A DNA stretch of 64,000 nucleotides, taken from Stachybotrys elegans. Lineage: Eukaryota; Ascomycota; Sordariomycetes; Hypocreales; Stachybotryaceae. The notes below the pieces were generated by a model. The model ran no database searches. It was not told the DNA's origin and saw only the letters and a list, made by a program, of their open reading frames with translations. The DNA lies in contig JAGPNK010000027.1 of the NCBI GenBank assembly GCA_020746835.1, positions 1 through 64,000 on the forward strand. Direction: 5' to 3'. Shown here in pieces: positions 1 to 64,000 of the stretch (positions are counted from its first letter, which is position 1; each line of letters begins with the position of its first letter). Position numbers and translations under genes: made by a program.

Positions 1-1380
1 ATGTCATCCGTAGGGGAGCAACGAGCGAGGAATCGCAGACCACACACCAAGTCCAGAACTGGCTGCGCAGACTGTCGGAAGCGCCGGGTCAAGGTATGCT
101 TCGGCTTTTGTCTGTTTGGGGGTTTTTCTGTCTTGTCTTCCCGCCTAACAGCTGGCAAAGTGTACTGAAGAGAGACCTAAATGTCGATCCTGTCTCCGTC
201 GCGATATTGCATGCGTATATCCAGCACCACCTTTGGCTGCTGCGCGAATCGCATCGCCGCATTCCCCAACGACGGAATACGAATCCCCATCCGTTAGAAC
301 TGTTGGTTCCGATATTCAGCAAGATGAAGCAACCGACCCGCATGGCCTCGCGAACGATCGCGGAACAGCACCCCCCTAATTACCACCCATGTGCACAGCA
401 CGTCCTCACTAGCTTCAATTACAGCCAAGGAGTTCGACATTTCGGATCTGGCCCTCATGCACCACTGGACTGTGTCCACTAGCATCGAGTTTTACAAGGT
501 TCCTGCCCTAAATCACATCTGGCAAACCGCCTTCCCGCAGGTCGGTTTCCGATACCCGTTTGTCGCTCGCGCTCTTCTTAGCTTGGCTGCCTTGCATTTG
601 GCGCACCTGAATAGCCATAAGGACGGTCCGTATATCCTCAATGCCATACGATTACACGATGAGGCGCTCGAGGGCTTCCAAGCCGCCGTCAGCCACATAA
701 CCGAGGAAAACAGCGAGGCATTACTGGTGTGGTCAATCCTGAACGTCATATACGTTTTTGGTGTTTCGAAACACCACAACGACAACAACATGAGCAAATT
801 CCAGGACCCATACCGGGATCGCGTGCTCGGTATGGAGTTGATTCCAATGATGCGTGGTATCGAAGCTGTCCTTGCACCAACCCATGAGTTCCTAGTGCAG
901 GGTCGAATGGATGGTTTAATGAGTGTTGGTAACTGGTTCGAACTAGATCCCGACCAGCAAACCCTTTTACCGGGCTCAGTGGACGATGACTTTTGTCGAA
1001 CCAGGGAATCATGGGCAGAGAGCGGCGATGCGACTACATACGAGGCCTCCCTCCAGGTCCTTCGAAAATGCGTCATGTTCATGGATCAATTTGCCTCGAT
1101 GGACCAGACGGAATTGCAGGAATGGGGCTGTAACAGAGCATGGGCAGGACCCCTTATGTTTATCTTCTTTGCTCCAGAGCGATACTTTACCTTGTTGTAT
1201 CAGAGACAACCAGCGGCACTCATCTTGTATGCTCACTTTGGGAGTCTTTTGCACAGGCTTAACGGGCATTGGTTCTTGGAAGGGTGGGGACGGGATATTG
1301 TCGAGGTTGTGAATGACTTGGTCGGGAGCTATTGGAGGCCCTGGATTAGGTGGCCTCTCAAGGTGACGGCGGCGAGTTGA
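1..1380 (+). CDS. Zn2Cys6 transcription factor, UPC2-like, with apparent frameshift
   Basis: Fungal zinc-cluster regulator. The first exon (1-93) carries the first two zinc-binding cysteines (C22, C25). A GT-AG intron at 94-160 follows, and the next exon starts exactly at C32 and continues C39, C42, C49, giving a perfect CX2CX6CX6CX2CX6C cluster. The effector part (about 391-1380) has the UPC2-type hallmark: a segment around FYKVPALNHIWQ followed by a helix rich in alanine and leucine (fungal_trans_2 / DUF3468 class). Between the two parts the frame closes at a TAA (377-379) right after a run of six C (371-376). One extra C would give a continuous protein of about 437 aa. So this is either a sequencing or assembly indel, a recent pseudogene, or an intron I could not place. 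The ATG is the first base of the window, so an upstream start cannot be excluded. Target genes are unknown. Confidence 0.8.
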
Positions 1381-1801
1381 TGAAATCAGACTGTAACATG
1401 TAATTATTGGAAAGTTCAATATTGGACAACGATACCAAGCTCATACCCTCTGCTCACTGTGTGTAATGCAATATCGAAATCGACTTCCTCTGGGAAAACC
1501 CGACGATCCATAAGAGACACCACGTTTTCGTACCACTCGTTAACCTCGTGGTTCTTCTGAGCCGACTGTGGCTGCGGTATGATGAGCAACAATTCCTTGA
1601 TCGACTTGTTCTCTAGTACCTTGTATGGCTGAAACCCTCGCTTCTTTGTCGTATCTGCGGCTATGATTAGGCGTCTGCCGTTGGAATGGATCTCCCGCTC
1701 GCTTGAGCAGCCTTCTCAGCCTAGAAGGCGACTCTGTATCGGCAGAAGAGGATTTGTTCCTTCCCAGATAAAAAGAGAGTAGAAAACTAATTTTTCTGAT
1801 T
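1381..1801. other. Intergenic spacer, nothing recognised
   Basis: About 420 bp between two same-strand genes. I see no open frame with protein-like composition and no RNA gene; it should hold the terminator of the upstream regulator and the promoter of the next gene. Confidence 0.5.
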
Positions 1802-2521
1802 ATGGATTACATCTTTGACTGGGCCACATACATTCATCGAGAGACAGTCATGAGGCAGTTACAATCACTCGCGCTCATATCCGTCGATGAGCTCAGCGAC
1901 ACCTTTTCGTCAGCACAGTTGACAGTGGCTTCGTACCGTCCGAATACCGCCATTTTACCAACGACAGAGATGACAGTGGCCTCTTACCGTGTTAAAAGAG
2001 GTAGACGGACGTTTTCACCTAGCGTTGGTCGGCTAAGTAATGCAGGAATGGGATTCCCACTGACAACACAAGAGAGGCATGACCGTCTCGCCTTGCGGAA
2101 AGTTTCAACCCCTAGCCTCTACCCGATTGGCGAAGTTGGGAGAGAACTTCATGCCAACAAAGTAAAGAGTCCAAGGAGAGGAGGATATGAAAGACGCAAT
2201 AGGCGACTTTCCTCCCAAGCCTTGGAGGGGGAAGAAACGTCGGAAAACGTACAGGAATCTGTATGGGACACCGAGAGCGAGAGCGATAACGATAACAATA
2301 GCGATAGTGATTATGAAGACGAGGAAGATGAGGAAGATGAGGAAGACGATCAAGACGACCAAGATACCGAAGAAGATGAAGACACTGAAGCCGATGAAGT
2401 TGTGAACGGTGAAGACGTGAGGGTGACGAGGACGAGGACGAGGACGTCGAGGCTGACGGGTTGGCTAATGAGTGGAAAGGAGATGGAAAGGAAAGAAAGG
2501 TTTAGAACTTTTCAATCATGA
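1802..2521 (+). CDS. Hypothetical protein with acidic low-complexity tail
   Basis: Single-exon frame of 239 aa that I do not recognise. The N-terminal half is of ordinary composition and contains the hexapeptide TVASYR twice (around residues 41 and 59), encoded by two near-identical 19-bp stretches about 51 bp apart. The middle is basic (SPRRGGYERRNRR). Residues about 155-205 are almost purely Asp/Glu/Ser/Asn, encoded by GA-rich trinucleotide repeats, and a short Arg/Thr repeat (RTRTRT) follows. Such acidic tails occur in nuclear and chromatin-associated proteins, but the repeats could also make this a chance frame. No signal peptide or membrane segment is visible. Confidence 0.45.
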   Translation: MDYIFDWATYIHRETVMRQLQSLALISVDELSDTFSSAQLTVASYRPNTAILPTTEMTVASYRVKRGRRTFSPSVGRLSNAGMGFPLTTQERHDRLALRKVSTPSLYPIGEVGRELHANKVKSPRRGGYERRNRRLSSQALEGEETSENVQESVWDTESESDNDNNSDSDYEDEEDEEDEEDDQDDQDTEEDEDTEADEVVNGEDVRVTRTRTRTSRLTGWLMSGKEMERKERFRTFQS

Positions 2522-3132
2522 TAATTCTGGTGTCTCTTCACTCTTCTTTGGACTTTTATGGAGGCGGCCATGTGAGCACTGTTGTTGGCTTCAAATCTTG
2601 AGAGGGCCGGAGTTGCAGTGGCTCACAATGACCCTGAAGGCCACTCAATTTTCGAAGTGACATGCCACAAGCCCGCAGCGAACAAAGGGGCCGTCAATAT
2701 CCCCCAAAGCGTGGAAGTAGCGGCATAATTATGATTGGCGTCCCCACGAGAGAAAGTGGCTTCAACCCACCCGGTAAGATCACCTGCCACCGTGAGCCGA
2801 GTTCACGGCTAGATTTCATGCCACGGCCAGGACAATTGAGCCAAAGCGGCTGGACTGGAGCCACCGAGAAATTCGGCCAGCGAATCATAATTCAGCCATG
2901 AAGTTCAGCCGGGGCTATTGGCTACCCCAGCTTACCAGGTATGTGGCGCCGTCTGGAACTCAATCCAACTAAAGTTGGCCCAAAAGCTGGGGGAAGAAGA
3001 GACGCGAAGGCAGCTCCCAGACGTCATCAAAATATAAGAGGCCCTCAGTCCGGCCAGTCTGAGTCGCTTGAGCCAACTAGACTCGCGAGTTCAATTCAAG
3101 TGAAAATATCGACAATACCTCCCCCGTCAATC
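2522..3132 (+). promoter_or_regulatory. Promoter region of the GH13 gene, TATA at 3032
   Basis: Spacer of about 610 bp upstream of the alpha-glucosidase start. An ATATAA box sits at 3032-3037, about 96 bp before the ATG, and a CRE-like ACGTCAT lies at 3022-3028. No coding sequence is recognised here. An in-frame upstream ATG (2941) exists, but the TATA position and the family's usual N-terminus favour 3133. Confidence 0.55.
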
Positions 3133-4866
3133 ATGGGATCAATTTCGCCTTCAAGAAAGTGGTGGAAGGAGGCTGTGGTGTACCAAATCTACCCAGCCAG
3201 CTTCCTAGACTCGAATGGAGATGGACTTGGCGATTTGCCTGGAATCATCTCCAAGCTCGACTACATCAAGTCCCTTGGCGTGACAGCCATTTGGATGTCG
3301 CCCATCTACAAGAGCCCGCAGCACGACATGGGCTACGATGTCTCTGACTATCGCGACATTCACCAACCATACGGCTCCCTCAGTGACGTGGAGCATCTCA
3401 TCCAGGGTTGCCACGAGAGAGGCATCAAGCTTCTTCTCGACCTCGTGGTCAACCACACCAGCCATGAGCATGCCTGGTTCAAGGAATCGTGCCAGTCGCG
3501 CTCATCGCCGAAGAGGGACTGGTATTTCTGGAGGGATCCAAAGATAGATGCCAATGGGGTGCGCCGGCCGCCTAATAACTGGGCATCGATATTTGGAGGC
3601 AGCGCATGGACATGGCATGAAGAGACAGGCCAATACTACCTGTCGCTGTTCTTACCGTCCCAGCCCGACCTGAATTGGACCAACGAGGACATGCGGAAAG
3701 CAACGTATGCAGACATGGAGTTTTGGCTTGACAAGGGCGTCGATGGGTTCCGGATAGACTCCATGAACCTCATGTCCAAGCATCCCGACCTACCGGATGC
3801 CCCAGCCACAAACCCAGACACGGAGTTCCAGTCGGGGGCCATGTACTTTGCGAGCGGGCCTCGCATGCACGAGTACATCCGGGAAATGCGAGAGAAGGTG
3901 TTTGACAAGTACGACTGCATGACGGTCGGGGAGCTGGGCTTCACAAAGGACGAAAAGAGTGTGTCAGAGTACGTGGCTGAGGACAGACACGAGCTCAACA
4001 TGCTCTTCACAGGAGATATTGTGGACATGGACTTTGGACCGAATCACAAGTACGAACACTGCGACTTTAAGCTGTCGACGCTGAAGGAGATTACGAGCCT
4101 GTGGCAAAACTCGATGCCCAAGTTCAATGGTTGGAACACGGTTTACATGGACAACCACGATTCAGGTCGATCCATCTCTCGTTATGCGTCGGATCTTCCT
4201 CAATACAGGGAGCAAGCTGCCAAGATGCTGGCCATGTATCTTGGTACGCTGAGTGGCACCTTGTTCATGCTCCAGGGCCAGGAGATTGGCATGGCGAATG
4301 TGCCTGAATCCTGGGGCTTTGAGGACTATGTGGACGTCGAAGGCAAGAATTACTACAACAGCGTCCTGGAAAAGAGAGGTCCTGGCGCCGACATGAGCGA
4401 TGTGCTTCGCGAGATGAGACTGAAGGCACGCGATAACGGGCGTTTGCCGATGCAATGGAACGCAGATAAGAACAGCGGCTTTTCCACATCGCCGACTCCC
4501 TGGATGCGCGTCAACGACGACTACAAGCAGTGGAATGTGGCGGCGCAGGAGGGCGATGATGGCAGCGTTCTGGCATTTTGGCGGGAGATGCTGGCGCTGC
4601 GGCAGCGCGAGAAGGACGTGTTTGTGTATGGTCGGTTCGCCATGCTGGAGGAGTACAAGGACAGCGAGGATGTGTTTGTGTACACAATGACGAGCTATGA
4701 TGGGAAGACGGCTCTCGTCTTGCTCAACTTTTCGGATGCAGAGCACCAGGTGGTGGACTTGAAGTGTGAGGGCTGGAGGAGGCTGTTGGGGGGAGAGGGG
4801 GAGAGGTTGTCTCTTGATGGGGTTCGCTTGAAGCCATACGAAGGACGGCTGTATGGGAACTGGTAG
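3133..4866 (+). CDS. GH13 alpha-glucosidase (maltase / oligo-1,6-glucosidase type)
   Basis: Intronless 577-aa glycoside hydrolase family 13 enzyme without signal peptide, so probably cytosolic and cleaving maltose-type or isomaltose-type oligosaccharides after uptake. The (beta/alpha)8 signatures appear in order: VVYQIYPASF near the N-terminus, DLVVNHTS (region I), GFRIDSMN with the nucleophile D209 (region II), GELGF with the acid/base E267 (region III) and DNHDSGRS with D343 (region IV). Length and layout match fungal and yeast maltases. The residue after the nucleophile is Ser210. In yeast enzymes this position is Val in isomaltases and Thr in maltases, so specificity cannot be read directly. 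The start at 3133 gives the canonical N-terminus (WWKEAVVYQIYP). Confidence 0.93.
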   Translation: MGSISPSRKWWKEAVVYQIYPASFLDSNGDGLGDLPGIISKLDYIKSLGVTAIWMSPIYKSPQHDMGYDVSDYRDIHQPYGSLSDVEHLIQGCHERGIKLLLDLVVNHTSHEHAWFKESCQSRSSPKRDWYFWRDPKIDANGVRRPPNNWASIFGGSAWTWHEETGQYYLSLFLPSQPDLNWTNEDMRKATYADMEFWLDKGVDGFRIDSMNLMSKHPDLPDAPATNPDTEFQSGAMYFASGPRMHEYIREMREKVFDKYDCMTVGELGFTKDEKSVSEYVAEDRHELNMLFTGDIVDMDFGPNHKYEHCDFKLSTLKEITSLWQNSMPKFNGWNTVYMDNHDSGRSISRYASDLPQYREQAAKMLAMYLGTLSGTLFMLQGQEIGMANVPESWGFEDYVDVEGKNYYNSVLEKRGPGADMSDVLREMRLKARDNGRLPMQWNADKNSGFSTSPTPWMRVNDDYKQWNVAAQEGDDGSVLAFWREMLALRQREKDVFVYGRFAMLEEYKDSEDVFVYTMTSYDGKTALVLLNFSDAEHQVVDLKCEGWRRLLGGEGERLSLDGVRLKPYEGRLYGNW

Positions 4867-5119
4867 CGTTTCAGCTCGGTAATAGCATCAGTATTGGCAT
4901 CTCTCACCCTCTCGGATAAGATGACCCGAAGGCGCATTTCCGTCGGCTCAGGCTCCGAAACTCGGATGCACTACGGCGGGTAGTGGCTCTACTATAAGTG
5001 TGGACATTCATAGATGGGGCTGTCCCGTAGCCGACGATACCCAGAGGCTGCTCTATATGATGGTGGTGTCGCGGTAAGTCTATTCACGCTGCTCTATCGC
5101 ACATATATGCATATGCTTG

Positions 5120-6220
5120 CTACGAGGAAGCCTTCTTCTTGAGCTCCCGCTGCTGTTCCACCCACGTCTGCACACCCTTGCGCAGCGTCTCCTCGTCATG
5201 CTCCCCGAAGATGTTGACGCCCAGCCGGATGGGAAAGTTGTACCGCGTGTTGCGCTCCAGCGCGTCGATCCTGGCCATCTCCTCGGCGGGCACCTCAAAA
5301 TCCTCAAAGTTGTCGGCGATGCGGCTCGGCGTGACCGACTTGGGCAGCACGACGGTGCCGCGTTGCGCCGCCCACTGGATGAGCACCTGCGCGGGCTGCT
5401 TGCCCAGTTTGTCGGCGACGGCGATGACGACGGGGTCGTCGACGGCGCGGGGCTTGTTGTAGATGTTGTTGGCCATGGGGCTGTAGGCCTGGACGACGAT
5501 GCCTTGCGCCTTGTGCCAGTCGAGGAGGGCGCGCTGCTGGAGGTACGGGTGGGCTTCGATCTGGTTGACGGCGGGTTTGATCTCGGCGCTGGGACGTGTT
5601 AGCGAATGACTTTGTCCATTGTGAGTTGAGTTTGGTGATTGCCTACGTCTTGAAGAGGTCCTCTAGAGCCTGTTGCGTAAAGTTGCTCACACCAATGGAG
5701 CGCACCTTGCCCTTTTTAACGAGAGCCTCCATGGCCTTCCACGTATCCGCGATAGGAACGTCAATGACATGCACGGCCTCGGTCTCGGGGTGGATGGGGA
5801 ATCGATCAAAGGGATCAGCCTCATTCTTCTTAAAGGAGACGGGCCAGTGGATGAGGTAGAGGTCGACATAGTCAGTGCCCAGGTCTGCCAATGTCTGATC
5901 AAGCGCCGGTTCGACGTCCTCGGGCTTGTGGTGCGTGTTCCAGAGCTTGGAGGTAACAAATATTTCGGAACGAGGGACGCCGGCGGCCTTGATGCCGGCG
6001 CCTACCTCGGCCTCATTGCCGTAGACAGCGGCACCGTCGATGTGGCGGTAACCGATCTTGAGGGCTTCCTCCACGGCTCTGGCGACTTCATTGGGACCAG
6101 ATTGCTATTGACGTTAATATAATAGGCTGAGACGCAGGGAATATGGTTTACCCATGTGCCCAGTCCGACGATGGGGATCTCGTAGCCCGAGTTGAGCTTG
6201 ACGGTGCGTTTCGAGGACAT
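5120..6220 (-). CDS. Aldo-keto reductase, probably of the D-galacturonate pathway
   Basis: Three exons on the minus strand: 6220-6152, 6104-5647 and 5588-5120 (introns 6105-6151 and 5589-5646, both GT-AG), giving 331 aa. It is an NAD(P)H-dependent (beta/alpha)8 reductase: GLGTW at the N-terminus, the Asp/Tyr pair in GYRHIDGAAVYGN, the catalytic Lys in FVTSKLW, the His in LYLIHWP, and the cofactor-binding PKSVTPSRI stretch near the C-terminus. It is divergent from an LGA1/GaaC-type aldolase, with which it shares a 376-bp promoter. Established knowledge: the fungal D-galacturonate route uses AKRs for its first step (D-galacturonate reductase) and last step (L-glyceraldehyde reductase). The neighbour makes either role likely; sequence alone does not decide, although 331 aa fits the glyceraldehyde-reductase type as I remember it. 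Confidence 0.88.
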
Positions 6221-6596
6221 GTTATTTTTCTTGTATTTTTTTTAACAGGGACAATGGGAGAGATATCGTGAAACTTGAAGTCTGGCTGTTTCCGAAGCTA
6301 TTAATACAGAGCGACTTCGGAATATCCGACGTCACCAAGGTCCTTTTCCGATGAGCCCCTCCCCCACCATTCATCGCAACGTATCCCTTCCCCTTATGCC
6401 ATAATGCTATGGAGCTGCCCCTCCTCCGACCCTCGGGCTATCATTGTCCCCCACGAAGGAAGAGCAGATCCACAGGCCGGGTCAGTACATGACGGACAGG
6501 TCGCAGAGCTAGACTATGTAAAGGGTCGCACCACTGACAATGGTGGTGTAACAAACAAAACTCCCCCATCAAGCCCATTGCAAATCCCTCCTCGTC
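6221..6596. promoter_or_regulatory. Shared divergent promoter of the AKR and aldolase genes
   Basis: 376 bp separate the two divergent start codons. Inside is an inverted pair TCCGAAG (6291-6297) and CTTCGGA (6315-6321), 17 bp apart: everted CGG/CCG half-sites such as dimeric zinc-cluster regulators bind. I do not find an exact copy of the TCCNCCAAT-type site described for the Aspergillus galacturonate regulator. Co-regulation by one bidirectional promoter is inferred from the arrangement. Confidence 0.6.
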
Positions 6597-7682
6597 ATGG
6601 CTGCAGCCCGTGTCCCCGTTGACGGCATCTACGTGCCCTCGCCCACCTTCTTCAAGCCCCTCGACAAGACGGCCGCGGACCTACACCCCGCCATTGATGT
6701 CGAGACGCAGGTCAAGCACAGCGTCCACCTGGCCAGGTCGGGCATCACAGGCCTCGTGCTCATGGGCTCGACGGGCGAGGCCATCCATCTCACGCGCCAG
6801 GAGCGCTTCGACCTGATTGCCGGCGTCCGCAAGGGCATGGACGAGGCCGGCTTCCCCGACTACCCCATCATGGCCGGCACCCTCATCAACAGCACGCAAG
6901 AGGTGCTCGAGTGGCTCGAGGACGCGCACAAGGCGGGCGCCCAGTGGGGGATGGTGCTGGCCCCGGGATACTTTGGCGTTGCGGCGAGCCAGGAGAACCT
7001 TGTCCAGTGGTTTACTCTCGTGGCGGACCAAAGCCCGATCCCTATCCTCATGTGAGCACAAAGACACCCTTCGTATGACAGCGCAGCACTAACGGCGGCG
7101 GCAGATACAACTACCCGGGCGTGACCAACGGCGTCGTCATCAACCCCGACACATACGCCATCCTAGCTGCTCACCCCAACATTGTCGGCTGCAAAATGTA
7201 TGTCCATCAAAGGTCGCCCGAGTTTATATACTAACACTATCATGTACAGGTCCCACGGCAACGTCTCGCACCACCTCCAAGTCTCCCTCCACCCCGACAT
7301 CGACGCCTCCCAGTTCCGCGTATACTCGGGCTTCGGCCAGCAGCTCGGTCCCATTGTGCTCTTCAACGCCGCGGGCGCCATCGACGGCCTGGGCGCCATC
7401 TTCCCCAAAACGGTGTCGCACCTGCACAAGCTCGTGTCGGAGCGGCCCGCGCGCGAGGAGACGCTCGAGCAGGCCCGCAAGCTGCAGTGGCTCGTGTCCT
7501 CGGCCGAGGAGTACATTGGCAAGACGGGCGTCCTGGGCATCCGCGAGGCCATCTTCCAGGTGCTGGGCATGGGCCACCAGGAGGGCGGCAGGCTGCCGCT
7601 GAGGGGGACGATTGCGCCGGGAGAGTGGGAGAAGTGGTCTGGCATCATGGGCCGCATGATAGAAGCGGAGAAGGCTTTGTAA
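6597..7682 (+). CDS. lga1: 2-keto-3-deoxy-L-galactonate aldolase type (LGA1/GaaC; DHDPS family)
   Basis: Three exons (6597-7051, 7105-7197, 7250-7682; introns of 53 and 52 bp) encode 326 aa of the dihydrodipicolinate synthase / N-acetylneuraminate lyase family, class I Schiff-base aldolases. Visible landmarks are the carboxylate-binding GSTGEA motif, the catalytic Tyr in YNYPG (the codon before it is split by intron 1) and the Schiff-base Lys in IVGCKMSHG (its following Met codon is split by intron 2). In fungi the LGA1/GaaC branch cleaves 2-keto-3-deoxy-L-galactonate to pyruvate and L-glyceraldehyde, the third step of D-galacturonate catabolism in the cytosol. The divergent aldo-keto reductase supports this. 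Another DHDPS-family aldolase with a different keto-acid substrate remains possible. Confidence 0.85.
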
Positions 7683-7776
7683 ATCACGAAAACTAGTATT
7701 ATATCCTAACTCACAGCACCATGGTATCTTGTATCACAATCGCCTGCCTGTACTCCGAATCGTAGTCATGAGAGAA

Positions 7777-8704
7777 TTACACCAGCCACTTTGCGAACCA
7801 CGCCAGCGCCTGTCTCTCGGTGAGGTCGGCGCACCAGATATCCTCCTCATCAGTCGTTTCATTCTTAACGGCGAATCCGTGTCGCGCGCCCGGCCAGATG
7901 TGTATCTCATGTAGGCCCTGCCGACGCTCGAGTATTATCTTGACGCGTTCCGCCTCGCTCTTCCTCAAGACGTTGTCGCAGTCGCCCACTGCGACGCTGA
8001 GGGGCATCGTGACAAGCTGCGGATCCTCGGGGACCTTGAGCATGGCTGGGTACGCGATAAAGGCGCAATCCACCAGCGGTTGCGGCCCCTTGAACCCTCG
8101 CTGCGACTGGTGGCGTCGCACGCATGTCGATGAGTGCGCCTGCGCGAGCATTACGGCGTGCTTGGCGCCCCAGCCGAAACCTGCCACGCCGATCTTGAGG
8201 CTATCCGTGTTGAAGGGTGGAGGGTTTTTGCGCAGGGCTTGGAAGAAGGCGATGACTCGCGGGTGGGTTTCTGATATGCGCGTGTTCAGTTGTGTACTGA
8301 CGGCGAGCGGAAGAAGCTGGATGACGGCGCTTGGCTTGGTCATGATGTTGTCCACCCAAGAGCCCTTTGATCGTATGCTGTCGACAAGCGGCAGCGCCTT
8401 TGCATCCATGGCACGTCCTGCCGAACTTTAGTTATTGTTTGACAGCAACAGCACGGGTAGAGATCGCACCGTTGAGAAAGTCGGGGCAGTAGACGAGGTA
8501 CTGTCCCTTCTTAGCGTACGCATCGCAAAGCCGGCGGTTATCGTTGGATTGCCACCCGAAGATGTCGGTGATGAAGACGATGATGCCGCGGGGCTTGACT
8601 CTCGGCTCCGGCTTCGCGACATATGTCGGGACGTTGAAGAGGGTTGTTTCTACGCCGGTCGGCTCGTCGAGTGACCTGCCGCTCCAGCTGCTGAAGCGGG
8701 ACAT
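7777..8704 (-). CDS. Dienelactone hydrolase family protein lacking the nucleophile Cys
   Basis: Two exons (8704-8470 and 8417-7777; intron 8418-8469) encode 291 aa with the alpha/beta-hydrolase layout of fungal dienelactone hydrolase-like proteins: IIVFITDIFGW early, VYCPDFLNG before the intron, a nucleophile elbow, an acid loop (VAVGDCDN, about residues 222-228) and a His loop (PGARHGFAV, H258). At the elbow the expected G-x-C-x-G reads GFGWGAK: the codon at 8175-8173 is GGC (Gly160) where the family has Cys, one base from TGC. If the base is real, the protein is probably not a normal hydrolase. The start at 8704 (MSRFSS) is preferred; an in-frame ATG at 8725 adds seven residues. It is convergent with the aldolase gene, with 94 bp between stop codons. 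Confidence 0.85.
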
Positions 8705-9255
8705 GGGAAGCAGGCAATCAGCCAAATCTTTGCAGGCAGAGGGAAGGGGAGGAGAAAGTCCATGGCAGAAAGGGGCCGGAGGCAGGCGGAAGACTGGGGA
8801 GAGGTGGTAATTTTATATGCCGAAGAATCAGAGGCTGATCGCATCAGCAGACGCTCGAGGGTCCTTGAAGGATCGTCAGATTCCAAGCCGTCGGTTTTCC
8901 AGGCAGCCCAACGCGTGCTGAGATGGAATCGATCCCTGCTAGCCCGCTAAAAAAAGAAGCTTATGGACCCCAAGTTAAGCATGTTGCTATTCATGGCTTC
9001 GTAGATGAGCTCATGGTTAGTGTCTGCCAATCAACCATGATGCAATTGTGTACAAGAGGGCTGAGCCTCAGCTTTCTACGAAACACCAAATTGGTAGCAA
9101 GTATTCGAGAATGGACCGACCTCATGCGCAGCTGTCATTGGTATTGCTATCAACCCGATTCACTTCTCTGTCCCATATATGCCTGTACCGCGAGATCCAT
9201 CAACAACCAACCCTGTGTCAAAAGACTTCTCATCCCATTCACCCATTTTGACTCC
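8705..9255. other. Spacer between two minus-strand genes
   Basis: About 550 bp holding the promoter of the dienelactone hydrolase gene and the 3' end region of the RBR ligase gene. No further gene is recognised. Confidence 0.5.
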
Positions 9256-10631
9256 TCAAAGGCGATTCATGCGACAGCGAAAACACGCTCGAATGCGGCA
9301 CTGTGTGCACTGGAAGATGAACCTGGGGAGCAAGAACCGGCACTCTTCGCATCGGTGTGCGCCTGCACGGTACTCCCAGTCAAGGTGGACGCATGCGTGG
9401 TTCAGACGCAGGTTCAGCATCTCCTGGAGCCGCCGCTGTGCTCGCTGCCCACCCGTCAAGTCGGCCGCCTCGGGGTCTCGGTCGACGATGTGATCGGCGC
9501 GCGCGAGCAACCTCTCCTCGCGAAACTGCGCGCACTGGCATCCCTTCCACTTTTCGCCGCATTCGTAGCAGAATTCGGCCTGACACTTGCAGGCTGAGAG
9601 ATAGCAAGTCAGCTCCATGGTTTCTATACCTTGCCCTCAGGCAGTCCAAGATGGTACTCACTCATATGATTGCAGCCAAACTCCAGCTCAATGAATCGGC
9701 CGCACGCATAACACTTTTGCCATCCTTCTCGGGCGGCGAACTGCTCAAGCTGTTTCAGCGCCTCGTCTTGCGGACAATCGCTGCCCTGGTGCTCGGCCGA
9801 CTTGCAAATGGCACACGTCACCGCTTGACAGTTGGGGCACTCGGCGCGATCGGCAAGGATGAATTTCGGAGGTATGAAGTTCGAACAATCCGACCGGTGG
9901 CAGTATACTCGGTTCGAGGTCGACATCTCAACTTCTCTGGCCTGAAACCTGTCAATGAGCTCTGGATCAAGCAGAGGCTCGACTTTGTCTAGCGATATCG
10001 GCTGCCTACAGCAGCGCGGAGGATATAACGACTCATCGGATAACGAGTCGTTATAGAGGCGAGCAATGCAACCATTGCAATAGAGGTGGTTGTTGGCACA
10101 GCCAACGTTGACTAACAGGTAGTCTGCGTGTTGCTCTGTGCAAATGCTGCACTCGATTTCGGCGTGCTGCCTCATAGCAGCCTGCTGGGATGACTCGCCG
10201 GGCTTATTGCGAATGTTGAGGGCAAGCATCTTCTCGAGAAGTGCATCGTCGACATGCGCTAGAGAGCTCTGCGTCGAGTTCGCCCGCCTACTCGTCCTTG
10301 GATCCCGCGGTGCTGCGGCCCTTCCTTGGCCTTGGGCACGACGAGCGGCCTCTCTGTCCTCGCGTGCCTGCTGCTCCACCAGCTCGGACGCCATGATAGC
10401 AGCGCCGTCTTCGCGTACAGCATCGGCGATACTATTGCAAATCAGGGCATCGTGGGCGGATTGAGCTGCCGTCTGTAGTTCCTGTTTGTAGATGAGAGCT
10501 GCAACAGCTGCATCAGGAAGCTCACCCTCACGGTGCTTCCCTTTCTCGTTCGGATCGATTGTCTTTAAATCCTCCAGTTGCAATTCGAGGATAAGGCGCA
10601 AGGTCTCCTCGTCGAGCTCTTCGCCGTTCAT
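9256..10631 (-). CDS. RBR-type E3 ubiquitin ligase (RING1-IBR-RING2)
   Basis: Two exons (10631-9662 and 9593-9256; intron 9594-9661) encode 435 aa. After an N-terminal acidic/helical region common in fungal members (EETLRLILELQLEDLK) comes RING1 starting at CSICTEQ with paired CNNHLYCNGC cysteines and histidine. An IBR segment with CHRSDCSNF, CPNCQAVTCAICK follows, then RING2 around CYACGRFIELEFGCNHM, which continues across the intron as TCKCQAEFCYECG. The RING2 catalytic Cys of RBR ligases, which carries the ubiquitin thioester, is present in this stretch. The intron lies immediately after the CNHM motif. Substrates are unknown. The start at 10631 (MNGEEL) gives the usual N-terminus; an in-frame upstream ATG exists at 10745. 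Confidence 0.9.
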
Positions 10632-11273
10632 CTTGCTGCTAAGTGATCGGGTGTACGAGATGCACCCAAGGAGGTGGAGTGAGACGTGCAGTGGTGTGAA
10701 TGTGTGACGACGTAGGGCGGAAAGGAAATTTTGCAAGAGGACCAACCATGTACAAACATCTTGACTCTGTGGTTACACGGTTGGCCGAGCTCGGAGTCGT
10801 CTGTTGTATATCTCAGTGCTTCTGGTTTGCACAACACTAGAGGGAAGTAGAGAGAAGCCACAGGCGTGACAAACTAGGGGAGAGATAAGATGACTCCCAG
10901 TGGTTTACCGGATCATTGCCAGTGGTTCTTGTCAAACAGACGAATTGGGCACTGGCCATTGCGATGGGTGCCACGTATGATGTGAGGGTTGTCATGCTGC
11001 CAAGGTGCTTCAGTGAAGCTGTAGCACCTTTTTTTTACTGGCGGCCGTTCCGTGTTTGATGATGCTGCGCACTGTGCCCGATAACGCTTATCGCCCGCGC
11101 AATCAGGCATCGACCTTTCCCCACATTTTCATGTAGCTACCCTAGATTATCGCCTCTATTCAATCATTCTGAGCTCGGTGCTTGACAAACCCCCGAATGG
11201 CCTGCCCCATCATGTCGCCTTTTCGCCTTCTTCCTTCAAATAATTCCAGCAAATACAGAAAGAGGCCCCCTCT
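10632..11273. other. Spacer, nothing recognised
   Basis: About 640 bp upstream of the RBR gene. I see no protein-like frame and no RNA gene; it includes an A/T-biased stretch near 11030. Confidence 0.45.
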
Positions 11274-11884
11274 GTGCTCCCTGTGTCAGTCATCGACTGC
11301 TTGACGATGCAAACCGTGGCAACACCTCGTCCATGCGATTATGTTGCCCTCGCCCAAATGTCACTGAAGAGAAGCCCCAAGGGAGACATCTCACCAGCCG
11401 ACTCCCGCGTACAGTGGGGAATGCCATCACCGTTGTCAAAGACTTGGGTTTTGTGATATCTCTGGGTAGACCGGTGCTGTCTGGACCAGTCCAACAGGGC
11501 CTGGGTGCTAGACGAAGCTGCCCTCTGCTGAAATTGTTTGACAACGGCGTTCATAACGAGGGCGCTTTGCATGTTTTGCTGGAGAGGTACACCCTCCGCC
11601 ACATGACGTACCAATCCGACACGTTGAACGGCAGCGTTGGTTTGTTCAAGCGCTGCGGCAATGGGCCGTGCCAACTAAACCATTACTTTGGCATGCCAGT
11701 TCTCGGCCCGTTGATCAACCACCGCAAGCCAATGAGCCGCAATACGTCACGCGCTTGGCCGCTCGCCGAAGCATTTCTTGCCTGCTTGTGTTGGAAAGCA
11801 GATGAGGGACGGCGCAGGACAGGCTTTCCCAATTGGTCGTGGACAGGCTGGCAAGCATCGGCCCATCTCTCAATAGCCTGGTAA
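11274..11884 (+). pseudogene. Decayed HET-domain (heterokaryon incompatibility) pseudogene
   Basis: Fragments of a HET-domain protein are readable in order but in different frames. First, VIDCLTMQ then CDYVAL (about 11289-11350), matching the family's start before the usual SYVWG. Next, LPRTVGNAITVVKDLGF (about 11402-11452). Then, in another frame, YLWVDRCCLDQSNRAWVLDE (about 11455-11514). Finally, back in the first frame, LFDNG, then GMPVLGPLINHRKP, AEAFLACL and GFPNWSWTGW (11536-11860). The WVDRxCxDQ and FPxWSWxGW patterns are hallmarks of HET proteins. At least three frame breaks (near 11350, 11450 and 11520) rule out an intact gene, and introns alone do not explain them. Nothing coherent is seen after about 11890, although remains may extend to about 12230. 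Confidence 0.75.
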
Positions 11885-12513
11885 GAGCAAGCATTTCGGT
11901 AACGTCGAACTCCGGGTTAGTCGACTGGGCGGAGATGTGTAAAGACAAGCCTAGGGTGCTAACATGGACATCAGCACCCTGCCCCAGGGGTTAAACATTG
12001 AAACCCCTACGTTTGACGTTACCATATCGAGGGATCCTGGGCCCTACCAAGGGCTTCGGTATAGCCATGATGCACACTCGGCACCACTTCAGTGGTATGC
12101 TGTCTTCACCGACCCCGGCTGCGACGTACTCGTGGAAGTTGGCTTAGTCGATACAGATAAGTGCAGAGTCAAGGGACTAAAGATAGTTGTTAGCCGAGCC
12201 AGCGCGGTTTATGAAGCGACCAAGATAAGCTAGACACAGGCCGGTCTATAACATCAATATCCCAGGAGCCTTGAATAGCTCATTTGCGAAATCTTTTGTG
12301 CTCCTAACGTGCTTCGTGCTGGGACAAGATGCAGCGGTACGAACCAAGTGTTGACTGTCCGTCCTCATGATAGGAAATAGTAACGATGATCTTGTTCATC
12401 TTCAATATAAGTCTATGTGACATTGTACAATCTACAGTCTATCACGGTCCTTCACCTTACTTCCTCTTCAATCCTCATCCTCCACCAGACCAATTGATTG
12501 AGATACACATAGC
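11885..12513. other. Spacer, possible further HET-gene debris
   Basis: About 630 bp between the HET pseudogene and the 3' end of the SMP-30-like gene. A short open frame (11964-12233, 89 aa) begins with MDISTLPQGLN, but it has no recognisable family and may be the degenerate C-terminus of the pseudogene. Confidence 0.4.
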
Positions 12514-13542
12514 TTACACATGAATCTTCAACGCAACCACACCCGCTCCTTCAGTCTCAGTTCCGTTGACAGGGTTCGCGATAGCGCCAGTGGTCGCAAT
12601 GTAGAGAATGTTCTGGTCCAGCTTGCCACGTCCGAATGCAACAGCAGTGTCGCCGGCTGCAATCAGCTCCGAGGGCGATCCCAAGACGATTCGCGACTCG
12701 CCAGAGTTCAAGCTGTGATAGAGGACGGTGTTATCGAAGTTGGAAGCAGCGAACAAGTTGCCCTTTGCGTCAATCGCAAAGTCATCCAGGAAGGATGCCA
12801 TCGAAGAGAGGTCAACGACCAGCTCGGGTGTCGCACCCTCCACAAGGAAGCCGTCATCGGTGATGGGAATACGATAGATAGAAGCTTGGTATGAGTTGTC
12901 AAAGTACAGGTATCCGTTGTGGACCTGGATACCATTGACGCCAACGGGCAACCCGGCGCCCTCGACAGGCAGCATCTCGTCAAAAACAAACGACGTAGTA
13001 TCAAAGGCTCCCGAGGCGAGATCGAGACGGCCGACTAGACCATTGGTAGAATCCGCAACCAGTAGCGCATCAGAAACACCTGGAATCGCCGCAACACCGT
13101 TGAGGAAGGCGCTGTTCTTGTCCATGTCGCTGATCTTCTCCACCTCAACCTTGGTATCACAGTCGGTCGTAAATGTGACCTTCCAAGCACTGAAAGTACC
13201 CGTGACCGGTGCGCCGATGCCCGTCGAGTTGCTGCCTACGAAGATGAAAGTCTCCTCGTCAAGACCAGGGACCTGAGCAATGCCGAAGATGCTCTGAATG
13301 GCCGGGACAGAGGCGATTTCTTCCAGTTGAGTCTTCTTGCCAGTAGGGTTCCGAATCGTGTAAACAAGAGCCTCGGGTGCCATCTGCGTAGCAATGAGAT
13401 CGCCGTTGGGACGCACAGCGATGTTCTCGAGCCATGTTCCGACGGCAAGCTGGTCCAGAGTGCGGGCAGGGCTAGGATTGAAGGGTTTCGCCAGGCCCAA
13501 GGCCGAGAGAGCGGCGGCGGGCACAATGAACTTGGTCAACAT
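12514..13542 (-). CDS. Secreted SMP-30/gluconolactonase-like beta-propeller protein
   Basis: Single-exon 342-aa protein. A hydrophobic signal peptide (MLTKFIVPAAALSALGLA) is followed by repeated propeller-like blades (WLENIAVRPNGDLIAT, GVAAIPGVSDALLVADS, GVNGIQVHNGYLYFDNS, FAIDAKGNLFAASNF), the pattern of SMP-30/gluconolactonase/LRE-like six-bladed propellers. These enzymes hydrolyse sugar or aromatic lactones using a divalent metal; many secreted fungal paralogues have unknown substrates. An in-frame ATG 30 bp upstream (13572) is possible, but the start at 13542 gives a clean signal peptide. An A/T-rich TATA-like stretch lies at about 13636-13650 on the minus strand. Confidence 0.85.
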   Translation of the reverse strand: MLTKFIVPAAALSALGLAKPFNPSPARTLDQLAVGTWLENIAVRPNGDLIATQMAPEALVYTIRNPTGKKTQLEEIASVPAIQSIFGIAQVPGLDEETFIFVGSNSTGIGAPVTGTFSAWKVTFTTDCDTKVEVEKISDMDKNSAFLNGVAAIPGVSDALLVADSTNGLVGRLDLASGAFDTTSFVFDEMLPVEGAGLPVGVNGIQVHNGYLYFDNSYQASIYRIPITDDGFLVEGATPELVVDLSSMASFLDDFAIDAKGNLFAASNFDNTVLYHSLNSGESRIVLGSPSELIAAGDTAVAFGRGKLDQNILYIATTGAIANPVNGTETEGAGVVALKIHV

Positions 13543-14511
13543 GTTGAAGCCTGGAATTGTCTCGATCAACACAACTGATGGAGGTACAGAGCTTGTTCCC
13601 GACAGGCAGCTTGAGCGGTAAACGACAGATGGATATCCTTTTATATTTTATGTCTCCATGTAATCTGCCCCTGCTGCCACGTTGCCGCGTTGCCGAAATT
13701 ACCTCGTGGCTTGTGGCTTCCTTCGCCGTCTGCACCGATGGCCATCATGCGGTGGGTCGGGGGTGGTGTTGATCGTGGCCTTGATTCTCAGCTCGAATCT
13801 GATACGACCGATTAGTTAAGAAGCACGAAATCCTTCAAACTCTTTTGCAGGAAATGGGTATTATTGGGAAATATTTACAGCCTGTGTAACCCAAAACCTG
13901 TTTCGCCGCCACGGCGAATATGCCGGAAGCAGGTATGGGTTGTGCTTAGTCCCTCGCCGAAGAGGCCGATCACTCGAAACCCTGTTCACACAACCCAGAA
14001 GGGAAAACAATATAATTGCCATGGTATATCTTAATATAACTGACAGTCTATCTGAAAAGGCTTCATCACTTCGCCTTAGACATGGCGGGCACAACTGCTT
14101 TTGAGAACTTCTACCGCGATAACATGACTCCCGTATATCCCGGAAGACGGAAACGACAATGCTTCGGAAGCAACAGTAACACTACTCTGACTTTGGAAAA
14201 TTGCTTTGTCGCAGTCTCCGTGAGAATATATTGTGCTTACGAACTTTCCTTAATGATATCTGAAAATATCCCGGCTAGCATTGTTCGCATATACTGTTGT
14301 TCTTCTCCCTCACTGCACGCATCTACTGTATCATATCCCGGGTAGACCAAGAAGAGCTGTGTTCAATTCATCCGTTGTATTGAAAAATAGCTATCGAACC
14401 GCTCAGGTCAGTGTTACGATAGACATGAGATTCCGAAGCAAGTCTGAAGAGAAATTGTCCAATCCTAGCCGGTACCGCATTGTGAATGCAACTCGCCCAT
14501 CCTTTGCGCAT
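13543..14511. other. Spacer, nothing recognised
   Basis: About 970 bp between two minus-strand genes. Only short frames without family resemblance are present. It should contain the promoter of the SMP-30-like gene and the terminator of the GH11 gene. Confidence 0.45.
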
Positions 14512-18051
<3,540 letters not shown>

Positions 18052-18687
18052 TTAACATGGGGAGGCCAAAGTCCCATGGCAAAGACAGCCTATCCCCGAC
18101 TTATCTGCGCTGCAGCATACATCGGCAAATATTCTGAGAATGCGTTGGTGTAGAATGAGTGCCGCGCTCGCCGCGTCCAACTCTGTGGTATCAAGTTGTA
18201 TCTGGAAAGAATCGGCTGGGGGCTGGTAGATCACAGTCTCCTCTCGAAGCTGGGCCAGTAGCTCCGATTCGACTAGCTTGCCATGTTGTGACCGCTCCGG
18301 GGTGACCACTCGACGCAGATTCTCCTCTTTACTACTTGTAACGATGATGTGAATCAAGGCACAGCCACGACGTGCTGCCATTGCATGGTACTCAGCCATG
18401 ACAGCACGACCAGTGTCATTATCAGACTGGAAGTCAGTGAAGATGTATAGAGAGTTGAAGGTGTCGCGAGAAGTTGCCAGCGTATCAAAGAGTGCAGCTC
18501 GGATCGCCTTCCGCAGTGGCTGGTAGTCCTCGCTGGAGCGCGGCAGGATGGCTCCAGCCGGGTCGATAAGAAGGTGGTTATGTACGAGCCGGGCGTTGTA
18601 TGATCCGAACAGGGTAACGAGCTCGCGGGCAATGGTGAGCTTGCCCACGCCGGGGAAGCCATTGATGTGAATGATTGGTAAGGACAT
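18052..18687 (-). CDS. P-loop NTPase/kinase-like protein (AAA_33 type)
   Basis: Intronless 211-aa protein. The N-terminus IIHINGFPGVGKLT has a Walker A P-loop at residues 10-18 directly after a short beta strand. This is the layout of small P-loop kinases (adenylate-kinase or chloramphenicol-phosphotransferase-like, AAA_33). A hydrophobic strand ending in LYIFTDFQSD may be the Walker B region. The arginine-rich stretch ENLRRVVTPERSQHGK resembles the lid of P-loop kinases. Substrate unknown, cytosolic by absence of targeting signals. The C-terminal stretch (CLCHGTLASPC) is cysteine-rich and atypical, so the true end may differ. Confidence 0.7.
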   Translation of the reverse strand: MSLPIIHINGFPGVGKLTIARELVTLFGSYNARLVHNHLLIDPAGAILPRSSEDYQPLRKAIRAALFDTLATSRDTFNSLYIFTDFQSDNDTGRAVMAEYHAMAARRGCALIHIIVTSSKEENLRRVVTPERSQHGKLVESELLAQLREETVIYQPPADSFQIQLDTTELDAASAALILHQRILRIFADVCCSADKSGIGCLCHGTLASPC

Positions 18688-20433
18688 TGTGTTGGCTACA
18701 GGTTCGTGTACTATTCAATGGAGACGAATGAGGCAAAACCAGCATGTAGCGTGATTTAATACTGCGTTTAGACTCTAGAAAGATTTAAATTTGGTATGTT
18801 CAACTTTCGGTATGCATGTTGAGTCACATGGAAACGGCCGTTCCCGCAACTTAAACTGAACGCACTCGGACAATTTCCGATGCAATCTAACGTGGATACG
18901 GACCGGCGACTTCAAGGAGGCTCTCTTTGACGATAAAGACGGGAGAAAAGCTTGACCCTTGTGGCTGCGGCTGATGCCAAAGTTTTCCGGCCACCTGTCG
19001 CAATTGGCCGGAAGCTCCCGTCACGATGCCGCCGTGGCGTCGGGCGCTATGCAATCTAATATTTGCTAAGACAAAGAAAAGATATTCCTACTCATGCTTC
19101 TATATTTGTTTCGACCATGGAGCACTTTGCTTATTTTGGTATACTCTATCTGTGTTTGTTAATAACGCATGTTGGCTGTGCATCGTGGGCCGCTTCAGGT
19201 CATTTTATGCTTTAAACCTTGACACTCACTCCCGTGTTTTAAAGAATGATCACAATCACTGGAACATAATAACACAGCCTACTTATCCAATGGCAAGAGC
19301 TGAAACCTCGCAGCAAATTGTCGCAGTGCGATATCGGATTGTGGGGCAGCTGTTCCAGAGGTACGGTTTAAGGCGCGTTGGCTGAGGTTTTGACGTGTCT
19401 TAAATCACCATACACGAACAGAGCAATGATAAGGCCATGCGGTTCTGTAGGATTCGTGGTTCTATATATTTACGTTGCAGTACCACTCTGGCCATTTCTG
19501 AAGGGTGAGAAGCGACTGTTCGCAACCCTTTATGTGGAAGTTTTGTGTGAGTGGCGAGTTTGTACCCGATCCCGAAAGCCCGAAGTCTGCCCACCAGTAA
19601 CAACATCATGATAGCAGATACTGCAGTGTGCCTGGATCCACGTGCCTTGAAATGATCTGTAGGTTGTAATCCCACAAATAAGACAGAAGGGGCATGTTCA
19701 ACTTCGGCAGGTGAAACCTGCATGGTGCAGTGCAACTGAGGCACAGAAACAAAGTTCCAACGGTGCAGGCAAAAGAGGCAACGTCACTCACCGCTATGCT
19801 GGCCTTGCATGCACCGTTCTCTACTGTGTAGGACGGCAAACGTACCCAGCTTAGCTGGATTGGTGGTGAGCGTGAGTTTTGACCTGCAACATCAGCTGGG
19901 CTACTTATGCCAACAAATGTTGCTTAGCCTCAATATACTACTACGTAGCTGGAGATGAAACGTATCCGGGACAACGCTGGAGAGGTGACCAAGGAATTCA
20001 TCCCGTATTGTCCGCCTGTCCATCAGCTTGTGAGGCATCGAGCGGGCTGGGCGGCATCGGAATTTGCCAGATGATGCCGCACCTGCATTATATTGCTTCC
20101 AGAACCGACCAGATCCTGCATTGTCTGCGCCCTTGATAGGACCGGATAAATTCAGGGAGGGAGAACCAAGCCTTTTGCCGCCGGTTAAAGATGTTGGTTG
20201 TTCAAAAGGGGTATCGACACCAATATATATTAGACGAGCGTCTATTTTGGCCACGATAAACCGCATGGCCTGAATGCGCAGCCATGCAGAAAGGCAGAAT
20301 AACCTGGCAGAAAGCAGTAATGCAGGATGATCCTACCCAGTTCCAGACCCAAGCGCACCTTGGAATATATTAATTGTCCCTGCTTGAAATGTTGCGCGGC
20401 ACAGTCGGGAGTCGAGCCGAGCCGCGTAGTGAG
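18688..20433. other. Long spacer (1.7 kb), nothing recognised
   Basis: Between the kinase-like gene and the second xylanase. Short frames only (for example 19026-19385); no family motif or RNA gene is seen. Confidence 0.4.
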
Positions 20434-20434
20434 A

Positions 20435-20441
20435 TATATAA
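20435..20441 (+). promoter_or_regulatory. TATA box of the second GH11 gene
   Basis: TATATAA, 66 bp upstream of the ATG at 20507. Confidence 0.6.
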
Positions 20442-20506
20442 TGGTGGCTCTGCTCCAGTGGAAAACTTCCTACAATAACATTTGCGGTTACGATTAATCG
20501 CTCAAA

Positions 20507-21439
20507 ATGGTTTCGTTCAGGAAGATCTTCTACTTCGTCAGCCTTGCGGTAGGAGCTGCGGCGGTACTTGACGATGATGCGACTCTGGAGGATATCAAGC
20601 GTGACCTTGAACGACGCAACCTTGAGGCTCGCCAGGGGGGATTTACGACCCAGTACTGGGCAAAGTTGGTACTCCTCTATACGTCATATACGTGTCAAAG
20701 CTCACCCTCATAGCGAGTTCGCTGATCTGGATTGGGTGAGCGGTCCAGCTGGACGATACAGCGTGGACTGGAACCAAGGATTCGGTGGTAACTGTGAGTC
20801 TATTGTCGGATACTCTGACACAATAATCCGGCTGACTTGAGCATAGTTGTCGTGGGCAAGGGGTACCGACCTGGTGGTGATATGTAAGCATTAACCTTCT
20901 CCTTGGTTCGGTGGATAGATTTGCATCTGCTCACACTCAGAAGGATCGTCAACTACACTGGCACATTCCGGGTCAGCGGCAGAGCATACCTGGCCCTGTA
21001 CGGCTGGACCACCAACCCTCTGGTTGAGTGGTACGTCATCGAGTCAATGGGCGTGCACAACCCATCCGACAACTCCAACGCCACATGCTACGGCACCCTG
21101 GAGTCCGATGGCGGCACCTACGAGGTATGGATGAAGTGGCGCATCAACGCGCCGTCCATCATTGGAGACGCCGACTTCCAGCAGTTCTGGTCCATCCGCA
21201 CGATGCGCCACGTCGGCGGCACCATCAATACCACGCGGCACTTTGAAGCATACAGAAAGGCAGGCCTTAGGCTTGGCCGCCACAACTTCCTGGCGCTTGC
21301 GATTGAGGGACAGCAAGGCAACGGCGCTGCCAACATCACGGTTGGTGTTGCGCCGTCGACAGCAGTGCCGCAGTCGACGACGTCCAGGACGCGAACTGAA
21401 GTTCCTGTCCGCACCAACACTTGCTTGCCCAAGCTCTGA
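20507..21439 (+). CDS. GH11 endo-beta-1,4-xylanase (second, divergent copy)
   Basis: Four exons (20507-20664, 20714-20793, 20847-20883, 20941-21439; introns of 49, 53 and 57 bp) give 257 aa. An N-terminal signal peptide is followed by an acidic propeptide (DDDATLEDIKRDLE) ending at LEARQ. The jelly-roll domain reads ANEFADLDWVSGPAGRYSVDW, then NFVVGKGYRPGG after the second intron. The nucleophile Glu is in NPLVEWYVIE and the acid/base Glu in LALAIEGQQGN. It differs from the first GH11 gene in exon number and carries about 30 extra residues after the domain, rich in Ser, Thr, Pro and Arg and ending in CLPKL, with no carbohydrate-binding module. The short third exon and its splice sites are my inference. 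Confidence 0.9.
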
Positions 21440-22115
21440 GTGGGTACAATATCCAATAAGCCCATGGGGTTCTGTTCGGGATATTTTATGGCTTGCGATA
21501 GAGCCCACTGGATCCATACTATCGGGATGGGTTGGCCGATCTTCGTGAATAACGGTCATTCTAGCCTCTGACGCGTCAAATCGGTTGTCATTTAGTTCCA
21601 TAGCGATTAATGCCACCAACACAGAGAATCCTATCATGAATGAATGACACCATCGTAACCTGCAATCCTGTCATTCATCAATGCTGTCCCAAGACCCTGT
21701 CGCTTCACTGCTATGTTCTGGTAAAAAGCTGACCACAGGGTGATGATCGGGCACTTACCAGCCTGGTGATATACATGCAAATGGATTGCTGCAGCCGGAA
21801 TTGGAAGCTCAGTATCTCGCCATATGCAGAAAAGTCACGCAATTCAGCGTCTCGCACAGATGGATGTGATTCGCAGGGTGCGCGTTGGGCTACATTGCAT
21901 GGCATCACACAAGCTTATGTACTAGCATGTCCGATCGGTGGCGTCGATTGATTCGTTCGACATCTTCACGAAATCTGATGTGATCGCTTGGCATGCCTCG
22001 ATATGGTAGTGTTTCGATATAAATATTACAATACGGCTCCTCTTAGTATGTATTACATACACGGCCCATTCCAACTCCAATTCCTGTACGCCTGATTCTG
22101 ATCAAGAATATCGAG
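21440..22115 (+). promoter_or_regulatory. Spacer and promoter of the haloperoxidase-like gene
   Basis: About 680 bp with no coding sequence recognised. TATAAAT at 22018-22024 lies 92 bp before the next start codon. Confidence 0.5.
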
Positions 22116-23511
22116 ATGAAGCTTTCATTGCTGTTGCTAGCCGTTGCTTCAGGCTCTCAAGCAGCCTATGACGGCGACATTGTGCGATACTGGGTTGACA
22201 GGTCCGCAGCACTGGTCAGCAGCAGCGTCATTGGAGGCCTTCCTTCACCGCCTTCGTCTTGGTTCGCTGCCATCGTGCAAGGCTCAATCTATTCAGCAGC
22301 CAAAGCATCTTCAAAGAAGTCGCTTGCGTTCCAGCAGCTGGCAGTCTCGCATGCTGCGCACGATGCTCTCGTCTGGACCTTCCACGGCGCAAGGCTGAAC
22401 ACTGACATTGACAACTCGCTTCGAGCTGTCCTGCCCGCCATTGGCATCGCACAATCGTCGTCCGAATATGCACAGGCGGCTAAGATTGGCCAAAACGCCG
22501 CTGCAAAGGTCGCGGCAGCTCGCGCCGACGACAAGATCAACAACTTTGTCGACTACGTCGTGCAGCCTGCAGAGCCCGGCGTCTACCAGCCGACGCCTGG
22601 CGGAAGACCTCTTCCAGATACTCCCCAAGCTGTCTATGTGCGCCCATTCGGCGGCCTGAAAGACATTACAAAGTTCAGAGGCCCAGCGCCGCCTGACGCT
22701 ACCGCGGAAGGATATGAGCCTTGGGTGACGGAGTTGAAGGACATTGGAGGGATCAATTCCACCACCAGGACAGAAGACGAGACGGAAATTGCGTACTTTT
22801 GGTTGGAGAGCAGCGTCAGGTAAGCTACACGAGCCGTCGCGAGACAGTCAGCCCGGCTAACAAGACTAGCGGATGGAACCGTTTCGCGCACGCAATCGTG
22901 GGGGACACGTTCGTCAGTGATGTCTTGGGATCGGCCAAGTTCTACGCCCAGCTAAACTATGCCTTGGCAAACGCTGCCATTGCGGCTTGGGATACCAAGT
23001 AAGTCACGTCCTTTTTGGCATTGGAAGAGTGTGCTGACATGTACGACCAGATTTCACTGGAACCACTGGCGGCCTTTGACAGCCATCCATCGTCAGGGTG
23101 TCTGGCTAGAGTCTGGCCTCGACATATCTGACCCATCCTGGGTTCCTCTACTACGTCCCACGCCAAGCCACCAGGACTACCCGTCGACTCACGCAACGTT
23201 TGGTGCCGCAGGCGCAGCTGTGCTCAAGTTCTTCAACGGTGGAGACGCCATCGATGCCTCCTTCAGCAGCAACGTGACGCTCGACGCCCAAGGCGTGATC
23301 ACTCGGCACTTTACTAGCATCGAAGAAGCATCGGTAGAGAACGCCAGAAGCCGAATCTACGGAGGAGTAAGTCTAACGCGAACGCAGGAGGCCTTTGCTA
23401 ACATCTTGGCAGATTCACTTTACCTATGCTGGCACGGTCGGCTTGGAGATTGGAACGGAGGTAGCAGAAGAGACCTTGAGGCTCTTCGATAAGCACTGGG
23501 ATGACTTCTAA
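22116..23511 (+). CDS. Secreted vanadium-dependent haloperoxidase-like (PAP2 fold) protein
   Basis: Four exons (22116-22819, 22870-22998, 23051-23366, 23413-23511) encode 415 aa. A 16-residue signal peptide ends at SQAA. The vanadate/phosphate-binding motifs of the haloperoxidase/PAP2 superfamily are in order: K-x6-RP in KFHWNHWRPL (beginning of exon 3), PSTHA where the family has PSGH, and SR-x5-H in SRIYGGIHFTYAG, whose His, split off by intron 3, is the vanadate ligand. Vanadium haloperoxidases oxidise halides with peroxide; PAP2 relatives are phosphatases. The sequence alone cannot decide, and Thr replaces the usual Gly next to the active-site His. It lies between a xylanase and an LPMO, so oxidative chemistry in the cell wall or surroundings is plausible but inferred. 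Confidence 0.85.
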
Positions 23512-23611
23512 ACTACCAAATACCCCGAGCTACAATGAGCTAGATAGTTGCGATAATTACATATCTAGCCGCTTTGCTTGAATTCTGCACTCTATTGGTG
23601 TAAGGCTGGAT

Positions 23612-25076
23612 CTATGGCCGCTCCTCTTCCAGTAGTCGTCGTTCTTCATCAGGCACTTGACTCCTTTGCTGTGCATCAGTTCCAGAGGAAGCCTTTCGCT
23701 TTTGAATGCTGACCCAAACGGCGGCACCGATGACAAAAGCACTTCCTATGAGACTGGATCCAGAAGGGACTGTTCCCCATACCACGCGCTCAATAATAAG
23801 GGCGAATACGAGTTGTGTGTACTAGTTCTGTTAGTACGAGTGTTTGTGACTATTGGGAGTACATACCATCAGATTCGTAGCCCTGCCTGCCTTTTCTCTT
23901 TGAAGGCCTTCAGTAATGAATACTTGAAGGAGGAACCCGGATAAGCCGATGGAAAGAAGCAGGGCCCTAAAGTCGTTAGCTGTAGACTTGGCTTGAAAAA
24001 TATAGGGTGCTTACCATTGCACGGGGGACTGAGGGATCTCGAAGTGTAGGTCAGGGTGGACAAGGATGATGATACACGACAAGGTGGTGGCGAATGCTGC
24101 AAAGTAATTCACGCTCACGAGAGACGGTGTGCGCTTGCCAATGACCCTGATTGTCGTGTAGGCGGTTGCTGAGGCAAATGTTCCCATGACGGCGCAAGCA
24201 GTGGCTATCGAACGCTCTGCTGGTGTAATCTCAACGGGGGGAAGGATACCAGCTCCAAAAGTGTCAAAGGAAAGCGTAGCCTGGCCCTCTTCATGTTTTG
24301 GGGGGAAGATGAAAGGGGGGCGTGCAATGAACAGCACGCCGACAAAGGCTATCAATCCAGCTAGGGCCTCATGGAGGGTGAATGGTTCCTTGGTTCAAGT
24401 TAGCACATTATACTTGGTATCAACTTGACTAGGTCACGTACGCGGAGGGCGACCCAGCAAACAAAGGCGGTAAGAGTTGGGACAAGAAAGGTGATGACAG
24501 TGGCATCAGAGATGTCGAGGAATGACAGTGAGTCTGTATATTGGTCAGTTGATACGATTACACTGTGGGATGGCCATCGTACAGTATAGCCCAAACAGGC
24601 CTACAGAGCCTGCAACACCACGTAGAACAAGAAGTCCCCGAACCTCACGAGGGCCAAAAGGGAACCCAGGGGTCTTCTTGTACCACATGTACAGGGAACC
24701 AATCAGTCCCGTGAAGAACATGCGTACAAAGATGATCTGCAGCGCGTGGAACTTGGTCTCGAAGCCCGTGGCCAGTAATCGAGTCGTCATGGCCATCTAG
24801 CAGGGAGGTCAGCAAAGTGACGACTGTGGGCAGCCAGGTGAGGCGTCTCACAATCGATGCAAACATCTGCGCAATAAATACAAAGAAGAGGCCCAGGTTC
24901 TTGTCGTAGAATGCCTTGATGGAGGAGCCGACTCGTTGCAAGCGAGTAGGTTCCTTGGGCTCCGATTCCGCCGGACCTCCTTGGTCGACGTCGGCATCGT
25001 CGTCACGAAGCAGCGGTGCAGACTCTGATGGTCCCGACGGCACGGCGGCCGGCTGGCTCACTGTTCCGTATGGCAT
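23612..25076 (-). CDS. DMT superfamily (EamA) membrane transporter
   Basis: Six exons (25076-24852, 24796-24583, 24533-24442, 24388-24015, 23966-23867, 23821-23612) encode 404 aa. A hydrophilic N-terminus with APLLRDDD precedes about ten hydrophobic segments in two EamA-like halves. Landmarks are LGLFFVFIAQMFAS (TM1), GLYYSLSFLDISDATVITFL across intron 2 (the typical TM3-4 region of EamA carriers), PTLTAFVCWVALR, and FVIGAAVWVSIQKRK at the last TM. Drug/metabolite transporters of this fungal group are usually vacuolar or plasma-membrane carriers with unknown substrates. It is convergent with the haloperoxidase-like gene, with 100 bp between stop codons. Confidence 0.88.
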
Positions 25077-25384
25077 GATGGGCGCACGTCTCACGCAAGG
25101 GGAACGGCTGCGTCGGGATGGGAAGTGAAAGAAATTTGTGCAGGAGGAAAAAAGGTGGATTTTCAACAGGCATCTGTCGGCTACTATCCGCCCCCATTTG
25201 GCCGATGCGAGCCGCTGTGGACAAAAAGCCCCACTAACACACTCACACTTACAGAACACGCCGCATCCATCACCATCATGGCACCGGCATCTAAGTTAAA
25301 TCCTTTTCTTATTTGTGTTATTTACCAGTACACCGAAAGATAGACTTTTCTGAGCCCTGAGAAAAAAGGTAATGCGAAGTCCCT

Positions 25385-26176
25385 TTACGCCCTAAAAGCA
25401 CGCATATTCTTGGCGGCCCGCGCCTGGTAGAGTGCAGGGCCAGGGATCACCCAGTTGGGGTCCCTGTTGTCATGGACAGAAAAGCCAAAGATTTGTGAGT
25501 CCGACGTGCTATACAACTGCGAGGCAACGACGCCCGACTGCGATAGGTTGTCGGTGCCATTTCCCGTAACCTCAATGTTTCCGCATTGAGCGTAAAACTC
25601 CGGCTCGGAGAGGTGGGCGCGGTGCAGGGCAATAATTTCGTTTCGGATGACATATCTGCCTGGCGCAATGGAGGTAGGAATGGTGGCACTGCTGCCACCG
25701 TTGGCGCGCATCTCGTCCGTGGCCCAGAAACCCTGGGTGTTGGCCGGTCCGGAGATGACACCGGCCTCGGCGATCTTCGTCCATCTCAAGGCCGTCTTGT
25801 CAACAGTGGTACAGTCTCCATTGCACGGAGCAATGTATGTCATGATCGGGCCCTTGTGACCCTGCGCCCACCCATCCGGGTTGCGCACGAGGTCGTCCGA
25901 TGTCCAGTCAAAGACGACACGTCCGCCAGCAGAAACAGTGCCATAGTTTTGAGAGGGCTGGGCGTTCTGGCGGCAGACGAAATCAGGGCTAGTAATGTCA
26001 AGCACGGGTCCCTCATCAGGTGTGGTGAAGCTCCAGCCGATGGCGTCGGGTGCCGGGTTGGGGTTCCATCGTGCGAAGCCCTCGCGAGGGACGCCGTCCA
26101 GCGTAAAGGTTCGAATGTAGCCGTGAGCTGCCGCCTGCGAGGCCAGGGCCAGAACGAAGGGAAGAAAACGGAGCAT
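25385..26176 (-). CDS. AA9 lytic polysaccharide monooxygenase without CBM
   Basis: Intronless 263-aa secreted copper enzyme that oxidatively cleaves cellulose or related glucans. A 17-residue signal peptide ends in QAAA, so the mature protein begins with the essential His (HGYIRTF) of the histidine brace. The second copper His is in QGHKGPIMTYIAPC, followed by the conserved NGDCTTVDKTALRW stretch. The second-shell His is in IIALH and the axial Tyr in EFYAQC. Two unusual residues: Glu instead of Gln two positions before the axial Tyr, and Asn in YVIRNE where most AA9s have His. There is no CBM1 or linker. The start at 26176 gives the best signal peptide; an in-frame ATG at 26188 adds four residues. 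A TATA-like ATATAATA lies at 26323-26330 on the minus strand. Confidence 0.93.
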   Translation of the reverse strand: MLRFLPFVLALASQAAAHGYIRTFTLDGVPREGFARWNPNPAPDAIGWSFTTPDEGPVLDITSPDFVCRQNAQPSQNYGTVSAGGRVVFDWTSDDLVRNPDGWAQGHKGPIMTYIAPCNGDCTTVDKTALRWTKIAEAGVISGPANTQGFWATDEMRANGGSSATIPTSIAPGRYVIRNEIIALHRAHLSEPEFYAQCGNIEVTGNGTDNLSQSGVVASQLYSTSDSQIFGFSVHDNRDPNWVIPGPALYQARAAKNMRAFRA

Positions 26177-26188
26177 ATTGAACAGCAA

Positions 26189-27445
26189 GGATCAGATAGT
26201 CAATGTGAAAGGGGCAAAGACGAAAGAAAGAACTTCCCAGAAGTGATGAAACGAAGCGAAATATTGGAGAATGACAGACCGAGCCTGGAGAAGGGGGACA
26301 GACCAGAAGGGCTCGCGCCTGGTATTATATGTGCAAATTACCTCTTTGTTACTCCCGCGCATGTTGGTCAAGACGGACAGCGCACAAGCCTGTGGCTGCC
26401 ATCGCGCCTGTGTAGTGCCCAGCATTGCAAATCTTACCATGGGCGTTTGAAACGCTAGGCACCTGCTTGGACTGACAGGTGCTCCCTACGACAGGCGCTC
26501 AGCGCTGGGAGGAATGTTACATCAGGTCCGGCCCACGTTATCGCATTACATGCTGCCCGGCTTGGCATTGTATTTACCCTCTGCGTATTCGAGGTTGCTA
26601 TCACCATGGCGTGGTGACGAAATAGCTTGCAGAGCTCTCTCTGGATGGCCAGTCATTGTATTTTTCGCCCAATGTGGTGAAGGTTGGGAACAGAAAGACA
26701 ATCGAGCAGTGCCGCGTTGACTTCCCTCAATCGATTTCCAGGCCGCTCCAGGCTTGTGCAATTCTCCACAGAAGCCCCTGCCAAGCTGGCGGATGCTGAT
26801 CTTGCCTATAAATAACCTAAAAGCAACTAAAACTCCTCTCTAGCCAGAGCTTCCTCTTTTGGTCGTCACGGTGCTAAATCACAGGAGCTGGTTCAAAGGG
26901 TGACCAGCAAGGATTCCCGTCTGTCGTGGCCAATTGCTATAACACGTAGGACGTGGTGATGCCAATAAATTTCCGGGCTCGCTTATCGAGGGCACACAGT
27001 CCCTGATCAAACAATTCTGTTTCAGTCTAGAAAAAGATTGTTCAGCCGAACATGCAGCACTAAAATCCCTAGCCCATCGTGAGACGAACAGGCCCATTGT
27101 CTATGCGGCAAGAATAGAAACAAAGTGGGCTGTTTCCATTCTCCCGCGATGAGTTCGACAAGTAGAGAACGGCTCCGATTCTTCGCACCAACATGGTACA
27201 GCTGATCCGAGACACACATCTCTCCCCCGCACAATGTTGTCGATCTCCTACGTGACGCTTTTCCGATCCGAATTCCGGATCAAGGTACGGTCCGCTGCGG
27301 TCATCGGAGAAGCGAGTGGGGTAATTGCTGTCAAACCTCTTGGGCAAGAGTAGAAGTCGTCGTGCTGCATTCGGCTTCATTGACCATGACGTGACGGGAG
27401 CATCACATTCTACTCCCCAACCCTGATCCTGCATCTCCCATCTAC
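26189..27445. other. Divergent spacer between the LPMO and lactonohydrolase genes
   Basis: About 1.26 kb with both promoters. No coding sequence is recognised; the frame at 27069-27467 (minus strand) has no family motifs. Confidence 0.45.
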
Positions 27446-29127
27446 ATGACAAATATGCCAAACACACCCACTTCTGTGAAGCCGCAATGGCTTTTTACTG
27501 TCGTGATTGCAGCTTTCGCTGTGGGGGTAGCCATGTCTGACACCTTGAAAATGAATGTCGCCTTGCTCTCCGGCGCCCTGTCCTTGGCATCTGGGGCCGT
27601 GCTCTCCGCGTCGACAAAGCTGCCAGAGCAGGCTCAATTGCTGCTTCCAGAGGCTACCGTTGTTCTCCCCTCTGTTCCTCCGCCCGAGGTAGCTAATGGC
27701 ATCCCTGTGAGCCCCGTCTCCCTTTCACCAGGACCTCATTGTGTTAACACGACTGCAGGTCTTTGTGCCGCCAGGAACCTCTCTCCAGAGTCTCACGGAC
27801 AAGCCCTTCCACGTCTTTCATGAAGAATTTATTGCCATCATAGGCGAGTCGCCTACACTCACGCTTATCGCCGATTCTGGCACAAACCCAATGTTTCACG
27901 AAGCAGTCGTCTGGTTTGTATATTCAGCAGCACGGTCTCGTGACAATTGCTTACGCCCAACAGGCATCCTCCTACCGAAGAGGTCTTCTTTGCCCAGAAT
28001 GCGGGTGCTAAAGCTGCTGGCACTGGTCTGCATCGATCCAGCGTGATCCAGAAAGTGTCGCTCTCTGAAGCAATGGCTGTATCGCATCTACGGAATGGCG
28101 TGGGAAAAGTCCAGGTCCAGGTTGTAGACTTCCAGCCTGCTGTTATCAACCCGAATGGTAAGTATAAACTCCTACAACGTTCACAGCTGACCCGGCTGTA
28201 GGAGGCACAAACTACAAAGGAAACTTCATCTTTGCTGGGGAGGGAATGGGATCGGATATAGCTCCAGCTCTTTACTTGGCAAACCCAGAACCTCCGTACA
28301 ACACCACGAGTAAGTTCTTCTGACCTGATATCAGCTAATACTGAACAATTTCCCAGTCTTGATCAACAATTACTATGGTCGGCAGTTCAACTCCGTCAAT
28401 GACGTGGCTGTGAACCCATGGAATGGGGACATTTACTTTACAGATGTCACCTATGGCTATCTCCAAGATTTCCGACCCAAACCCGTGCTCCCGAATCAAG
28501 TATACAAGCTCAATGCGGTTACAAAGGCTGTGACTGCCGTGGCTGACGAGTTTGTGAACTGTAACGGTACATTAGCCTAACCACAAGTCTGGCCGTTGTA
28601 CTAATTGGCGTCGCAGGAATAACATTCTCTCCGGACGGAAGATATGCCTACGTCACAGATACTGGAAGTGCTCAAGGCTTCTACGGTTACGAGCCAACCA
28701 AACCTTCTTCAATGTAAGCATATTATTTTGACTTGTCCCGTATCTTCATCTAACGGCATGTAGATATCGGTATACCGTCGCTGCAGACGGTACATTTGAG
28801 AACAGGAAGCTTTTTGCCCATGTAACCTCACGAGTACCAGATGGTTAGTCTTTCGACGATCTTCCTTTCTCCCCTACTCCCCCTCCTCCAATGGCCAGTT
28901 TTTAACGCCAATTTACAGGGGTTCACTGCGATACAAACGGAAACGTGTACGCCGGCTGTGGTGATGGGGTTCATGTGTGGAACCCTTCAGGTGTCCTGCT
29001 GGGAAAGATATTCACAGGAGAGACCGCTGCCAATTTTCAGTTTGCTGGTGATGGGAGAATGGTGATTTGTGGAGAGACTCACCTTTACTTTGCAACACTG
29101 GCTGCGAAGGGAGCGGCTCTCACGTAA
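27446..29127 (+). CDS. Lactonohydrolase / SMP-30-like protein with N-terminal membrane segment
   Basis: Eight exons (27446-27706, 27759-27913, 27964-28157, 28202-28309, 28357-28566, 28617-28713, 28764-28843, 28919-29127) keep one frame across seven introns of 44-75 bp and give 350 aa. The fold is the six-bladed propeller of fungal lactonohydrolases: FNSVNDVAVNPWNGDIYFTD with the metal-binding Asn/Asp, ITFSPDGRYAYVTDTG, and VHCDTNGNVYAGCGDGVHVW. Such enzymes open aldonate or pantoyl lactones. The first exon has a hydrophobic stretch (WLFTVVIAAFAVGVAM) followed by a second small-residue-rich one, so the protein is probably secreted or anchored in a membrane. The second SMP-30-like gene (12.5 kb) is not a close copy: it has no introns and different blades. 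Confidence 0.9.
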
Positions 29128-29246
29128 ACTTCAGTTAACGCACGGTAGAGATGACCTCTGGTCTCCCATTGTTACAGGTGTGGCTTTATTAAGTGTCATA
29201 GCCGGCACGCCTTCTTTCTAGGTAGTGGTTATGCATATGGACTGGA

Positions 29247-30327
29247 TTACAGGAAGTGAAGAACCAGTCGCTTATATCCTGAGATGCTCTCAATCAATTC
29301 CGGAACACGAATAAACTCGTCAGGGCCATGCGCCACGAGAATCGAGCCCGGTCCATACAATACCCTCTTCCCGCAGAACTCATCCCTTAATCGAGGAACA
29401 TCAGTACCAAAGGCCACCGGAGCAGCCTCGAACCCCTCAATTTCCCATTCTAGCAGCGCCTCGGGATACTCGAAAACAAATTTGAGCTCAATGTCCGGGT
29501 GGTGCGAGACGACGTCGGCTACCTTGACCTTGATGCCAGGCAAATCGCACACCATTCGGACTTCGCAGAGGGCCTTGGCTGAGGGTGCGACAATGTTGTG
29601 CTTTTCTCCTCCTTCCAGCGTGCCAATATTGAAAGTTGAGGCACCAAGCAGGTCAGACGTTGGCCAGCTTACAGCGGCGAGGTCATTGAGCACTGCGAGC
29701 AAAGCCGACGTTGCACTTTTCCCGAGATGGGGGTATCCTGAGTGGCTGGGGCGGTCAGTATTTGTTCCGTAGCTTCACCTCACATGTTTCTTACCAAGCA
29801 TGGCCCTTTGCAATGAGCTCGAATGCAACTTGTCCTTTATGACCCTTTGCCAGTTTGCTCTCAGTCGGTTCGGCAAAGATACCAGACTCCCATGTTACGC
29901 CCATGGAATTGGCGGCGATCATCCCGTGGCCGCCGTTCTCTTCACCTACAACAAACAGTAACCCAACATCGCCCTCGCGAATCTTGGCTTCTGCTCGCAA
30001 CTCTTCAGCCGCCATGATCTGGGCCGCTAGTGGGCCAAGATCATCGGAAGAGCCTCTCCCACGAATCACATCACCGTCAATGGTGAGCGGGATGTGTGGT
30101 GGTACAGTATCCATGTGAGCAGTCAGGAGCACGCGCGTCTGGCGTGTGGATCCGAGGTATGCGTAAACATTGTGACGGCTCGATCCCGGTGCGATTGGAA
30201 TGCGTTCGACGGTGTAGCCCAATGATTGTAGGTGCTGCTCCAGGAATATGCCGATGTCGTGCTCCAACTCACTCGTCGACGCCATCGACATGAGCGACTG
30301 CAGAAGGCGAACCACTTGATGATCCAT
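29247..30327 (-). CDS. M20 family metallo-amidohydrolase (ArgE/DapE/ACY1-like)
   Basis: Two exons (30327-29795 and 29745-29247; intron 29746-29794) give 343 aa. Metal and catalytic motifs are in place: LLTAHMDTVP (metal His and catalytic Asp), RGRGSSDDLG (bridging Asp), FVVGEENGGHG (catalytic Glu plus metal Glu), AEPTES (metal Asp/Glu position), GHKGQVAFELIAKGHACHSGYPHLG spanning the intron (lid domain start), and a final His in ILVAHGPDEFI. Members remove acyl groups from amino acids or small peptides. No signal peptide, so cytosolic. Exact substrate not readable. Convergent with the lactonohydrolase gene. Confidence 0.9.
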
Positions 30328-31228
30328 GGCTATAGAGTTATGAGGTGAAGTATGCGCGAGATTGAATGGGGGTTTTGCACTTCAGAGTGGCCCGGAGAAT
30401 CGTTCGGACTTTATAGACGGGATTCATGACAAGAACTTCTCTGACGTGGAGACAACTTCTTGCGCCATCGTTGTTAGCGGGGAAAGAGTCTCGCTCCAGT
30501 TTGTTATTGGTTCTCACCGTATTGGGGTGCCAAAATGTGGAACATGTCAGAATCCCACAGAGGCTCGGCTCCTATTCCGTGACGGCTCGGCTCAGTATCC
30601 GAAGGCATGAATGAGTCAGACGAGGAAAGAAAATTACGGGCACGGGGCTGAACACAATAAATGTTTAAAGCCGTTCGAGAAAACACTGAGCTACTCATCG
30701 TTTACGGGTAGGCATGTCTGAGCTTGCTGGGTCAAGGGGTTGCGTATAATGAACCATCAATGACCTCGGAAGGCTCTAGACTGGAAGCGATTATGATGGA
30801 CAGGTCCTAGAAAGCGGGGCTTTGTCAAGGCTAGTACTGCGACGTATATGGACGGTTGGATTGCTGAGTTTATGACACTTGTTGGTGTTGGGAGGTGTGC
30901 CTGCAGGGGAACAAGAAACGGAAAATGACAAAATATCCTGACGTCCAGATCATAACTTGACAAGCTCCACAGATGTAGGGCAAATTTCACCATATCGGAT
31001 ATTGTAGTAATTGCAATTTATTGTGAACAAAACTAAAAGGGGCTGGATGTAGAATTCTCCCAGACAAAGCTGGCCCCTGACCCCTTGTTGAATGAAGTCC
31101 CCATTCTGCAGTGCGATCATGTTGAATGATGCACTGTTCTAATACTGCATCAGATTGACCCCTATGCCTCGACCAGAAGAAACCCAGATCTGTCTGGTCG
31201 AGAATGCCACAGGGCAAACGCTATGAGC
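30328..31228. other. Spacer, nothing recognised
   Basis: About 900 bp upstream of the M20 gene and downstream of the SDR gene; no protein-like frame is seen. Confidence 0.45.
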
Positions 31229-31975
31229 TTACCAGGGGTACTCTTCGCCCTTGTAGGTGACGAACTTTCCAGAGTATTTGTCCCGAGTAGCATTGTCGAT
31301 GATTCCAATCATTCCCTTGACGCAGCCTTCGATCGTCTCGGGAGGTCCTGGCGCAAACTTCCAGTCCTGAGCCGCCGAGTATCCCATCGCGGTCTGGACC
31401 CAGCCCGGATGAAGCGCCACGGCCGTCAGTTTATCCTCCTGCAGATGCAGGGCCCTCGTAAGCCAGTTCAAGGCTGCCTTGCTCGGGCCATACGCGCCGC
31501 CCGGGAACTCTTGGTATGTAATGAAGCCGACCGTGGATGTGACCATGATGAGCTTTGGGCTCTCGGCCTTTTGCATGAGCGGCCACAGCGCCTGAAACAT
31601 CATGAGCGGCGCGATTGTGTTAATCTCGAAGCAAGCTCGCAGGTCCTCTGCTGTCGTCTCGACGGCGCGGTTGAGTTCCCCTGCGGCTCCCGCGTTGTTG
31701 ATGAGGACGTCGATGCGTGCAATGTTGAATGCGCTTCGGATCTTCTCAGGGGATTCGGCACGTGTGAAGTCGAGTTCGATAATGTCGAGGACACTGTTTT
31801 CGCCCAGTTCGACGGTCGATATTTCTGACTTGAGGACGTCGGCAGCCTGCTGGTTGCGGACAGTGGCAATGACAGTCGTACGGGGACGGCCGAGGTAGGC
31901 TTTGGCGAGGCCGAGACCGATGCCTCGGTTGGCACCGGTGATGACGTAGACGGTGTTTTCGGGAGTCTCTGACAT
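31229..31975 (-). CDS. Short-chain dehydrogenase, norsolorinic-acid-ketoreductase-like
   Basis: Intronless 248-aa classical SDR. The Rossmann motif TGANRGIG (residues 13-20) is followed by an arginine that favours NADPH (TVIATVRN). NNAG stabilises the central sheet. The catalytic Ser is in MVTSTVGF and the Tyr-x3-Lys in AYGPSKAALN. HPGWVQTAMG is typical of the NOR-1-like/C-factor-like fungal ketoreductases. It probably reduces a keto group of a small metabolite. It is the first member of the run of metabolite-type genes at 31-49 kb. Cytosolic by absence of targeting signals. Confidence 0.9.
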   Translation of the reverse strand: MSETPENTVYVITGANRGIGLGLAKAYLGRPRTTVIATVRNQQAADVLKSEISTVELGENSVLDIIELDFTRAESPEKIRSAFNIARIDVLINNAGAAGELNRAVETTAEDLRACFEINTIAPLMMFQALWPLMQKAESPKLIMVTSTVGFITYQEFPGGAYGPSKAALNWLTRALHLQEDKLTAVALHPGWVQTAMGYSAAQDWKFAPGPPETIEGCVKGMIGIIDNATRDKYSGKFVTYKGEEYPW

Positions 31976-32339
31976 TGCGTATACTTGAAGAAAGCTTTGG
32001 ACAGATTTGTTGTATAGCAGTGAGAGATTGAGAGTTCACTTACACCACGCTGCGCCCCTGGTGGTGATCACCGGGGGGGGAGGGGAGGGGTGACGCGCTG
32101 GAACATTTATAATCCGCTCAACAGGTCTGGGCATCGGCCTCTGCCCTTCCTTCGGCCCTTTCCTGAAGAGTAAATCAGCCCTTTGGGGCATCTAGACAGG
32201 TGGGATGTTTCGGTTTCATTGGTTATCCCGACTGACGGCCTTTCTGAATTTAGACTTTCAGAGATGGACTTCTATAATGATGAGTCGTTCGTACATCCTC
32301 TGATGCGGATCCAGATGTATTTGCCCAAAGTATTCCGAC
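31976..32339. other. Spacer with G tract
   Basis: About 360 bp including a run of G and purines near 32070-32090; promoter of the SDR gene, no gene recognised. Confidence 0.45.
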
Positions 32340-33939
32340 TTAAATGTGCTCGCACACTGTGTAAACCTTGCCCTCGGAATCACGGAGGGTGAATGATACC
32401 ATCCTCGACAGGGTGTTTTTTCTTTCTCCAACAATGTTCTCTGTACTCGGAGCCCGGAAGTTGCAGTCAAGGAGACGGATTCGTCGATCTTCAGGCGGAG
32501 GTTCATCTGTCCATGGGGATGGATTGCAGACCTGGTCAGTATGGTCAAGCATCAGGTCATGTTCCAGCTCAATGACCCGTCTTGCAATCAATAACAGCCG
32601 CTTTACATCCCAGAACCCCGCGCGAGTCGACATGTTCCTCCTTAGCAACGCCAAAGCTCTCATCCTTGTGCCAAAAGTCCGGCACTTGAGGATGACCCAA
32701 AAAACATGTATCAGGTATCCCGTTTCCAGCATGAAAATTCGCTCCCTGTGAGAGTTACATTGTCGATTCATAGCGCCGGACACTTCTTCCATGGCTGGCA
32801 ACATCATCTCGTACGAATCTGCGAATTTGTCGGATGCCATCTCACTGCTCTCAAAGGCTAGCAGAGCAGCGACTTTGCTGGCTTCTAAAGTAATTATAGA
32901 GTTGAGATAGTTGAGTCTCTGGTCCTCTGGTTGGGAGCCTCGCCCCCATGTACTCTTGATCAAACCACGGCATTGCTGAATTGTATCCAGGATTCTTTGC
33001 TGCGCATGCAAGAGCTGCCGGGGAGGAGTCCGAATATGGAGAGGAAGACGTCGAAACTCGCGTCCTTGTGAGACTAGCTGAAATGTACGGCCATATATCG
33101 TGTCCGTAACAAGTCTGGCATCTTGAGGAGTTCGTATTTCTTTTGCTGTGCACATATTCCACAGTTCCTCGGGGGCGTTGACATCGAGGCCAAACTTCAA
33201 GGCAAAAAGTGTTTGTCGCCGGTAGACTGGCGTTAGAAACTCGTGAACCCACTGGGGGAGTGAACTTGACGTATACAGGATGCGGAATGCAGCATAGAGA
33301 TGCATAAGTGCTTGCAGCTCACTTCCTTGTATCATCTCAATACAAAGAAAGAGAAGGCAGGTGACAAGGATCACCGAGATGTCCTTTGTTGCCATCAGCT
33401 GGCGGATGGCGACATTGTAGTGGCGAATGGCGAGAGAGGTGGCCTGGTTTTGCCCACATTGCACAAAGTCTTCGTAGAGCAAGCTCATTGCAATAATACT
33501 GTGCCGGATGCTTGGTTGCGAGTCTCCTAGCTGCAGAATGAGGTTGGTCCATAGGTAGGCTGAGAACTCGCCACAGATACGTGGAGCAACAGAGACATGG
33601 AAGAATTGAAGCGCGCGGGAGTTCGTAGGGTTGTAGAAGTCTCTGGATGGCAGCCTTGTCGGCAAGGATAATGGTTTCCATTGTAGGGACTGTTGATAGC
33701 CATCGCATTTGCGGCCAGTGCTGGTGCAGCGTTGACATTCGGGTTTCTCTTCGTCGCACTTGCTCCATATGTAAGCACAATTCAAGAATAGAGACTCAGC
33801 AGAAAGTATGAATATACCTTGACCTTGCGCGCCCTGCTCATGCGTTAGCGACGGGCCAGAGATAGTTTAAGACGCTAGGGTTCTCCTACTTGCATGTAGC
33901 ACAGCCTGTATGCACCCTTTGTATGCCCTTACGAGCCAT
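32340..33939 (-). CDS. Zn2Cys6 transcription factor with 16-nt microexon
   Basis: Three exons (33939-33890, 33833-33818, 33758-32340; introns 33834-33889 and 33759-33817) give 494 aa. The zinc cluster is C13, C16, C23, C30, C33, C40 (CX2CX6CX6CX2CX6C). The first two cysteines lie in exon 1, the basic ARKVK stretch in the 16-nt middle exon and the other four in exon 3. The spacing is perfect only with this splicing. The rest resembles fungal_trans_2-type regulators, with helices around FHVSVAPRICGEF and ALLAFESSEMASDKFADS. It is nuclear, and its position beside the SDR, AKR and P450 genes suggests a local regulator; targets are inferred only. Confidence 0.85.
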
Positions 33940-34276
33940 GAATCGGGCAAGATTATTTGATGTTACCCTTTCCTCTGGGAGTGCCAAACCGTTTTCCATT
34001 TGTCTTACGAGAAGAGTGATGCTCGCTCATCGGATTCCTCGGACTTTAACCATGCCACCTTGCTTACATATCCATTCGGATCCCTTTCGCTTGTGCAATT
34101 GTTGGTTATTCTAGACCTAAAGCAGCTTCGTTTTCCGAACTGACCAATAACTGCTCGTCTCCACTTTCCAAGAATAGCGAGGAGAAGACTCCTGAACAAT
34201 CCGATGCCAATGTAGCGCCATTTGCAGTCCTCGCCAGGTAGCCTTAGCCCTCATCAGATGGTTCTACTCATCGCCG
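33940..34276. other. Spacer, nothing recognised
   Basis: About 340 bp between two minus-strand genes. Confidence 0.45.
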
Positions 34277-35321
34277 TCACTGCATTACGACCTTGAAAAA
34301 TCCATTCCAATTGTCCAAAGCGGCATCTTGGCGCACAAGATCCCAGACCCCGTCAACCTCCTTTGCCAGGTGCTCGGGGAGTGGTCCTGTGCGGATAAAT
34401 CGGATGCTCTCCCGCAACTGGGCTGCGTCCCTCGCACCCAGAATAATGCCGTCGTCATGCTCACCCTTCAAGGCTGAGTGATACACGACCCAGCGATAAG
34501 CCAACTCGGCCCTTGGCATCCCTGCTTCGGTTGCAATCTCACCCCACCGGTCAAGCGCCTGAAGGAATGAGGGTTTGTTGAAGAGGAACTGGTAGATCTG
34601 CCCAAGTCGTGTGCTGGGGTTAAATCGTGAGACACCCTGCAGGAACTGCTCTTTGGTCTTGGTAAGCAAGCCTCCAGCAATCGGACTGTACGCATTATAC
34701 GCAATGTTGAGGCTGCGAAGCAACGGAAGAAGCTCGGTCTCGGGCAACCGGCCTATGGGACTGTACGAGCCCTGATAGACGCTTGGAAGCACACAATCAT
34801 GGCATTTGGCTGTCTCGTAAAACTCCTTCACGTCCTCGGGGGTGAAGTTTGAGAGACCCAGGCGCTCGAAGACGCCCTTTTTGTAGAGGACATCATATGC
34901 CTGGGCTTGTTCCAGAACCGGCGTTTGTTGGTCAGGTGCATGGATATACAGGACATCAACCTATGATATACGTGTCAGCATCATAGGTTTCTCGTTTCGT
35001 GGCACGCCATCTTACCTGATCGACCTTCAACAGTCGCAGGCTTTCTTCCCCTGCTGCGATGATGGCGGCCTTGTCTCGTCCCGGAGCAAAGCCACCCTTG
35101 AGCTTGGTATGAATGACGAACCGCTCCGGAGCTTTTTGATAAGCCAGCTCGGCCTCGCTTCCTTGATACAGCTCAGCGGTATCAAGCGTAGTGATGCCTT
35201 CATCGGCCAGGACTTGGAGCTGCTCTTGTGCTATCGCATGAGAATCAAGACCCATAGATTCCATGTTTTCTCCATAGCCAGCGGCCCCGAAGATGATGTT
35301 GATACCGTTGGAAGCAGGCAT
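34277..35321 (-). CDS. Aldo-keto reductase, aflatoxin-aldehyde-reductase (AKR7)-like
   Basis: Two exons (35321-35016 and 34960-34277; intron 34961-35015) encode 329 aa. The AKR tetrad is visible: Asp and Tyr in TLDTAELYQGSE, Lys in FVIHTKLKGG, His in VLYIHAPD across the intron. GVFERLGLSNFTPEDV and NAYSPIAGGLLTK are typical of the AKR7/YakC branch, whose best-known members reduce reactive aldehydes such as aflatoxin dialdehyde. The C-terminal cofactor segment is GIILGARDAAQLRES. It lies between a zinc-cluster regulator and a P450, fitting a role in a metabolite-modifying or detoxifying set. The substrate is not deducible. Confidence 0.9.
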
Positions 35322-36792
35322 GGTGACGACTGAAAAGTTTGAAAGGTTTAAAGGGTGTAGCTAGGTCTTAGGGTTTCTGTAGAGAGTGATGAGGACCTTG
35401 GGAGCAGGATCAGTTGCACATATTTATACCTGGCCATGCCTATCTGGAAGGTTCTGCGATTCCGACTTGCCGACTTTTCTCTCCAGAAAAGGCCGTTTCG
35501 GTATCTTGATTCATCATCAATGTCACAGACATTTGTTGATTCGAATGTTCATTGGTTGCCTCGCAATATTTGGCCCGTTTCGGAAGGCTAGCTGGGCATG
35601 ACATAAGTCTTTATATGACAAGGGCAGCCAGTTTAAGCCCCGTTCCATGTCGAGGGTAGGGCAGGCTCTATCTAAATGTGCTATCGGGCAAGTAGAGCTC
35701 CAATTATTGCCTTTAACCCGTTTACGTTTCCCGGTTGTTTCCGACATCTCTGGGACGTTGTGCCCCAGGGACATGTGTAAATCGGGGGAGATGGGTACTA
35801 TGTATTTTGTGCAACAAGCCGTTGTTGAGAGCATAAATACTCTTACTATCAGATAATAACTTGGGTTTGACCCTCATCGAAGTCAAGGTGATTCGTGGAA
35901 GCACGAGTGTAATGGTAATTGAACTTCTACAAGAAATGATATGGTCGAGTCAGTCATTGCAACACCGAGTCGACCACTGCATGTTGCTGACTTTGGTCCA
36001 CATAGAGCAGCTTCACGGCCATCATAATTGGATCCAATGAGCTGCATCCAGGCGCATATTGCAGGCTTCCAACGATCAGCAGCGCCATGGCTTAATGAGC
36101 TGATATTGCTTCTCTTGGCTGCTATGTCCCACACAAATTCAACAACACGTCATGCGCCACCATGCATGTGGCTTAATCCCATTCATCTTTTTGGCCGTCG
36201 GATACTCATGCATGTGCCAAGTGTCATCTACGGATTTGATATCGTCTTTATCGTTAGAAGAGGCCTCCTCAAAATTGCTGGTCTGTGTCCCATTAGGGCA
36301 CACGAACAGAAAATCCCACATGCTCTTGCATCTGAGAGAAAAGTGGCTGGCTGTTGGAGGGTTACATCTAGCTGCAATATGCCAACAACGGCCTGCCGAT
36401 CATCCAACTGTAACCCACTCAAATGTGATAGGCTTACCAACCAGTCAGCCAATGGAGTGATTTTGCCTGCCGCGGCTACCTTCACTTCGTGATGTGGCTT
36501 TCGGCTAAATATCTTCATGTATCTGTCTGCATAACACATGCGTTATCACGACACAGAGAGCGACGATGCAACCCATTACGTCTCCGCACTCGTATCTCCA
36601 TGCATGATATGGCGCACTGGAAGCAGGGGCGCTCTGGTTCTTCAGAGATAAATGGCGTATTCTGCAGCGCATGTCCAGCATGCATAAATACCTCGGCACG
36701 GTCTCTTTCAGAGCGATCCTTTCTCTCATCCATAACCCTTCATTTTTTTAACTTTTTATTTTTTACTGTACGCAACCAACAAGGTGCGAATA
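35322..36792. other. Spacer with a duplicated sequence copy
   Basis: About 1.47 kb between divergent genes. No intact gene is recognised. It contains copy A of a diverged 63-bp repeat (36260-36322), described separately. Confidence 0.45.
36260..36322 (-). repeat. Copy A of a dispersed 63-bp repeat (WDFxFVCPNG frame)
   Basis: This stretch matches 45147-45209 at 52 of 63 positions without gaps; 9 of the 11 differences are transitions. On the minus strand both copies read MWDF(L/I)FVCPNG followed by Q-x-S and FEEA in an open frame. This may be a relic of a duplicated gene exon or of a mobile element; I know no family with this motif. Confidence 0.6.
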
Positions 36793-38513
36793 ATGGCCCT
36801 CTTATCAATCAACGTCTTCCAACACCTCTGGCCTTTTGTGATCAGTGGGGTGTCTTCCTGGTTCATCGTGGCCAAATTTCTCTCCTGGTATCGACTTCGA
36901 CATATACCGGGTCCTTGGCTCGCAGGCTTTTCCTACCTTTGGATGCTCATCAAGATCTCTGGCGGCAGTCAACAGAACACCGAGTACCGCAGACTGAGCA
37001 CCCGCTACGGCTCATTGGTTCGAATCGCGCCAAACTATGTGGCGACTTCTGACCCAGATCTGCTGCGTGAAATCACCGGCGCTCGCAGCACATCTAAGCG
37101 CGATGACTGGTACAAACGCAGCCGCATAGATCCCCATACCGAAATCATGATCAGCACGACGGACACAGCAAAACACGACACCCTCAAGGCCAAGAGTGCG
37201 GCTGGCTACTCTGGGCGAGAAGCTACTAATATGGAGGAGATCATCAGCAGTCAAGTCGATTCCTACGTTAGACTTATTCGCGAGAAATACGTCTCCAAAG
37301 GAAGCATGGTGCGGCCCCTTGACTTTGCTCTCACAACCTCCTTCTTCACTCTTGATGTCATCTCCGCGGTGGCCTTTGGAAAGCCTTTTGGATTCCTCGA
37401 AACGAACGAAGATTTGTACGATCTCATCGCTACAATTCGCGATAGATGGCGCATTGCTGCGCTTGCCAGTGATATTCCTTGGATCGGCTCAATTGTGTAT
37501 ACGCCCGTCTTTCTAAAGCTTTTTGCTCCTCAGTATGGCGACAAAGCTGGCGTCGGCCGCATGTTGACGTTTGTCTACCTTTGATCTAATTTTGCTCTAT
37601 TCTTCTGCTAACATAGTGTTAGTGTGACACGAGATTCGGTCGATGCACGATATCGCGATGGTGACAAAGACCAGAACGACATGATGGTAAGCAAACGAAC
37701 ATTATATATCGGGGACTCTGATAACACTCAGTCTTCTAGGCGTCCTGGATGCGCCATGGCATGACAAGAGAGGAAGCTCGGAGCGAGGGTCCTTTCCTTG
37801 TCCTGGCAGGTTCTGACACTGTGGCCTCTGTGGTGAGAGGTACCATGCTCAATATACTGAGCAACGGCCCTCTATACGCAAAGCTCAAGCAGGTTATCGC
37901 AACATGTGTCAGTGGAGGCCAGGTTTCCAACCCTATCACGCTTGAAGAGGCGCGCAGAATCCCATACTTGCAGGTGTGTCATAACGTCAACTGATGCTGC
38001 CGAAAAGACTGACAGAATAGCAGGCTCTTATATATGAAGGGATCCGATATAGATCTCCAACAAACGCCCTTTTCTTCAAAACTTCACCAGATGGTGGACT
38101 CGACATCCAGGGCAAGCATATCCCCGCTGGTACTGCCATCGGAATGAACATGGCCTCGCTACTGGCCTCCAAAGACCTCTTTGGAGAAGACGCCGATGTC
38201 TTCCGGCCAGAGCGCTTCTTAGAGGTAAGCGATAGTGACCGAATCGAGATGGAGCGCAATGTCGAGCTTGTTTTTGGCCATGGACGCTGGATGTGCTCCG
38301 GCAAAACCGTTGCGTTCATGGAACTCAACAAGATTTTCTTCGAGGTATGGTCTCCTTCCTCCAAGATTTCAGGTACCTAATATGCAGCACTCCAAACAGT
38401 TACTCCGAAATTTTGACTTCCAGCTGCTGAACCCCGAGAAGCCTTGGGACTCTGCGAGCTACTGGGTGCCTGTTGAGAGCAATATGTGGATGAAGGTCAC
38501 AGAGGCAAACTGA
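36793..38513 (+). CDS. Cytochrome P450, pisatin-demethylase/benzoate-hydroxylase-like
   Basis: Five exons (36793-37568, 37617-37686, 37740-37973, 38024-38344, 38388-38513) give 508 aa. A single N-terminal membrane helix precedes the proline hinge HIPGPW. P450 motifs follow: helix C region SGREATNMEE, I-helix oxygen-binding LAGSDTVAS, ExxR in YEGIRYR, the PERF-like FRPERFLE, and heme loop FGHGRWMCSGK with the cysteine ligand. The overall type resembles fungal pisatin demethylase and related P450s acting on aromatic or isoflavonoid-like compounds. It sits in the ER membrane and needs a P450 reductase. The acceptor of intron 3 could be 3 nt earlier, adding one Gln. Confidence 0.92.
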
Positions 38514-39471
38514 AGCATTGGCCAATTTGGGAAGAAATGGATATCTAGCATGAGTTCTTTTACTTCTGGCCCAAAACCAAGTATTAAATGATGCAACGCG
38601 ATTGTGTATGTGAACACCGTAGCATCGCCATGGACGCGAGCTCCGCACTGTTAAGACAAGTGCTTCAGTCATCTTGTATATACAGTCCGAGGTGGAAGCA
38701 GTAGAGAGCAAATCAACAGTAGAGGTAGGCGCCTAGTGCCCCTGCAACCAATGCAGTTGTAAACAGTAGAGAGGAATAAAAACGAGGCCATTGTCAGGCT
38801 GCCCGCACAGGGTAGCCGACTGGACAGTCCACACAAAGTCATATTCTATACAAGAGACAAACACTAGGACTTGGCTTTCGTCCGACCTCAGCTTGTGCCC
38901 ATTTGCCGAAGCTAAATGCCGAGATGCCGACAGCAGGTCACGAGGTTGCAATTCCTACACATCCAATGCTACGGCAAGCTTGGCGGTGGTGTGCGGTAAT
39001 CGCTGCAGGTATGCAGTGCGACGTCCGAAGCCATTATCCTATCTGCAGGTGACCAACTTAGGTCAGCTTCACTGCGCAGTGGAACGGTTGCGTCGGGATA
39101 GGGTGTACTGAAAAGGGCACCAGTTCGTTCGCTTGTGAGCTTTTACCAGGATAGGATATGTTGAACCTGTCCCTTGCCCAGTGGTGGCTCACTGTCGCAA
39201 GTGCATTGCTTGTGTAGGAGGGGTGTCACATCCCCACTCACGGTCCGACGCCGTATCGGCGAATCGGGCAACCGACATCCCCCGAAGGGTATCGAGGCGG
39301 GCGGGGAAACAACGAATACGAACACATGCAAGTGGCGGTTATTGTGTGACAGAAAAGAGGAGGATATGGTATATTAGCTACGCCCTTCTACCTCGGAGGA
39401 GGTGGGGGACGGAAAGACCAGGAGCTTTGAAACACACATCAAATTATATCAATAGATTCATAACCGTACCG
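38514..39471. other. Spacer, nothing recognised
   Basis: About 960 bp between two same-strand P450 genes. An open frame extends upstream of the second P450 to 39181 but looks non-protein-like (Arg/Ser-rich) and lacks a membrane helix. Confidence 0.45.
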
Positions 39472-41143
39472 ATGCTTCATATACTTGCCATTCAATTTGC
39501 CGTGGTATCTGTGGGGATCATCGGTTACTATCTTCGACGGGAGAAGAAGACCAACCTCCCACTTCCACCAGGCCCACGACCTCTGCCAATCATTGGCAAC
39601 TACAAGGACCTCCCACCTCCCGGAGCGCTCGAGTTTCAGCACTGGTTAAAGTTCAAGGAACAATATGGTCCAGTGATCTCGCTGACTGTCTTCGGACAGC
39701 CAATGATCATCCTTTACGACAAGGAAGCCATTGTTGAGCTCCTGGATAAACAGTCCTTGAAGACTTCGAATAGACCCTCGCAGCCTTTCGGTAATCTCAT
39801 GTGCGGTTTTGGCCAATTCTTACCCTCGCTTCAGTATGGCGATGCCTTCAAGAAGCAACGAAAGATTGTTCATCAACAGATGGGGACCAAGGCCCTTGCT
39901 TCTCAGTTTGACGAGGTCCAAGACGTGGAGTCGGCCAGATTGCTGCTGAGAATTCTAAAGCACCCAGAAGACTTGAGAGAACACATCAAGACGTAGGTAG
40001 TTATGCCGCGATTCTCGCCAACACTGGCTGACAGTGTGCAGTGAGGCCAGTGCCATCATCCTCAAGGCCACATATGGATACGCCGTTGAGCCTCATGGGA
40101 CAGATCCCCTTGTCTCTCTTGTGGATTATATGATGGAGTGCCTGGCCAGTACATTTGTGCCGCTATCATGGCTTCCCGACATCTTTCCGTTTCTCATCCA
40201 TCTTCCTGAGGGCTTCCCCGGCGCCCAGTCTTTCCAAGAGGTGGCGAGAAGGTGCAAAGAGGTTATAAATGCCGTCGTTGATGCACCATACTCGCTGGTG
40301 AAGAATCAGCTATCGGAAAATAGCAACCGCCCCTCCTTTGTGGCATCGCTTATTCAAGAGTACACCAAGGAGGACGGAACAATCGATGCAGAGGACGAAC
40401 TCGCCATCAAGCGGTCCGCAGGCATCATGTACGGGGCAGCTGCTGATACCACTGTCACTACGATCAGCAGCATGATCCTCGCAATGCTATTATATCCCGA
40501 GACGCAAAGGAAAGCACAAAAGGAAATCGATGCGGTACTTGGGGTGGGAGTAATGCCCCTCTTGGCGGACCGAGATCGTCTGCCATATGTCGATGCCCTA
40601 ATCAAGGAATGCTGGAGATGGTATTCGGTAGTGCCCATTGGTACAACTCACGTGGCCACTGAAGAGCTGATTTACAACAACTATCGCATCCCCAACGGCT
40701 CGTACTTGCTGATGATGAACGATTGGCTCACGCATGACCCCGAAGTCCATCCCAACCCCGAAGCCTTTGAGCCCGAGAGATTTCTCACTCCAAGGAACGA
40801 GCCTGATCCAACCACTGCTGTGTTTGGTCGTGGCCGCCGGATCTGCCCCGGGAGATTCATGGCGGAAGACAGCGTGTTTCTCACTGTCTCTAGGATCCTG
40901 GCCGTTTTCAACATCAACAAGAAGAAGGATGCGCTTGGGAGGGAGGTTAAGTTTGAGGTTGACCGAACACCGGGGCTCATTAGTCGGCTCGGAGAATTCC
41001 CGTATGAGATTTCGCCAAGAAGTGAGAAGCATGCGGAGCTAATTCGCTCCATTGAGACGACTCATCCTTGGGAGAAGGGTGATGCGCCTCTGCTTGAAAG
41101 CCGGGTGCATCAGCTAGGAGAGAAGCTCATACACAGGGGTTGA
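39472..41143 (+). CDS. Cytochrome P450, O-methylsterigmatocystin-oxidoreductase-like
   Basis: Two exons (39472-39992 and 40042-41143; intron of 49 bp) give 540 aa. The N-terminal membrane helix (ILAIQFAVVSVGIIGYY) is followed by the hinge LPLPPGPRPLPIIGN. The WxxxR-equivalent is in KKQRKIVHQQMG, the I-helix is GAAADTTVTT, ExxR is KECWRW, the PERF-type motif is FEPERFL, and the heme loop is FGRGRRICPGR. This layout is that of the large fungal P450 group annotated as O-methylsterigmatocystin oxidoreductase-like. ER membrane. It is clearly not a paralogue of the preceding P450, which differs in type and intron pattern. The C-terminal tail after SPRSEKHAEL is longer than usual. Confidence 0.92.
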
Positions 41144-41680
41144 GGAAGGCGTTCTCGCATGGGTTTTTATTCTCATTTTTCTTTCTTTTAGTTCCCATTT
41201 CTTCTTTCCTTGATCTTGTATCAAGTGCTTGTGCAAACTCACCACATCTAATACATCCCGCTTCGTATGTGTGTGGAAATTGCACCAAATTTGGGACAAG
41301 TTGCATTTCTGCCATATGAAGAGTCTCATTTTAGTAATACTCGCTCACTGGTAGCGCCTTCTGTGAATTATCAGTATTCCTGGTTCGTCTTGACTCCATC
41401 ACCAAGATTTGACCCCCAAAGGCGGCTCTCTAGATCATTACTTGTAGCTTGGGGTTGGCAAGGTCGCGGCAGACTTTTGACGTGTAGTTCACATCCAATA
41501 CCGATTCCTAAGGAGCTGTCCTCGAGTTAGGATGAACAGCGCGAAAAGTTGCTCGATTGGACAATGGCAATATCATTCGCGAGTTCTGGGATGCGAAGAG
41601 TGTTAATTCCCTATTTGTCATTCCTGCATCAGGACTAAAGCACCCTACCTTAAATGGTGTAGTCAGAGCCCTCGAAACAC
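41144..41680. other. Spacer, possible 3' part of a lipocalin-like relic
   Basis: About 540 bp downstream of the P450 gene. A minus-strand frame at about 41508-41660 (FKVGCFSPDAGMTNRELTLF) could be the broken continuation of the lipocalin-like sequence upstream, but I cannot join them with confidence. Confidence 0.35.
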
Positions 41681-41913
41681 TCACTGGGCTGTTAGTAACT
41701 GTGCATAGATACGTTTGCACCTGAGTGAAGGTGGAAGCGTCCCTGCAACTTGATACCAGCGGCCGATGTACAATTCCAGCACAAACGCCAGATCGGCAAT
41801 GAGATGCAAGCACTGTCCTAATGGGACGGGATGGCGGAGGGCGCCGAGGGAGGGCAAGTAGACGCCGCACATACCAACCCCACGGTAAACGCCACAGCTA
41901 TTCGAGACCGCAT
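41681..41913 (-). pseudogene. Lipocalin-like secreted protein remnant
   Basis: On the minus strand an ATG at 41913 opens a signal-peptide-like frame (MRSRIAVAFTVGLVCAAS followed by Pro/Ser/Ala-rich residues) that stops after about 31 codons. In the overlapping frame the sequence continues as DLAFVLELYIGRWYQVAGTL and then CKRIYAQLL before a stop. The GxWY pattern GRWYQVAG followed by a Cys-Lys-x-Ile-Tyr-Ala block is the entrance of lipocalin/calycin beta barrels. A plausible donor GTGAGT follows directly, so part could be a spliced gene, but the break between signal frame and barrel frame suggests a pseudogene or a sequence error. Confidence 0.4.
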
Positions 41914-42917
41914 TCTTGTTGACAAATATGTGAGTTGCTAGCCCAGATCCAGGCTAGCAGACCGAACTTGTTGAAACAGGTTAAGGATAATCGGCATGAG
42001 AGCAAGGCAAATCCGAGGCGAAGTCTTGATAAAGTTTTTGGCTCACACGAAGCTCGTGGTTCACCAGTAGCTTGGTCCAGGCGATGGACGCGTGGATGCT
42101 TGGAATACGGCGTGGGAAGTCATCCAGGTTCATCTGTCCCTGGCTTGTAGCAAGGGATTGCTAGTAGGAATTACAGATGGGCTAGGGAAACTGAACAAAT
42201 GCCGACGAATTTTCAACTATCGATGACGTCTAGCCGCAAATTAAGACGCCCAATCCCCACCTGTTTGCTGGTGCAGCTCGGAGGAGGGGCGCTTCGTCTC
42301 CGGGGAGATGCAGCATTCCGTGGCCTAGCTGATCCGCCACGTGCTTGGCTAGTCCAAAGTTCTAACAAGGAAGTTGCTGGTTGCTCCGGGGGCTTGAGGG
42401 TCGAGGCGCTTCGATTGGGTTCGAAACGCCTCTTTCACATTTTGGCTGTGTGGCTCTGTAAATGTTGGCTGACCTCGGATCGCCGTCTTGCTTCTTGGGC
42501 AGACTCCCCATTGCAGGGATTTGTAACAGAGGGTTGTGTCGTTCTTACTTTGATATGGCTGGTGAGATATCGGCATCATGTGGATTTGGTGTTGAGGACT
42601 GTAGCACATAACTTGTAGTGCTATGTTTCAGCAACGATTGTGATAACTCCCTAGGAACACACGAGCTTGATTGGAAACCGCTTGAAGGTGTATGGCTGCA
42701 ATCGATTCCTGAAATGCACTCGGGTAGTCTGATTGGCCACTCGTTCTGTGTGATACAGATGCTAAGCGCCAATCACCCACGAGATCTGTAGTCCAAAGTC
42801 TATTCCATGTGCTGCCGGTTGAACGGATAGGGCCGAAGATGCACTCTCAGACGGGATGCCTAGCCTCGATCCCCACGCTCTGGGAGAGATCGGCAGCTGA
42901 AGCGTGCTTGCAAAGGC
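41914..42917. other. Spacer, nothing recognised
   Basis: About 1 kb; the frame at 42199-42618 has no recognisable motif. Confidence 0.4.
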
Positions 42918-42924
42918 TATATAA
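42918..42924 (+). promoter_or_regulatory. TATA box of the small secreted protein gene
   Basis: TATATAA, 115 bp upstream of the ATG at 43039. Confidence 0.6.
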
Positions 42925-43038
42925 TGCAGGCTGCTTCTCACAACATCTGGTTGGATTCTCATTCTCATCAAGTTAAGATTCAGCTCATCATATCTAATTG
43001 CAACAATCCAATTCTTCTCAATCTACAACACAGCTACA

Positions 43039-43344
43039 ATGAAGGCCTCTCTTGCTACCTGCGCTGCGACCTTGGTCATCCCTTTCGTCCTCGCAGCCCC
43101 TACCAATGGCGGAGATGCACCCGCAGTCGAAGCCCGCGCCCCTGTCGTCTCTGAAGAGCGCTCAGAACCCACATTCGTCGTCCGAGATGCTGGCACGAAA
43201 GGTTACGATGGTTACGATGGAGAATGCAGCGACGAAGAAAAAAACCCTAAGGGCTATGGCAAAGGCTCAGGACGCGGCGGCCTATACTGCACCCGTGGCG
43301 GCCGAGGAGGCAGAGGAGGCGGCCGCGGTGGTTCCCGTCGTTAG
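43039..43344 (+). CDS. Small secreted Gly/Arg-rich protein (RGG tail)
   Basis: Single-exon 101-aa protein with a clear signal peptide (about residues 1-20, ending FVLAAP). A short propeptide-like segment contains VEAR and SEER, possible processing sites. The mature part has a YDGYDG repeat, only two cysteines (about residues 63 and 84), and a C-terminus made of RGG/GRGG repeats ending in SRR. Strong TATA box and A/C-rich leader suggest a transcribed gene. I do not recognise a family. Effector-like size and secretion are seen, but cationic RGG tails are usually found in nucleic-acid-binding proteins, which makes a secreted one unusual. Role unknown. Confidence 0.7.
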   Translation: MKASLATCAATLVIPFVLAAPTNGGDAPAVEARAPVVSEERSEPTFVVRDAGTKGYDGYDGECSDEEKNPKGYGKGSGRGGLYCTRGGRGGRGGGRGGSRR

Positions 43345-43704
43345 ACAGCGCCCTTTCCTCTATGCTAAGGAGTTTGTGCATCTGCGGATATGTTATGTAC
43401 GATAAGGAAGATCACAATGCGGAGCCTGCATTGGGCTCAACTGGGGGCACACGGAACCATGGACTCATAAGGCATATCCTGTACCCAGTCTTGGGGTTTA
43501 TGTTGATGGAAAAATAACGGAGGGGCAGCGTTCAATTACGAGTGGCCATGGATGATGTTGTCATGTTTAGTTTGGTGCTATATGATAGGAAGTTGGCGTT
43601 TCACACCTCAGTATTTATTGCAGTTATGTCGGTGCAACGGCATTTCACCACCGCGCGGCAAATTGGATGCATGCCAGGTCCCTCGTCGCATATACCAGGC
43701 GAAG
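43345..43704. other. Convergent spacer
   Basis: About 360 bp between the convergent small secreted protein and thioesterase-like genes; nothing recognised. Confidence 0.45.
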
Positions 43705-44777
43705 CTACAGAGACGAAGTCCCTGCCGCTCGCGTCCGCATCTTCCTCTGAGCTTCCACCACCACCACCAACTGGTGCGCCACGCAAACCAGTCCCATCTG
43801 CTCGTCACACAGCGTAATATCCAAGTCCATCCTCCCCGCCTCCATCATTCTACTCTCAATCCTCGTAAACACCCACCGCAGCCCTTGCTCCGGCAGCCGC
43901 CTCTTGAACTCGATATCAAGCGTGACCGTCATGTTGAACACGCCGGCCTTTGTGATGTCACTCATCTTGGGCCTCAGCACGCACACTTGACCGGGATGCT
44001 CTGCGGCCCACGCCTCGGTGATGCGATGGGTTTTGTGTGCGTCATACAGCCCCGTGTTGCGTAGCAGCGTGTCCGACATGGATGGGATCATGTCACTCAT
44101 CAATGCCATACAAGTTGCGTCCATGGTCTGCCCACCGTGCCAATGGTTCCAAAAGTCAATCTTGCCGTCATCAGGGAATCCGCCGCGCGGCTGCAGCCAT
44201 ATGAGCTGCTCTGAAGCAGCCAATACCTCGCCGGCCATGCACACGGGAAGCCAGTTGGGTTCCGACCTAGCATTCTCGACGAGTTCAAAGTCTGGGATCG
44301 GTGCGGGAGGTGGGTGCAGCTTCCAGGCGGTAGCATGGGACGGTCCCAAGGATTTTGCAAAGTCGGTCATGGTGGCGAGGGCGAGCACTCGAAGTTGATT
44401 CTTTTGTGACAGCTGCACCTGGAATACGCTGATGCCGCCACCTGTTTTGATGGGCGCAATATTGATGGTGCTGGCAGTGCTCTCACACCCACGGACGAAC
44501 TGAAGGTGCAGCTTTAGTACATCTGGCTGGTTGAGGGCCACTAACGACGGCTCTTGTTGGACGTGAGTGGTGATGGCGTGGTGGATGACGGCCGCGACGT
44601 AGCCACCGTGGAGGGCTGATTGAATCAAGAGTTGTCAGCCACCAAGACTCATTGTCTTGCGCTCAGAGCTTTCTGATCCTTACTCGCGCCAATGCTCCAT
44701 TTCGCCGGGGAGTCGGCTATGTACGTGCCGGTCGCGGTCTTGCAAAGGTTGATGTTGTCTTGCAGCTTCGTGGCCAT
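43705..44777 (-). CDS. Thioesterase-like hot-dog protein (4HBT_3 type)
   Basis: Two exons (44777-44684 and 44615-43705; intron of 68 bp) give 334 aa. The N-terminus carries TATGTYIADSPAKWSIGATLHGGYVAAVIHHA, split by the intron: the start of the acyl-CoA-thioesterase-like double hot-dog fold (TesB/4HBT_3) common in fungal metabolite loci. A second hot-dog half is suggested by GGQTMDATCMALMSDMIPS and VFNMTVTLDIEFKRRL. Such proteins hydrolyse acyl-CoA or acyl thioesters, or may release or cyclise polyketide-like intermediates; no catalytic residues are certain here. No targeting signal. Its presence among P450, reductase and exporter genes suggests acyl-thioester chemistry in the same pathway, which is inference. 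Confidence 0.85.
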
Positions 44778-45402
44778 GGCTTGTATAGGATCAAGATGCT
44801 ATGTCGTGGGCTTATATCGATCAGGACGCTCGGGCAAACACTTATTCTCGCCTTTTAGGGATTCTGTCTGCTATTTGGGACGAGGCTAAGATGGTGACGG
44901 TGAGAGGATCATGGCTTCGCCGTCGCTTATGGAAATGCACAACACAGTCAGCATAAGACAACATCCCCGCTGTTTTGAAGTCCCGATACTGTTTAAGGAA
45001 TCTCCCGGCTCAGCACTGCACACGTGACGCCAATCAGCCCTGCGCCAGTCCGGAGTTCATCGATGATTGAAGCCATCGCGGTAGTTTTCAACTTTGGGCA
45101 CATAGAGAACCATAGACTTATAAGGCGTATGCTATCATCATCAGAGGGGGCTTCCTCGAAGTCGCTGATCTGTATCCCATTGGGGCACACGAAGATGAAA
45201 TCCCACATGTTACCGAGGTTCTATTACAAGGGGCGGACTGGGAGCAACCAGGGCAGGTCCCGATACCACTATGAAGGCTCAAGACTACTAACAAGAGGGC
45301 ATTACCTAATAGTAGAGGCTGGAGCCCAACACTCTGGCGGTCATTCATTGCAATCCGAGCCAATGAATCTTCTACTGGCCCATTTCCAGCTGAATCCTCC
45401 TC
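44778..45402. other. Spacer with repeat copy B
   Basis: About 625 bp between two minus-strand genes. It contains copy B of the dispersed 63-bp repeat (45147-45209); otherwise no gene is recognised. Confidence 0.45.
45147..45209 (-). repeat. Copy B of the dispersed 63-bp repeat (WDFxFVCPNG frame)
   Basis: Counterpart of 36260-36322 (52 of 63 identical, same orientation). On the minus strand the open frame runs on for about 70 codons (45208-44993: MWDFIFVCPNG, then FEEAPSDDDSIRLIS), longer than in copy A, so this may be the better preserved copy. The two copies bracket the P450, secreted-protein and thioesterase genes. Confidence 0.6.
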
Positions 45403-46997
45403 CTAAAACTTCCCAAGCATATCCTGCACACGCTGCATCATCTCGTCTTGATACACCTGTTCTCGAATAATGAGGGGATTTCGAGGGTCAGCGGACTTTT
45501 CTAAATAAGCCTGGTCACTCAGCACCGGGCGCCCATTCCTCAAAAAGTCAACTGCCAGATGATACAGGGACAAACTATCCGAGATGAGTATTGTGCCTTT
45601 TACTTGTAGATGTCGGTCGGGGGGCTGCCCACGGAACTTGTTCCACGATGCATACCACGTTTGCAATGCTTGTTCCAGCGCGGAAAGGTCGACTGGCAGG
45701 ATGGACGTCTGCGCTTCTAGAAGCAGTGAACTCACGGCTAAGATGAGAAGATTCATGCCAAATGTCGTAACGCTTGGCTCAGGGGGCCTTGGCCCACCAT
45801 CAAACCCCTAACGGAGGACAAGAAGCAGCTGGAAGGATCCTGCGCTGGGAGCGCGGCCCACAGAGAAGCAGAGCAGGCGGTCCAGCTGGCGTCATCACAT
45901 GGAAAAGATGCCCTGGTATCTGTGGGAGCGAGAAGCGGTTTGCTGCCACAGAGAATCGCCTGGTAGCAGTCGACCGCGTAGACACCCCACAAGACTCTCT
46001 TCCTCGACTCTTTGAGAATCCATGGCTTCCACGAGTGCGCATCTCGCGTCGCCCGTGTGCACTCTCCGTGAATCTTGAGGAGTCCCTCATGCCGTATCGC
46101 CGCCACGAGGAGGGGGTGTATTAGCCGCGTTGCAGCCCGCTCGGCGCTGCCCCCATTCGCCATGACCGCAAACTGCAGCAGCACCAAAGCCTGCAACTCC
46201 TCAAAGGTCGGCGGCGACTTGTCGGAGCGGAGGCAGCATTTGGCGAGCGATGACGGGAGTGATCCATAGATGAGCCTGGCATCTGACGTCGACGATGGGT
46301 CACTGTCAAAGCCAGCGCCGATGAAGCATATCGCCCGAACAAGGACTGGCGACGACGTGGCCAGGCAGAATGTCGGTATGTGTAAAAGAGGCAGAAGGTG
46401 GTGAAAATTTAGAAAGAATAGTCGTGCAAACGTCTCAAGTCGATGCACCGGGATGGTCTCCGGGCCGTCCAACTTCAGGACATAATCGGCGGGAAGACGG
46501 AAGGCATCGGGGCATACAAATCCTTCAATTGACGTAGCAGGTGGCCATGTACCTATTGGCGGGCCCAGAGAGCTCTGCGCCAGGTCGGCAGTGCTGAGCA
46601 GCGATGTCGTGTCCTCCAGATTCCACGTCCAAGAGCTCATGTCAATCATGCTTTCGATGTCGACGAGCTGGGATAGAAAGTCGATCTCGCTGGCTGACGG
46701 CGGCGCCAGAAATGATAGGTCCGCCGTCTGTTCGTATACCGGGCCTGGGCCAGCATACAGTTGCGGCTGGTCTTGGATGCTAGTCTCCGGTGATAGAACC
46801 GGAGTGGCCGTGGTGCTGACGTCTGTTGTCGGCGGCGGCGTCGGTGGCTTTCTGGGCTGACTTCTTCTCGCCCTCTTCTTGCGCCCTGCCTGGATGCATG
46901 GCGACTGGGTTTGCAGACATCGTGAGCAAGAGGAGCCCCTCTGCTTGAGATCGCATCGGACCTTGGATCTAGCACACTCGACACAGCTCCTGTTCAT
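45403..46997 (-). CDS. Zn2Cys6 transcription factor with apparent frameshift
   Basis: Zinc-cluster regulator divergent from an MFS exporter. The N-terminus has C5, C8, C15, C24, C27 and C34 (CX2CX6CX8CX2CX6C), then basic KKRARRSQPRK and a Ser/Pro-rich linker. The middle region contains LETFARLFFLNFHHLLPLLHIPTF, the typical start of the fungal-specific regulatory domain, then ALVLLQFAVMANG and KRVLWGVYAVDCYQAILCG. The frame stops at 45753, but an overlapping frame (to 45403) continues naturally as SVTTFGMNLLILAVSSLL. One extra C in the five-C run (minus strand, 45786-45782) would join them into 531 aa. It is either a sequence error or a real truncation that removes about 120 C-terminal residues. 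It probably controls the adjacent exporter. Confidence 0.82.
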
Positions 46998-47372
46998 TTC
47001 CGCGGTTGCATGAGACGATGGGAGGGAGTCGGCAACATCGGGATTATGGGACTCTGGCGAAAGGGATTAACGATGGACGCGTCAGGAACAATATTCCCGA
47101 TACTAAATCCCGCAGCCCAGTCCATAGCATAGTGGAGCACCATCAACCTGTTTCGCTCACCATAAGCCTGTCTCCGGGATTTCCCACAAATTCCCGAAGA
47201 CCCGAAATCCCGGATCACCATGACACCTCATTCTATATAAGACGCACTCTTGCCAGATGGTTGCATTCTCTTTCTCTTGTCAGGCTCTCATTAACCTATT
47301 GCATAAACTCTAAATTCATCCAACAGAATCCAATACTTTAGCTTTAACCCAGACACTAAGAAAGAAATCGCC
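46998..47372. promoter_or_regulatory. Divergent promoter of the Zn2Cys6 regulator and MFS exporter
   Basis: 375 bp between divergent start codons. TATATAA at 47234-47240 is 133 bp before the MFS start. Several CCGGG/CCCGG-type triplets (around 47170-47215) could serve as zinc-cluster half-sites; this is suggestive only. Confidence 0.5.
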
Positions 47373-48779
47373 ATGTCTGAAATCCCTTCCACCGAAACAA
47401 GCACAGGCGACAAGTGCACGTCGCCGGCACGATCATGGTTTGATCGAGTCTGCTTGCTGCAGAAACGTGGCGACCCTACGACACATTCTGCGAGGGAGAA
47501 GCATGCCATTGTTGCCATCGTTACCCTGGCTGCCTTCACAGCTCCCTTTGCCTCCTGCATCCTCTTCCCATCCTTCACGTCCCTCGTGGACCACTTCCAC
47601 ACCACCCAGACCAAGGTTGCCCTCACCACAACCGTCTTCCTTCTGGGTCTAGCCGTTGCGCCGCTCTGGTGGAGTACGCTCAGCCACGAGTACGGCCGCC
47701 GACCGGTGCTCGTGTCCAGTTTCCTCCTTTCGACGGTGGCCGTTGTCGTGTGCGCCGTGTCCGACTCACTGCCCCTCATGACCGTCTTCCGACTCATCGA
47801 AGCGCTAGGCTGTTCCTCCGCGCAGAGTGTGGGCGCCGGTATCATTAGCGACATCTACATCTCGACCGAGCGTGGATCGGCCCTGGGGTGGTTCTACCTG
47901 GGCACTCTGATCGGACCTCTAATCGCCCCCATCATCGGAGGTGCCCTGCAAGTCTGGCTCGGCTGGCGTGCAAACTTGTACTTTATGGCCATTTTCACCT
48001 TTAGCGCTGCCATGCTCATCATGCTGTGTCTGCCAGAGACAGTGGTGAAAGCTTCCACCGATGGTAAGCTGGAGAAGGGACCATGGTATGAAACAGTCAA
48101 GCGTGACTTGCTGGCTCCTCTGCCGAAGCTTCAGCTTCTTTTGGTGCCGTCTATTGTTCTGACAATCGCCTACGTGAGCATCTGCTTCGCCAGTCTCTAC
48201 TGCTTCAACACAACGCTTCCCTACGCATACTCGGCGGCGCCCTACAACTTCTCCGCCATTGAGATTGGTCTCTGCTACATCAGTAACTGTCTTGGCTACG
48301 CCATTGGGAGTGTTGTTGGTGGTAAGCTGAGCGATGCCAAGCTACGCCAGTACCAGCTCACCCACGATGGAGAGATCCGTCCTGTTGAGAGAATCAAGAC
48401 GGTGTGGTACGGCGTCGGTCTCGTCCCAGCAGGACTAGTCATCTATGGCTGGCTGGTGGAGGAAAAGGTCTTTTGGATCGCCCCCCTTGTTGGTGCTTTC
48501 CTTTTTGGACTGGGATTGATGCTCACCACCTCCACCATCATGCCGTTCCTCGTCGACGTCAGGCCAGGGCTCGGTGCTTCCGTCGTGGCTGATCTGAACT
48601 TGGTTCGTAACATCTTGGCTGCTATTGGCACTGTTGTGTCACCCATCGCGGCAGCGAATATTGGCTTCGGGTGGTGGATGACCATTCTGGCATTGCTTTG
48701 CACTTTGGCTATTGGCTTCATTGTCATAGTTATCTGCAGAAATTCGAGTGAGAAGCCTGAAGCAGGACCTGCAGTTTAA
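47373..48779 (+). CDS. MFS multidrug-type exporter (DHA1 family)
   Basis: Intronless 468-aa major facilitator with about 12 hydrophobic segments. Family marks of the drug:H+ antiporter-1 group: the loop 2-3 motif (SHEYGRRPVLV), motif B-like RLIEALGCSSAQSVGAGIISDIY, and motif C in helix 5 (LGTLIGPLIAPIIGGAL, a G-x8-G-x3-GPxxG type stretch). A central cytosolic loop follows LPETVV. It resembles QDR/FLR-type exporters in the plasma membrane. Divergent orientation with a zinc-cluster regulator is the classic arrangement for regulator-controlled efflux. It probably exports the product or toxic substrate handled by the neighbouring enzymes (inferred). Confidence 0.93.
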   Translation: MSEIPSTETSTGDKCTSPARSWFDRVCLLQKRGDPTTHSAREKHAIVAIVTLAAFTAPFASCILFPSFTSLVDHFHTTQTKVALTTTVFLLGLAVAPLWWSTLSHEYGRRPVLVSSFLLSTVAVVVCAVSDSLPLMTVFRLIEALGCSSAQSVGAGIISDIYISTERGSALGWFYLGTLIGPLIAPIIGGALQVWLGWRANLYFMAIFTFSAAMLIMLCLPETVVKASTDGKLEKGPWYETVKRDLLAPLPKLQLLLVPSIVLTIAYVSICFASLYCFNTTLPYAYSAAPYNFSAIEIGLCYISNCLGYAIGSVVGGKLSDAKLRQYQLTHDGEIRPVERIKTVWYGVGLVPAGLVIYGWLVEEKVFWIAPLVGAFLFGLGLMLTTSTIMPFLVDVRPGLGASVVADLNLVRNILAAIGTVVSPIAAANIGFGWWMTILALLCTLAIGFIVIVICRNSSEKPEAGPAV

Positions 48780-51205
48780 CCTGGATCCGTCATGCCAGAG
48801 TTATGGGGAATGACCTTGTTTTACAATAGAAATGAGTTTCAGCGGGTTCTGGAATAAAACCAGTCGCTTAGAAGATACACTTAATATTATAATATTTTAT
48901 ATTTTTGAGGGGATTCCTGATTTCAAGCCAATTGTAAGCCGAAATATCCATCGATTCAGCCTTGAAGAGGGTTGTGGATGTGGGAGTGGTATATAGCTCT
49001 ATCTTCCATATCACCCCATCCTTATGTCCTCGATCTATGGTGTGGCAGCTTGGGTATCGGCTGCATTATCCTGTCGAATCAAGCATCATGAATATCACCA
49101 CATTTACGCTCTTCTTGAACCGTCAGCAGGGTAGCAGCAAGTTCAACACCTAACGGCATCAATCGACATAATTTATAACATGACAGCAAGGTCTTTGAGA
49201 CTCGTTCCAATACTTGGTACTGTTTTACCAAATTTTCATGGGTACAAGTTGGGATATTTCGCAGTAGCACCTCGAAGCAATTTGTTTCTGGTTTCATAGC
49301 GGTCTTCTGGTCATATAGAAAGACAGGCCATCCTTGGGTAATTGAGGAGCGACATGTGCGCCCAATAGAGTATCCGTAAAATACACGGATCCAGGCAAGG
49401 CAAAGATCGATGGTTATAAATAGGCATTGTAAAGCCCGTAATGTTGGTCACCACGCTCTGTGGTTATCGCTACGGCTATCTCTTACAATTCCGCTTGATG
49501 TATATGGTAGCCCAAAGGTCATCTGGCTTGAGTACTGACGGCCAGCACAGCTATCATGTTCATATGTGGAAGAGATGCCGAATATAGAGACGAATAGGAT
49601 CGCAATTTAAATGCTTTCCCAAAAGACATGAGGGGCTACGCCATAAGCCGTCACATGTCGTCATTATCGACAACCCTCGGTTGGAAAAAGGCGATTCTAT
49701 GGCACTTAGCCGACGGTATTGGTCAGCTCTATTAGGCGAACACCTGGTTGGCTGATAAGACCGTCAAGTCCGGTGAAGCCAATCCCCGACAAAAAATAAA
49801 TCCGCATTGCGAGTTTTGGAGTTTGTATTACGTCTTGGCAAATGGTCTGCTGGGACGCGAGGCACGCTAGACAGAGGGGCCGGGGGGACACTAAGATGCA
49901 TGGGGAAGGCGATAATCTGGAGAAGGGCAGAAAAGGCAGAGGGAAGACGAACTTATGTCTCGGTGCTTATCACGGCGTCTCCACAGAATGACTTGGCTGG
50001 GGTTGACGAGGCAAAGGGATGGATGGAAGGGAAGGAAGTTGGCCGAGCCAAAGCAAAGAAGAAGAAGAAGAACAAAGGCAGGATGGCATAGTAGTTGGTT
50101 GGCCATGTGCGCAATCCGCTTCCAAGAGTGTGGCTTCGGCCTTGGCTTCTGTTTTCCGCTGCCGTGGAGCGGCTCGCTGGCTCGGCGGCGCTCCCCCTGA
50201 TACCGACAATGCACGATGCTGATTGGGCAATGGGGACGACCTGTACCTGGCAAGCCTAGCTTCGAGGAATGATTCCTGGAAGGGGTGGGAAATGCCAGCC
50301 TGACTCGCTCGCTTCGCGTGTCGGCCTTGATGACGATGATGGATGGGTTCCCCGCTTTCCCAGGAACTTTTTGCGGCTGACCGTGTGCTGGTTGTTTCCG
50401 GAACAGAAGTTCTATGCATGAGGCAGGGCAATGCTCCGTGGCAACACGGCAACGCGGGGAGGGGAGGGGAGGAAGGGGGAGGGGGGGAGGGTAAGGGGAG
50501 TGAGAGGGGAGGGGGGCAAGAAATGACTGTTGGCTCTGATGAGTGCCAATGCCGCGCCAGGAGTAAGCTTAAGCGGCTCAGCCGTGCGGCGAGGCCAAGC
50601 CACCGTGTTAAGCGTAGCTACCTTAGATAAGGTGCCGTGCGTCACCAGTCTTTATTTGAGAGGAGGCTCTGTCGCTCACAATATCGCAACGTCTCGTGGC
50701 CGATCCAGGGGCGGATGGACGGCAATGCACGACCAAACTCCATCTCCATGCTTGCGTTGCATTGCATCGGAACAGCATACATATTTCCGTCTACTATGGC
50801 CATGACAGCTCCAGCTGCTGCCTTGCCTGTCCCCCCGGCCAAGCCGACCCAAGGAACAGGGAGAAGAAAAGAAGGGGGGCGGAAAAGAAGTCCCTGAGCG
50901 TCGACCCACCAACCAAGTTCTTGGTCACCATCTGGAATGGGAACTGATCGCCTCGCCTCGCGCCTCGAGCCATACCGCTGTGGTCGTCTTATGGCAATCC
51001 CCATCTAGCATCGTCCAAACAGGCAGCTGCCTTTGCCTGATCCTCGCCAATGGCAATGACTATCTCTTCCCAAGCCTGGCTGCGCGGTGGACCTCGTATC
51101 TGGACAGCTGAACCGACCGATCCAAAGTAGCATTCTTCCCCGAGACCCGACAATGCGGGTGAAGAATGCACCATCCTCGAGCGTGGCAGAGGGAGCGCGC
51201 TGCTG
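48780..51205. other. Long spacer (2.4 kb) with A/T-rich part and G-rich purine tract
   Basis: The first kilobase is A/T-biased; no gene is recognised there. At 50456-50520 an almost pure purine tract with many GGGG runs occurs. The rest is the distal promoter of the following secreted-protein gene. Confidence 0.45.
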
Positions 51206-51213
51206 TATAAATA
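51206..51213 (+). promoter_or_regulatory. TATA box of the choice-of-anchor B gene
   Basis: TATAAATA, about 155 bp upstream of the ATG at 51368. A run of 15 C (51321-51335) follows in what should be the 5' untranslated leader. Confidence 0.65.
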
Positions 51214-51367
51214 CGCACCGCTGATCCCCTCCCTTTGATGGTCTAGCAAGCTGCTCTCCAGCCCTACGCTCTCCTCCTCCCCGCGTCCCCAAGCAGTCTT
51301 GTCGTGTGTGCTCTCTTCTTCCCCCCCCCCCCCCCTTTCAAAGCAAGCCCTCTTCTTTCCCTCCAAG

Positions 51368-52768
51368 ATGAAGGCCAGCCTCAGCTCCATCCTGCTCGCC
51401 GCCCTGGCGGGCTCCTCCTTTGCTGAGCAGCAGAAGATCAACACGTCGCAGTTCAACGAGGAGTACCTGCGCGCCTCCATCGCCCCCAACGCTGTCGGCA
51501 TGTCTGCCCTCCGCCAGCGCAAGGAGGCCACCTACGCCAAGCAGGAGGCCGCGGGCGCCTTTGACCTGAACCGCTACGAGTCCATCTCCAGCGCCATCCC
51601 CTGCGTCGACGGCAAGGCTGGAGAGTTCTCGTGCAACGGCCTCGACCTCCGCGGCTTCCTGCGCCACCAGGACATGGGCAGCCGCACCCGCGTTGGCAAC
51701 GACGTCTGGGGCTGGACCGATCCCAACAGCGGCCGCGAGTTTGCTCTCCTCGGCCAGACGGACGGCACCGCCTTTGCCGAGGTGCACCGCGACGGCAGCC
51801 TGACCTACGTCGGCCGCCTGCCCACCCAGACCGTCGCCTCGTCCTGGCGCGACATCAAGGTCATTGGCAACTTTGCCTACATCGGCTCCGAGGCCCCCGG
51901 CCACGGCATGCAGATCTTTGACCTCACCAAGCTGCTGACCGTGACGGCCGGAAGCCCCGTCAGCTGGAGCCTCCGTGACCTGACGGCTCACTTCAGCGGC
52001 TTCGGAAGCAGCCACAACCTCGTGGCCAACCCCGAGACGGCCCTCATCGCCGCCGTCGGCACCGAGTACGCCCTCAAGTGCCGCGCCGGCCTGTGGATGG
52101 TCGACGTGTCCAACCCCCGCCGCCCCCAGGACGCCGGCTGCGTGTCCTCGGATGGCTACGTCCACGACGCCCAGTGCGTCATCTACCGCGGACCCCAGCG
52201 CGCCTTCCAGGGCCGCGAGATCTGCTTCAACTACAACGAGGATGCCCTGACCATTGTCGACATCTCTCGCCGCACCCTCCCCCGCCAGCTGTCGCGAACC
52301 ACCTACAACGGCGCCACCTACACCCACCAGGGCTGGATCACTGAGGACCACAAGTACCTGCTCCTCGACGACGAGCTCGACGAGCAGTACCAGACGGGCC
52401 CCGCCGCCGACCAGCACACCACCACCTACATTGTGGACATCCAGGACCTCGAGTGGCCCGTCTTCCGCGGCGTCTACAAGAGCCCCCAGCGCTCCATCGA
52501 CCACAACCAGTACATCATTGACGGCATCTCGTACCAGGCCAACTACGGCTCCGGCCTGCGCATGGTCAACGTCAGCTCCATCAACCAGGACGACACTGGT
52601 GCTCTCTTCGAGGAGGCTGCCTTCTTCGACATCCACCCCGAGGATGACGCCGTCGGTGGAGAGGCCGAGTTCGTCGGTGCCTGGTCCGTCTACCCCTACT
52701 TCAACAGCGGAAACATTGTCATCAGCTCCATTGAGCGTGGCCTGTTCTCCGTCCGCCCTTCGGCTTGA
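51368..52768 (+). CDS. Secreted choice-of-anchor B family protein
   Basis: Intronless 466-aa protein with a 19-residue signal peptide ending in SSFA. The body has propeller-like repeats recurring about every 50-60 residues: DIKVIGNFAYIGSEAPGHGMQIFDL, GLWMVDVSNPRRPQDAGC, ALTIVDISRRTLP, TYIVDIQDLEWPVF and GLRMVNVSSINQDD. These match the LVIVD/choice-of-anchor B group described in bacteria and fungi; its biochemical role is not established. Codon use is very strongly biased to C in third position (GCC, GTC, AAC, CAC), far more than in most neighbours, which suggests high expression. The start at 51368 is chosen because it opens the signal peptide. A long antisense frame here is a by-product of this codon bias. 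Confidence 0.9.
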   Translation: MKASLSSILLAALAGSSFAEQQKINTSQFNEEYLRASIAPNAVGMSALRQRKEATYAKQEAAGAFDLNRYESISSAIPCVDGKAGEFSCNGLDLRGFLRHQDMGSRTRVGNDVWGWTDPNSGREFALLGQTDGTAFAEVHRDGSLTYVGRLPTQTVASSWRDIKVIGNFAYIGSEAPGHGMQIFDLTKLLTVTAGSPVSWSLRDLTAHFSGFGSSHNLVANPETALIAAVGTEYALKCRAGLWMVDVSNPRRPQDAGCVSSDGYVHDAQCVIYRGPQRAFQGREICFNYNEDALTIVDISRRTLPRQLSRTTYNGATYTHQGWITEDHKYLLLDDELDEQYQTGPAADQHTTTYIVDIQDLEWPVFRGVYKSPQRSIDHNQYIIDGISYQANYGSGLRMVNVSSINQDDTGALFEEAAFFDIHPEDDAVGGEAEFVGAWSVYPYFNSGNIVISSIERGLFSVRPSA

Positions 52769-55329
52769 AGGGGTTCGCCCTGCAAGCGTAGGGCAGGGCG
52801 GTAGGTGTGCATACCGTAAATAAGCTACGTAAATATCACGACAACGTACATAGTACCTGCGCTGCAGTGTACATGCTGAGCGCTCACAAGTACATAAATG
52901 TTAATGAATATGTATAATCACTTTGTTTGATCTTTGTGCATGTCTCGCCTTACACTTGCTACCCTATACTGCTCAGATAGGTGACAGACATCTCATGGTC
53001 TCTCTATTGTCCACGGCTACTCCTGCTTGCCGGACCGACGAGAATTAACACGCATGATCTGTTCATTCTTATTGCTGTTCTTTTATTTGGCTTTTTGGCC
53101 TATTCTATTATTATTATCGTATTGCAGTATTTATGGCCAACCTCCAAGAAATACCGATCAGGGCCATTGCCGATAAACAGTACGAACATCGAATCTACTA
53201 AACGGAAGACCCTTCACTTTATTTATATACTTGTGCGTGGTTGCTGGCGCTGCCACTGGCTCCAGCCACTTGGTGATGCTAGTGGTGGTCCGACAGCCAT
53301 CTCGTCGTCTTACTCTGCTCTGGTCCGTTCTCCTGTTGGTTAGGGAGACGATCACTGTTCACGTAGGCTATTAACCCTTTCTACTTTTCTGTTCTCTGCA
53401 CGCATCTACTCTATCCCCTACCCTATACGGGCAGTAGCAACCTCCGCCTTCCGCTCGCTCTCGCAATAACCCTACAAGGAAAAAGTGAAGCGACAAAAAT
53501 TCCCCACAGGGGAAGAAGAAGAAAAGAAGAGAGGGGGAAATAGAGGAAGAGGGAGAAAGGGGAAGGCTCAGATGTTCACTGCCAACCATTAAGCAAAAAT
53601 TTCTTTACCGAATTCGTTAAATGAGCCCCTCGAAGACACTGATTTCCCTTACGTCAAGTTTGAAGCATAATTATTCAGAGGCTTTTCTAGCCCAGAAATT
53701 ACTGACATGAGATCAATACACAACTGCTTCATTGGTTGCGAGGGATAGGTCAATTGCGCCCTGGATGGGCATCATCTGATGCACAACTGAGTCTACGTAG
53801 TCTGAGGACCACCGCCGGCATCACGACGTTCTCCCGACCTTGGCGCCTTGCTCTCGCTTGGTACGTCACCTTCGCCTTGTAAGAACACATGCCGAAGAAC
53901 GGTACGTACACAAACCAAGAGGCCGGTCTGATAATCGTAGGCCTCCTGACTACATACACACGCGTGCGTACGTGGTTGCTGCCACTGCCGCCTCATTATT
54001 CTCTGGCTCCCGCTCATGGGTGATTTCGTCAACCCCTTTACTCTCTAACGTGGTCCTTCGGGTAATAGGATAGCCTTTATTGCTCCTATACACTATTGTT
54101 CTTTTTCCTCGCATTCATGTATAGTAAAGCCTTAATGTCGTTCCCCAGTTCAGGATCATACCCGACCATCCGCGACTCGTGTATGCAATATAAATCTTCA
54201 TGGAAAAACATCTTCCCTGCACTCAAAAAGCATGGTTTATTGCACGTGGCAATATATTCCACCATACAGAAACATGTGTGGTGTTTGAGAGGGATGGCGG
54301 CATAATGAACGTGCCCGGGAAGTCTGGACCGAAATGATTCAGCTAATAACACGGCGTAATATAACATGCTTGTTTTCTGACATCTCGGAACGAAGCGGGG
54401 CCTGATGAGGTGACCGTTTAAACTGTGACAGCTATGGGGTGGTGCCTGTCAAGAACCTCGTGTGCCCCTAATCAAAAGCCCCTTTCTTACATACGAGGGA
54501 CCAACATGGAGCATATCATCCGCCAAGCTGGGCCAGCCGTCTGCTCAAACGGTCCGTACCAGACTTTTTCCGTCTCTTACAGTACAAAACTCTACCCTCG
54601 TCCCCACCGCTAATCTCGTTAATAACAACATGCTACTAGTAATAATAGACAGGATCGTTCCGGATCCACCCCCAAGGTTTCCAACTTATTGGACCTGTTG
54701 AGGCTCTACCCATGTCCTGAAACGTGGGAAGGTGGGACGGCATAACTTGTGCAGGGTTTTGCCGCCCAAGGGCCACGACTCGTGGCCGCAGCTAGACGCC
54801 AGCGAGTGCGCCGTTAAGCTTAACACGACGTTTGACCTTGATCGTTTTGTTTCACACTGATTGCGACGTGATGCCGCCTGCAGCTGCCAAGCGCGCCAGC
54901 GGCTCCCTTGAGCGTCTCGTCCAATGTCCTCCCACCCACATGGCGGCGCCTCGCCAGCAGGGAAACCGAGGCATGGGACGTTGTGCCAAACAGATCGACC
55001 CATCCACCGGAGCCAACCGAGATGCGCAGCCAAGACTGCGCCAATCATCATGAAACTACTCGTACTCGCCGCCAAGTAACTCGTCGGTGGATCGTCAACT
55101 CGAGAACAGCACAAACATAAAAGCCTCTGGTCGCTCCGGCTCTCTGCTGTTCTTCTCTCTCTCTCCAACCAACTCATTCATTCAACTTCCTTCTTTCGCT
55201 GGTCGGTCTCTCTTTCACTCTCTTTTCAACCTTCGCTTCTCTTGAACCATTTGATTCAGCTTTCAGCAAAAGCCTCTCAAACGTCCAAACAACTTTCTTT
55301 CACCAACACACCACACCACTCTTTCAAAA
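52769..55329. other. Long spacer (2.6 kb), nothing recognised
   Basis: No protein-like frame is found. The last 180 bp (about 55150-55329) are C/T- and A/C-rich, typical of the leader of a highly transcribed fungal gene, here the CBM1-bearing LPMO. Confidence 0.45.
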
Positions 55330-56207
55330 ATGAAGGTCTCTGCTCTCGCTATTGCCGCCACGGCCCAGGTGGTCTCTGCCCACTACTTCTTCGAGTCCGT
55401 CATTGTCAACGGTGTCGCGGACCGTCCCTTCACCCATATCCGCGACTTCACTCGCCCCACCAAGTTCAACCCCATCAAGTTCTCCTCCAACCCTGCTGCC
55501 GACATCCGCGACAACTCCCTTGTCGACGGAGACGATATCCGCTGCAACCAGGGTGCCTTCAGCAACGCCGGCCGAACCCAGGTCCTCGAGGTCGCCGCCG
55601 GCACTGAGGTCCGCGTCAAGCTCGGCGTCGGTGCTACTATGCAGCACCCTGGTCCTTCTCTGGTCTACATGTCCCGTGCTCCCGGTGACGATGTCAAGGC
55701 CTACGACGGCTCCGGTGACTGGTTCAAGATCTACGAGGAGGGTGTCTGCAACCAGGCCGCCGACTTCACCCGCGACGCCTGGTGCAGCTGGGACCAGGAC
55801 ACCCTCGGTGCCGTGATCCCCGCCGACACCCCCGACGGAGAGTACCTCTTCCGTGCTGAGCACATCGGTAAGCTGCCTCCCCAGCACAGGCGAGAAGCAA
55901 AGCTAACATGACCCCAGGCATCCACCGCTCTCACGTCAACCAGCCCGAGCACTACGTCTCCTGCGTCCAGGTCAAGGTCACTGGCGGCGGTAACGGTACT
56001 CCCGGCCCCATGGTCAAGTTCCCCGGCGCCTACAGCGACAGCGACGAGTACGCCAACTTCAGCATCTACAACGGCTTCAAGGAGTTCCCCATGCCCGGTC
56101 CTGCTGTCTGGACCAGCGGCGCCAGCTCTGCTCCCCCTGCCTCTCAGCCCGCCACCCCTCCTGCCGAGACCCCTGCCGCTCCCGTCGAGGAGGCCGAGGA
56201 GCCTGCC

Positions 56208-56243
<36 letters not shown>

Positions 56244-56354
56244 CAGTGCGCCGCCCGATGGGGACAGTGCGGCGGTCAGGGGTTCCGTGGTGCCAACTGC
56301 TGCTCCGAGGGAACCTGCCGCACCATCAACCCTTGGTACTCTCAGTGCGTCTAA
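55330..56354 (+). CDS. AA9 lytic polysaccharide monooxygenase with C-terminal CBM1
   Basis: Two exons (55330-55867 and 55918-56354; intron of 50 bp) give 324 aa. A 17-residue signal peptide ends in VVSA, so the mature protein starts with the copper-binding His (HYFFES). The second copper His is in [11 protein letters not shown]. The second-shell His is in HIGIH, created by the splice, and the axial Tyr in EHYVSC; Glu replaces the usual Gln two residues before it. A linker rich in Pro, Ala and Glu, with six AP dipeptides encoded by perfect GCTCCT repeats, leads to a fungal cellulose-binding module CBM1 ([15 protein letters not shown] ... NPWYSQCV) with three of its flat-face aromatics visible. 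Secreted enzyme oxidising crystalline cellulose or associated glucans. Codon bias suggests strong expression. Confidence 0.95.
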
Positions 56355-57683
56355 GCACTTGAAGGACCTTCATTTTCTCAATGCGCCTTTCGGCTCTTAG
56401 GCCTGTGGTTCATGAGTTTGATACTCACCTTTACCCCATTCTTGTCAACGATCTAGTCTGGGTCATTTTATTCCATTGTATATAGTTTGAGAGACATTTG
56501 CTGCTATTCTTCCAGCGGGAGGGAGTCCTCTGGCCTCTTGCATATAGAGTGTACATTAAAAAGGCTGGATGCTTCATGAGCTTACATTGTGCCGGTCATC
56601 TTGAGCTGCGTGACTGTCTATTCTCTGAGTGTAACCACTGGTTTTGCTTGACTAGATCACCGCTGGTATCGGTAGAATACATACTTTGTCCAGGGCGCAG
56701 ACCGTTTCTCGTCCAGTCCTACCCTAGAGAAAAGTCTCCGATTTGCATTGCATTGCTGTGTGCAAAACACCACGTCATCTCCATCTCGGATATGTATGAC
56801 GGCTACAAAAGCTCCCAAGGAGGGACGATCTACCACCAAGGCTTGAATCGTGATTGATGGGACTTGGGGGACGTCACATTCACCTCTTTGCTTCTGATCA
56901 TTAAGCTCGACTATCTAAGCCCAGCCACGAGACGACCGCCAATTCCTTGGCTGACCTCTGACATCTTTTTACGCCACGTCGGGCGCATTGATAGGCCAAG
57001 ACGCCACACTGTTGCCCTTACACCTGACGTCATCCATATCACTGCAGCCAAACGATACAGTGTTGCAATTGGAACATTGTCCATGTTTCCCCATCTTTAG
57101 ATGCAATTATGCCGGCAGTTGTTATCTCAAGGGCCATTATTGCGCCGGAAGCAATGGATTACCGCCAAGGACGGAATTCGGCCAGCAGCCAGTGCAGGAT
57201 GGAGCTTGGCTCAGAGTCGACCTGTCAAGCCCAGACTCCCATTAGTTTGGAAATTTCTCGAATGTCTCTCGCATTTGACGAGGTGCCGACGTCACTCTAA
57301 CATGACCATCCTGCCCGAGTTTGCTTCCAATACCACCCATCTTGCTGATGGAGGGCTGTAATTAGGCGACGTGATCACGATTCGGCCACCGGTACAACAG
57401 CTCCGCGTCATTGAGAATCAGCATGTGTTGACAACGACATAATGACGAGATGTCAATGTAGTGTATTTTTCAGCCGTGATAGCATGACTACGCACTTTCA
57501 GCAGCCCTACCAGCGGGGACATGCTCTTGATATAAAGCGATAGCCATGCCAGCAGTACAATGTGTATCACCCTGAAATTATTCCCATTTTCCACCCCTCC
57601 TAAGCACCAAGAGGCCAAAACCGAGGCCCTCATCATCTAATTTATTCTAAATACTGAAGCTGAGGGTGTGCACCATCGTCACC
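56355..57683. other. Spacer (1.3 kb), nothing recognised
   Basis: Between two same-strand genes; contains the LPMO terminator and the opsin-related gene's promoter. No other gene is seen. Confidence 0.45.
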
Positions 57684-58710
57684 ATGTACTTCATTCACCC
57701 TCGCAACGATGCCCTCCGGGTCAACCCCCAGGCCGGCGACGAGCATCTCTCTGAGGGAGGATCGGACTGGCTCTGGGCTGCCATGGCCATTTTCTTGGTC
57801 GTTTCCGTAGGTGCCAACCTAACTTCATCGACATGACAGACTCCTAACCGCCGTGTTTCAACAGCTCATTACCCTAGCACTCAGCTTCCGACCGCCTCGT
57901 AACGAAAAGATCTTCCACTACCTCTTCATCATCGCGCTCTTCACCGGAGGCATCGCCTACTTCGCCATGGCTTCTGGAATCGCATACTCCGTCATTCCGA
58001 CGCACCTGTTCATCGGTGATGCTGCGACATACCAAGTCTTCTTCGCCAAGTACATATTCTGGGTCGTTGCCTTCCCAGCCATCATTATTGCCCTTGGGCT
58101 GGCTAGTCTTGTCAGCTGGGCTACGATTATTTTCAACGTCTTCCTGTCCTGGATCTGGTATGTTCTTATCCCTATCACTCACCATGATATGCTAACCAAC
58201 TGTCTCAGGATAATCTCCTATCTCTGCTCTGCTTACACTCGTACGCGCTACAAATGGGGCTTCTACGCCTTTGGCACAGTTGCATACTTCATGCTGGCCT
58301 ATCAGACCTTGTGGGCGGCCCGTTCTTCTGTTCGTCGTGCCGAACTCGGCCGAGACCACGGCATACTCTCTGGTTACGTCAACCTCTTTTGGCTCATGTA
58401 CCCTATTGCGTACGCGGTTTCCGAGGGCGCCAATGTCATTGGCACTACCCAGAGCCTCATCTTCTTCGGTATTCTTGATGTTTTCCTTGTCTGCGGCTCG
58501 GCACTTGCCTTCATTTTCCTTGCACGCAGGTGGGATTATGGCCGTATGAACCTGTACTTCACCCAGTATGGCCGTGTCGAACCTGCACATGGTTTGCACC
58601 CCGAGAAAGCACACACTGGCACCTATGCTCCAGCCCCCGGAACGGGCAGCGCTGCCCCTGCTGGAACCGATCCCGCTGTTCATGGCACTACTGGACACAA
58701 TGTGGTCTAA
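57684..58710 (+). CDS. Opsin-related seven-helix membrane protein (ORP/YRO2/Hsp30-like)
   Basis: Three exons (57684-57806, 57865-58157, 58209-58710; introns of 58 and 51 bp) encode 305 aa. Seven hydrophobic helices follow an N-terminal segment ending GSDWLWAAMAIFLVVS. Helix C contains VFFAKYIFWVVAFPAIIIAL, the archaeal-rhodopsin-like region. The last helix, SLIFFGILDVFLVCG, lacks the lysine that binds retinal, with Val at that place. This makes it an opsin-related chaperone-like protein (Hsp30/YRO2/MRH1 type) rather than a light sensor. The Gly/Ala/Pro/His tail is typical. Such proteins sit in the plasma membrane and are often stress-induced. Confidence 0.9.
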
Positions 58711-58981
58711 CTCAATCAAAGAGCCCAAATGGGTGTGACGGGGTGGGTGTAATGACACAATGTCGCTTTCGGATTTTTCTTGTTCACGGTGATGGGGTGA
58801 AGATTGGTTGTTGTCTGGCTTGGTGAATTGTGTATACTAGATCGCTATACGAGAGATGAAGTAATTGGGTTTTCAAGATGTCACCAATCACTCACTCACC
58901 CGAATTGCTGAAGTTCTTTCTTTCCCTTTTACAGCCGTATATAATTTTTTACTACGCTCTTTTTGCTTGCGCATGTCATAT

Positions 58982-60865
58982 TTATATAATAGTTATTGTC
59001 TCCAGCTGCTGCATACCTCTACGGAGCTCTTCCAGAACTTCGCCCCTCATTGCTCCGTATACATAGGAATCTCCCACCAGGTAATACTCATTCGCCCTCT
59101 TTGCTTTCCTTAAGACAAAGGGCACGGGGATACCTGGGAAGATACAGCAAGCGTCCCCTTCCTTTGCAAACCGGGGAGCCAGAGCTATGCGCTTATTCTG
59201 GGTAATCGTGAGCTTTCGGTTGTGGCACTCGGAAAGCTTCCGAGCGAGGCTCACTGCTCTCTTGGATCTATGGACTGATGGAATTGATGGACAATCTGAG
59301 ATTGCCGCCGCCTCTTTCCGTAGGGCCTTGCGATATGCAGAGAAGTCATCGCGTAAGAATGACTTCTGGATCCCCTTTGTTCTAACCGAGACTGAAGAAG
59401 GATATTCTCGGCATAGCGTGACGGCGAGCATGTGATCAACATCCTCGGTGCTACTCAGTGCTGTCTCGAGAACCTGAGTTCTCAAATTCTCAAAGGGAGG
59501 AGTTTTTTGTGCTCTGTGTTCTTGACTCCATTTCGTGGAATCTACGCCCAGACAGCCATCAAACAACACATCTGATACCCATGCTAGCTCATCAAAGATC
59601 ACGCATGGAAGAGACAAACTCTTGTCTGCATTGACATGAGCCTCAAAACTGCTTGAGCCGCCCGCGCAGTACCAGTTGAATGGCACTGCCAGTGGCGTTG
59701 TGTGGTGGCCAAGATGCCACCTCGGAACCCATGATGGCCAGCCATCGCTGCAAGTCACATGCCGCGCAGATTCATGGTCGACACCTGCAAATAGGAACGC
59801 CCGCTCTCGTGGATGCCGCAGAAGTGCATTTGCCGTCGTGAAACAAATGTCCTCCAAGGACTTGCTGTAGTCTACCTCAACCAATACTTGTCCATCGCCC
59901 AGTGCAGCAAGTGGGCTAGACAGGAAGCAGTAGATGTGATCTCGGGCATCAGAAGTGTTCACTAGTCTACCCGTGCGGAGGAGGTCTATGAATGACCTGT
60001 TCTCTGGCGAGGGAGCAAGGCAGTCGTTAACCCATTGGCAGACTGGAAGTTTGCGTCTCCAGGTCCGATCGTTGCCCACCATGCATTGCGCCTTGAGAAA
60101 GATGTTGGACCACTTCAATGTGATGGCTGATCTAGCGAATTGCGCAATGTCAGGTCGGCAGTGGAACCAGAGGACCAGCTCCATGATTTCGACAAATTCA
60201 CATGTAGCTCGTCCCCATTGCACCCTGCAGTCCTTGGCGAGCCCTGCCTCTTGTATGATCCAGAGTCGATCAAACCATGGGAGGCTAAAGAGGCTTTTTG
60301 TACATTGCCACCTCCCCACATCCGCGTGAGAAGGATGCAGCGGGTTGTTCGGAACCTTATTCACACCTCCAAAATGCCGTAGTTGATCTCCCCAGAATTG
60401 GTTGAACTCCTTGATCAAGCAGAAGCAATCCGTGGCAATGTCGTCTGTATCGGGGCCAAGATAGACGAGAACACGGATGGCGTTTTGATAGACTTTTTGC
60501 ATTTGTTTCACTTGGCTAGCCTTTTCCTCCGGATCATTCTGATTAATGCAGATGGCATCGGCCCATAGTCTCATACGCTGAGTAGAATGGCGGAACGCTC
60601 TCAGAGCTGAGGCTAGTGAAACCGTAATTCTGTGCTCAAAGCCATCGCAAAGGATAGGATGGAGATCAGTGGGATCACCCCAAACATAGGATATCGCCTC
60701 GTAGGTGTCCTCAGCCTCAACCAAAGAAGCATGGCCTAGGTTGAAAACTAAGGGATCTTCGGCATTGCCGGGTTCGAGTTCGAGGAGACGGATGAAGCCG
60801 TCAGTTAGTGACTGCCGATATATCTCATCAATTGAGGAAGCAATGAGGCCGCTGAGGGAAGACAT
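58982..60865 (-). CDS. HET-domain protein (heterokaryon incompatibility), HET-6-like
   Basis: Intronless protein of 627 aa from the ATG at 60865; an in-frame ATG at 60958 would add 31 residues. HET domain motifs are in order: YEAISYVWGDP, LWADAICINQNDPEEKASQV followed by MQKVYQNA, and LPWFDRLWIIQEAGLA. ARDHIYCFLSSPLAAL and the later GWPSWVPRW match the downstream conserved blocks of the HET-6/OR type. HET proteins trigger programmed cell death after fusion of incompatible hyphae; the HET domain is distantly TIR-like. Partner alleles and specificity are unknown. It is followed on the same strand by a second, different HET gene. Confidence 0.92.
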   Translation of the reverse strand: MSSLSGLIASSIDEIYRQSLTDGFIRLLELEPGNAEDPLVFNLGHASLVEAEDTYEAISYVWGDPTDLHPILCDGFEHRITVSLASALRAFRHSTQRMRLWADAICINQNDPEEKASQVKQMQKVYQNAIRVLVYLGPDTDDIATDCFCLIKEFNQFWGDQLRHFGGVNKVPNNPLHPSHADVGRWQCTKSLFSLPWFDRLWIIQEAGLAKDCRVQWGRATCEFVEIMELVLWFHCRPDIAQFARSAITLKWSNIFLKAQCMVGNDRTWRRKLPVCQWVNDCLAPSPENRSFIDLLRTGRLVNTSDARDHIYCFLSSPLAALGDGQVLVEVDYSKSLEDICFTTANALLRHPRERAFLFAGVDHESARHVTCSDGWPSWVPRWHLGHHTTPLAVPFNWYCAGGSSSFEAHVNADKSLSLPCVIFDELAWVSDVLFDGCLGVDSTKWSQEHRAQKTPPFENLRTQVLETALSSTEDVDHMLAVTLCREYPSSVSVRTKGIQKSFLRDDFSAYRKALRKEAAAISDCPSIPSVHRSKRAVSLARKLSECHNRKLTITQNKRIALAPRFAKEGDACCIFPGIPVPFVLRKAKRANEYYLVGDSYVYGAMRGEVLEELRRGMQQLETITII

Positions 60866-61150
60866 GATGAATCCTATATTTTTCGCCGTCCAAATGAGGT
60901 AATGCGAATATCTGGAGAATTGAACGCTCCCGCTCAAAAATTTCAGGTCAAGTATCATGGACCTTTATGAGGGGATTTGGGCAAGGCTGACGCTCCAGGC
61001 AGCAATGAGCCGCCTGCATATTCAGCTTCAGCTCGGGCAACTAGCGTAACGCCACAGAGACAATTTGTTATACAGATTGCTACCTGCACTCAAGATACAG
61101 GCGCTTCATTGCATCATACTGTGGGCGGATGTGAGAGATTTGAATATTCG

Positions 61151-62896
61151 CTATGCTCCGCTACAACTGTTGTCCCGTTCTGCCACAAGCTTCTCTTCCA
61201 GAACCAAGTTGTCCCACTCTGTTACAAGGGGCTCCGCATTAAACACCAGCTCAGCCATGATCATTTCTCCGCTTGGCTCACCTTGTAAGGTATGGAATCT
61301 GGTGCGAGCTGCGACGATGAAATCTCCTTGGTGATGGTAATGTTTTTGCGAGGTCCCGAGTAACCCGTGGTGATGCTTTCTCTGCATATCCTCAGCTATT
61401 TCCTTGAAGGATCTGCTGGGATCTCTGTAGTCCATATTGACGACGCGGCATATCCAGTCATGGAGAAGTCGGTTGGTGGTGTCAAGTTCCAGTCCCATAT
61501 ATACTGCAATATATCGAGGGACCCCAGGGCCACTCCTCTTGAAGACCAGCAATCCTCCGGCAAACAGCGAGTCATTCAAGCTGTATGGTGCAAAGAAGCT
61601 GATGTCTGAGTGCAAGGCACCTGCTGGTTGGGATTCATACAGCTCATACCCGCCCATTCCTTGGGGGAAAGTGATCATGAAACCTGCTGCCGGGACAGGC
61701 TCGATTTGGAAGCCTTTGAGGGCTGCGTCCATCTCGGTGCCATATGCAGAATATATCTTTGCGAAATTCGAGATTAAATAGGTCGATTCCACCCTCGGTC
61801 CCAAGTCGACTATTTCGTCTCTCAAACCAACGATACCCTCGTGAAGTAGTCTACAAATCAAGGTAACCGGAGAGCGGGCGCGCATATACTTGTTGTCCTT
61901 GCCGAAGAGTGGAAGGCAGACCTGTGACAACCTTGAGTTGTTGGCAACATCGACCTCGACGCAGTTGAGAACCGCCAAGACCCAGAAAGGAGAAAGGGTT
62001 TGTATGAGTGGAGTGGTGATGGTAAGGCCAGCATTGGACATGGAGAAAGGCGCGGTGATTTTTCGGTCCATGTTCTTTTGTATTTTGTTGCTACCGGCAA
62101 AGGTGATGGGGTGGTGACTGAAGAGCGTCTCGCTGGAGAGGTTCGTATCAAATGCGAGGATACTGTGGTCGTCTGAGGCTCGAATCACCTCCTCTTGGAG
62201 CCTCCGAAACGCCCGGTCCCCCCCTTCTCCATAGAGGAGAGGCATGGCGATGTTGAACACCCCCAACAGACAGTAGGCCATATCCTCCTTTCGTGTGGTC
62301 GAGCGACGCGCTGCCCATGCCATGCGCTGCGCAATGCTGAACTGATCCAATCGTCGCTCCCCTAGTAGGAGAAGAGCGTCAATATTGGTAATCTGAGACA
62401 ACTGCGTTGCCATGGCTCTCTTGTTTCCCAAGACTTTCCACCCCCCAGAATAGAAGATGAAATTTTGCGGAGCAATGAGCTCCTGCAACGTCCAGCCGCG
62501 AGTGAACCATTTACTTTGCTCAAAAGGCTTAAACCCTTCTCTTATAGCCATGTCGGAGGGACATACATCGCAGAGATAGGCATAGCATACCTTGGAGTGC
62601 TGATACCAGGCGAACATGGAGTTAATGGCTTCCGACAGCTCAGAGGAGCTGGACTTATCGATGCAGACCGTATCTACCCAGAGGTATGGAAACCCGTCGC
62701 GGCGAGCCTGTTTACACGCTTGCCATACCTTGAGAATGGCAGGCCGCCTCCACCGAAACATGCGTGCCCGGCGACCTGTCCATTCTCTAAAAGTTGCCTC
62801 GTTCTTGTCCCACGTATGCGAGAGGATGGCGTATGCGGGGATGTTTGAGCCGGAAAATTCCTCGAGATCAAGACTGTGGACATTGATGAGGCGCAT
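61151..62896 (-). CDS. HET-domain protein, HET-D/E-like N-terminus
   Basis: Intronless 581-aa protein. The N-terminus is that of the HET-D/HET-E group: MRLINVHSLDLEEF, IPAYAILSHTW, FPYLWVDTVCID followed by INSMFAWYQHSKVCYAYL, and SKWFTRGWTLQELIAPQ. DMAYCLLGVFNIAMPLLYGEG is the usual end of the domain. The C-terminal 300 residues contain neither the NACHT nor the WD40 repeats of canonical HET-E, so this is a stand-alone HET protein with an uncharacterised C-terminal region. It is on the same strand as the preceding HET gene with about 285 bp between them; the two are different subtypes, not a recent duplication. A MITE-like element lies about 145 bp upstream of its start. Confidence 0.92.
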   Translation of the reverse strand: MRLINVHSLDLEEFSGSNIPAYAILSHTWDKNEATFREWTGRRARMFRWRRPAILKVWQACKQARRDGFPYLWVDTVCIDKSSSSELSEAINSMFAWYQHSKVCYAYLCDVCPSDMAIREGFKPFEQSKWFTRGWTLQELIAPQNFIFYSGGWKVLGNKRAMATQLSQITNIDALLLLGERRLDQFSIAQRMAWAARRSTTRKEDMAYCLLGVFNIAMPLLYGEGGDRAFRRLQEEVIRASDDHSILAFDTNLSSETLFSHHPITFAGSNKIQKNMDRKITAPFSMSNAGLTITTPLIQTLSPFWVLAVLNCVEVDVANNSRLSQVCLPLFGKDNKYMRARSPVTLICRLLHEGIVGLRDEIVDLGPRVESTYLISNFAKIYSAYGTEMDAALKGFQIEPVPAAGFMITFPQGMGGYELYESQPAGALHSDISFFAPYSLNDSLFAGGLLVFKRSGPGVPRYIAVYMGLELDTTNRLLHDWICRVVNMDYRDPSRSFKEIAEDMQRKHHHGLLGTSQKHYHHQGDFIVAARTRFHTLQGEPSGEMIMAELVFNAEPLVTEWDNLVLEEKLVAERDNSCSGA

Positions 62897-63040
62897 GCTA
62901 GCGTTGGCAGCTGAAGAAGGCAGATCCGCGACAACGACCAGATTAAAATCTCACGCAGCTTGGGGGGGTTAGAGTGGCAGAATATAGATAGATGTCTGAG
63001 GCCACAAGGCGTAAACTGTGATCGGCGATGTGGTAATGTA
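62897..63040. promoter_or_regulatory. Short promoter region of the second HET gene
   Basis: 144 bp between the HET start codon and the left end of the MITE-like inverted-repeat element; any promoter elements must be here or inside the element. Confidence 0.4.
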
Positions 63041-63266
63041 TCCCTTTGAGTGTGCGAAGGCTCCAAGCTTGTATGAGCCCCTATGTATATAAAAAAATAA
63101 TTCATTAATGGCCTAGCTGTAGAATATAACCAGTACCTAGAATGTAGAGGTCAGTACTTAGATGTAATATATAGAATCACTAGAAAATCACCTTTACCTG
63201 TAGGAGTAGTTACTGGCTGACATCCCTGTTAGTGACTAGTTTGGAGCCTTCGCACACTCAAAGGGA
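63041..63266. mobile_element. MITE-like element with perfect 26-bp terminal inverted repeats
   Basis: The 26 bp at 63041-63066 (starting TCCCTTTGAG) are the exact reverse complement of 63241-63266 (ending CTCAAAGGGA). Between them lie 174 bp of A/T-rich non-coding DNA. Size, perfect termini and lack of coding capacity fit a miniature inverted-repeat element. The left flank is TA, the right flank CA, so a TA target duplication (Tc1/mariner style) is only partly supported. A simple hairpin-forming sequence is the alternative. Confidence 0.7.
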
Positions 63267-63338
63267 CAAAGACATCCAAGCTCGGCCTCAGTATTATGAG
63301 CATAATCTATGTTCTTTGAAGTTTGAAGTTTGTATTTG

Positions 63339-63686
63339 TGTAACGATCCGGCCTATCCTAGGTGGTGGGTAGGTGGGGGTAGATCGGTGACTAAGGTCCC
63401 AAAGGGCTGAGTCGGGTTTATGTTACAGTGTCGGTCGTGGCGTTACGTCTGGTAATGTGCTGTCTACCAAAGGTAGGAGCGTAACTAAGTTGTATTGATA
63501 GCTGTTGAGTACTTCCAAGGAACTTGCGGTACTCGACCTCCTATATATCTACGGTGGACCGGTGGCTGTCCCGTTGGGACCGGTTCGGTCCTTGGGGACC
63601 GTTCCCTAGGTCCTGTGGGTCGCCTCGGTCCTGGGCGACACGTGACCCAAGGGTCACGTGTCGTGCGGCTCGAGTGTGCCGTAACA
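63339..63686. mobile_element. Solo LTR of a retrotransposon with 5-bp target duplication
   Basis: A 348-bp segment begins TGTAACG and ends CGTAACA (TG...CA ends, near-inverted termini). It is flanked on both sides by ATTTG (63334-63338 and 63687-63691), a perfect 5-bp target-site duplication, the length made by Ty1/Copia and Ty3/Gypsy integrases. No internal retrotransposon genes are present, so this is a solo LTR left by recombination between two LTRs. Inside, 63636-63663 is a 28-bp palindrome (two 13-bp arms around AA) containing two CACGTG boxes. Confidence 0.8.
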
Positions 63687-63691
63687 ATTTG

Positions 63692-64000
63692 GTAAACTCC
63701 CATTCCTCCCTGGTTACAATTTCTGTAGTGTGATCTCAATTGTCTGTAATAATGTCTTCTTGTCTCACCCTGCCACGTTAGATAGAAGTTCGCGCCATGT
63801 TCAGTACACGTTTAACGGAGATCCTTATCTGCAATCCCTCCTCTTATGAAGTTGAGAATTGCCGATTCCTTACTGATGCCCACGAGTATTACACATAACT
63901 TCTTGGCTAGGCTCATCGGAGCCATGAGCAGTGGGTTCGCTACAGATGTACTTTCCCACATCGGCACCTATCCTCTTCTTAATGAAATGAGGGGCCAAGC
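63692..64000. other. Right edge, nothing recognised
   Basis: About 310 bp after the solo LTR to the window end; no frame or motif that I can assign. Confidence 0.4.

What the first reader, a model, noticed from the sequence alone, without database searches (positions are those of the whole stretch)
31229..48779. Backbone-free cluster of tailoring enzymes, two zinc-cluster regulators and an exporter
Within 17.6 kb lie a NOR-1-like ketoreductase, an AKR7-like aldehyde reductase, two unrelated P450s, a 4HBT_3 thioesterase-like protein, a small secreted RGG-rich protein, two Zn2Cys6 regulators and a DHA1 exporter divergent from one regulator. This is the make-up of a specialised-metabolism or detoxification cluster, but no PKS, NRPS, terpene cyclase, DMATS or RiPP precursor of a known class is visible. 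It may modify an imported or host-derived aromatic compound, or cooperate with a distant backbone gene. The secreted small protein could also be a precursor or self-protection component.
Basis: partly seen in the sequence, partly recalled or inferred. Interest (0 to 1): 0.75.

Follow-up and report, generated by a model that had tools for sequence, protein, structure and literature searches.

The report
Two neighbouring fungal detoxification-type gene groups
In the mould Stachybotrys elegans, nine neighbouring genes - enzymes that modify small molecules, two gene switches, an export pump and a small secreted protein - sit without any enzyme that builds a molecule from scratch; they look like two adjacent detoxification or modification groups rather than a new kind of pathway.

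Summary
The nine genes are there and read as intact. Three of my models (both P450s, the thioesterase) match database proteins of Stachybotrys elegans on a contig of the same length as this one, which names the organism. No scaffold-building enzyme was found in the window (Pfam on the nine proteins and 54 further ORFs; genome searches for KS, C, UstYa and terpene synthase domains). The nearest ketosynthase on the contig is about 137 kb away. So "backbone-free" holds as far as tested. The single-cluster claim is weaker: for three genes tested, relatives in other fungi never lie on a contig of the same length (0 of 16, 0 of 5, 0 of 6 shared organisms), and their nearest named relatives are in different orders. 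Promoter motifs split the locus: CGGGAWT/TCCCGATAC at the thioesterase and regulator/exporter promoters, CCGTWTCGG at the reductase and second-P450 promoters. Best reading: two adjacent modules, (SDR, ZnA, AKR7, two P450s) and (thioesterase, ZnB, DHA1 exporter), of xenobiotic-modification type; the secreted protein is an orphan with no sign of being a RiPP precursor. Ordinary for a filamentous fungus. An incidental find, a retroposon-like repeat of perhaps 2,500 copies, may be more worth following.

The parts
31229..31975 (-).
   Evidence: motifs by eye
32340..33999 (-). ZnA, Zn2Cys6 regulator, exons 32340-33758, 33818-33833, 33890-33999; CX2CX6CX6CX2CX6C
   Evidence: Zn_clus 5e-10
34277..35321 (-). 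AKR7-like aldo-keto reductase, exons 34277-34960 and 35016-35321
35493..35583 (.). two CCGTTTCGG sites (35493, 35575) on the AKR side of the AKR/P450A divergent promoter, the only two in 264 kb
36217..36320 (.). copy of a high-copy dispersed repeat in the AKR/P450A promoter (85% to one copy)
36793..38514 (+). P450A, BcABA1/pisatin-demethylase-like; exons 36793-37568, 37617 (37623 fits the database record)-37686, 37740-37973, 38024-38344, 38400-38514
39251..39259 (.). CCGTATCGG site in the P450B promoter
39472..41143 (+). P450B, OrdA/CYP620-like, exons 39472-39992 and 40042-41143
43039..43344 (+). small secreted Gly/Arg-rich protein, 101 aa, signal peptide by eye, two Cys in the mature part; no second match in the genome at E <= 0.1
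43705..44777 (-). 4HBT_3/4HBT_3C TesB-like acyl-CoA thioesterase, exons 43705-44615 and 44684-44777; D206, T263, Q313 conserved
44981..45266 (.). two TCCCGATAC sites in the thioesterase promoter (44981, 45258)
45137..45207 (.). copy of the high-copy dispersed repeat in the thioesterase promoter
45403..46997 (-). ZnB, Zn2Cys6 regulator with Fungal_trans domain, exons 45403-45737 and 45806-46997 (junction inferred)
46998..47372 (.). ZnB/MFS divergent promoter with six CGGGAWT sites (47039-47206) and one TCCCGATAC (47095)
47373..48779 (+). DHA1-type MFS transporter (QDR/Bcr-CflA-like), 468 aa

Best explanation
The locus is two adjacent, separately regulated modules of small-molecule modification and efflux in Stachybotrys elegans. 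The left module (SDR, ZnA, AKR7-like reductase, P450A, P450B) would oxidise a lipophilic aromatic or terpenoid compound, probably taken up from a plant or a parasitised fungus, and then reduce the resulting aldehydes or ketones. The right module (TesB-like thioesterase, ZnB, DHA1 exporter) would be controlled by ZnB binding CGGGAWT-type half-sites in its own divergent promoter and related TCCCGATAC sites in the thioesterase promoter, releasing an acid from a CoA ester and pumping a compound out. Shown: the genes, their families, conserved residues of the thioesterase, no recognised backbone enzyme in the window, and the motif distribution. Inferred: substrates, regulator-site pairing, expression and the detoxification role. 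The secreted protein is not assigned to either module.
For: Families and motifs. No KS, C, UstYa or terpene synthase match in the window and no other backbone family in 54 further ORFs. Many of P450A's listed relatives are named BcABA1 or pisatin demethylase. P450B's include CYP620C3 of Metarhizium (51%); PMC5985579 (passages) places Cyp620 in a group it labels xenobiotic metabolism, and PMC5869400 (passages) reports reduced virulence on wheat heads for a CYP620B1 deletion among five P450 mutants and suspects breakdown of plant metabolites. Motif split: TCCCGATAC 3 in 64 kb, all in right-module promoters (5 in 264 kb); CGGGAWT reaches 6 in 375 bp at the ZnB/MFS promoter, no other stretch of the 264 kb holding more than 2; CCGTWTCGG 3 in 64 kb, all in left-module promoters, 6 in 264 kb. 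Different histories: of the first 20 rows with an organism name after the self hit, 17 are Hypocreales for P450B, 1 for P450A and 1 for the thioesterase (counted by me; orders recalled).
Against: No expression, binding or metabolite data. The motifs were picked after looking: 5 of 20 shuffled 264-kb contigs had at least one CGG-bearing degenerate 7-mer six times in 375 bp somewhere, and in the real contig a second such motif (CCCCSGG at 244,495) also reached six; 11 of 40 shuffled windows had a 7-mer as dense as AATCCCG. They persuade only because they fall in a promoter set by gene layout. CGGGAWT also occurs at six places between 180 and 212 kb around the distant PKS. Linkage was tested for three of nine genes and only through contig lengths in listings. 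Family-level 'xenobiotic' labels are annotation, and relatives of P450B also carry names of biosynthetic enzymes (OrdA, CLM2).
Confidence: 0.5

Rival explanations
1. Satellite tailoring cluster: the enzymes finish a product whose scaffold is made by a backbone enzyme elsewhere in the genome, for example the PKS at about 185 kb on the same contig.
For: The genome is rich in KS and C domains (99 and 57 matches). P450A's best match outside itself in its own genome is on the same contig at 206,027 (41%), some 20 kb from that KS. CGGGAWT occurs at six places between 180 and 212 kb, two of them 157 bases apart at 184,214 and 184,371. OrdA/CLM2-type P450s act in biosynthesis (recalled; CLM2 also in PMC5869400, passages).
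Against: No CCGTWTCGG or TCCCGATAC between 180 and 212 kb, and six CGGGAWT in 32 kb is close to the contig average (58 in 264 kb). 41% identity means an old split. KS match counts include fragments of one gene. The 64-264 kb part was not annotated.
Confidence: 0.22
2. Chance neighbourhood: accessory genes of common families next to each other, without joint function.
For: 0 of 16, 0 of 5 and 0 of 6 shared organisms keep pairs of the three tested genes on a contig of the same length; P450 pairing is not beyond chance.
Against: Divergent ZnB/MFS pair, two regulators in 17.6 kb, and motif arrays limited to neighbouring promoters.
Confidence: 0.2
3. Terpenoid pathway like the abscisic acid cluster of Botrytis, which also looked backbone-free (two P450s, an SDR and an ORF without similarities, bcaba3).
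For: P450A falls among proteins named BcABA1, has five exons as bcaba1 has, and a 509-aa Botrytis protein is 44% identical.
Against: bcaba3 is a 440-aa intronless ORF in two of three strains (passages); no unassigned ORF of that size lies between the nine genes, though a gene split by introns would be missed. P450B is OrdA-like. bcaba4 has an intron, this SDR none.
Confidence: 0.05
4. The secreted protein is a ribosomal peptide precursor processed by the neighbouring enzymes.
For: Signal peptide and Gly/Tyr/Arg-rich mature part by eye; no second match in the genome.
Against: No repeated cores and no internal KR/RR sites by eye; no UstYa match on contig C20.
Confidence: 0.03

Closest known systems
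Fungal xenobiotic/phytoalexin detoxification P450s (CYP57A1 pisatin demethylase; CYP620)
   Same: P450A relatives bear the pisatin demethylase name, a P450B relative the CYP620C3 name
   Different: Only family-level kinship; substrate unknown; these P450s are not shown to act as a set
Abscisic acid cluster of Botrytis cinerea (bcaba1-4)
   Same: Two P450s and an SDR without a recognised backbone enzyme; P450A is BcABA1-like with five exons
   Different: No bcaba3-sized ORF; P450B OrdA-like; extra AKR, regulators, exporter
Canonical fungal biosynthetic gene cluster
   Same: Tailoring enzymes, Zn2Cys6 regulators, MFS exporter
   Different: No core enzyme found; linkage of three tested genes not seen elsewhere
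TesB-type acyl-CoA thioesterase (4HBT_3/4HBT_3C)
   Same: Both domains; D206 in 78 of 78, T263 as T or S in 70 of 78, Q313 in 71 of 78 aligned sequences, this one included
   Different: Substrate unknown; no solved relative by sequence at E <= 0.001

Membership tests
Fungal biosynthetic gene cluster | core (backbone) enzyme in the cluster | tested here: not met
   DMATS, type III PKS and NRPS-like genes were tested only through the Pfam scans of the nine proteins and 54 further window ORFs
Fungal biosynthetic gene cluster | several tailoring enzymes with a regulator | tested here: met
Fungal biosynthetic gene cluster | neighbours stay together in other genomes | tested here: not met
Fungal biosynthetic gene cluster | co-expression | not testable with these tools
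   no transcript data held
Xenobiotic detoxification module | phase-I type oxidases and reductases | tested here: met
Xenobiotic detoxification module | DHA1-type efflux pump beside a regulator | tested here: met
Xenobiotic detoxification module | induction by, and tolerance to, a toxic compound | not testable with these tools
   needs culture work
Abscisic acid cluster | bcaba3-type ORF of about 440 aa | tested here: not met
   ORF list against the size; homology not tested for lack of the sequence
Abscisic acid cluster | BcABA1-type P450 | tested here: inconclusive
   similarity group and names only, 44% to a 509-aa Botrytis protein
Fungal RiPP (dikaritin type) | UstYa oxidase nearby | tested here: not met
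   none of 28 matches on C20
Fungal RiPP (dikaritin type) | secreted precursor with repeated dibasic-flanked cores | tested here: not met
   sequence, by eye

The most novel reading that the evidence does not exclude
A self-contained pathway whose scaffold is made by an enzyme not yet recognised as a backbone enzyme, or from a host-derived acyl-CoA that the thioesterase releases, with two zinc-cluster regulators dividing the early (P450/reductase) and late (release/export) steps.
Probability: 0.07. Interest if true: 0.55.

Novelty: new member of a known kind. Interest (0 to 1): 0.25.

Why it matters
It suggests that a nine-gene tailoring locus read as one cluster may be two neighbouring modules with separate regulators. 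It gives testable operator sites (CGGGAWT for ZnB; CCGTWTCGG, perhaps for ZnA). If the compound it handles is a defence molecule of a plant or of a parasitised fungus, it would be one piece of how a mycoparasite survives its prey.

Tried and rejected
Backbone search by whole-genome families: KS and Condensation, UstYa, terpene synthase C and Pfam on 54 window ORFs, aligned only to pass them in one call: nothing inside the window. A relative of the secreted protein in its own genome: none at E <= 0.1 besides itself. P450A's paralogue at 206 kb as a duplicated cluster: only 41% identical; its surroundings were fetched but scanned for motifs and repeats only. PDB relatives of the thioesterase: none. 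Papers on S. elegans with mycobiome, Arabidopsis and genome: none; on Stachybotrys clusters, backbone-free clusters and short interspersed elements: listings only, and nothing in them that describes this locus or the repeat. A search for 9- to 11-mers shared by promoters gave mostly chance-like pairs, some due to the repeat. Synteny could not be tested properly: no other fungal genome can be searched here. All three protein searches went to the thioesterase, P450B and P450A, so SDR, AKR, ZnA, ZnB, MFS and the secreted protein were not searched in other fungi. On checking I found that one search had overlooked two organisms (Colletotrichum cereale, Diaporthe ilicicola); one search is the corrected comparison and gives the same answer.

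Full report
What is there. The window is contig C20, bases 1-64000, of a 43.4-Mb genome in 61 contigs. Three spliced proteins match database records of Stachybotrys elegans on a contig of 264,130 bases, the length of C20: the thioesterase (334 aa, 100%), P450B (540 aa, 100%) and P450A (502 of 504 aligned positions identical, the record lacking two residues because of a different intron acceptor). Pfam gives SDR, Zn_clus (ZnA), aldo-keto reductase, two P450s, 4HBT_3 plus 4HBT_3C, Fungal_trans (ZnB) and MFS_1; the secreted protein has no family.

Detail of the parts. The AKR is nearest to aflatoxin B1 aldehyde reductases in the PDB. The SDR is nearest to short-chain/carbonyl reductases and sniffer. 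The transporter is nearest to QDR2 and multidrug resistance protein D in the PDB and to Bcr/CflA in NCBIfam, below that family's cut-off. P450A's named relatives are called BcABA1, pisatin demethylase or just P450 (best full-length 58%, Thozetella; 60% over 76% of the query in Paramyrothecium); P450B's O-methylsterigmatocystin oxidoreductase, CLM2 or CYP620C3 (59% in Paramyrothecium, 61% in an unnamed metagenome protein). Both P450s keep ExxR, PERF and the heme cysteine by eye. Among 78 thioesterase sequences of at least 300 aa (this one included, out of 115 found), D206 is kept in 78, T263 is T in 61 or S in 9, and Q313 is kept in 71; that these are the TesB triad is recalled.

No backbone enzyme. 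Whole-genome searches gave 99 KS, 57 C-domain, 28 UstYa and 13 terpene synthase matches, some of them fragments of one gene. On C20 there is one KS match, at 185,659, and none of the others. Fifty-four further window ORFs, chosen from 131 of at least 120 aa, matched 15 Pfam families, none a backbone type: carbohydrate enzymes, peptidases, HET, dienelactone hydrolase, aldo-keto reductase and the like. Beyond the window only those four kinds were sought.

One cluster or two. The tables give organism and contig length. Leaving S. elegans aside, 16 organisms are in both the thioesterase and P450A lists, 5 in thioesterase and P450B, 6 in P450A and P450B; none shares a contig length, whereas S. elegans itself does in all three. 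The test is weak: searches list at most 120 hits, each row stands for a cluster of sequences, homologues may not be orthologues, and some names cover different isolates (Neoarthrinium moseri, by its locus tags). The nearest named relatives also differ: of the first 20 rows with an organism name after the self hit, 17 are Hypocreales for P450B, 1 for P450A, 1 for the thioesterase (my count from the tables; orders recalled). No other Stachybotrys appears among the named rows shown.

Promoter motifs. TCCCGATAC occurs three times in 64 kb, twice in the thioesterase promoter and once in the ZnB/MFS promoter, and five times in 264 kb. CGGGAWT occurs 9 times in 64 kb and 58 times in 264 kb; six start between 47039 and 47206 in the ZnB/MFS promoter, and no other 375-bp stretch of the contig holds more than two. 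CCGTWTCGG occurs three times in 64 kb, in the AKR (two) and P450B (one) promoters, and six times in 264 kb. Controls: 5 of 20 shuffled contigs had at least one CGG-bearing degenerate 7-mer six times in 375 bp, the real contig has a second such motif at 244,495, and 11 of 40 shuffled windows had a 7-mer as dense as AATCCCG. So such arrays arise by chance somewhere, but seldom in a promoter named beforehand (about 700 such stretches in the contig). I take this as suggestive evidence that ZnB governs the exporter, itself and the thioesterase, and that the left genes answer to something else, perhaps ZnA.

Background rate. Merging searches gives 114 P450 loci; 7 have another within 6 kb, against a mean of 3.5 in random placement, so pairing alone proves nothing.

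Function. S. elegans parasitises Rhizoctonia solani, in which ethyl 2-phenylacetate, 3-nitro-4-hydroxybenzoic acid and diketopiperazines rise during the attack (PMC4413796, abstract and one section). Such compounds, or plant phytoalexins, are possible substrates; this is conjecture. The Botrytis ABA cluster is a precedent for two P450s and an SDR beside an ORF without similarities (PMC4227169, abstract and passages; that this ORF is the core enzyme is recalled), and PMC11109268 (passages) describes biosynthetic enzymes without detectable domains; no unassigned ORF of bcaba3 size lies among the nine genes.

Verdict.

Noticed in passing
window 36217-36320 and 45137-45207; other copies on C20; L001-L020: A dispersed, retroposon-like repeat of about 100-200 nt with one fixed end (TGTGGGATTTCC) and a ragged other end; five of the 20 fetched copies (the best-scoring ones) show likely target-site duplications of 13-15 nt, no chance control run. 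Sixteen matches on C20, which I count as 15 copies, 77 to 97% identical to one copy; that density would mean about 2,500 in the genome if C20 is typical. No Rfam match in four copies. Two copies sit in promoters of this locus.
   Followed up: partly
window 22116-23492: Two ORFs that look by eye like a secreted vanadium-haloperoxidase/PAP2-type protein; no such Pfam family was listed at E <= 0.001.
   Followed up: no
window, flanks of the locus: Among 54 scanned ORFs outside the nine genes, AA9, GH11, HET, aldo-keto reductase and dienelactone hydrolase match two ORFs each, alpha-amylase, M20 and M28 peptidases one each (two ORFs can be exons of one gene). The M20 gene (29247-30327, placed by eye) abuts the SDR and might belong to the left module; a CCGNNNCGG site lies at 30577, upstream of it.
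   Followed up: no
C20:206027-207061 and C20:185659-186399: P450A's best match outside itself in its own genome (41%) lies about 20 kb from the only ketosynthase match on the contig.
   Followed up: no
C20:240093-240358: Dense array of CCTACTA-like heptamers.
   Followed up: no
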